A stretch of 26,290 bases of DNA from a virus. Positions 1 through 26,290 of this stretch are shown piece after piece; position 1 is the first letter of the stretch, and each line of letters opens with the position of its first letter. Under the pieces are notes generated by a model, which did no database searches, had not been told where the DNA came from, and saw nothing but the letters and a program-made list of their open reading frames with translations. The position numbers and the translations under genes were made by a program. The stretch is from positions 1 to 26,290 of the IMG/VR virus record IMGVR_UViG_3300042387_001247. The stretch is one strand, 5' to 3'.

Positions 1-4
1 GGCT

Positions 5-340
5 TCAGGTTGCGTGCTTCCATGGCTGGTTAAGCAGGCGCTTGCTGAAGTCAGGCAGCGCGATCTTGTCCACCGTTTCGTCAATGTCGCTGCGCTCGCA
101 CTCGCGAGCGCACCACTTGTTCATCGCGGCCGGCCCGCGCGGCTTCGAGCAGCCGCCTTCGTAGGTTCCTGGGTCTGTCGGCGCTTCTTGCAGCTCGCAA
201 TCGGCCAGAAACGCCACGTCGTCATGGTCGTCGCTGAGTTGCACCTTCGGCCGCGACGTGATGCCCCACGCCTTGCCGCATAGGCCATCGCAAGCCAGCA
301 CCATCTGACGGCCAGCCCATGAAATTGTCCTTGTGTGCAT
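5..340 (-). CDS. Hypothetical phage protein with CxxxC motif (111 aa)
   Basis: I do not recognise this family. The frame is open further upstream, but the ATG at 340 has a clear AAGGAG Shine-Dalgarno six bases before it (347-352 on the plus strand), so I take that start. The protein opens with a short basic/aromatic stretch and then CDGLCGKAWG, a CxxxC that could bind metal or be structural. A second Cys group (CSKPRG, CAREC) lies in the C-terminal half, so a small zinc-binding protein is possible but unproven. It is the most downstream leftward gene of the early region in this window. The gap above it (341-455) has an 11-bp direct repeat (TTCGCTCCGGC at 361 and 414) and an imperfect inverted repeat (393-405 with 433-444). 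Confidence 0.6.
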   Translation of the reverse strand: MHTRTISWAGRQMVLACDGLCGKAWGITSRPKVQLSDDHDDVAFLADCELQEAPTDPGTYEGGCSKPRGPAAMNKWCARECERSDIDETVDKIALPDFSKRLLNQPWKHAT

Positions 341-455
341 TCGTCGCTCCTTAAAGTCACTTCGCTCCGGCCCCAGCCGAACTACTCGCACAAGCTGACG
401 CGCGTCGGCTGGGTTCGCTCCGGCTGCCGGTCACGCGCGCAGCTTTCCTCAACCG

Positions 456-737
456 TTAGGCCTGCGCAGCGGGTGCGGGTGGGCAGGCGTAGAGGGGACG
501 AACCTCGCTGTTCGGCGTTGTTGCAAAGACCTCGGAATTGAAGGTCTTGTTCAGCGTCCACGGGTCGCCTTTTCTGCGCCACTGCCACGCCACCGTCTCC
601 CGCGCTTCGTCGGCGGCCAGAGCTGCACGCAGCACGCTCTCGATTCGCTCGATGCGGCTCTCCGCTATCGACGGCTCATCGATCGGAAACGCTGCAAGCT
701 CGCGCAGCGCTCGGCGGATTGCTTCTTTTGTGCTCAT
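456..737 (-). CDS. Small hypothetical phage protein with VxPLYxxPP tail (93 aa)
   Basis: Function unknown. The open frame reaches 1040, but its upstream part overlaps the HNH gene, so the ATG at 737 (MSTKEAIRR) is the sensible start; GGGAG lies about 11 bases before it. The N-terminal two thirds is predicted helical and charged. The end (AWQWRRKGDPW, then VRPLYACPPAPA) matches a C-terminal pattern seen in many small phage proteins of unknown function. A copy of the leftward-unit motif lies at 772-787, 34 bases upstream, so this gene may begin its own transcript rather than depend on the recombination operon. Confidence 0.65.
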   Translation of the reverse strand: MSTKEAIRRALRELAAFPIDEPSIAESRIERIESVLRAALAADEARETVAWQWRRKGDPWTLNKTFNSEVFATTPNSEVRPLYACPPAPAAQA

Positions 738-771
738 GCCGCTACTATCTCCCATGTGTAAGCGCGGGTGT

Positions 772-787
772 ATTGGGGCAAACCCTA
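772..787 (-). promoter_or_regulatory. Leftward-unit motif, copy 1
   Basis: On the minus strand this reads TAGGGTTTGCCCCAAT. Close copies lie at 3284-3299 and 5127-5142, each before a leftward gene block. The site is 34 bases upstream of the 737 start. It contains a partial dyad (GGG-N4-CCC). It could be an operator, promoter part or antitermination site; the sequence alone does not decide. Confidence 0.45.
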
Positions 788-852
788 CCCCTGTAGGCGC
801 TCTGCCGCGACAGCATGCACGAAGTCTAAAAACTCGCTGAACTCGCGCTTGC

Positions 853-1422
853 TCATCTTTGACGTGCGCGACCCCAGCATGACGACGCCGCCCGAGCAAA
901 TCCGCCGTAGATAAGTGTTTCAGCAGCTTTGCGAGCCGCGACAGCTTCTTGTTCGCTGACGAATGTACCAAGGTGCGTCTGCTTTCCATCATTGGAGCGT
1001 ATGTATGCTGTGAACCTGCCGTTTTTCTTGGCATGAACACCGACGCGCAAGAATTTCTTGCCCCAGCCCGCGTTGTTTCTACAGTTTTCGTGTCGCTTTG
1101 CCGGCCTTAGGTTTTCTATCCGGTTGTTCGACGGATCGCCGTCTATATGGTCAATTTCATCTGCCGTGTTAAGGCCAAACATGGCCGCGATAACTCGGTG
1201 CTCTAGCAGTCGACAGCCGTCAATCATGACTTGTCGGTAGCCAGTGTCGCCGCCAGCGCGAACCATCTCGCGGCCAGCCCGCTTGTTGGCAAAGCGGGCG
1301 TTCCACATAGCCCAAGCTTTCGCAGAGCCAAAGTGATCGGCGGGCCTCTGTTTCCAAAACAGAGCGCCGTCAACGTATTCAAACACCGACTTGAGGTAGT
1401 CTGCACCAGGGATTGGTATCAT
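853..1422 (-). CDS. HNH endonuclease with AP2 DNA-binding domain (189 aa), probable homing endonuclease
   Basis: A mobile DNA nuclease. The centre has the HNH_3 signature (LEHRVIAAMFG, then DEIDHIDGDPSNN and IENLRPAKRHEN), including the catalytic-type His of DHIDGD and the conserved Asn/His of the ββα-metal fold. Residues about 125-175 form an AP2-like domain (GVHAKKNGRFTAYI, then HLGTFVSEQEAVAARKAAE). HNH plus AP2 is the standard architecture of free-standing phage homing endonucleases. I chose ATG 1422; an in-frame TTG at 1440 lies just after the NinB stop. It sits at the end of the recombination operon. The gene and the adjoining end of ninB are visibly poorer in GC than their surroundings, as expected for acquired DNA. 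Confidence 0.88.
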   Translation of the reverse strand: MIPIPGADYLKSVFEYVDGALFWKQRPADHFGSAKAWAMWNARFANKRAGREMVRAGGDTGYRQVMIDGCRLLEHRVIAAMFGLNTADEIDHIDGDPSNNRIENLRPAKRHENCRNNAGWGKKFLRVGVHAKKNGRFTAYIRSNDGKQTHLGTFVSEQEAVAARKAAETLIYGGFARAASSCWGRARQR

Positions 1423-1443
1423 CCCGCAAGCGTATACCAATCC

Positions 1444-1854
1444 CTACTGAAGATCAATATTGTTGTTTGCGGCAAATGCGTAAAGCCACTCGACAAATGC
1501 GCTCGCAAGTCGCTTGGGGAACTTGCGCGACTGCGGACCTAGCATCACGACTCTAGATCCGTCTAGCGAAGGTGATAGCTCGAAAGAACCTACGCGCCGC
1601 CATTCTTCGGCAAATTCGTCCTTTGTATCTGCGCGAAACTGATCAATTGCTAGCCTCTTGAATGTTTCTGGATCAAGGCGCTTGCCACAGAAATCGTACT
1701 GTCTAGCAATGTCGGCAATCATTGCGTGGAACTTCGCATTGGATTCGAGCGACCGCGTAGGTGGCTTGATGGTGACAACATAGCCTTCTTCGGCCTGCGC
1801 GACCGCCTGCTGTGCGCGTTGCCGTGCTTCGGCGTGGACTAGGCGGAAGATCAC
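1444..1854 (-). CDS. ninB: NinB-like recombination mediator protein (136 aa)
   Basis: Matches NinB/Orf of lambdoid phages, a single-stranded-DNA-binding recombination mediator that can stand in for RecFOR. The diagnostic stretch is VTIKPPTRSLESNAKFHAM followed by IADIARQ and, at the end, FVEWLYAFAANNNI. The start is GTG 1854, whose bases overlap the TGA of the Ref-like gene (GTGA), giving a length close to lambda NinB (146 aa). Any upstream start would run deep into the neighbouring frame. It is coupled to SSAP, SSB and Ref-like genes, so it very likely works in the phage's own strand-annealing recombination or replication-fork repair. Confidence 0.88.
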   Translation of the reverse strand: MIFRLVHAEARQRAQQAVAQAEEGYVVTIKPPTRSLESNAKFHAMIADIARQYDFCGKRLDPETFKRLAIDQFRADTKDEFAEEWRRVGSFELSPSLDGSRVVMLGPQSRKFPKRLASAFVEWLYAFAANNNIDLQ

Positions 1855-2141
1855 GCCAGCACCCGGCGCAAAGTTTCGTTCAAGGCTGACAGCTCCGTGT
1901 GCTTCGTCACCCGCCACATAGCCCGCTCGCCGTGCAGCCCGTTGCGCTTGCCCCGATGGCAGTCTGCGCATAGGGCCACGCTGGTGAACCACTGGCCCTG
2001 CTCAATCTCGTGGCACTCGCTAGGGGGCGGGGCATCGCAGATCACGCACGCCGTTGACTTCACGCGCTCGATATGGGCGCGCTCGGCCACGGTGGGCGCA
2101 GGCTTGTTGCGGCTTTGCACGTTAGAACGGCACGTCGTCAT
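1851..2141 (-). CDS. Ref-like / HNH recombination nuclease (96 aa)
   Basis: Short HNH-type protein. CVICDAPPPSECHEIE, then LCADCHRGKRNGLHG, gives two Cys pairs or Cys/His ligands around an HNH core, as in P1 Ref (RecA-dependent nuclease) and related phage recombination-module proteins. The start is uncertain: ATG 2141 overlaps the SSB gene by 20 bases, while GTG 2120 lies one base after its stop; neither has a strong Shine-Dalgarno. The stop overlaps the ninB start. The family call rests on motif spacing and context, and another small HNH family (DUF968-like) is possible. Confidence 0.72.
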   Translation of the reverse strand: MTTCRSNVQSRNKPAPTVAERAHIERVKSTACVICDAPPPSECHEIEQGQWFTSVALCADCHRGKRNGLHGERAMWRVTKHTELSALNETLRRVLA

Positions 2142-2442
2142 CCCAGCCAGCCGGCTGACTAGGCGGCTGCTGGCGCGTGTTCTGCGGCGGGGCGCGGCGG
2201 GGCGGCGGGGCTTCGGCCGCGCTCTTGTTGTAAGCCGATAGGACAGCAGCGCTGAACTCGTTGGAAGCGTAGACGTGATTCCAATACTTGCCGCTGTCCA
2301 GCTTGCGCGCAGGCCACGACACAAACGGCCCGTTTGACCCGTTGACGATGCGACAGCCTTTGATGGTGACGAACGGCTCAGTTTTGCCGGGGCTGGTAAG
2401 AGTCACGTTAAACTGGTCGCCGTGGTGTTCAATGCCGATCAT
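2122..2442 (-). CDS. Single-strand DNA-binding-like protein with acidic C-tip (106 aa)
   Basis: The tail GWDDDVPF, after a Pro/Gln-rich linker, is the classic protein-interaction tip of bacterial and phage SSBs. The N-terminal ~70 residues (VTIKGCRIVNG, GPFVSWPARK, YWNHVYAS) do not look like an OB-fold SSB. They resemble the SpoVG-like fold ("GLFVSMPSRK" pattern) found in some phage DNA-binding proteins. ATG 2442 overlaps the stop of the upstream SSAP gene (ATGA). The role inferred is coating ssDNA for the annealase and the replication fork and recruiting partners through the acidic tip. Confidence 0.75.
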   Translation of the reverse strand: MIGIEHHGDQFNVTLTSPGKTEPFVTIKGCRIVNGSNGPFVSWPARKLDSGKYWNHVYASNEFSAAVLSAYNKSAAEAPPPRRAPPQNTRQQPPSQPAGWDDDVPF

Positions 2443-3080
2443 GCGGTTTCCTTGGTGCGCTTGGTGGTGGGGTAAAGGTTGCGGATGTATTCGCGGTCAG
2501 GCGTGGGCAGGCCAGACCAGACGGCAGTAGCGAACTCTTCGCCTAGGTCTTTGGCTGCATCCCATTCCTGCTTAACGCCTAGGTCTCGCTGCTCGGCCAC
2601 ATGCTCGCTGATGGCGTTGCGCACCTTCATCACAAGGGTGCGGTCGATCTTCGGCGCCTCTAGCTCGGGCGGCTCATAGCCTGATTCGAGCGGCAGCTTG
2701 GCCCACAGCTCATAGGCAAGCCCGAAGGTCATCGCAGCGGCCATACAGACCCCGCGGCGGTGCGTATCGGTCAAGTCCCGGGCGGTGATCTTTTCGCGCG
2801 GGATGGCAGCGTTGCGCGTATCCATCACGGCCTGCGGCACGGCCGGCGTCGTGATGTCGTCTTTGCGGAAGCGGATCATCAGGTAGCAGCCGACAGGCGC
2901 CGGGTGAAGGATGTCGCCCGCGGTCGTCGGCACCAACTCTGGCAGCCAGCCGGGGGCGTGCTCGCGCAACAAGTGCAGCGTGCGCGACCAGTTGATGTAC
3001 GAGGCAGCAAACCCACCTCCCTTGATCTGCTCGACCAGATCAGCGGTGGCGATTCCTGCAAGGTTCGGCAGTTGAGTCAT
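2439..3080 (-). CDS. Single-strand annealing protein, Sak3/DUF1071-like (213 aa)
   Basis: Probable phage annealase. The order of motifs fits DUF1071/Sak3 SSAPs: YINWSRTLHLLREHAPGW near the start, a middle strand block ending in PQAVMDTRNAAI, then DLTDTHRRGVCMAAAMTFGL and AYELWAKLPLESG. The C-terminal third is charged and helical. ATG 3080 has an AAGGAG Shine-Dalgarno and overlaps the stop of the 57-aa ORF upstream. It heads the SSAP-SSB-Ref-NinB set. The family assignment is from memory of the pattern; an HMM comparison would settle it. Confidence 0.72.
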   Translation of the reverse strand: MTQLPNLAGIATADLVEQIKGGGFAASYINWSRTLHLLREHAPGWLPELVPTTAGDILHPAPVGCYLMIRFRKDDITTPAVPQAVMDTRNAAIPREKITARDLTDTHRRGVCMAAAMTFGLAYELWAKLPLESGYEPPELEAPKIDRTLVMKVRNAISEHVAEQRDLGVKQEWDAAKDLGEEFATAVWSGLPTPDREYIRNLYPTTKRTKETA

Positions 3081-3250
3081 CGTTCGGCTCCTTGTGCAGC
3101 CTCGCGGGCGTACCGCTGGCCGATCTCTACGGTGATCTTCCGCAGCTCAATACGGCACAAGCGGCGCTCGCGCAGCATTGACGGCAGCGGGGCAGGCAGC
3201 GGCGCAAGCGATGCCTGCACGGCGGGGGTGTAGCGGTTAGGTGTGTTCAT
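3077..3250 (-). CDS. Small basic protein at head of recombination operon (57 aa)
   Basis: An unrecognised short ORF starting MNTPNRYTPAV, with a Pro/Leu-rich middle and a basic helical second half (MLRERRLCRIELRKI). It ends exactly in the ATGA overlap with the annealase start, which argues it is translated and coupled. There is no strong Shine-Dalgarno. The first gene after the leftward-unit motif at 3284-3299. Confidence 0.55.
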   Translation of the reverse strand: MNTPNRYTPAVQASLAPLPAPLPSMLRERRLCRIELRKITVEIGQRYAREAAQGAER

Positions 3251-3283
3251 GCAGCGATGGTGCCGGTTGTTGTGCTACTGCGC

Positions 3284-3299
3284 ATCGGGGGAAACCCTA
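3284..3299 (-). promoter_or_regulatory. Leftward-unit motif, copy 2 (recombination operon control region)
   Basis: Minus-strand TAGGGTTTCCCCCGAT, 33 bases before the 57-aa ORF. A weaker related sequence (CTGGGCAAACCTCTGG on plus) lies at 3314-3329, so this may be a tandem operator. A loose promoter can be drawn on the minus strand (TTGCCC, 16 bases, TAGGGT) overlapping the motif, but it is poor. Confidence 0.42.
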
Positions 3300-3561
3300 T
3301 GCTTCTGTTTTGTCTGGGCAAACCTCTGGCAAGGGTGAGCCGTCAGACTCACTCCATGCCTTTCGGCATCTCCCTCGCGGGGCAGTGTTCGCTCGCATAC
3401 AGGCTTGCATGTCACCCGAAGTACCTGCTGCTTGTTCCGGTCCCCAACTGCGTAGGCCGGTGCGGCTCGCCTGCTAGGTGGTGGCAGGGCCGGTGTAGCT
3501 TCCGGTGAGCCCATCCAGGCCCGTGACTCGTTCACCACTGCGCGACCGGACGCCAGAACGC

Positions 3562-3650
3562 AAAAAGCCCGTTTCTACTGCGTTCTGTGCTTGCCGGCGG
3601 GGCCTTTCGGCCTTGGGGATCTCTCCCCACAGAACGCATGAGAAACGGGC
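3562..3650 (-). terminator. Large leftward rho-independent terminator / structured RNA
   Basis: Arms 3567-3589 and 3628-3650 are a 23-base inverted repeat (GCCCGTTTCT plus GCGTTCTGTG, with one three-base mismatch). On the minus strand the stem ends GGGC followed by TTTTT (3562-3566). Two small hairpins fill the loop (GGCC-TTTC-GGCC at 3601-3612; GGGGA/TCCCC at 3615-3628). It would stop transcripts from the 5044-3845 operon before they enter the recombination operon. Confidence 0.75.
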
Positions 3651-3844
3651 CTCATGACTATCACGCCGGCAAGCAGTGACGCGCAAAGCATAGCGGCACC
3701 GGCTGGCGGCGTCAAGCTCATGCTTTACCCCTTACGTTTTGGAAGCCCCGCCGGCTGGTTGAGGCGCTTGGCAGGCTGATCGCAGGCGCAGCCGAAGAAC
3801 AGCCAACATCAGTAGTGTCGTGGCCTTTTCTGCGCCTGAAGAAG

Positions 3845-4051
3845 TTAGCGGGCACTCACTTTCGTGATAAGCCTTGACAGTGCTTGCTCTTGCTCTTCAA
3901 GAAAATCGTTCACAGCATCTTGACAAGCAGCCGCGCGGTTTTCCTTGAAAGTAAGTGACCACTCTTTTGTTGGGCTAGCAATGGCGTGGGGCCGAATATC
4001 CGATATGTTTTGTACGGTATTGGCAACCCACGCGCGGAAAGCTGCGTCCAT
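3845..4051 (-). CDS. Hypothetical protein (68 aa)
   Basis: No family recognised. Starts MDAAFRAWVANTV at the ATG one base after the upstream gene's stop, so translation is probably by coupling; the longer open frame upstream is the shadow of that gene. The C-terminal half is an acidic amphipathic helix (DAVNDFLEEQEQALSRL). Last gene of a five-gene leftward block whose members touch or overlap end to end. Confidence 0.6.
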   Translation of the reverse strand: MDAAFRAWVANTVQNISDIRPHAIASPTKEWSLTFKENRAAACQDAVNDFLEEQEQALSRLITKVSAR

Positions 4052-4052
4052 G

Positions 4053-4250
4053 TCACAGCGACAGCACCACGACAACCAGCACGCACGCCAGCACCAGCAG
4101 CGCGGACAGCATGGAGCGTGAGTACGCCGACAGGAGCGTGTTAGCCGGCTCGGGAAGTTGGCACGCTTCGGGCGTCTTGCACGCGCGGCCTTGGTTGCAG
4201 TTTTCGCCGCTGCAGCACGGCATGGCAGTCTCATTCATGACGAATCCCAT
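4053..4250 (-). CDS. Small Cys-rich protein with C-terminal membrane helix (65 aa)
   Basis: Residues about 10-32 hold a Cys cluster (MPCCSGENCNQGRACKTPEACQ, i.e. CC, then CNQGRxC and C). This resembles a short "CNQGRxCP" protein type common in betaproteobacterial phages and plasmids. The last ~20 residues (MLSALLVLACVLVVVVLSL) form one transmembrane segment with almost no tail. Topology by inspection: a Cys-rich domain anchored at its C terminus. ATG 4250 follows the upstream stop by one base; an alternative ATG at 4238 has GGGA before it. Function unknown. Confidence 0.65.
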   Translation of the reverse strand: MGFVMNETAMPCCSGENCNQGRACKTPEACQLPEPANTLLSAYSRSMLSALLVLACVLVVVVLSL

Positions 4251-4251
4251 A

Positions 4252-4416
4252 TCAGTTTCCAGTGGATGCCATACCGAGCATGATGCCCAGCACGACGACA
4301 CAGACGGCGCCGATCAGCACATAGCCGAGGTCAGCCCAGCGGCGTAGGTGGCGGGGGGCAGGAGGGCGCATGATGCGGCGGGCCGGGTTCATGCGGTGCA
4401 GGGGGGTGGGCTTCAT
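4252..4416 (-). CDS. Small single-span membrane protein (54 aa)
   Basis: Basic N-terminal half (LHRMNPARRIMRPP, RHLRRW) followed by one hydrophobic segment (LGYVLIGAVCVVVLGIMLGM). Positive residues before the span favour an N-in orientation. Too short for standard ORF lists but supported by an ATGA overlap with the gene before it and a one-base gap to the gene after it. No family recognised. It has no sign of being a holin beyond its size and single span, and lysis partners are absent. Confidence 0.62.
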   Translation of the reverse strand: MKPTPLHRMNPARRIMRPPAPRHLRRWADLGYVLIGAVCVVVLGIMLGMASTGN

Positions 4417-4802
4417 GACTTCTTAGCCTCCAGCGCGCTCTGCAGTTGATTGACGAGCACCGGCTTCAGCCAGTCAACCGACCACCACTCGCAGCCGATC
4501 CAAACCTCTTCAACCGTGGGGGCGAACTGCGCATAGCGCGGCACGTAGCCCACGCGCATCTGGCCGCCGTCCACGTCGATCATTGTGTAGCTCAGCTCGA
4601 CGGTCGGGTCTGTCTCGCCACGGACGCGGTAGTCCAGCTCAGCCTGCAGCTTGTCGCGCTCGGCTCTGAGGGCGCCGACTTCCTGCGACAAGCGGGCGAT
4701 GCGATCGGCGTCGGTCTCGATCGGCGTGGTGCGGATGCCGCTCACGACGACGGGGCGGTCTGGGAACACGGGTTCTTGACCGTGGAAAGCGTAGCCGTTC
4801 AT
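4413..4802 (-). CDS. Hypothetical protein with coiled coil (129 aa)
   Basis: No family recognised. After a Pro-rich start there is a coiled-coil-like segment at about 33-57 (ADRIARLSQEVGALRAERDK). A more globular C-terminal half carries many Trp/Tyr/Val (VEEVWIGCEWWSVDWLKP). GGAGG lies just before ATG 4802, which itself overlaps the stop of the preceding gene (ATGA). Confidence 0.68.
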   Translation of the reverse strand: MNGYAFHGQEPVFPDRPVVVSGIRTTPIETDADRIARLSQEVGALRAERDKLQAELDYRVRGETDPTVELSYTMIDVDGGQMRVGYVPRYAQFAPTVEEVWIGCEWWSVDWLKPVLVNQLQSALEAKKS

Positions 4803-5044
4803 GCGGCCTCCACTGCTGCAATGCTGTCAGCGGCGGCGATAAGCTCCGCAGCGAGAGCACGGGCATAGTCGGGGCTCATCTTGACAGAGCTGTGGACATC
4901 GCCAAACGAGTAGCCGAAGCGCACTTTGCTATCGGTTTTGTCGGCCGTCACGCTTATGCGATTGGCGGCCGAAATGCTGTCGCCTTGCGCCCAAGTGCTG
5001 TACGTCTGCCACCGCTGCTGCGGTTCGGGCTTAAACGGGCTCAT
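4799..5044 (-). CDS. Hypothetical protein (81 aa), first gene of leftward small-gene operon
   Basis: Starts MSPFKPEPQQRW at 5044 with AAAGGA about seven bases upstream; the frame is open to 5128, but that part has no ribosome site and covers the control region. A likely beta-rich middle (ISVTADKTDSKVRFGYSF) is followed by an Ala-rich helix. Function unknown. A motif copy at 5127-5142 lies between it and the divergent rightward genes. Confidence 0.65.
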   Translation of the reverse strand: MSPFKPEPQQRWQTYSTWAQGDSISAANRISVTADKTDSKVRFGYSFGDVHSSVKMSPDYARALAAELIAAADSIAAVEAA

Positions 5045-5126
5045 CGCCTTGTCCTTTCCGGCCCGCCGCGGATGCGGTTTGTCTTGGGCCGATGTCGAGA
5101 CTGTGCCTGACCTAGCGGCGCTTGGC

Positions 5127-5142
5127 ATTGGTGGAAACCCGA
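5127..5142. promoter_or_regulatory. Leftward-unit motif, copy 3, in divergent control region
   Basis: Plus-strand ATTGGTGGAAACCCGA, matching copies 1 and 2 at most positions. It lies 82 bases before the leftward start at 5044 and 36 bases before the rightward start at 5179, so it could serve either or both. No clear sigma70 promoter is visible in the 134-base divergent gap. Confidence 0.4.
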
Positions 5143-5178
5143 ATAGCGCGCCCCTTGCGCAGCCTGCATGATTGCGGC

Positions 5179-5352
5179 ATGGACACCGACACCCTATACA
5201 TCCTGCGGCGGGAAGCCGTGCATCGTGTCAGATTTTTGGCCTGGCTTGCTGGCCGGCTGGAGACTGACGACGACCTTACCTATCGACGCGAGGCTGCGCT
5301 AGTGCTGCGGCAGCTTGTTGAGGATGCCCAGCCAGCGCAGGGGGTGTCATGA
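5179..5352 (+). CDS. Hypothetical small protein (57 aa)
   Basis: First gene of the rightward early block. ATG 5179 (MDTDTLYILRREAV) has only a weak ribosome site; the longer frame to 5122 lies in the control region. It is mainly helical and charged, with no family recognised. Its stop overlaps the next start (ATGA). Confidence 0.55.
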   Translation: MDTDTLYILRREAVHRVRFLAWLAGRLETDDDLTYRREAALVLRQLVEDAQPAQGVS

Positions 5353-5549
5353 GCGACGACACTGCTACCCACTCGATCACTATCGTCGTGACGGGCCGCT
5401 ATCCGCACGGACGCGAGCACCCGCAAGCCAGCGTCACGGTAAACGGCGATTGCTCTTTGGAGCACGCTGTGGACAGCTTTCGCGCCGCGCTGGTGGCGAT
5501 GGGGTTCGCATGCGCCACGGCGGCCACATTGAATGTCGGAGACGACTGA
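5349..5549 (+). CDS. Hypothetical small protein (66 aa)
   Basis: Starts MSDDTATHSITIVVTGRYP at an ATGA overlap. Looks like a small α/β protein (strand-rich first half, helix LEHAVDSFRAALVAM, short acidic end NVGDD). Function unknown. Its TGA shares a base with the next ATG (TGATG), implying translational coupling. Confidence 0.6.
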   Translation: MSDDTATHSITIVVTGRYPHGREHPQASVTVNGDCSLEHAVDSFRAALVAMGFACATAATLNVGDD

Positions 5550-5692
5550 TGCGCCCCTGGTTCGCATCCCGCGCCCGCATGGTCGCCAAGCGCCGCCGCA
5601 AGTACGGCTGCCGTTGGGTGTTGCCGATGAAGGTGAGAGCGCGTCTATGGTGTTTGGCGCCACGCCGCTCTAGATTGCCGGAGGGCACCTGA
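5549..5692 (+). CDS. Very small basic protein (47 aa)
   Basis: Start MRPWFASRARMVAKRRRKYG. It is extremely rich in Arg/Lys and would bind nucleic acid non-specifically if made. The only support is position: TGATG overlap at the front and direct abutment with the next ATG at the back, filling the space between two likelier genes exactly. It could also be a coupling spacer rather than a functional protein. Confidence 0.45.
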   Translation: MRPWFASRARMVAKRRRKYGCRWVLPMKVRARLWCLAPRRSRLPEGT

Positions 5693-5944
5693 ATGCCATC
5701 TATCACAGTCAGAAAAGCCCACATGACCGAGCGTGTTGCCGAGGTCATGAAGGCATGCCGCGCTGAGTTTGTCTGCGCCCGCGCCGTTGCCGATTTCTGC
5801 GGCTACAAAGAGCCGGACTACGCCCGCGCCATGCTGAACAAGCTGGCAGAGAGCGGCATCCTTGAGACGCGCAAGGTCAAGGCAAACACGGTCGGCCCGC
5901 ATACGCTTGAGTATCGCGTGGCCCCGGCGTGGAGGTCGTCATGA
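5693..5944 (+). CDS. Putative winged-helix protein (83 aa)
   Basis: MTERVAEVMKACRAEFVCARAV is followed by ADFCGYKEPDYARAMLNKLAESGIL and a β-hairpin-like end (ETRKVKANTVG, HTLEYRV). That order (helices, a recognition-type helix, then a wing) suggests a small winged-helix DNA-binding fold. This is an inference from secondary-structure pattern only; I recognise no named family. Overlaps the next gene by ATGA. Confidence 0.6.
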   Translation: MPSITVRKAHMTERVAEVMKACRAEFVCARAVADFCGYKEPDYARAMLNKLAESGILETRKVKANTVGPHTLEYRVAPAWRSS

Positions 5945-6117
5945 GCAGCGGCATCAAGAGCGACCGCCGCGACCTGACAGGCATCGTCAGGCAAGCCAGC
6001 CCAGGCATGAACCCGCTACGCCACTGGATGGGCTGCAACCACCACACGCAAGGCAAGCTGCGGCACGGGATACCGTGGACGTGTGCGAACTGTGTCAAAG
6101 CGAAGGAAACGCCATGA
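5941..6117 (+). CDS. Small putative zinc-binding protein (58 aa)
   Basis: The second half contains MGCNHHTQGKLRHG and then WTCANCVKAK, so Cys/His pairs are placed like a minimal zinc ribbon. No family recognised; it could be a small regulator or a nuclease accessory. ATG 5941 overlaps the upstream stop. Its stop overlaps a seven-codon reading frame that I do not count as a gene. It ends just before the promoter of the replication gene. Confidence 0.55.
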   Translation: MSSGIKSDRRDLTGIVRQASPGMNPLRHWMGCNHHTQGKLRHGIPWTCANCVKAKETP

Positions 6118-6146
6118 ACAAGCACGCCACACAATGATAGGCCCGC

Positions 6147-6165
6147 TAGAATGTTGAGACTCAAC
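6147..6165 (+). promoter_or_regulatory. Promoter -10 and palindromic operator of the replication operon
   Basis: TAGAAT (6147-6152) is a good sigma70 -10; a -35 is not obvious. It abuts the 13-base palindrome GTTGAGACTCAAC (6153-6165), 16 bases before the initiator start. The same half-site (CTCAAC) is repeated in the iteron array at 6565-6618, so the initiator (or a repressor with the same specificity) probably binds here and shuts the promoter. Confidence 0.6.
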
Positions 6166-6181
6166 ACCACCAGGCCAAGCC

Positions 6182-6931
6182 ATGTACGCTAAGGTATTCG
6201 CGCAAATCTACGATGGAACGCTCTGCACTCGTGGACCTTGGCAAGCGTTGGTGACGTTTCAGCAGCTTCTGGTTTTGGCTGACCCTGATGGCAACGTGGA
6301 CATGACAGCCTCGGCCATCGCGCGCCGAACAACCATCCCGCTTGAAATCATCGAGGCTGGCATTTTGGCTTTGCTCAGGCCGGACGATGAGAGCCGGACT
6401 CCGACAGAGGGCGGACGGCGCATACTGCCACTGTCCGAGGGCCGATCATGGGGCTGGCATATCGTCAACTACAAGCACTATCGCGAGCTAAAGCGCGAGG
6501 AGGACCGCCGCGAGTATCACCGCGAATACTGGCGCAACAAACGCTCAAAGAAGACCGCAGCAGACTCAACAGTCTCAACAGTCTCAACACAAACTCAACA
6601 CGCTCAACAGAATCAACCTAAGAAGGAGACAGAAGAAGTAGAGAAGAAAAGAAAGACAAACGCGCCTTCGGCGCTTGTGTCTGTGTCCGACCTCGTGGCC
6701 TTGGGTGTTCAAGAGGCCGACGCAGCTAGCTGGCTAGCTGCCAGAAAAGCCAAGCGCCTGCCCTTGACTCATGCCGCGTTGGCTGGCGTACAAGCCGAAG
6801 CGCACAAAGCAGGGATGACGCTGGAGCAGGCTATCGGTCGGTCTGCGGCTGAAGGCTGGGCAGGGTTCAAAGCCGAGTGGCTTAAGAATTCCGCCAATGA
6901 CGACCCCTACGGACTGAGGACCGCGCTGTGA
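6182..6931 (+). CDS. Phage replication initiator / replisome organiser (249 aa)
   Basis: The N-terminal ~105 residues follow a phage O-protein/organiser pattern: MYAKVFAQIYDGTL, LLVLADPDGNVDMT with a helix-turn-helix-like AIARRTTIPLEIIE, and ending RSWGWHIVNYKHYREL plus a basic helix. Residues 125-155 are a low-complexity linker (STVSTVSTQTQ, then Glu/Lys-rich). The C-terminal part (VSDLVALGVQEADAASWL..., AEGWAGFKAEW) is helical and may contact the helicase. As in lambda O, the linker DNA holds iterons, so the gene probably contains its own origin. It overlaps the primase-like gene (GTGA) and leads the replication operon. Confidence 0.82.
   Translation: MYAKVFAQIYDGTLCTRGPWQALVTFQQLLVLADPDGNVDMTASAIARRTTIPLEIIEAGILALLRPDDESRTPTEGGRRILPLSEGRSWGWHIVNYKHYRELKREEDRREYHREYWRNKRSKKTAADSTVSTVSTQTQHAQQNQPKKETEEVEKKRKTNAPSALVSVSDLVALGVQEADAASWLAARKAKRLPLTHAALAGVQAEAHKAGMTLEQAIGRSAAEGWAGFKAEWLKNSANDDPYGLRTAL
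6565..6618 (+). repeat. CTCAACA iteron array, probable replication origin
   Basis: Five exact CTCAACA units begin at 6565, 6574, 6583, 6594 and 6603 (spacing 9, 9, 11, 9), with a degenerate sixth (ATCAACC, 6612). They lie inside the initiator gene in the stretch encoding its linker and are followed by an A/G-rich, GC-poor run (6617-6662) that could serve as the unwinding element. The arrangement mirrors the lambda origin inside O. The half-site matches the palindrome at 6153-6165. Confidence 0.7.
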
Positions 6932-7344
6932 TCGCCGAGACCCTGCTGTCGCGGCTGTCGAAGGTCAAGGGCCGCAACGGCTCGTGGACCGCCTGCTGTC
7001 CCGCCCACGAGGACCGCAGCCCTTCGCTGTCGATCCGCGAGGACGGGGAACGGGTGCTTGTCCACTGCCACGCCGGCTGCGATGTGGCTTCGGTGCTGGG
7101 TGCTGTTGGCCTCGACATGACGGACCTGTACCCCCCACGACCCGAACCCGGATCGCAGCCGAAACAGCAGCGGGTGCGCTTGTTCGCTGGCGACGTACTG
7201 CGGTGCCTGCATGCTGAAGCAGCTGTGGTGATGGTGGCGGCTTACAACGTCCGCAAAGGCGTGAAGCTGACCGATGGAGACATGGACCGGCTCGCCCTTG
7301 CGTGGCGCCGGATCGACGAAGGAATGGAGGCAGTCAATGGGTAG
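6928..7344 (+). CDS. CHC2-type primase zinc-finger protein (138 aa)
   Basis: Residues 20-55 match the primase zinc-binding domain: CCPAHEDRSPSLSI gives Cys24/His27 and VHCHAGCD gives Cys47/Cys51. After that comes only a short tail (about 85 residues) with no TOPRIM or RNA-polymerase domain, so it is not a full primase. The GTG start overlaps the initiator's stop. It may select priming sites for a host primase, or be the detached zinc domain of a T7 gp4-like primase-helicase whose helicase is the next gene. Confidence 0.82.
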   Translation: MIAETLLSRLSKVKGRNGSWTACCPAHEDRSPSLSIREDGERVLVHCHAGCDVASVLGAVGLDMTDLYPPRPEPGSQPKQQRVRLFAGDVLRCLHAEAAVVMVAAYNVRKGVKLTDGDMDRLALAWRRIDEGMEAVNG

Positions 7345-8260
7345 CCTGACCAGCATCGACAACGTAGCCCGCCAGCTCGACGAGATGCGCGCTACGCGGC
7401 TGAAGAACAAGCCGGTGGACTTCGAGGCGTACATGGCATCGCGCTCGGCGGATGCCGCGCTTGTGAAGCCTGCTGAGGATTTCCACGAAGCTCTGCACGA
7501 CGAGTTCTTTGGTGCTGACGACCTGAAGGGCAAGTTCACGCCCTGGCGCAAACTCGACGACTTGGTGCGGATTCGCCCGGGTGAGCTGACATGCTGGGCC
7601 GGCTTCAACGGCCACGGTAAGAGCATGGCGACGGGGCAGGTGCTGCTTTCGCTCATGGAGCAGGGCGAGAAAGCCGTGGTGTGCTCCTTCGAGATGAAGC
7701 CGAAGAAGACCCTAGCGCGGATGTGCCGCCAGTACGCAGGCGTCGGAAGCCCGACCGCAGCGTATGTGGGCAAGTTTCTAGACGCGGTGGCGGGAAAGCT
7801 GTGGCTGTATGACCAGCAGGGCGAGACAACGCCGGAGCGTGTGTGCGGGGTGATCGCCTATTCTGCAGAGCAGCTTGGATGCACTCAGGTGATCGTCGAT
7901 TCGCTCATGAAAGTGGTAGGTGATGAGGACGACTACAACGGACAAAAGCGGTTTGTCGGCAAGCTGCAGTCACTGGCCCGAGATCTTGGCATCCATGTGC
8001 ACCTTGTGACGCACTCCCGCAAGCGCGAGGACGAGAACAAGCGCCCTGGCAAGCAGGACAACAAAGGCAGCGGCGCCATCGTCGACCAGACCGACAACTT
8101 CGTGTCGGTTTTCAAGCTTCCTCAGAAGGAAGGCGACACCGGCCCTACGCACTGCTTATACTTCGACAAGCAGAGAAACGGGGAATGGGAGGGGCATCTA
8201 GCCCTGTGGATGGACCCCGCATCGCTGCGGTTCAAGGAATCTCCGGGGATGTGGTCATGA
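7337..8260 (+). CDS. DnaB/T7 gp4-like replicative helicase (307 aa)
   Basis: RecA-fold ATPase. Walker A is AGFNGHGKSM (Lys95/Ser96), the following CSFEMKP is the helicase motif-1a type, Walker B is QVIVDSL (Asp188), and VTHSRKRE plus KGSGAIVDQTDNF matches the H3/H4 region of hexameric phage helicases. The ~75 residues before Walker A would be a linker for hexamer formation. ATG 7337 has GGAGG six bases upstream and is chosen over the longer frame, which overlaps the previous gene. It is expected to unwind DNA at the fork and be loaded by the initiator. Confidence 0.87.
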   Translation: MGSLTSIDNVARQLDEMRATRLKNKPVDFEAYMASRSADAALVKPAEDFHEALHDEFFGADDLKGKFTPWRKLDDLVRIRPGELTCWAGFNGHGKSMATGQVLLSLMEQGEKAVVCSFEMKPKKTLARMCRQYAGVGSPTAAYVGKFLDAVAGKLWLYDQQGETTPERVCGVIAYSAEQLGCTQVIVDSLMKVVGDEDDYNGQKRFVGKLQSLARDLGIHVHLVTHSRKREDENKRPGKQDNKGSGAIVDQTDNFVSVFKLPQKEGDTGPTHCLYFDKQRNGEWEGHLALWMDPASLRFKESPGMWS

Positions 8261-8454
8261 GCGCGCAGGGAATCGACTGCAGCCAGGCCCGCCAGGTGGC
8301 CGAACGGCTGCGAGCGCTTGAGGCGTCAGGCGTCAGGCTAACTGAGTCGCAACGCTGGGTGCTGAAGTGCTGCGAGCGCCGGGTCGCGCTGGCGCTGGCG
8401 CTTGAGCGGCTGCGCCTCGCCGAGACGTTCGCAACGCCGAAGGAGATGCCGTGA
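8257..8454 (+). CDS. Small helical hypothetical protein (65 aa)
   Basis: Starts MSAQGIDCSQARQV at an ATGA overlap and ends overlapping the resolvase start (GTGA). Almost entirely helical with many Arg/Leu/Glu. No family recognised; position suggests a replication accessory role, but nothing in the sequence proves it. Confidence 0.6.
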   Translation: MSAQGIDCSQARQVAERLRALEASGVRLTESQRWVLKCCERRVALALALERLRLAETFATPKEMP

Positions 8455-8987
8455 TCGTCATCGGGATCGACATCGGCCTTACCGGCGCCGTGGCCGCCGT
8501 CGACAGCCGCGGCACGGCCGCTGTGCGCGATCTGCCGCTGATCGCCGACGGCAAGCCCAGGAAGGTGACCCGCGCCGGCAAGGCCACGACGACCCAGCCG
8601 ATGCGCCTGGACGGCCGCGGCCTGCTGCTGCTAATCCGCGAGTTCGTCCCCATCGGCGAGGCCGCGCTGATCGTCTTCGAGGACGTGCGGGCAAGGCCCG
8701 GCGGCAACGGTAACGAGCACGGCAACACCATGCACAGCCAGGGCAGCATGATGCGCAGCCGCGGCATCGTCGAGAGCGTGGCCGACATCACCCGGCTCGA
8801 CGTTAAGGTCGTGCAGCCGCAGACGTGGAAGCGGCACTTCGGGCTGATTGGCAAGCCCAAGGCCGCCAGCGCCGAGACTGCGCGCGGGTTGTTCCCGCTG
8901 CTGGCGGCCGACTTGAAGCGCGTGAAGGACCACAACCGGGCCGAGTCGCTGCTGCTGGCCAAGTGGGGGCAGGGGGTGCATTCGTGA
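8451..8987 (+). CDS. RuvC-like Holliday junction resolvase (178 aa)
   Basis: RNase H-like fold endonuclease. Asp7 in IGIDIGLTGA, Glu77 in IVFEDVRA, and the C-terminal acidic cluster KDHNRAESLLLA (Asp160, Glu165) are the expected metal ligands; WKRHFGLIGKPKAAS matches the conserved linker of phage RuvC-like proteins. The GTG start is fixed by overlap with the previous stop. Likely resolves branched replication and recombination intermediates before packaging. Confidence 0.87.
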   Translation: MIVIGIDIGLTGAVAAVDSRGTAAVRDLPLIADGKPRKVTRAGKATTTQPMRLDGRGLLLLIREFVPIGEAALIVFEDVRARPGGNGNEHGNTMHSQGSMMRSRGIVESVADITRLDVKVVQPQTWKRHFGLIGKPKAASAETARGLFPLLAADLKRVKDHNRAESLLLAKWGQGVHS

Positions 8988-9139
8988 CTATCTTCGCCGT
9001 CCCCGTAGGCCGAGGCCGCCGGGCCGAGATGCGCCTGAGCTACCACCGCGGCCCGCAGTCGGCGCCGTTCCTGGCGCGCGTGGGCGAGACGTTCGATCTG
9101 GCCGGGGCCACTTGGCGCATCAAGCGCGTGGAGGCCTGA
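8984..9139 (+). CDS. Very small hypothetical protein (51 aa)
   Basis: GTG start (VTIFAVPVGRG) overlapping the resolvase stop. Seems to be a small β-rich protein ending FDLAGATWRIKRVEA. GC-rich coding pattern and exact overlaps favour a real gene. No family recognised. Confidence 0.52.
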   Translation: MTIFAVPVGRGRRAEMRLSYHRGPQSAPFLARVGETFDLAGATWRIKRVEA

Positions 9140-9141
9140 CG

Positions 9142-9420
9142 ATGCCCTCCGCCCGCCTTCCCGACGGCCGCGAGGTCGAAACTGCCAGCCCGGAATGGCG
9201 CGCGCACTGCTTCGCCGAGTGGAAGGCCCGGCAGCCGGAGTGCGACCGCCACGTGGCCACGCTGCAGCGCACCCGCGGCGCAGACGCCCGGCGCGAGTAC
9301 CTGGCCACCCTGGAGCGGGCCGACAAGTCAATGGCCGACCGCGTGCGCGTGGAGTTCGCGCGCTGGTGGGACGCCGAGCAGAAGCGCCGCGCCGCAGCCC
9401 GATCAACCCCCGCCGGATGA
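9142..9420 (+). CDS. Hypothetical phage protein (92 aa)
   Basis: MPSARLPDGREVETASPEWR opens the protein and GGAGG lies seven bases before ATG 9142. The rest is charged and helical with two Cys/His residues (HCFAEW, CDRHVATL). The PDGRxV...S.EWR opening is a recurring small phage-protein pattern of unknown function (DUF7696-like; low certainty). Overlaps the next gene by ATGA. Confidence 0.65.
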   Translation: MPSARLPDGREVETASPEWRAHCFAEWKARQPECDRHVATLQRTRGADARREYLATLERADKSMADRVRVEFARWWDAEQKRRAAARSTPAG

Positions 9421-9935
9421 CCTACCCAGCCGACCAGATGCTGCTGTTCACCGACCTGCCGATCCCGACGGCGCCGCCCGCTTCACCCCGCCCGAAGCCG
9501 GACAGGCCCTGGCGGGTGGCCGTGCAGGCGCTTGCCTGCCTGTTGCAGCTGCCGATCCGCGCCCCGCTGCGCGAGTTGGACCGCGACGACCTGGCCGAGC
9601 CGGCGCCTGTGCACCGCATCGTGTCGGCCGCAGACGCGCCGCCGGTGCAGACCGTGGCGGTGTCGAGCATCTTCGGCCTGGCCGCCACGGTGCAGTCGCT
9701 AAAGCGCGGCCGGTTCGGCACGGCCGAGCAGTTCGAGCCGGCTCCGTACCGTGTCGAGCGCAGCTACGCCGACGGCACGCTGCGGGTGATCCGGCAGCGG
9801 CCCGAGGAGACGGCCGAGTGGCAGGAACGCGAGCGGGTCAGGCGGGCGAAGCAGAGGCCGCCGAAGCCGACGGCGAAGGCGAAGACGCGGGGGAAGAAGG
9901 TGCGGGCATGGGATGGGGAGGGGCAGGATGGCTAA
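9417..9935 (+). CDS. Hypothetical protein with basic tail (172 aa)
   Basis: No family recognised. Pro-rich N-terminal part with one hydrophobic helix (WRVAVQALACLLQLPI). A middle part (YRVERSYADGTLRVIRQRP) is likely β-hairpin. The last ~40 residues are Arg/Lys/Pro-rich (KQRPPKPTAKAKTRGKK), consistent with nucleic-acid binding. It sits directly before the small terminase and overlaps it by eight bases. Confidence 0.6.
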   Translation: MTYPADQMLLFTDLPIPTAPPASPRPKPDRPWRVAVQALACLLQLPIRAPLRELDRDDLAEPAPVHRIVSAADAPPVQTVAVSSIFGLAATVQSLKRGRFGTAEQFEPAPYRVERSYADGTLRVIRQRPEETAEWQERERVRRAKQRPPKPTAKAKTRGKKVRAWDGEGQDG

Positions 9936-10506
9936 GCCGCAGTCGCTCTCACCAGGCCAGCAGGCCGAGGTGCGCCGTCGGCGTGTTGCCGGCGAAGGGG
10001 TGCGAGCGCTGGCTCGGGAGTTCGGCGTCGCGCCGTCGACGATCAGCAAGCTATGCGAACAATCCGAACAGGTGCGAACAGTGGCCGAGCAGGTCGCAGC
10101 GGCTCAGACGGCACTGGCCGCGCTGCCCGTTGCCCAGCAGCATGAGGCTTTGTCCCTGGCCGACAAGCTGCGCAGCATCAGCGACAACCTGGCCGCCGCC
10201 GCCATGCACGGCGCGGCCACGGCGCACCGGCTGAACGCGCTGGCCAATGCCGAGGTGGCGAAGGTCGACGACGCCGACCCGCTGAGCAACATGGACGCGC
10301 TGCGGGGTGTCGGCGTGCTGTCGAAACTGGCGAACGAATCCGCTTCGGTGGCGCTGAACCTGCTGGCGGCGAACAAGCCGACGGTTGAAAAAATTAACGC
10401 GGCCCGGCAGGCAGGTAATAAAATAGACCCCTCCAAACTGTCAGACGCTGCGCTTGAAGAGTTAGCGCGCGTTATGAGAGAAGCGAAGGGCAGCCATGCA
10501 GATTAA
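9928..10506 (+). CDS. Terminase small subunit-like protein (192 aa)
   Basis: Probable DNA-recognition subunit of the packaging motor. Residues about 10-45 form a helix-turn-helix of the resolvase/terminase type (RVAGEGVRALAREFGVAPST, ISKLCEQ), followed by long helical segments suited to ring oligomerisation. Ribosome site GGGGAGGGGCAGG precedes ATG 9928. Assignment rests on the HTH, size and position upstream of the large terminase. The last ~40 codons turn AT-richer (codons such as AAA, ATT, AAT, ATA), matching the inserted endonuclease gene next door. Confidence 0.75.
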   Translation: MAKPQSLSPGQQAEVRRRRVAGEGVRALAREFGVAPSTISKLCEQSEQVRTVAEQVAAAQTALAALPVAQQHEALSLADKLRSISDNLAAAAMHGAATAHRLNALANAEVAKVDDADPLSNMDALRGVGVLSKLANESASVALNLLAANKPTVEKINAARQAGNKIDPSKLSDAALEELARVMREAKGSHAD

Positions 10507-11149
10507 CGACGATTGGGCTAAGCCGGGGCTGTATGTCATCAGCTTTGCGAACGGCGCCCAGTATGTCGGCATGTCCTCTGTATCGGTGCGAGCCCGTCTC
10601 CTTCACCATATCTGCAAGGCCGGTCTAGGTAGTAACTTGGCATTGCATTGCGCCATGCGCAAACATGGCCTCGACAGCCTAAGCGCGGAAGCTGTATTTC
10701 TCTACCCTGACGCGGACCTGTGCGAGGCCGAGATCGCCATGATCGCCGAAAGGCGCGCAGCCGGCGTCCGCCTATACAACCTCACCAGCGGCGGCGAGGG
10801 CAGGCGCGGCTATTCGCTGACCGAACAGGCGAGAGGGAAGATCGGCGCAGCAAACCGAGACCCTGTTCGCGTTCGCGCCAGAGCGGAAGCGCTGAGGCGC
10901 CCAGAGGTCAAGGCACGGATGGTTGACGGTCAGCGCAGATCGTGGACCCCAGAGCGCAAGGCGCGCTTTGCGGACACCAAGCGCGGCGAAGCGGCGCCGT
11001 GCGCCAAGCTGCGGGCCGAGGATGTGCGCAGCATCAAGCAGAGGCTGGCCGCCATGGAGTCGTGCGCCTCTATATCTCGCTCGTTCGGAGTGACCCCGGA
11101 GGCCATCAGCAGGATCAAGTGCGGCAAGTCGTGGGCACATGTTGATTGA
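10496..11149 (+). CDS. GIY-YIG homing endonuclease with NUMOD domains (217 aa)
   Basis: Free-standing mobile endonuclease between the terminase genes. GLY (11-13) and YVG (23-25) form the GIY-YIG core, with Arg34, Glu79 and Asn95 (LYNLTSGGEG) as further catalytic-core residues. The C-terminal half is NUMOD3-like basic helices (SLTEQARGKIG...) and a helix-turn-helix (SCASISRSFGVTPEAISRIK). It overlaps both terminase genes, by 11 bases at each end, so it interrupts neither. Its lower GC extends into both neighbours. Confidence 0.9.
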   Translation: MQINDDWAKPGLYVISFANGAQYVGMSSVSVRARLLHHICKAGLGSNLALHCAMRKHGLDSLSAEAVFLYPDADLCEAEIAMIAERRAAGVRLYNLTSGGEGRRGYSLTEQARGKIGAANRDPVRVRARAEALRRPEVKARMVDGQRRSWTPERKARFADTKRGEAAPCAKLRAEDVRSIKQRLAAMESCASISRSFGVTPEAISRIKCGKSWAHVD

Positions 11150-12569
11150 ATGTCCCCTGAGCCTGGACGAGGTAGAGGTCGAGCTTTCCCGCAGGCAATG
11201 TAAGTCTCTTTCCGCCTTCGTGCGTCAGGCGTGGCCGGTTCTTGAGCCTGGTCAGCCTTACGTCCATGGCTGGCACGCCGACGCGGTGTGCGAACACCTA
11301 GAGGCCATCACGCGCGGGCAGATAACACGCCTGCTTATCAACATTCCACCAGGCACATCAAAGAGCACTCTGGTAAGCGTAATGTGGCCAGCCTGGGAGT
11401 GGGGGCCGCAGGGGATGCCGAGCAAGCGCTTTATCGGCGCATCGCATGAGCAGGGGTTGGCTATCCGCGATGCCATGAAGATGCGGCATCTTGTCACCAG
11501 CGACTGGTACAGGGATAGATGGCCTGTTAATCTGCTGGAAGACCAAAACCAAAAGCTGAACTTTCAGAACGACAAGACAGGGTTTCGTCAGGCTTGCGCC
11601 GTTGCCAGCATGACAGGGCGAAGGGGTGATTCTGTTGTCTGGGATGACCCCCATAGCGTGGAAGACGCGCATTCAAAAGCGCAGTTGGAGGCGGCCATCC
11701 GAGTTTTCCGGGAAACTTTGCCTACGCGTCTAAACAATCCCGACAGGTCGGCCATCATCATCGTCATGCAGCGCCTGCATGAGAGCGATGTGGCCGGCGA
11801 GATTCTTGCCAACGACCTGGGCTATGACCACCTGTGCCTGCCGATGGAGTGGGAAGCGCCGCGCAAGGCCACCAGCATCGGCTTCGTCGACCCGCGCACG
11901 GAGGTAGGCGAGCTACTGTTTCCGGCTCGGTTCCCGCGCGCCGTGGTTGACCGCGACAAGAAGGTCATGGGCGCCTACGCCGTGGCCGGGCAGCTGCAGC
12001 AGCGGCCGTCGCCGCCCGGGGGTGAGGAATTCCAGCCCGACATGATCGGCGTGATCGACGCGCTGCCGGCTGGCCGCATCCGCTGGTGCCGCGGCTGGGA
12101 CTTGGGCGCGACCGAGGGGGCAGGCAGCTACACAGCAGGCGTCAAGGTGGGGCTGCTCGAAGACGGCCGCGTCGTGTTCGCCGACGCTCGCCGCGAACAG
12201 TTCGCCGTGCACAAGCGCGATGCCTTCATCAAGGCGACCGCGCAGCAGGACGGCAAGGGCATTCTGCAGAGCCTGCCGCAAGACCCCGGGCAGGCCGGAA
12301 AGACCCAGGTCGCCGGGTTCGCGGCGCTGCTGATCGGCCACGAGTGCCACTTCAGCACGGAAAGCGGGGAGAAGACCGTGCGGGCTCGGCCGCTGGCGAG
12401 CCAAGTCAACGCCGGAAACGCCGTCATGGTGCGCGGCGCGTGGAACCGGGACTTCACAGACGAGCTGCGCACGTTTCCGAATGGCCTGTACTCTGACCAG
12501 GTGGATGCGGCCTCGCGCGGGTTTGCGGCGCTGCTGCAGCCGCAGGCGAAGTCTGGCGTGTTCTTCTAG
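11139..12569 (+). CDS. terL: Terminase large subunit (476 aa)
   Basis: ATPase and nuclease of the packaging motor. Walker A is NIPPGTSKST (residues 69-77); Walker B is DSVVWDDPH (Asp169/170, then Glu174). The nuclease half has WDLGATEGAGSYTAG, then QDPGQAGK, and a final acidic DQVDAASRGF, as in Terminase_6-type RNase H folds. ATG 11139 overlaps the endonuclease gene and gives a normal TerL length. Base use changes around 11800: the ATPase half is AT-richer, the nuclease half very GC-rich. Confidence 0.92.
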   Translation: MLIECPLSLDEVEVELSRRQCKSLSAFVRQAWPVLEPGQPYVHGWHADAVCEHLEAITRGQITRLLINIPPGTSKSTLVSVMWPAWEWGPQGMPSKRFIGASHEQGLAIRDAMKMRHLVTSDWYRDRWPVNLLEDQNQKLNFQNDKTGFRQACAVASMTGRRGDSVVWDDPHSVEDAHSKAQLEAAIRVFRETLPTRLNNPDRSAIIIVMQRLHESDVAGEILANDLGYDHLCLPMEWEAPRKATSIGFVDPRTEVGELLFPARFPRAVVDRDKKVMGAYAVAGQLQQRPSPPGGEEFQPDMIGVIDALPAGRIRWCRGWDLGATEGAGSYTAGVKVGLLEDGRVVFADARREQFAVHKRDAFIKATAQQDGKGILQSLPQDPGQAGKTQVAGFAALLIGHECHFSTESGEKTVRARPLASQVNAGNAVMVRGAWNRDFTDELRTFPNGLYSDQVDAASRGFAALLQPQAKSGVFF

Positions 12570-12573
12570 CCCG

Positions 12574-12585
12574 TTCCTAGCATCG
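12574..12585 (+). promoter_or_regulatory. TTCCTAGCATCG late-gene start motif (portal)
   Basis: Exact TTCCTAGCATCG seven bases before the portal ATG, in a 23-base gap with no Shine-Dalgarno. If TAGCAT acts as a -10 box, transcription would start almost at the ATG, making a leaderless message. Same motif at 18065 and 18482, near-copies at 16444 and 25530. Confidence 0.5.
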
Positions 12586-12592
12586 GGCGCCT

Positions 12593-13969
12593 ATGCCCGA
12601 GTTCATCATCAACGAGGCCGACTTCCTCGCGGCTTCGCGCGCACGCGAGGCCCTGCTGTACGGCTCGCTCGACGCGAAGCGCCCGCAGGCCTGGGTGCAG
12701 TTCGGGTATCCCGAGACGCTGACGCCCGAGCACCTGCTGAAGGCGTACCTGCGCGGCGGTCCCGGCTTCCGCGCCGTGCACCACATTCTCGACCGCTGCT
12801 GGCAGGAATGGCCGCGGGTGAAGCTGAAGGCTAGCGACGCCGAGACGCCGTGGGAAACACGGCTGCAGGGCATCCTCGAAAAGGTCAACGCTTGGCCGAA
12901 GCTGCAGGACTGGGACCGCCGGAACATGGTCGGGCGCTTCTCCGGTCTCATCCTGCGCGTGGCAGACGGGAAGCAGCTGCGCGAGCCGCTGATGAGGGCC
13001 TCGCGCCTGGTCGACCTGGTGCCGGTGTACGAGCACCAGCTGAAGGTGGTGGGCTGGGATAGCGACAGCAGCAGCGACACCTTCGGCCAGCCGACCATGT
13101 GGCAGTACCGCATGCGCACCAGCGACCGCCAGGACACGCAAGGCCAGCCCGAGCAGTGGGTCGACGTGCATCCGAGCCGCGTCCTGATCCTGGCCGAAGG
13201 CGCCGTCGGGGATGACTTCTTCGACGGCATCCCGCTGCTGCAGCCCGGGTTCAATGCGCTGGTCGACCTGGAGAAGGTCAGCGGCGGATCGGCCGAGAGC
13301 TACCTGAAGAACAGCGCCCGGGTGCTCAAGTTCACATTCGACAAGGACAGCGACCCGCAGAAGCTGACGCAGTCGGCCGACGGCAGCGCGAGCGGCAAGA
13401 CGCTGGGCCAGGCCATCGAGGAGAAGGCGCGCGGCCTGAACACCAACATCGACGCATCGGTGGCGGTGCAGGGTGGCGACGTGGGCACGCTACAAACCAC
13501 GATGCACGACCCACGAGGCGCCTGGGAGATCGCGGCGAACACCTTCGCGGCGGCCGTCGGCATCCCCTTCACGATCCTGTTCGGCCAGCAGACCGGCCGC
13601 TTGGCCAGCGACGAAGACAAGAAGGCCGACAACGCGCGGTGCAAGTCGCGCCAGCGCAACCTGCTCACCGGCGCCGTGACCGCGCTGATCCGCCGGCTGC
13701 AGGCGTGCGGCATCGTGGAGGCGTCGGACTTCGAGGTCGAGTGGAAGCCTCTGGATGCGATGGGCGACGGCGAGAAGGCCGACATCGCCAGCAAGCTGGC
13801 GACGATCAACAAGGACATGGTCGCCGCCGGCCGCAATGCCCCGTTCTCAGAGAACGAAGTGCGCAAGGTGCTGGACTACGAAGAAGAGCCCGAGCTCGAC
13901 GACATGCCGGGCGAGGGTGATCCGGCCGACGATGAGGGCGACCCGGGCGCGCTGCCGCCGCAGCCGTGA
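12593..13969 (+). CDS. Portal protein, DUF1073 family (458 aa)
   Basis: Portal ring subunit through which DNA enters the head. The order fits DUF1073/phage_portal_3: a wing/clip region with LVPVYEHQLKVVGW and WVDVHPSRVLILAEG, and the conserved core AVGIPFTILFGQQTGRLAS with DEDKKADNARC, then an acidic Pro/Asp-rich tail. Length is normal. ATG 12593 follows the TTCCTAGCATCG motif and has no Shine-Dalgarno. Its stop overlaps the GTG of the MuF-like gene, as usual for portal-MuF pairs. Confidence 0.9.
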   Translation: MPEFIINEADFLAASRAREALLYGSLDAKRPQAWVQFGYPETLTPEHLLKAYLRGGPGFRAVHHILDRCWQEWPRVKLKASDAETPWETRLQGILEKVNAWPKLQDWDRRNMVGRFSGLILRVADGKQLREPLMRASRLVDLVPVYEHQLKVVGWDSDSSSDTFGQPTMWQYRMRTSDRQDTQGQPEQWVDVHPSRVLILAEGAVGDDFFDGIPLLQPGFNALVDLEKVSGGSAESYLKNSARVLKFTFDKDSDPQKLTQSADGSASGKTLGQAIEEKARGLNTNIDASVAVQGGDVGTLQTTMHDPRGAWEIAANTFAAAVGIPFTILFGQQTGRLASDEDKKADNARCKSRQRNLLTGAVTALIRRLQACGIVEASDFEVEWKPLDAMGDGEKADIASKLATINKDMVAAGRNAPFSENEVRKVLDYEEEPELDDMPGEGDPADDEGDPGALPPQP

Positions 13970-15879
13970 GCCGCATCCGCCCGCGCTCGCCCATCATCCC
14001 GGGCGACACGACCGACCGCACCGGCAGCGGGCCTGTTCAGCGCCGGGCGATCCGGGCGATCCGCCAGCGCTGGGCCGGGCTCACGGCCGAGGTGCTGGCC
14101 ATCTTCGCGCGCATCCGGGTCGTCGGCGAGGTCGCGCAGAATGACCAGAGCAGCGCGCCGCGCACGGTGTACGCGCTGACGCCCGAGGAACTGGCCGCCG
14201 TAACGCAGGCGTTACGCGAGGCCTTCGACCGCTGGATCGAGGCCGTGGCCGGCGGCAGCTACCGGACGCACTGGTACGCGCAGATCGACGCCGAGGCTGC
14301 CCAGCTCGGGCTGGCGCAGAGCGCGGCGAACCTGTCGGCGCTGTCGGCCACCTACTCGGCCTCGCGGGACATCGGCTCGGCCCTCATGAGCCAGGGCTTC
14401 CAGAACCGGGTGGCCATGGCGCAGATCAAGAGCTACGAGCACTGGACCGGGCTGTCTGCCGGCGAGAAGTCGGCGCTGTCGCAGATCATCGGCCGCGGCG
14501 TGGTCGACGGGAAGAACCCGCGCGTGGTGGCGAAGGAGATCGAGGCGCGCATGGGGGTGTCGCGGGCTCGGGCTGAGGGCTGGGCGCAGACCGACATCAC
14601 CGACACGCTGCGCATGGCCCGCCTGGACGAACGGGATTGGGCCGTTGAGAACCTGGGCATGGAGATCGGGCTGCTGTGGAAGTCGGCGCTGATTCCGACG
14701 ACGCGGCCGACACACGCCGTGCGCAACGGGCGCACGTACAGCAGCGCCGAGGTGCGGGACTTCTACAGCCGGGACGGCAACATCTATCGGTGCTTCCTGC
14801 CCGGCACGCGCGTGGCCGGCCGCTTCTCAGCGGGCATCCAGTCCTACTACAAGGGGCCGGCCGTGCGTCTGGTGACTGCTGCGGGCCACGAACTCGCCGT
14901 TACCGCGAATCACCCCGTGCTGACCGCCCGCGGGATGGTGCCGGCTGCAGAACTCCGCGAAGGCGATCGCCTTGTCACGAACCGCGGCCAGATCGAATGG
15001 CGTGCCGCGCGGGTAGGACAGCTGCACGGTGAGCTGGTGCCGCCCACCATCGAGCAGGTATTCGGTGCGCTTGTGCAGGCGGGCCATGAGAGCCTTGCCC
15101 GGGTGAGCCCTGTAGACCTCCACGGCGACGCGGCTCTCTGTGAGCCAGAGGTCCACGTTGTACGGGCCGATCGGGAACTGGTGTTCGCACTCGACGCCGG
15201 CAGCGCGCAGCGCCTCGACAAGCTCGCGCTCACGCACGCCGACCTTCCGGGTACGCGTGGCCGCTCGCTTGACCTTCTCAGGCAGCGGGATCTCGCGCAC
15301 GCGGGCGACGAAGTTCGCAGCGGCGACGTTGGCGCGGCGCTCGGCCGCAGTCATGTTCCTCATGCGGACGCGCTGAGCCTCGCTCGTGTCGCGCACGGGC
15401 AGGCCGAGCCGCAGCATGGTCTTCCGCAAGGTGTTGCGGTCGACGCCGGTGCGGCCGCTGATCGCAAGGATGGACTCGCCGGCCATGTGGGCGGGGTGCG
15501 CCTCGAGGGCCTTCACCTCGCGCTCGCCGCGGAGCCACTCGCGGGCGCGGAAGCCGGCGCGGTGCATCCGCTCCATGACGGTCCGGTCGCACACGCCGAA
15601 CTCGGCAGCAATGGCGGCGAAGGTGGCGCCGGCCTTGAATCGCTGGATGAACTGGTCCGCATTGAAATCAGTCATTACGAGGGGCATGTCTACGATCTCC
15701 AAGAGCGATCGGGCCTGTTGATCGCCGGTGGAATTGTCGCATCTAACTGTCACTGCTCCGTTACGGAGGTGCTGCTCGACGACGACGGAAAGCCGCTGCT
15801 GACCGACCGGGCAAAGGAGACGAGCCGCACCGAGCTCGCCCGCTGGCAGGCGCAGCAGAAGAAGGCGGCCCGCAAGTAG
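13966..15879 (+). CDS. MuF-like head morphogenesis protein containing an intein (637 aa precursor)
   Basis: Mu gpF/SPP1 gp7-type minor head protein. N-extein residues 1-275 include the usual helical region (SAGEKSALSQIIGRGVVDGK, RAEGWAQTDITDTLRMARL) and WKSALIPTTRPTHAVRNGR. The C-extein (43 residues) starts CHCSVTEVLLDDDG. The exteins meet as YR|CHC, restoring the CxC motif typical of the family, for a 318-aa product. The GTG start overlaps the portal stop. The 319-residue insert is described separately. The frame has no stop through the insert. Confidence 0.9.
   Translation: MSRIRPRSPIIPGDTTDRTGSGPVQRRAIRAIRQRWAGLTAEVLAIFARIRVVGEVAQNDQSSAPRTVYALTPEELAAVTQALREAFDRWIEAVAGGSYRTHWYAQIDAEAAQLGLAQSAANLSALSATYSASRDIGSALMSQGFQNRVAMAQIKSYEHWTGLSAGEKSALSQIIGRGVVDGKNPRVVAKEIEARMGVSRARAEGWAQTDITDTLRMARLDERDWAVENLGMEIGLLWKSALIPTTRPTHAVRNGRTYSSAEVRDFYSRDGNIYRCFLPGTRVAGRFSAGIQSYYKGPAVRLVTAAGHELAVTANHPVLTARGMVPAAELREGDRLVTNRGQIEWRAARVGQLHGELVPPTIEQVFGALVQAGHESLARVSPVDLHGDAALCEPEVHVVRADRELVFALDAGSAQRLDKLALTHADLPGTRGRSLDLLRQRDLAHAGDEVRSGDVGAALGRSHVPHADALSLARVAHGQAEPQHGLPQGVAVDAGAAADRKDGLAGHVGGVRLEGLHLALAAEPLAGAEAGAVHPLHDGPVAHAELGSNGGEGGAGLESLDELVRIEISHYEGHVYDLQERSGLLIAGGIVASNCHCSVTEVLLDDDGKPLLTDRAKETSRTELARWQAQQKKAARK
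14791..15747 (+). mobile_element. Intein (319 aa) inserted in MuF head protein
   Basis: Protein-splicing element. Block A is CFLPGTRVAG with Cys1 as first nucleophile. Block B is LAVTANHPVLT (TxxH: Thr38, His41). Block F is GHVYDLQERSG (VYDL at 300-303). Block G is GGIVASN with terminal Asn319, followed by extein Cys+1. The residue before Asn is Ser instead of the usual His, a known tolerated variant in some inteins. Between blocks B and F lies no sense-strand nuclease; that stretch is the exact antisense of a homing endonuclease gene. Confidence 0.92.
14827..15687 (-). CDS. Antisense homing endonuclease nested in the intein, PD-(D/E)XK/Vsr-like (286 aa)
   Basis: Two helix-turn-helix segments (about 20-45, ATFAAIAAEFGVCDRTVMER; about 70-95, ESILAISGRTGVDRNTLRK) precede a Vsr/EDxHD-like nuclease fold: VRERELVEALRAAGV, FPIGPYNVDLWL (Asp179), SRVAVEVYRAHPG (Glu190), then HKRTEYLLDGG. 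ATG 15687 is preceded at nine bases by GGAG (minus strand of 15697-15700), itself inside intein block F codons. Codons of this gene and of the intein pair triplet for triplet, so it must avoid TTA, CTA and TCA to keep the intein open. The last ~35 residues lie opposite intein blocks A-B and may be a passive extension. Confidence 0.83.
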   Translation of the reverse strand: MPLVMTDFNADQFIQRFKAGATFAAIAAEFGVCDRTVMERMHRAGFRAREWLRGEREVKALEAHPAHMAGESILAISGRTGVDRNTLRKTMLRLGLPVRDTSEAQRVRMRNMTAAERRANVAAANFVARVREIPLPEKVKRAATRTRKVGVRERELVEALRAAGVECEHQFPIGPYNVDLWLTESRVAVEVYRAHPGKALMARLHKRTEYLLDGGRHQLTVQLSYPRGTPFDLAAVRDKAIAFAEFCSRHHPAGGQHGVIRGNGEFVARSSHQTHGRPLVVGLDAR

Positions 15880-15933
15880 GGCGCCCTTCGTGGTGGTTGC
15901 GCTGGCCGGCGGGTTCCGCTACGGTCGCGCGTC

Positions 15934-16443
15934 ATGAACACCCCCCGCGCACTGCTCATCCCCGCCGCCCTGGCCCTGCTGTCTGCCTGCGGGGGCGGAG
16001 GTAACGAACCCCCGCCCGAACTTATCTGGCAGGCCACGGCCTCAAGCTCCGGCATCCCGGAAGAGCCTACCGGCCGCACGCAGTGGTCCCCGCAGCTGAT
16101 CGCAGCCGGAGGCTTCACGCCCGCGCGCCCCTTCAGCGGCGAGGCCTGCATCGAGGGCACGTGGTCGCAGACGCTTCTCCACGACGCCACGGTCGAGATC
16201 GCGATCAGCACCGCCGGGCTACCGCTGCAGCAGAGCGGCAGCCGGGCCAGGTTCGTGGCCTCGGGGCTTGCCGGCGCGACGCTGTCGATCCCGTTCCGCA
16301 TCTGCCGGCCGGCTGAGGGCCCCGGGCTGGGCACGCTGGCGGTCGAGGCCTTCCCCCGCGCTATCTGCACTATCGGAAACTTCCGGTGCCTGGGGGCCTA
16401 CAGCGTCAACGTGCGCTGGTCCGTGGTGGGCGCCTACCGCTGA
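15934..16443 (+). CDS. Predicted phage lipoprotein (169 aa)
   Basis: Signal peptide MNTPRALLIPAALALLSAC with lipobox LLSAC and Cys19 as the lipidated residue, then a GGGG spacer. The mature part seems β-rich, with Cys in ACIEGTWSQ, FRICRPAEG, AICTIGNFRC that could form disulfides. Export to the outer-membrane periplasmic face is expected (residue +2 is Gly). No family recognised. Lipoproteins in structural regions are often superinfection-exclusion morons, but nothing here shows that function. A degenerate copy of the late-start motif (TTCC...CTACGGTCG, 15914-15927) precedes it. Confidence 0.72.
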   Translation: MNTPRALLIPAALALLSACGGGGNEPPPELIWQATASSSGIPEEPTGRTQWSPQLIAAGGFTPARPFSGEACIEGTWSQTLLHDATVEIAISTAGLPLQQSGSRARFVASGLAGATLSIPFRICRPAEGPGLGTLAVEAFPRAICTIGNFRCLGAYSVNVRWSVVGAYR

Positions 16444-16455
16444 TTCGTAGCATCG
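16444..16455 (+). promoter_or_regulatory. Late-gene start motif variant (TTCGTAGCATCG)
   Basis: One mismatch to TTCCTAGCATCG, beginning at the lipoprotein stop codon region. The next ATG (16459) opens a frame with no protein-like features, and a terminator follows within 100 bases, so the motif may start a short RNA. Confidence 0.42.
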
Positions 16456-16458
16456 CCC

Positions 16459-16553
16459 ATGCCGGCTAGGGGTGGCCGGTTCATCGTTGTTGTCTCCTGC
16501 CCGCTGCATGGGCACATCGGCCCCGGCGTCGCAAGGCTCCGGGGCTTTCTTTC
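16459..16553 (+). ncRNA. Candidate ~95-nt small RNA between start motif and terminator
   Basis: Bounded by the TTCGTAGCATCG motif and by a rho-independent terminator at 16520-16553. The open frame from 16459 runs through the terminator and into the antisense of the leftward cassette, so it is not a credible gene. Transcription is inferred only from these boundaries. Confidence 0.3.
16520..16553 (+). terminator. Rightward rho-independent terminator
   Basis: GCCCCGG (16520-16526) pairs with CCGGGGC (16539-16545), a seven-pair GC stem with a 12-base loop, followed by TTTCTTTC. Placed after the lipoprotein gene and facing the convergent leftward cassette, it would separate the two. Confidence 0.75.
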
Positions 16554-16601
16554 GTCAGGGGCTGCCGATAGGCCCGTCTGTGAAGACGTAGACGCCAATG
16601 T

Positions 16602-16787
16602 TCATGAACGGCAACGGCCGGAATGTCGCGCCACCTCGCCGCGGCCAGGCTGCACGGCCCATGGATGCGGGTTGTTGACAGGCACGTCAAACCACGCAAT
16701 CAGCCCGCGGCGCCTTGCCCAACGGCGCAGCTTGGGCCGCAGCGAGGCAAACAGCGCCTTCGTCTTTCTAGCGTTGCGCATCGTCAC
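16602..16787 (-). CDS. Small basic protein, end of leftward cassette (61 aa)
   Basis: GTG 16787 overlaps the stop of the previous cassette gene (GTGA); an ATG lies two codons later. Strongly basic first half (RNARKTKALFASLRPKLRRW), then AWFDVPVNNPHPWAV. No family recognised. An ATGA overlap at its end opens a 16-codon frame (to 16555) that I do not count. Could be a real small gene or a decayed C-terminal remnant. Confidence 0.45.
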   Translation of the reverse strand: MTMRNARKTKALFASLRPKLRRWARRRGLIAWFDVPVNNPHPWAVQPGRGEVARHSGRCRS

Positions 16788-17323
16788 GATGTCGCCTCCT
16801 CGGAAAGCCGCGTCAGCAGCGCCAGTTCGTCGGGCGTGAACGTCGCATCCACGCCGCCAGTCCCGGCCCGCTTCAGCAGGTCCGAGCCCTCGGACTGGAC
16901 GACGAGGCGGACGTAGCGGCGGAGGAGGTCAAGCGCCACATAGGGCACGCGCTCGGTTTCGATCTTGAGCCCGCCGTCTATCGTTCCGAGCAGTGCGCAC
17001 TGAAGCGGCTCCCAGTGTTCCTGGCCTTCGCGCTTGATGGAGAACTCGGTCACTCTGCTGTGCTTGGTCATGTCGACCGGCGGCTTCTTGAACTCGTCGA
17101 CCAGAGACGAATCGTAGGTGGCAGCGTAGGTCGTCGGGATCGGGCGCGCGTGGTCGATGGCGCCCTGCAGCGCCTGCTCGGCGCCCTGCCTGGCCCGCCG
17201 CAACTCCTTCTCGCAGGCGATGGCGTCAGTGCCAGACAGGATGTCGTGGTTCGGCGCAACGAACTCGGTCGCCGAGAGCAGGCTGCGCAGTGCGCCTGCA
17301 AGGGTAGTATCAGAGTCCCCCAT
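16784..17323 (-). CDS. Unknown protein of leftward late-region cassette (179 aa)
   Basis: Largest member of the cassette and the best supported: AAGGAA seven bases before ATG 17323 and a normal coding pattern. The N-terminal half is helical (ACEKELRRARQGAEQALQGA). A β-rich middle (VTEFSIKREGQEHWEPLQCA, LGTIDGGLKIETERVPYVAL) leads to a helical end with FTPDELALLTRLSEE. No catalytic motif or family recognised. Not obviously structural; orientation opposite to all virion genes suggests independent, perhaps host-state-dependent, expression. Confidence 0.72.
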   Translation of the reverse strand: MGDSDTTLAGALRSLLSATEFVAPNHDILSGTDAIACEKELRRARQGAEQALQGAIDHARPIPTTYAATYDSSLVDEFKKPPVDMTKHSRVTEFSIKREGQEHWEPLQCALLGTIDGGLKIETERVPYVALDLLRRYVRLVVQSEGSDLLKRAGTGGVDATFTPDELALLTRLSEEATS

Positions 17324-17346
17324 GAGGCGGTTCCTTCGCTGAGTGG

Positions 17347-17565
17347 TTACGGCGCCGGCTTGAGCATCTTCGCCAGCGCCTCATCCGAGGCCATGCCGGC
17401 AAGCATGCGTTCGCGCTCGGCTTCGTACTCGGCCAGCAGCGCCCGGGCCTTGGCCCCAAGCGCCGCGTCGTCCTTCGCCTGCGCCGCCGCTGCCTTCAGC
17501 AGGCCCATGTAGCGGCGGGAGAGGCGGTTAGGGTTTGGCGGGGGTTTCTTCGGCTGGGATGTCAT
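17347..17565 (-). CDS. Small helical protein of leftward cassette (72 aa)
   Basis: MTSQPKKPPPNPNRLSRR is a Pro/Lys-rich start; the remainder is one or two Ala/Glu-rich helices (AKDDAALGAKARALLAEYEA), possibly coiled coil. ATG 17565 lies 38 bases inside the upstream gene and its ribosome site is weak, so coupling is likely. Stop is 23 bases before the next cassette start. No family recognised. Confidence 0.58.
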   Translation of the reverse strand: MTSQPKKPPPNPNRLSRRYMGLLKAAAAQAKDDAALGAKARALLAEYEAERERMLAGMASDEALAKMLKPAP

Positions 17566-17965
17566 AGGCTTTGTTTGCGCTATGACGAAGCACAGCACAG
17601 AACCGAGAGACCTCGCGCTCAACGTCCTCCGACGTTTCCAGTGCGTAGCCCATGAAATCGCCGCAGGTTTGCGCCACGGAGTCCATGAGGTGCTGCATGG
17701 ACTTGCTAGCGTCGGCATCGCTCTCGGCGTCGTCGAGCAGCCGAGTTACTGCGCGTCCAAGGTAGTCCTGTATGTCAAACTCGCGTGGGCTCTCTAAGCC
17801 GGCCGCTTCCCATACGGCTTGAGCAGCCACGATGACAGCCGCCTTTTCATTGCTGCCGAGACGGGCAAGAACCCTTCGCATTCCCGGCGAGGCCTCGACG
17901 ATTTCGCACAGTCGCTTGAGGCCGGACAGATGGGCCGGGAGATCAGTAGCATTGGCATCAGCCAT
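17528..17965 (-). CDS. Helical unknown protein, first gene of leftward cassette (145 aa)
   Basis: AAAGGA seven bases before ATG 17965 fixes the start (MADANATDLPAHLSG); the frame further upstream covers hairpin DNA. Nearly all helical, with an acidic centre (RLLDDAESDADASKSMQHL) and two Cys (QTCGDFMGYAL, RFCAVLRH). No family recognised. A 9-bp hairpin at 17995-18029 lies in its presumed leader. Confidence 0.66.
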   Translation of the reverse strand: MADANATDLPAHLSGLKRLCEIVEASPGMRRVLARLGSNEKAAVIVAAQAVWEAAGLESPREFDIQDYLGRAVTRLLDDAESDADASKSMQHLMDSVAQTCGDFMGYALETSEDVEREVSRFCAVLRHSANKAYDIPAEETPAKP

Positions 17966-18064
17966 GTAGCGGTCCTTTCGCTGAGAGGTGGCTAGAAGCC
18001 CGGCGCGATTCGCAGTCGCCCCGGGCTTCGCCATTGTGGGCCGCGGGCGGCTCTGCCGCAACTC

Positions 18065-18076
18065 TTCCTAGCATCG
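18065..18076 (+). promoter_or_regulatory. TTCCTAGCATCG motif without a gene behind it
   Basis: Exact copy of the late-start motif, but the next protein gene is over 400 bases away. What follows is the interleaved inverted-repeat region, so this copy could drive a non-coding transcript or be a relic of a lost gene. Confidence 0.45.
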
Positions 18077-18086
18077 CGCTTGCCAT

Positions 18087-18192
18087 TGGGTGCATCCTTG
18101 GCAACAATCCGACCCGAGCCCTCAAGGCCGGTCGTTTGCCCCACAGCGTGGGGACCGTGATGCACCCACGGGAGCGACCAGCCTTGAGGGCT
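18087..18192 (+). ncRNA. Candidate structured RNA with pseudoknot-type inverted repeats
   Basis: Arm A TGGGTGCATC (18087-18096) pairs with GATGCACCCA (18159-18168). Arm B, 18 bases (18117-18134, beginning AGCCCTCAAGGC), pairs with 18175-18192 (ending GCCTTGAGGGCT) with one mismatch. The order A-B-A'-B' cannot form as simple nested hairpins. A local hairpin CCCCAC/GTGGGG sits at 18139-18153. Directly downstream of a late-start motif. Not matched to any RNA family I know. Confidence 0.42.
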
Positions 18193-18481
18193 TGTCCGTT
18201 TCCGGCCGCCTGCGGGCGCGCGAGCGTGGCGAAAGCGAGCACGGCCCTGCATCGGGCCACACCGCGCAAAGACCGGCCGGTCGGCTCACCCTGACCGCGC
18301 GCCGTGCGGCCTGTTTGCGAGGGACCGCGCAAGACGACGGGTTACGGGGTGACTTCAGCCTGCCCGCCGCCGACGAATCGCAGCCTCCTGGGTGCGCTGG
18401 GCCTGCATGCTTCCATGACTGCATGCAGTGCCGGGCGAGGCGTGACTCTCCTGTCACCCTTGGCAGTGCTATGGGCGGCCG

Positions 18482-18493
18482 TTCCTAGCATCG
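18482..18493 (+). promoter_or_regulatory. TTCCTAGCATCG late-gene start motif (protease)
   Basis: Exact motif six bases before the ATG of the DUF2213 gene, which has no Shine-Dalgarno. A TTGGCA at 18460-18465 is 20 bases from TAGCAT, too far for an ordinary -35. Confidence 0.5.
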
Positions 18494-18499
18494 CGCCGC

Positions 18500-19843
18500 A
18501 TGAAGCACACCCGTGTCCATGTCCTGTCGGCCGTCAACGCCGGCGCGGTCTCGAAGTCCGGCGGCCGGTACACGGTCGCCAACGTCTGCGGCGCCGTCGA
18601 CGGCATCGTGATGAATGGGATGGCCTACATGGCCGACCAGCTCGCAGCCGGCGCCCCGTCCCTCGAAGGCAAGCCCGCCCCCGCCGGCCACCCGAAGGAC
18701 GACGCAGGCCGCTACATCAGCGCGCTGAGCGGGAACGCCCTGCTGACCAGCTACGCCGGCGCCGTGTGCACCAACGTCCGCCACGAAGGCGGCCGGACGC
18801 TGTACGACGTGGTCGTCAACGAGGCCCAGGCCAAGGCGCACCCCGACGGCGCGAAGCTGGTCGATCGGCTCGACGCGGCCATGAACGGCAGCAACGCCGA
18901 GCCGATCCACGTGAGCACCGGCCTCTTCTGCAAGGCCATCACCGCGAACGGCGAGAGCCTGGGCAAGAAGTACCAGCGCATCGCTACCGAGATCGTCTAT
19001 GACCACTCGGCCTTCCTGCTGAACGAGAGCGGCGCCGGCACGCCCGAGCAGGGCGTCGGCATGTTCCTGAACGCGGCCGGCGAGGCTGAACAAGTCGAAG
19101 CCGTGACCGTCAACGAAGCGCTGGACCGCCGCGGCGAGGGCTTCGCCGGATGGGCTGAGAGCCTGCTGCGCAAACTGCTCGGCAACGAGGACGAACTCAG
19201 CCTCGATCAGATCCGCGAGGGCCTCTACAAGGCCCTTCCCGAAGGCGGCTGGGTGCGCGAGGTCTTCGCCCGCTACGCCGTCTGGTCCGACCGTGACGGC
19301 CGCATGTACCGCCAGGACTACACCGTGGCTTCGGATGGGTCGTCCGTAGCATTTTCTGGGACTGCTCAAGAGGTGCGCGAGAAGCGCGAGTACGAGCCGA
19401 TCAACAACCTGCAGAAGGACGCCATGAAGGACATGCTCACCGCCGCGCTGAACGCCGCCGGCATCAAGACCGAGGGGCTGACCGAAGCGCAGCTGCTGTC
19501 GGCCTACAACCAACACGTCAGCGCCGCGGCCGTCGCACAGGTGCAGACCAAGCTCGACGCCGCGAACGCGCAGCTGCAGACCCTGCAAGCCAACGCGCAG
19601 CAGGCCGAAGCCGCCGAGCTGGCGACGCTGGCCACCGAGCTGGCCGCCAATGCCAAGGGCCTGACCGCCGACGACTTCAAGGCCATGGGCCTGAAGCGCT
19701 GCAAGGAGCTGAAGGCCAACGGCACGACCGCTGCGCCGGTGCTGCCGGGCAGTGCCGCCGCGACCACCACGGCTGGCGCCGAGTTCGCCAGCTATGACTT
19801 CAACGCGCTGATCGACGCCGCCGACGGCGCCGGCAAGCGCTGA
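18500..19843 (+). CDS. DUF2213 prohead protease with scaffold-like C terminus (447 aa)
   Basis: Residues 1-~240 match DUF2213, the HK97/Mu-type head maturation protease: GHPKDDAGRYISA (His64), EPIHVSTGLFCK (Ser139) and IVYDHSAFLLNE (Asp168/His169) are the likely catalytic parts. Residues about 335-400 form a long Ala/Gln-rich helix (TKLDAANAQLQTLQANAQ), as expected for a fused scaffold, and the tail is Ala/Thr-rich. Encoded upstream of decoration and capsid genes. It probably directs assembly of the head shell and then cleaves itself and partners. Confidence 0.85.
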   Translation: MKHTRVHVLSAVNAGAVSKSGGRYTVANVCGAVDGIVMNGMAYMADQLAAGAPSLEGKPAPAGHPKDDAGRYISALSGNALLTSYAGAVCTNVRHEGGRTLYDVVVNEAQAKAHPDGAKLVDRLDAAMNGSNAEPIHVSTGLFCKAITANGESLGKKYQRIATEIVYDHSAFLLNESGAGTPEQGVGMFLNAAGEAEQVEAVTVNEALDRRGEGFAGWAESLLRKLLGNEDELSLDQIREGLYKALPEGGWVREVFARYAVWSDRDGRMYRQDYTVASDGSSVAFSGTAQEVREKREYEPINNLQKDAMKDMLTAALNAAGIKTEGLTEAQLLSAYNQHVSAAAVAQVQTKLDAANAQLQTLQANAQQAEAAELATLATELAANAKGLTADDFKAMGLKRCKELKANGTTAAPVLPGSAAATTTAGAEFASYDFNALIDAADGAGKR

Positions 19844-19865
19844 ACCGCACCAAAGGGAGCCGCAC

Positions 19866-20318
19866 ATGAGCCGCACCGTCTACAAAGGCCCGAACGGCCG
19901 CCAGCCCGTCACGACCGACGCCCGCGTCTGCGCGGCCGCGCTGCTGCCGTGCACGTTCGTCACCGAAAGCGCGACGCAGTTCGCCCAGGCCACCGCGCCG
20001 GGCACGACGTTCCTCCGCCTGCTGGCCGACCGTGACTTCTATAGCACGGCCCAGTTGGACGCCACGAACCCGCTGCTGACCGCCTACGCCTCTGGTGACA
20101 CGGGCATCGCCTACATCCTGGAGCCGGGCCAGCGCTACCTGGTAGCCGTGGCCGCCGCGACCTACACCTACGGCCAGGAGCTGACCGTGGGCGCTGCCGG
20201 CCGGGCCGTGGCCGCCGCGTCGACCAACCGTGTGATTGCGTTCTCTCGGGAAGCCGGTGTGCGCGCTGCCGGCGACCTGATCGAGGTCGAGATCGCCATT
20301 TCCTACGCCAAGGCCTGA
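19866..20318 (+). CDS. Head decoration-like protein (150 aa)
   Basis: Small, β-rich, Ala/Thr/Tyr-rich protein (FLRLLADRDFYSTAQLD, YLVAVAAATYTYGQELTVG, VRAAGDLIEVEIAISYAKA). Its position between protease and major capsid gene and its ~150-residue size fit capsid decoration/cement proteins (DUF2190-like pattern at the end). AGGGAG ribosome site before ATG 19866. Family by context more than by motif. Confidence 0.68.
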   Translation: MSRTVYKGPNGRQPVTTDARVCAAALLPCTFVTESATQFAQATAPGTTFLRLLADRDFYSTAQLDATNPLLTAYASGDTGIAYILEPGQRYLVAVAAATYTYGQELTVGAAGRAVAAASTNRVIAFSREAGVRAAGDLIEVEIAISYAKA

Positions 20319-20332
20319 CGGGAGAACAGACC

Positions 20333-21340
20333 ATGCTTCGCTACACCGAAGAACAGATCGCCGCCATCAACGCGGCGCGCGCCGGTTTCAACCAGCGCCA
20401 AGTGGCCATGGCCGCGAACCACGCGGCAGACATGCAGTTTGCCGGCAACGCCTCGGGCGTCGACATCGACGCGTGGCGCCGCATCGACACCCGGGCGGTG
20501 CAGATCCAGCGCGACGTGCTGGCCGTCTTCAACACGCTGGCCCGCGCGAACACCACGCCGATGGGTGTGGGCGACCTGATCAACTACTTCCCGCAGATCA
20601 GCGACAGCGGCGCGGTCACCGTTTCCATGGACGGCCGCAACGGCCAGATCGCCGACCAAGCGCAGGTGAAGTACGTCGGCACCCCGGTGCCTGTCGTGTC
20701 GTCGGCGGCCCGCATGGGCTGGCGTCAGATGGCCGTCGTGCGCAAGGGTGGCGTGGGCCTGGACGTCGAGACCATCGCCAACCACCAGCGCAAGGTGGCC
20801 GAGAAGCTCGAAGACATGGTGCTGAACGGCGACGCCAGCATCGTCGTCGGCGGCTCGCAGGTCTTCGGCCTGCGCAACCACCCGCAGCGCAACACCGGCA
20901 CGCACGGTTTCGACCTAAACAGCACGGCCACCGGCGCCAACTGGCTGACGGCCTCCCGCCAGCTGGTCGATGCGTGCGTGGGCGACAACGCCTTTGGCCG
21001 AATCACTGTGTTCCTGAACTACAGCGACTGGGTGTACGCCTCGATCAACGAGTTCGCCGCGGGCTACCCGAAGACGATCCTGGCCCGCCTGCGCGAGATC
21101 GAGCAGATCGCCGACATCATCCCCTGCAGCCGTGTGCCCGCCGACAACATCATCGGTGTCGCCGGCCTAGCCGACGGCAACTGGGGCTCGATCCTGTCGG
21201 CCATGCCGATGACGACCCGCCCGAAGGTGCGCCAGAACCCCGAGGACGACTACGTCTTCGACGTGATGGCCGTGGTGGCGCCGCAGTTCCGCGCGGACTT
21301 CGACGGCCGCGCCCCGTTCGCGCACCTGACGGCCAGCTGA
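20333..21340 (+). CDS. Major capsid protein (335 aa)
   Basis: Major head subunit, probably HK97/encapsulin-type fold. Recognisable blocks: DVLAVFNTLARANTTPMGVG, VPVVSSAARMGWRQM, VAEKLEDMVLNGDASI with VFGLRNHPQRNT, and FAAGYPKTILARLREIEQIA near the P-domain, ending FDVMAVVAPQFRADF. Good ribosome site (GGGAGA) before ATG 20333. Length is normal. Resembles the major capsid group annotated DUF6260; I am sure of the role, less of the exact family name. Confidence 0.86.
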   Translation: MLRYTEEQIAAINAARAGFNQRQVAMAANHAADMQFAGNASGVDIDAWRRIDTRAVQIQRDVLAVFNTLARANTTPMGVGDLINYFPQISDSGAVTVSMDGRNGQIADQAQVKYVGTPVPVVSSAARMGWRQMAVVRKGGVGLDVETIANHQRKVAEKLEDMVLNGDASIVVGGSQVFGLRNHPQRNTGTHGFDLNSTATGANWLTASRQLVDACVGDNAFGRITVFLNYSDWVYASINEFAAGYPKTILARLREIEQIADIIPCSRVPADNIIGVAGLADGNWGSILSAMPMTTRPKVRQNPEDDYVFDVMAVVAPQFRADFDGRAPFAHLTAS

Positions 21341-21342
21341 TC

Positions 21343-21603
21343 ATGAAGGTCAACGTCACGCACCTGAAGGCGCCGTGGCCGGCTGGCACGGTGCCGGGCC
21401 ACGTGGTCGACTTCCCGGGCCTGGACGCCATCCCGGCCTGGGCTGCGGGCAAGTGCACGCCGGCTGCCGACGATGCCGAGGCGGTGTCGTCGTGGCCGGT
21501 CGCGGTGGCCCCGGCTGAGCTCACCGTCGAGTCCGTCAAGGCGCCCGAGGGTGAGCCCGTCGTGAACCCTGCCGTCAAGAAGGCCAAGGCCGCCGCCGGC
21601 TGA
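21343..21603 (+). CDS. Small head-associated hypothetical protein (86 aa)
   Basis: MKVNVTHLKAPWPAGTVPG, then PAWAAGKCTPAADDAEA and a Lys/Pro/Val tail. Short proteins with this VKVTHLKAPW...G..V...G.A pattern regularly follow capsid genes in related phages; function unknown. ATG 21343 lies two bases after the capsid stop. Confidence 0.65.
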   Translation: MKVNVTHLKAPWPAGTVPGHVVDFPGLDAIPAWAAGKCTPAADDAEAVSSWPVAVAPAELTVESVKAPEGEPVVNPAVKKAKAAAG

Positions 21604-21627
21604 GCCCGCGCACCGCCGTCGCCCGCT

Positions 21628-21993
21628 ATGCTCACGCTCGCGCAGGCGACGGCCTACCTCGACGAAGCCCTCGGCATCACGGTGCCGAGCTTCGTCGTTC
21701 ACGCCGCAGTCGACGACGTGGCCGCGCTCGAGCCGGCCATGGTGGCGGCGGGCTACAGCGCCGCGACCATCGTGCGAATCCAGGCCATGGCCGTGGCCAT
21801 CGTTGCCGGCGCCGACAGCGCGCGCCGCATCCAGTCGCAGGGCGCCCCATCGGGGGCCTCGCGCAGCTTCAAGAACGCCGACAACGCCATCACGGCACTG
21901 CGGCGCAGCCTGTCTGGCCTGGACAGCGCCGGCATCACGGCCGCGCTTGTCGGGGCCGACCCGGCCAATTCGACGCTTCTCCTCGTGGTCTAG
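21628..21993 (+). CDS. Head-tail connector-like protein (121 aa)
   Basis: All-helical protein (LTLAQATAYLDEALGITVPS, VRIQAMAVAIVAGADSARR, NAITALRRSLSGLDSAG) of the size and position of head-completion/adaptor proteins (DUF7370-like). It would join portal and neck. No strong Shine-Dalgarno (CGCCCGCT before the ATG). Confidence 0.6.
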   Translation: MLTLAQATAYLDEALGITVPSFVVHAAVDDVAALEPAMVAAGYSAATIVRIQAMAVAIVAGADSARRIQSQGAPSGASRSFKNADNAITALRRSLSGLDSAGITAALVGADPANSTLLLVV

Positions 21994-22075
21994 GGCGCCG
22001 CCCGCGTGACAGCGCACACCAGCACCAGGCGCCGCGGCTGACCCTGCCAGACATCACCAAACAGGACCCCCGACC

Positions 22076-24226
22076 ATGACGATTCCGCAAGGCTTCGAGT
22101 TCACCGGCGCCGGCTGGTATGACCGCAACACCGGCCGCGGGCCGTACAGCTACGACGGCGTTTCCATGACGCTCATGAGCACCGGCAACATCACCGGCAA
22201 GTTCCGCGAGGCGTTCGAGTCATTCACGCCCGGCGAGAAGTACGACATCACCAGCAATGGCGCCGGTGACTTGGTCTTCCTCGACGGCAACGCCGCCGCC
22301 GCGAGCTACCTGGTGATCAGCAAAGACCCGTTGCAGGCCGGAACAGAGACGATCGTCACGTCGCGTGACACCGCCAAGATGCCGATCGACGCCTCAATCG
22401 GCCTGTCGATGTCACAGCGCACGCTCGGCCAGGAGATGGCGGTCGAGTTTGTCGATACGCTGCCGTCGCTTCCCGATGTGCCCGACATTGCCATCGCGTC
22501 GATCACTCAAGCGCTGTCGGTGTTGACGGTTGACACCGTTGCACCGCACGGCCTGTCCGTTGGCCAATCTATCGGCATCTTTGGGTGCGCAAACGAGGCA
22601 GCGAACTATTCGTCTTTGGTTGTCGCCACTGTTACGTCGCCGACCCAGTTCACAGTAACTGCTGGACCTGGTGGCACTATCGCATCGCAGACGATTGCGA
22701 ACCCATCCGGCGAGAAGGGGTTTGTCTATTTCCGAGAGAGACTTGGCCGCGCGCAGAACGGCATTTCGCAAATCTTCGAGAACGCGACCGTTACGAACTC
22801 GTCGTTTTACGTCCGCAGCGAATCTGGCGACGTGCTTCCGTCAGGAACCGTCGCGGGAAACCACTCCGTCACGATTGCAACGACGGCTTCGACTCAACTT
22901 GCCCCCAACACGCAGTACACGTACAGCTTCTCCCCTTCGACGGAGTACCGCTACAACATCCAGGCGGATCGCGTCCAGTGTTCCGATGCAGTCATCGACA
23001 CTGTTGCGCAGCCGATCAACCGGTTGCTGCGCGTGCAGGTCTGCCCGGACCCGGTTAATGACTACCGCCTGCGCTTTCGGGCCACGAACAACAAGGCACT
23101 GACTGTCCCTGCCGCGCAGATCGTTTCAGCGGTTAAAGCCACCGCCAGCGCCACCGCGACGATTACAACCGACGTTCCGCACGGGTTTATTGTTGGTGAT
23201 CCGGTTGTCGTCTACGGCATCCGCGATCAGACCAACTTCGCCAACCTTCTGACAGCTACAGGCGTGGCGTCTGTCATTGATGCCACGTCGTTCACGATTG
23301 TCATCGGTACGGCCGTTATCTCAACCAGCTATGGCGGATACGTCGCCAAGGTGCAGGGTGGTAACCTGATGTCTGCGCTGGGCGCCAGCGCGGTGGTTGC
23401 GCAGTCTGCGGTTTTGTCCACGCTGGCAGACGGCACGCGGCAACTCGTCATCACCGGAAACACGACATGGGCCGCTGGCTCTATCGGCGACCTCGTTAAC
23501 GTGGTCGGCATGCGGGCAGACCTGACAGGCACTTCGCTCGGCATGGATGGCCCGTGGAAGATCGCCAACCAGGCCACGACTTTCCTGACGTTGGTTTTGC
23601 CGTTCCCGGATCAGCGCACCCTTCCGGCGGACTTCGCCAGCACCAACTGCGGCGGCGCGATCATCAAGCGCACCGACATTCGGGTGTCGTTCGTGCGGGT
23701 GTTCGAGTTCCAGCGCGAGCGTGTTGAGCTGCTGTCTCGCCCGGCCGGCGACATGGCCGGCGCGGTTCCTGTCGTCCCGCAAGGGGGCACGATTGCCTCC
23801 GTCTCTGGCGTCACGACCGTTTCGACCGTTTCGACCGTCTCCGCTGTCACCAGCGCCGGTACGCCGCTTGCCCCGGCCACGCCCTACATCCTGAACAGTC
23901 TCGCAACTACCAACATCGCCCTTATTTTGACGGGCTCCAGTGGCTTGCAGGCTTTCTACGCCACAAACATCGGCGCGACCCCGGCGTTTGTCAAGCTATA
24001 CAACAAAGCGACCGCGCCGGTTCTCGCGTCCGATGTTCCTGCAATGGTTATCACCGTTCCTGCAGCAGTGGCCGGTGTTCCTGGGGAGAAGGAGATAACG
24101 CCAGGATTTAACGGTTACCGCTTTGCATTGGGATTGGGCATCGCCATAACCGGCGCCGTGGCAGACACCGACGCCACGGCGGTGGCCGCAGGCCAAGTCA
24201 AGGTCATGCTGTCTCGAACCGTGTAA
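22076..24226 (+). CDS. Large virion structural protein with internal repeats (716 aa)
   Basis: Probably a head fibre, neck or receptor-binding structural protein. Starts with MTIPQGFEFTGAGWYDRNTG. Two related β-domains: ~141-197 (VDTVAPHGLSVGQSIGIFG) and ~351-413 (TTDVPHGFIVGDPVVVYGI), a pattern (PHGxxVGDxVxxxG) common in phage fibre and baseplate proteins. A degenerate third copy may lie at ~435-500. The C-terminal ~140 residues are Ala/Val/Thr-rich and end YRFALGLGIAITGAVADTD, suitable for a trimeric head domain. AGGA ribosome site before ATG. Parts are less GC-rich than neighbours. Confidence 0.7.
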   Translation: MTIPQGFEFTGAGWYDRNTGRGPYSYDGVSMTLMSTGNITGKFREAFESFTPGEKYDITSNGAGDLVFLDGNAAAASYLVISKDPLQAGTETIVTSRDTAKMPIDASIGLSMSQRTLGQEMAVEFVDTLPSLPDVPDIAIASITQALSVLTVDTVAPHGLSVGQSIGIFGCANEAANYSSLVVATVTSPTQFTVTAGPGGTIASQTIANPSGEKGFVYFRERLGRAQNGISQIFENATVTNSSFYVRSESGDVLPSGTVAGNHSVTIATTASTQLAPNTQYTYSFSPSTEYRYNIQADRVQCSDAVIDTVAQPINRLLRVQVCPDPVNDYRLRFRATNNKALTVPAAQIVSAVKATASATATITTDVPHGFIVGDPVVVYGIRDQTNFANLLTATGVASVIDATSFTIVIGTAVISTSYGGYVAKVQGGNLMSALGASAVVAQSAVLSTLADGTRQLVITGNTTWAAGSIGDLVNVVGMRADLTGTSLGMDGPWKIANQATTFLTLVLPFPDQRTLPADFASTNCGGAIIKRTDIRVSFVRVFEFQRERVELLSRPAGDMAGAVPVVPQGGTIASVSGVTTVSTVSTVSAVTSAGTPLAPATPYILNSLATTNIALILTGSSGLQAFYATNIGATPAFVKLYNKATAPVLASDVPAMVITVPAAVAGVPGEKEITPGFNGYRFALGLGIAITGAVADTDATAVAAGQVKVMLSRTV
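23814..23840 (+). repeat. Tandem 9-bp repeat in structural gene
   Basis: Three copies of CGACCGTTT (last copy CGACCGTCT) encode TVSTVSTVS in the hinge before the C-terminal domain of the large structural protein. Copy-number slippage here would lengthen or shorten a linker in frame. Confidence 0.7.
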
Positions 24227-24294
24227 GGACATCGCGCCGGAACCATAAGAGCCAGTTTCCGGTGCTACATCGCCCATTGAACCAGGAGAACACC

Positions 24295-24636
24295 ATGCCG
24301 CGCAATTACGACACGACCTCGGGACTGCCTTACCCGCGGGTCTGCCGCATCGTCATCGATCACCACGAGGACGGCACATCGACCGTGACCTACGAGGAGC
24401 GCACCGCCATCGTCGATGCAGGCGGCGCCGTGCGGCTGCTCGACGGCCGACCCGAGGTGCGGATGCTGCCGTTGCCTGCGCCGACGCACCCGGTCGGGTA
24501 TGTCAACCCGGCCACGGGTGCGCAGATTCCTGGCTCGACGACTGTGCAGCAGATGCTGATGGGCATCACCGCCATCTGCCGCCGCGGGCAGATGCTGCTT
24601 GACGGCGAGGCCGACCCGCTGCAGCCGCTGCCCTGA
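24295..24636 (+). CDS. Hypothetical structural-region protein (113 aa)
   Basis: No family recognised. CAGGAG ribosome site before ATG 24295 (MPRNYDTTSGLPYPRV); an upstream GTG is rejected. β-rich first half (CRIVIDHHEDGTSTVTYEER), Pro-rich middle, helix near the end (TTVQQMLMGITAICRRG). Lies between the large structural protein and the peptidase, with one base between stop and next start. Confidence 0.65.
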   Translation: MPRNYDTTSGLPYPRVCRIVIDHHEDGTSTVTYEERTAIVDAGGAVRLLDGRPEVRMLPLPAPTHPVGYVNPATGAQIPGSTTVQQMLMGITAICRRGQMLLDGEADPLQPLP

Positions 24637-24637
24637 C

Positions 24638-25132
24638 ATGCTCGTCGCCCACTACATCGGCGCCCACCGCGGCGACAGCCTGCACGTCCGCCTGGGCTGG
24701 GCGTGCGTGCGCGCCGTGCAGCGTGGCGAGTACAAGCGCGTCACGCACGTCGAGTCGATCCTCCAGGAGCACGACGACGGCACCGTCACCATCGCCAGCA
24801 GCAGCTTGCGCGACGGCGGCGTGCGAGCCAAGCGCGTGTCGCTCAAGGCGGGCCACTGGCTCATCTCTGACGTGCCGCACTGGGACGTGGTGCGCGCGCT
24901 CGAGCTGCTCGACGACACCGAGGGCTGGCCCTATGACCTGTTCGGCGCGATGGCTACCGTGCTGCCCACGCGCCAGAAGAGCGGTAGCTTCTTCTGTTCC
25001 GAGTGGGTGGCAAAGCCGTTCCTGCGCAGCCCGCAGACCTTCGGCCCGGCGCAGCTTGCCGCCATCACCATGAGCCCCGCCTTCGGCCGCAACGTAACGG
25101 CCGACTTCTTCGGCAGCCGAGCCGTCGCCTGA
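24638..25132 (+). CDS. Permuted papain-like (YiiX/NlpC-P60-type) cysteine peptidase (164 aa)
   Basis: His37 in RVTHVESIL precedes Cys120 in SGSFFCSEWVAKPF, and PYDLFGAMA lies between. This His-first, Cys-later order with FxCSE is the hallmark of circularly permuted NlpC/P60 (YaeF/YiiX-like) amidases, which act on peptide or lipid amide bonds. No signal peptide. In a phage structural region it may be a virion-associated cell-wall peptidase or process a structural protein. Fold call is fairly firm; substrate unknown. Confidence 0.72.
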   Translation: MLVAHYIGAHRGDSLHVRLGWACVRAVQRGEYKRVTHVESILQEHDDGTVTIASSSLRDGGVRAKRVSLKAGHWLISDVPHWDVVRALELLDDTEGWPYDLFGAMATVLPTRQKSGSFFCSEWVAKPFLRSPQTFGPAQLAAITMSPAFGRNVTADFFGSRAVA

Positions 25133-25138
25133 AGCAGC

Positions 25139-25507
25139 ATGCCGGCCGTTTACCTCGCGCAGCCCACCACCGCATCCAGCTGGTCATACCGCCAGACCGC
25201 CACGCTCTGGCGCCTGGCGGCCACGGCCGAGTGGAGCGGCCAGACGACCTACACGCTCGCCGGGCAGTTTCTGTGCGACCACTCCGCAGAGTCGCGCCGC
25301 ATGGCCAGCGCCAGCGGCGACGAGTTCGTGTCGCGGCTGCTGATCTACACCTCACTGCCCGACATCAAGCAGGGCGACATGGTGCTGGTGGGCGTGTCTG
25401 AGCTCGCCGACCCGTTTGCGGCCGGCGCCCAGGAGGTGCGGGCCGTGGCCTCGTGGGCCGACACCTTCAAGGCCGAAGGCTCCCCCGACTTCCGCATCGC
25501 CACCTGA
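25139..25507 (+). CDS. Head-closure/neck-like hypothetical protein (122 aa)
   Basis: β-rich protein (ATLWRLAATAEWSGQTTYTL, FVSRLLIYTSLPDIKQGD, MVLVGVSELADPFAAG). Position just before a gp10-like protein fits a head-closure (stopper) protein, whose β-barrel has a similar size and "I..GD.V..G" signature. The assignment is mainly by order. Confidence 0.58.
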   Translation: MPAVYLAQPTTASSWSYRQTATLWRLAATAEWSGQTTYTLAGQFLCDHSAESRRMASASGDEFVSRLLIYTSLPDIKQGDMVLVGVSELADPFAAGAQEVRAVASWADTFKAEGSPDFRIAT

Positions 25508-25529
25508 AGGCAGGCCCGCGCGGTGGGCC

Positions 25530-25541
25530 TTCCTAGCATCC
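25530..25541 (+). promoter_or_regulatory. Late-gene start motif (TTCCTAGCATCC)
   Basis: Near-exact motif five bases before ATG 25547 in a 39-base gap, again without a Shine-Dalgarno. Confidence 0.48.
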
Positions 25542-25546
25542 GTCGC

Positions 25547-25939
25547 ATGGATCGCAACCGTGTTCGCGTGGTCAACCGCATGCCGCAGTTTCTGACGGCG
25601 ACGCAGGCCCGCGCGCAGCGCACGGTGATGACGATGTTGATCCCGATCGGGAGCGAGACGGTCGGCATGATCCCGAGGGCGTCCTCGGACCTTGTCAACT
25701 CACAGACGCGCGAGGTCGACATGATCGGCACTGTCGTTCGCGGTCGCATCGGCTTCATGACCGAGTACGCCGCGGCGGTGCACGAGGCGCCCGGCACGCT
25801 GCTCGGCAAGAACGTGCCGCGCCCGAAGGGGCAAGGTGTCGTCTGGGGTCCGTCCGGTGAGCCCGAGTTCCTGAAGAAGGGCGCCGAGCAGGCGAAGAAT
25901 GTCGTCGAGCAGGCCCTGCGCCGGGGGATGCGGCTGTGA
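25547..25939 (+). CDS. HK97 gp10-like tail completion protein (130 aa)
   Basis: The conserved end of the family is visible: GFMTEYAAAVHEAPGTLLGK, then GPSGEPEFLKKGAEQAKNVV, matching "YAxxVHE...xFLxxA". N-terminal part is basic and helical. Joins tail to head in siphophages. ATG 25547 follows the late-start motif; its stop overlaps the next GTG (GTGA). Confidence 0.8.
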   Translation: MDRNRVRVVNRMPQFLTATQARAQRTVMTMLIPIGSETVGMIPRASSDLVNSQTREVDMIGTVVRGRIGFMTEYAAAVHEAPGTLLGKNVPRPKGQGVVWGPSGEPEFLKKGAEQAKNVVEQALRRGMRL

Positions 25940-26290
25940 CGGCCATCGCCGAGCGCATCGCCGATGTCATCCGCCCGGTGCTGCCCGGTGTCGTGCTGTC
26001 GTTCGGCCGCGTGGCCGGCGCACCCGACGCACAGAAGCGCTACGCGGTGATCCGCCCGGCCGGCGGCAGCAGCGGCGACCTTGTGCGCCGCCCCCTTTTC
26101 ACGCTCGACCTCATGGGCCTGCCGAACGGCGACGCCACGCCCACCGCGGCGCTTGTCGAAGCAGCCATTCAGCGCATGCGTCAGCCCGCCGACGGCCTGG
26201 TGTTCCTGGCCCCGGGCGAGCCCAGCTTCACCACCACCGCCGAAGGGCGGCCCCTGTCTTCGGTCGCCATCGCGGCGATCACCGAAACCG
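25936..26290 (+). CDS. Tail terminator-like protein, 5' part (118 aa seen, runs off window)
   Basis: GTG start overlapping the previous stop. ERIADVIRPVLPGVVLSFG, then KRYAVIRPAGG, RRPLFTLDLMG and AALVEAAIQRMR give the βαββα order of gpU/tail-terminator proteins. Position after the gp10-like gene supports this. The 3' end is missing because the window stops. Confidence 0.66.
   Translation, partial: MTAIAERIADVIRPVLPGVVLSFGRVAGAPDAQKRYAVIRPAGGSSGDLVRRPLFTLDLMGLPNGDATPTAALVEAAIQRMRQPADGLVFLAPGEPSFTTTAEGRPLSSVAIAAITET

Follow-up and report, generated by a model that had tools for sequence, protein, structure and literature searches.

A recurrent, strand-oriented motif, CTYCCTA(G/T)CAT, recurs in the late region of a virus genome and its relatives, and its placement makes it very likely that it acts as a promoter, with a transcription start whose position we infer from the sequence. 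Our fuller explanation, which we consider probable, is that a large family of temperate Burkholderiales phages, most of them uncultured, uses the motif as its late promoter and reads it with a phage factor, a small protein here termed REG. What the DNA itself displays is the motif, its orientation, its spacing to start codons, a dichotomy in Shine–Dalgarno sequences and the co-occurrence with REG. In the proposed mechanism, TA(G/T)CAT would be the −10 element, CTYCC directly upstream would stand in for a −35 element, and transcription would start ~7–9 nt past the final T of the motif. An ATG at the transcription start would yield a leaderless message, a gene start further on would leave a leader with a Shine–Dalgarno sequence, and some copies of the motif would drive small structured RNAs.

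The stretch of DNA analyzed here (the window) is a virus record of 26,290 bases, with early genes on the left and packaging and head genes from ~9.4 kb. The latter region includes genes for TerL (11139), a portal protein (12593..13969, + strand; Phage_portal_3 / phrog_146), a Mu-F-like head protein with an intein-like insert (13966–15879), a protease-like phrog_760 protein (18500..19843, + strand; annotated in relatives as DUF2213 or prohead protease), a decoration protein (19866), a coat-like DUF6260 protein (20333) and a neck or tail-completion-like protein (25547..25939, + strand; phrog_5, E 2e-4). The portal, protease-like and neck genes are predicted to be leaderless. Among the relatives are prophages of Roseateles, Rhodoferax, Pseudacidovorax and Comamonas, so the host is very probably a member of Burkholderiales. 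Prophages with the motif are carried by Comamonas terrae NBRC 106524, Roseateles terrae CECT 7247 and Rhodoferax sp. TH121.

Motif copies in the window and in related phages

Scanning the window with the 12-mer TTCCTAGCATCG returned exact copies at 12574, 18065 and 18482 and copies with one mismatch at 16444 and 25530, the same five positions that the initial annotation had listed as exact or near-exact. When up to two mismatches were allowed, seven matches were found against 1.44 expected, a number reached in 0 of 100 shuffles. A matrix built from other phages scored the sites at 18065, 25530, 18482 and 12574 at 17.5–21.1 bits (null maximum of 15.7 in 40 simulations). It added a site at 19343 (11.7 bits) and rated 16444 as weak (9.3 bits); both of these scores fall inside the null range, and both sites rest on position and context. 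Two-mismatch matches at 11468 and 17703 scored as expected by chance. Degenerate copies had also been proposed at 15914 and 24257, which were absent among the 25 best matrix matches and which we dropped as family members. Rather than a motif copy at 15914, the start at 15934 has TTGCGC-17-TACGGT-8-ATG (15897–15934) ahead of a lipoprotein-like ORF. This arrangement looks like an ordinary host-type leaderless promoter, and the lipoprotein-like gene is probably an added (moron) gene.

The window copies lie on the + strand. The copy at 12574..12583 (TTCCTAGCAT) has the portal ATG 9 nt on (12593), that at 18482..18491 has the protease ATG 8 nt on (18500) and that at 25530..25539 has the neck-protein ATG 7 nt on (25547); counted from the end of the 12-mer, these start codons lie 5–7 bases downstream with no Shine–Dalgarno sequence in between, as first described. 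The copies at 18065..18074 and 16444..16453 (the weaker TTCGTAGCAT) head non-coding elements that are considered below. An internal site, TCCGTAGCAT (19343..19352), which was missing from the initial annotation, lies within the protease gene and precedes the genes for the decoration and coat proteins; its counterpart is the motif in L069, L071, L077, L078 and L088 and TATCAT in G019. Variants of the TCCGTAGCAT/TTCGTAGCAT type are found at gene starts of other phages of the family (L048, L050, L212 and L226).

Across 12 related phage records and other loci, YYCCTA(G/T)CAT occurs at 132 non-redundant sites, which are not independent, many being homologous between relatives; the late strand holds 127 of them. 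The consensus of this set is [CG]TYCCTAGCAT, although YYCCTA(G/T)CAT was fixed by the scan pattern itself, which leaves the flanking bases, the strand and the distances as the only features free of bias. In the non-redundant set, information content stays at or below 0.15 bit throughout the region between −50 and −2 upstream of the motif, and we therefore conclude that there is no −35 element. Whole virus records contain 1–8 matches per motif phage and no match to the reversed pattern. A 4-Mb Rhodoferax genome has 10 matches, 8 of which lie within the prophage.

Lack of conservation in related phages had been named at the outset as one result that would refute the promoter reading, and the motif is conserved. 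Upstream of the portal gene, it is present in 27 of 28 related contigs with similar spacing, the motif-to-ATG distance being near-fixed. Ahead of the protease start, it is retained in almost every relative with >50% protein identity, to as low as ~53%, and is gone in relatives of <40% protein identity. Variants of the motif shift together across a phage: G019 has TCCCTATCAT at five of five sites, and (T/C)CGTAGCAT forms occur in L048, L050 and L226.

Start codons and non-coding elements downstream of the motif

Among the 127 late-strand sites, 75 are followed 5–10 nt past the motif by an ATG that opens a frame, and the distance from motif to first ATG peaks at 7–8 nt. With start codons assigned by computation and a Shine–Dalgarno threshold of a duplex of ≤ −6 kcal/mol, none of these 75 starts has a Shine–Dalgarno sequence, whereas among 408 control genes from the same phages 47% do; the stretch searched overlaps the motif, so this absence is partly forced because the motif fills the space. 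The return of Shine–Dalgarno sequences with longer leaders is not forced, and 7 of the 17 sites with a leader of 12–45 nt have one (41%, against 47% of control genes). Such a dichotomy would be expected if the motif set the position of the transcription start. The close sites have the makeup of a leaderless promoter, with a putative −10 element 6–9 nt ahead of the start codon and no Shine–Dalgarno sequence.

Several copies precede elements other than annotated genes, and terminator-like hairpins are enriched upstream of the motif (5 of 127 sites against 11 of 5,200 random positions, P 3e-5). The copy at 18065 heads a conserved pseudoknotted non-coding RNA (18080..18195, + strand), in which GGGTGCATC/GATGCACCC is crossed by AGCCCTCAAG/CTTGAGGGCT. 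The element is ~115 nt long and is represented by eight distinct versions, in which compensatory changes on both sides preserve the two crossing helices; in all eight variants (the window, L004, L014, L015, L020, L024, L034 and L240) it lies directly downstream of the motif. Its place in the genome varies, being ahead of the protease gene in some phages and ahead of the portal gene in L240, and it is inverted near the portal gene in L014 and L024. An Rfam scan gave two sub-threshold chance matches only, neither at the pseudoknot RNA of the window. The ~270 bp between this RNA and the protease promoter (18200–18470) is nearly unchanged in L004, L015, L020 and L034, has no long gene called in it and is possibly part of a longer RNA.

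The weaker copy at 16444 precedes a predicted RNA of ~100 nt (16456..16556, + strand) that ends in an intrinsic terminator-like hairpin (CCCCGGCGTCGCAAGGCTCCGGGG plus TTTCTTTC). Its fold is somewhat better than those of shuffles (z-score of −2.2), and a stricter terminator scan did not list the hairpin. That two copies in the window head non-coding elements fits a transcription signal better than a translation signal, as the initial annotation had argued.

Of the five sites on the opposite strand, four precede an ORF that is antisense to the head protein gene within its intein region, and the orientation of the motif is that of the predicted gene even at these antisense ORFs. At L035:3753, L063:3213, L067:9639 and L073:9049, the antisense ORF lies within the insert and has its own putative minus-strand motif promoter. 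At four other loci (L069:6773, L077:14377, L067:7319 and L241:7314), the motif heads a leader that shares GCGGATAGGGTCGCCCCCGAAA or a similar sequence and is possibly another structured RNA. The conserved spacing, the Shine–Dalgarno dichotomy and the copies that head non-coding elements and an antisense ORF all support the original proposal of a promoter that would give leaderless messages.

Host leaderless promoters and other readings of the motif

The sites might instead be ordinary host sigma-70 leaderless promoters (−10 element TAGCAT) that phages happen to favor, with REG as a passenger and no phage factor involved. Leaderless transcripts with a −10-like box have been reported in Burkholderia cenocepacia (PMC4603805). 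In our host sample of 800 kb (two 400-kb stretches from two genomes), genes with TANNNT 6–7 nt ahead of the ATG exist and are enriched, and leaderless promoters therefore belong to host biology. Some host ORFs even start with CCTAGCATN6-9ATG; we found such starts outside prophages, and without CTYCC, in G294, G359, G345 and G003 (L373–L392). Burkholderiales/high-GC leaderless sigma-70 promoters (PMC4603805) resemble the phage sites in having TANNNT a few nucleotides before the ATG and no Shine–Dalgarno sequence, but the phage sites fix both TAGCAT and CTYCC and have a spacing ~1 nt longer.

Only two of the host TANNNT sites 6–9 nt before an ATG are TAGCAT, the host hexamers being diverse, whereas the TANNNT boxes before ATGs in motif phages include 3 TATCAT and 26 TAGCAT, the latter counted with no motif assumed beforehand. 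The CTYCC block is present at only 2% of host sites, and box-to-ATG spacing peaks at 8 nt in phages and at 6–7 nt in the host (P 8e-7), so that neither the hexamer spectrum nor the spacing of the ordinary host class is shared; no −35 element is clearly visible at either host or phage leaderless sites. Also against a purely host-read promoter, constitutive reading would express virion genes in lysogens, and the motif variants shift phage-wide. We consider this reading unlikely. Because the hexamers, CTYCC and spacing differ from those of the host, the phage promoter looks like a specialized form needing something extra, and because host leaderless promoters are of another make, the phage sites most likely depend on a phage protein that modifies the host RNA polymerase reading them.

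Stoperators, known from mycobacteriophage L5, are repressor sites, and oriented sites of this type would block prophage transcription. The motif resembles them in being asymmetric, oriented and repeated near gene starts. Stoperators would have no fixed distance to start codons, however, whereas we found a near-fixed distance of 7–8 nt; neither this, nor the loss of the Shine–Dalgarno sequence, nor copies heading non-coding RNAs would be expected of them, and we regard this reading as very improbable. Slightly less probable still is a signal for translation initiation, which the ribosome would recognize instead of a Shine–Dalgarno sequence: the motif does adjoin start codons that lack one, but it also lies 12–45 nt ahead of genes that have one, heads non-coding elements and occurs within one gene, ahead of others. 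Chance and shared descent, with the repeats kept only through the surrounding DNA, would suit the near identity of close neighbors around the sites and is the least credible account, as the sites persist at 53–60% protein identity where their flanks do not and reversed patterns give no matches.

REG as a candidate late factor

If the motif is a late promoter read by a modified host RNA polymerase, the best candidate for the modifying protein would be REG, an unannotated protein of 172 aa (9417..9935, + strand) with QMLLF near its N terminus and an RRAKQRPPKP core. Members of the REG family are 126–189 aa long and are always encoded just upstream of the terminase genes. In a comparison of the gene sets of 12 motif phages with those of motif-less relatives, REG was the one non-structural family that stood out, and it is present in 13 of 13 motif phages (in G016 as a partial match where the retrieved sequence stops) but in 0 of 5 motif-less relatives. 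The motif is found near the start of REG itself in G010, G011, G017, G021, L065, L185, L187 and L236, at leaderless spacing in L185 and L236.

REG homologues are also encoded in prophages of the bacterial family, some of which have other structural genes. In four of six such prophages, CCTAGCAT is found near REG as single motif sites only, three of them at the leaderless distance and the fourth upstream of REG. REG is the sole gene family common to all of those regions and the motif phages, single other families matching in some. A search of viral contigs by REG alone gave 62 loci; of those that were new and extend as far as a portal or protease gene, the majority have the motif at a distance that suits a leaderless start. 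In a wider class sample of 369 genomes (E ≤ 1e-8), REG was recovered only as the known Rhodoferax copy, and the REG/motif system therefore looks concentrated in Burkholderiales. The link between REG and the motif, a correlation mostly within one clade, is strong as correlation and weak as mechanism; on this co-occurrence, we lean slightly toward REG being a late transcription factor.

Searches of Pfam, PHROG, NCBIfam and the PDB with REG gave nothing convincing, searches of deposited phages with three different members gave nothing, and no sigma-like domain was found in the protein. Its AlphaFold2 model is poor and not informative (pLDDT of 69, pTM of 0.27). The core of the family, SIFDLA ... 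TxEWxERERxRRAxQxPPKP, is conserved, whereas the N terminus varies. A QLxLF-type peptide is present in the N-terminal part of 32 of 53 distinct versions, compared with 1.9 after shuffling, and the clamp motif is absent in about 40% of distinct versions. The bacterial clamp-binding consensus is QL(S/D)LF (PMC9690074). A REG bearing QLxLF would tether the transcription complex to the sliding clamp on replicating DNA; such contact via QLxLF is conceivable from the peptide, with the balance somewhat against it. It is a tentative and rather doubtful proposal that REG founds a new class of late factor, small and largely disordered, which would steer host RNA polymerase to a leaderless promoter made of a single element and, by way of QLxLF, couple late transcription to the host replication clamp.

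Late transcription in T4 involves clamp-bound gp55 and gp33 (PMC2988020). T4 late promoters, with gp55, gp33 and the sliding clamp gp45 (PMC2988020, PMC7892883), resemble the system proposed here in having a −10-type element without a −35 element, which here corresponds to <0.15 bit from −50 to −2, in serving late genes and in using small phage proteins, and the proposed factor carries a putative clamp-binding motif (QLxLF, compared with the T4 clamp epitopes). In contrast to T4, the promoter sequence is different, the messages would be leaderless and the phages are temperate. REG has no detectable sequence similarity to solved gp55, gp33 or a sigma factor, and its clamp motif is N-terminal and not in all versions. 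Nor did the Pfam/PHROG and PDB searches of REG reveal a sigma-like gp55 homologue, and the families listed for early proteins of two phages, 54 proteins in all, included no sigma family. Judged by this lack of similarity, REG is not a member of the T4 late-factor family.

In lambda, Q acts on a single late promoter, pR′, to give one antiterminated transcript. REG lies between replication/recombination-type genes and the terminase genes, roughly where Q acts, but the phages described here would have many separate late promoters rather than one antiterminated transcript, and REG matches no known antiterminator family. AR9-like giant phages also have a short phage-specific late motif, and the AR9 study mentions leaderless transcripts (PMC5312081). 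AR9 encodes its own multisubunit RNA polymerases, whereas no RNA polymerase family was among the matches listed for the early proteins of two of the phages here. A literature search for CCTAGCAT together with phage gave nothing relevant among the matches listed.

In model phages, most late genes are read from leadered messages, whereas this environmental phage family appears to begin several virion operons leaderless, from an unusual −35-less promoter. Neither Pfam, PHROGs, NCBIfam and the PDB nor the phage collection contains an annotated relative of its candidate factor, REG. The motif provides a simple handle on the late transcription units and hidden small RNAs of uncultured Burkholderiales phages. 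If REG and its clamp motif are functional, the coupling of late transcription to replication would become comparable in two unrelated systems, and the proposed class of late factor, if true, would mean that T4-style coupling of late transcription to replication had been invented a second time, independently, by temperate phages.

Follow-up and report, generated by a model that had tools for sequence, protein, structure and literature searches.

A phage MuF intein with a predicted homing endonuclease encoded codon against codon on the complementary strand

Canonical inteins carry a LAGLIDADG or HNH endonuclease in frame between splicing blocks B and F. Another configuration was reportedly described by Dassa et al. 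in 2009, in which fractured genes are associated with split inteins and EDxHD endonucleases. Long, conserved overlaps between two proteins encoded on opposite strands have been disputed, since GC-rich genomes commonly give rise to open antisense frames as artefacts. The ShiLan insertion, reported in phage methylases in 2025, contains an out-of-frame HNH endonuclease on the same strand and lacks both a splicing domain and a detectable ribosome site (PMC11855218). An intein in MuF is mentioned in a paper on Jerseyviruses, and the relevant passages describe no antisense gene (PMC8425127). An intein with an antisense nuclease was not found in full-text searches of an open library; a mention in the subscription literature is not excluded.

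The sequence analysed here (hereafter, the window) is the whole of a 26,290-base virus record with a GC content of 68%, in which the gene order is terminase, portal, and MuF. The gene for the terminase large subunit is immediately preceded by a second homing endonuclease gene (10496–11149, plus strand; phrog_314, 4.2e-13). The MuF gene was identified by matches to phrog_758 (1.5e-71) and Pfam Phage_Mu_F (2.3e-5), and the following features overlap in it:

13966–15879, plus strand: gene for a MuF-type minor head protein with the intein inside, a 637-aa precursor in one continuous frame
14791–15747, plus strand: intein of 319 codons, Cys1 to Asn319, with junctions R/CFLPGT and VASN/CHC (slashes mark the junctions)
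15687–14827, minus strand: antisense homing endonuclease gene, from the ATG at 15687 to the stop at 14827, encoding 286 aa and sharing the codon register of the intein

The sense protein is a Hint intein. Pfam Intein_splicing matched the window (3.2e-6) and 82 of 83 relatives, and the intein profile matched known or solved inteins, such as PI-MtuI (2.7e-10). In an alignment of 83 rows, Cys1, His41, and Asn319 were invariant, the last being followed by Cys, and every feature that we demanded of a Hint fold was present, i.e., a Cys or Ser start, block A, block B with TxNH, block F, and block G with Asn followed by Cys, Ser, or Thr. The initial annotation had placed these splicing blocks in the sense frame of the MuF ORF, and its coordinates were right; splicing activity is inferred. 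In the model of the sense frame, the Hint domain and an extra segment at residues ~82–150 were confident, and residues 155–279 were disordered.

As had also been claimed, the 286-codon nuclease frame opposite the intein shares its triplet boundaries, and neither frame contains a stop. Taken alone, the window is weak evidence for two genes. Under the codon usage of the exteins, only ~2.3 TTA, CTA, or TCA codons were expected in its nuclease core, with a probability of ~0.085 of observing none, and the double open frame there could be due to chance. An unrelated in-register antisense ORF of 463 aa (18485–19876, minus strand) is also present in the window, over a phrog_760 gene (18500–19843); it is GC-driven and without known meaning. 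For these reasons, relatives of the nuclease were examined.

A tblastn search retrieved 43 phage records, and in those that were fetched, genes for head morphogenesis, or genes related to these, had the nuclease in antisense orientation. When IMG/VR and GTDB genomes were scanned, two overlapping queries gave 291 and 182 confirmed relatives, respectively, and 16 genome loci were also obtained. Frames were compared across 185 loci with GC contents of 42–72%, including 32 loci below 50%. The same register without any sense stop was found in 184 of the 185 loci; the other two opposite frames contained many stops. No TTA, CTA, or TCA codon was present in the nuclease cores (134 distinct cores, 30,726 codons), compared with 569 expected from host codon usage, and the corresponding values for loci with GC <50% were 0 and 227. 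Other A-ending four-fold codons accounted for 7–23% in the same nuclease genes. The nominal log10 P of this deficit is −279; this value assumes independence and, because the loci were treated as independent, is overstated and readable only as overwhelming. The nuclease had been proposed to be obliged to avoid these three codons, and this is what the cores show, since each of them would be a stop in an essential head gene. The positions of substitutions point in the same direction: among 19 disjoint pairs, core differences at sense positions 1, 2, and 3 numbered 965:309:555 (1122:942:1913 in the exteins), and sense position 1 is nuclease position 3 (wobble), so that the core evolves as a minus-strand protein.

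The sole exception among the 185 loci is also the only free-standing nuclease relative found (L092, about 3043–3843). The MuF gene beside it is uninterrupted (..IHPGCRCSC..), and its sense register contains four stops, which makes this locus a natural control for the openness of the sense frame. It may also be regarded as a possible ancestral or collaborating homing nuclease. A reverse search from the intein frame gave 78 loci, of which 75 were tested, and the antisense core was free of stops in 73. The two remaining loci, L257 and L295, had a single nuclease stop each (at intein residues 220 and 192, respectively) with the intein frame open; these are decaying copies, for which one such stop is expected. 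In Salmonella phage vB_StyS-sam (L198), a 402-nt piece of the nuclease (2685–3086, plus strand) was annotated as hypothetical protein ORF43. Overall, the antisense register, the absence of TTA, CTA, and TCA, and the open sense frame were all conserved in homologues, and frequent stops in the intein frame, which would have refuted the initial annotation, were not seen. The arrangement that it described, an in-register nuclease ORF on the opposite strand, is thus confirmed, chance being excluded by the relatives rather than by the window.

Two regions were assigned in the nuclease, whose structural model (AlphaFold, pLDDT 94.2) places a nuclease fold after a series of helical DNA-binding repeats:

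15558–15687, minus strand: first helix-turn-helix region, nuclease residues ~1–43 (Pfam HTH_23, 3.2e-6; model helices at 7–43)
14926–15237, minus strand: EDxHD/Vsr-like catalytic domain, residues ~151–254 (profile matches to 3hrl at positions 150–249 and to 3r3p at 153–231)

The best solved folds according to Foldseek were I-Bth0305I (3r3p) and Vsr (1cw0), both with a probability of 1.00, although the E-values were 0.02–0.12. A phmmer search of the PDB with the single nuclease sequence found no relative, whereas the profile matched a Vsr-like protein (3hrl, 3.9e-7) and the catalytic domain of I-Bth0305I (3r3p, 4.8e-5). Pfam REase_MTES_1575 was detected in 56 of 76 relatives, and helix-turn-helix domains were also matched. 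Y176, N177, D179, and E190 were invariant, and E153 nearly so. With respect to the EDxHD signature, which is not confirmed in full, E153, D179, and E190 are conserved; a downstream His is common (HP/WH) and not invariant, and a final Asp was not identified. The fold and profile matches satisfy the requirement that we had set for the protein, namely a catalytic fold of the Vsr/PD-(D/E)XK-like type with a relationship to I-Bth0305I, and the nuclease-family similarity on which the original interpretation depended was found.

Several observations support a history as a homing element, with cleavage inferred. In the Jerseyviruses Ent1 and TUMS_E4, precisely the 816-nt intein is absent at HPN/CRS, and 337 of their 348 residues are identical; precise in-frame insertion is thus documented in relatives and not for the allele of the window itself. 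Escherichia coli phage BEU35 (L204) carries an antisense-nuclease intein at a second MuF site, ~25 residues upstream of the usual one. Other host genes encode dCMP deaminase, the terminase large subunit, and an unidentified protein resembling a glycosyltransferase (L013, L140, and L159). Element identity exceeded host identity in some pairs (76% vs 47% for L150/L161 and 86% vs 62% for L057/L179) and fell below it in another (71% vs 94.5% for the window and L022). Empty alleles, several insertion sites, and mismatched divergence of element and host together form the pattern of a homing element, as far as sequences can reveal it.

The antisense protein could instead be a regulator, or a nuclease directed against competitors, that is merely housed in the intein and is not a homing enzyme. 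Its N-terminus, rich in helix-turn-helix elements, would suit such a role, and the free-standing copy beside an intact MuF gene is what would be seen for an intronless or collaborating nuclease. However, the best structural matches are to a homing endonuclease and to Vsr, searches from either frame show an almost obligate linkage with the intein, and the insertion is precise, polymorphic, and laterally spread; we consider this explanation improbable.

The sense linker opposite the nuclease was also examined as a protein. It includes a motif that is coded in both directions:

15118–15129, both strands: dual-coded motif, nuclease V187-A188-V189-E190 (minus) opposite intein L110-H111-G112-D113 (plus)

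In relatives, the motif codons were GTC/ATC-GCC-GTG-GAR. The intein residues HGD (111–113), which lie in the extra segment, were at least 90% conserved in the intein alignment. Opposite them, the nuclease Ala was encoded by GCC in 127 of 132 cases and the second Val by GTG in 113 of 132, and the first nuclease position alternated between Val (GTC) and Ile (ATC), with Asp in the sense frame in either case (122/132). The choice among synonymous nuclease codons at these sites is thus fixed by the sense protein. As a constraint, this is demonstrated by the codon comparison; a functional role of HGD is inferred. Approximately 70 linker residues look constrained in the sense frame too, and the model of the extra segment could be biased by the overlapping code. 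The initial annotation had described the ~220-residue linker as the antisense of a nuclease: it is indeed that antisense, but a wholly passive linker is not supported, given the apparent sense constraint on HGD and on these ~70 residues.

These data also bear on the possibility that the nuclease is real and the sense linker is not a single chain, the intein being decayed or split, or the element being an intron at the RNA level, with the frame open by accident. No proteomic data are available, and ~125 linker residues are predicted to be disordered, which leaves some room for this. The lack of sense stops in 184 of 185 loci, against four in the free-standing copy, is difficult to reconcile with an accident, and both intein halves, the catalytic Cys1, His, and Asn, and the sense HGD are conserved or constrained; we regard it as very improbable. 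A shadow ORF, opened by GC-rich codon bias and sense conservation without any nuclease, is hardly tenable and already contradicted, since the 463-aa antisense ORF in this 68%-GC window and the non-negligible chance calculated above are outweighed by the complete lack of forbidden codons in loci with 42–50% GC, by substitutions at nuclease wobble positions, and by a confidently modelled fold (pLDDT 94) of a known homing-nuclease type. A pseudogene was rejected. A split intein or fractured gene was likewise rejected, as the host gene is not in two ORFs; the claim that its frame is continuous, unlike in the fractured-gene arrangement, was upheld for the window as well as for 184 of the 185 loci. 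A same-strand hidden endonuclease of the ShiLan type does not fit a locus with the nuclease on the opposite strand and a Hint domain.

The putative expression signals of the nuclease lie in the complement of the C-terminal splicing blocks:

15733–15741, minus strand: TGC-GACAAT, complementary to block G codons of the intein, a putative extended −10 promoter with only 4/6 matches in the hexamer
15697–15700, minus strand: Shine-Dalgarno-like GGAG, complement of block F codons (VYDLQ)
15685–15687, minus strand: nuclease start codon ATG, complement of the block F His codon CAT

It had been recognised from the window that the nuclease ATG is the complement of a block F His codon and that a Shine-Dalgarno sequence is present, and both observations are correct: block F reads GHVYDLQ, and GGAG precedes the ATG. 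A longer alternative, starting at a GTG at 15753, would extend into the extein; the start in block F is the conserved one, with a start codon at this site in 127 of the 162 loci in which block F was located (ATG, GTG, and TTG in 110, 14, and 3 loci, respectively). Block G of E. coli phage Snoke (I-I-A-H-N) has the complement GTTATGTGCTATAAT, a perfect extended −10 element located 48 nt before the start codon. The complement was TATAAT in 24 of 122 inteins (consensus TGnTATAAT). Across these 122 inteins, Ile(−4) was encoded by ATA 40 times versus 8.3 expected (P=1.6e-26) and Ile(−5) by ATT 42 times versus 19.9 expected, and residue −3 preferred A-ending codons, which create the TGn. The P value again presumes independent loci and is overstated. 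No significant codon bias was detected at −2 and −6, and a weaker preference for A- or T-ending codons was present at −7 and −8. Rare-codon pausing as the origin of TATAAT was considered; the joint bias at −5, −4, and −3 towards TGnTATAAT and the lack of significant bias at −2 and −6 argue against it, although the preference at −7 and −8 lacks an explanation. Ordinary actinobacterial inteins had no A-ending codon at −3 (0/23) and no hexamer scoring ≥5, compared with 25/52 and 17/52, respectively, in GC-matched antisense-nuclease inteins; this control is imperfect, being chromosomal and having other residues at −4. No −35 signal was seen; this would be expected of an element that has to bring its promoter along. 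Simple promoter scans of the window, Snoke, and vB_StyS-sam found no nuclease-strand site upstream of the nuclease start, because such scans demand a −35; the codon statistics of block G were used instead. The promoter signature is thus supported as strong family-wide and weak in the window, with expression from block G inferred. The suggestion that the nuclease could be expressed independently of the late operon gains support from the extended −10 element, although such expression likewise remains an inference.

Taken together, the locus is, with high probability, a mobile intein accompanied by a homing endonuclease that has a gene of its own, set codon against codon on the opposite strand; expression, cleavage, and splicing are inferred. 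The sense strand would be translated with the late head operon into a MuF precursor, from which the Hint domain would splice itself out. The minus strand would yield an independent EDxHD/Vsr-like endonuclease with helix-turn-helix DNA-binding repeats, using a putative −10 element in the complement of block G and a ribosome site and start codon in that of block F. The endonuclease may then cut MuF alleles lacking the intein, with repair copying the intein in. Selection excludes TTA, CTA, and TCA from the nuclease, as the codon statistics show. We lean, only slightly, towards the broader view that this is a widespread class of phage inteins with obligate double coding, in which the nuclease takes its extended −10 promoter, ribosome site, and start codon from the reverse of the C-terminal splicing motifs, and an HGD subdomain has a role of its own opposite the nuclease active site.

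With many independent members ranging from AT-rich to GC-rich, both readings are testable. The members include phages reported to infect E. coli (Snoke and BEU35), and naturally empty alleles exist in Salmonella Jerseyviruses. The arrangement suggests how a mobile element can uncouple its nuclease from the late operon while the essential host gene stays unbroken. It also suggests that annotation pipelines miss such genes, as MuF was called and the nuclease usually was not.

In comparison with known systems, this element shares with canonical inteins the Hint blocks A, B, F, and G, the position of the endonuclease information between B and F, and sporadic, site-specific insertion into essential genes; it differs from those inteins in that the endonuclease is encoded on the opposite strand, has start signals of its own, and is a distinct protein that the precursor never includes. 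It resembles fractured genes and I-Bth0305I in combining an EDxHD/Vsr-like nuclease with intein halves in phage genes, but its host frame is unbroken, with the nuclease overlapping that frame in antisense instead of separating the intein halves. What is new here is that block G reads in reverse as an extended −10 element, and block F as a ribosome site and start. As far as the open literature goes, the pieces are known and the arrangement is apparently undescribed. The nearest known case is the same-strand hidden endonuclease of ShiLan: in both, an out-of-frame homing endonuclease lies within an insertion that is open in the host frame, whereas the present one is antisense and in register, within a true intein, and accompanied by a ribosome site and a promoter signature.
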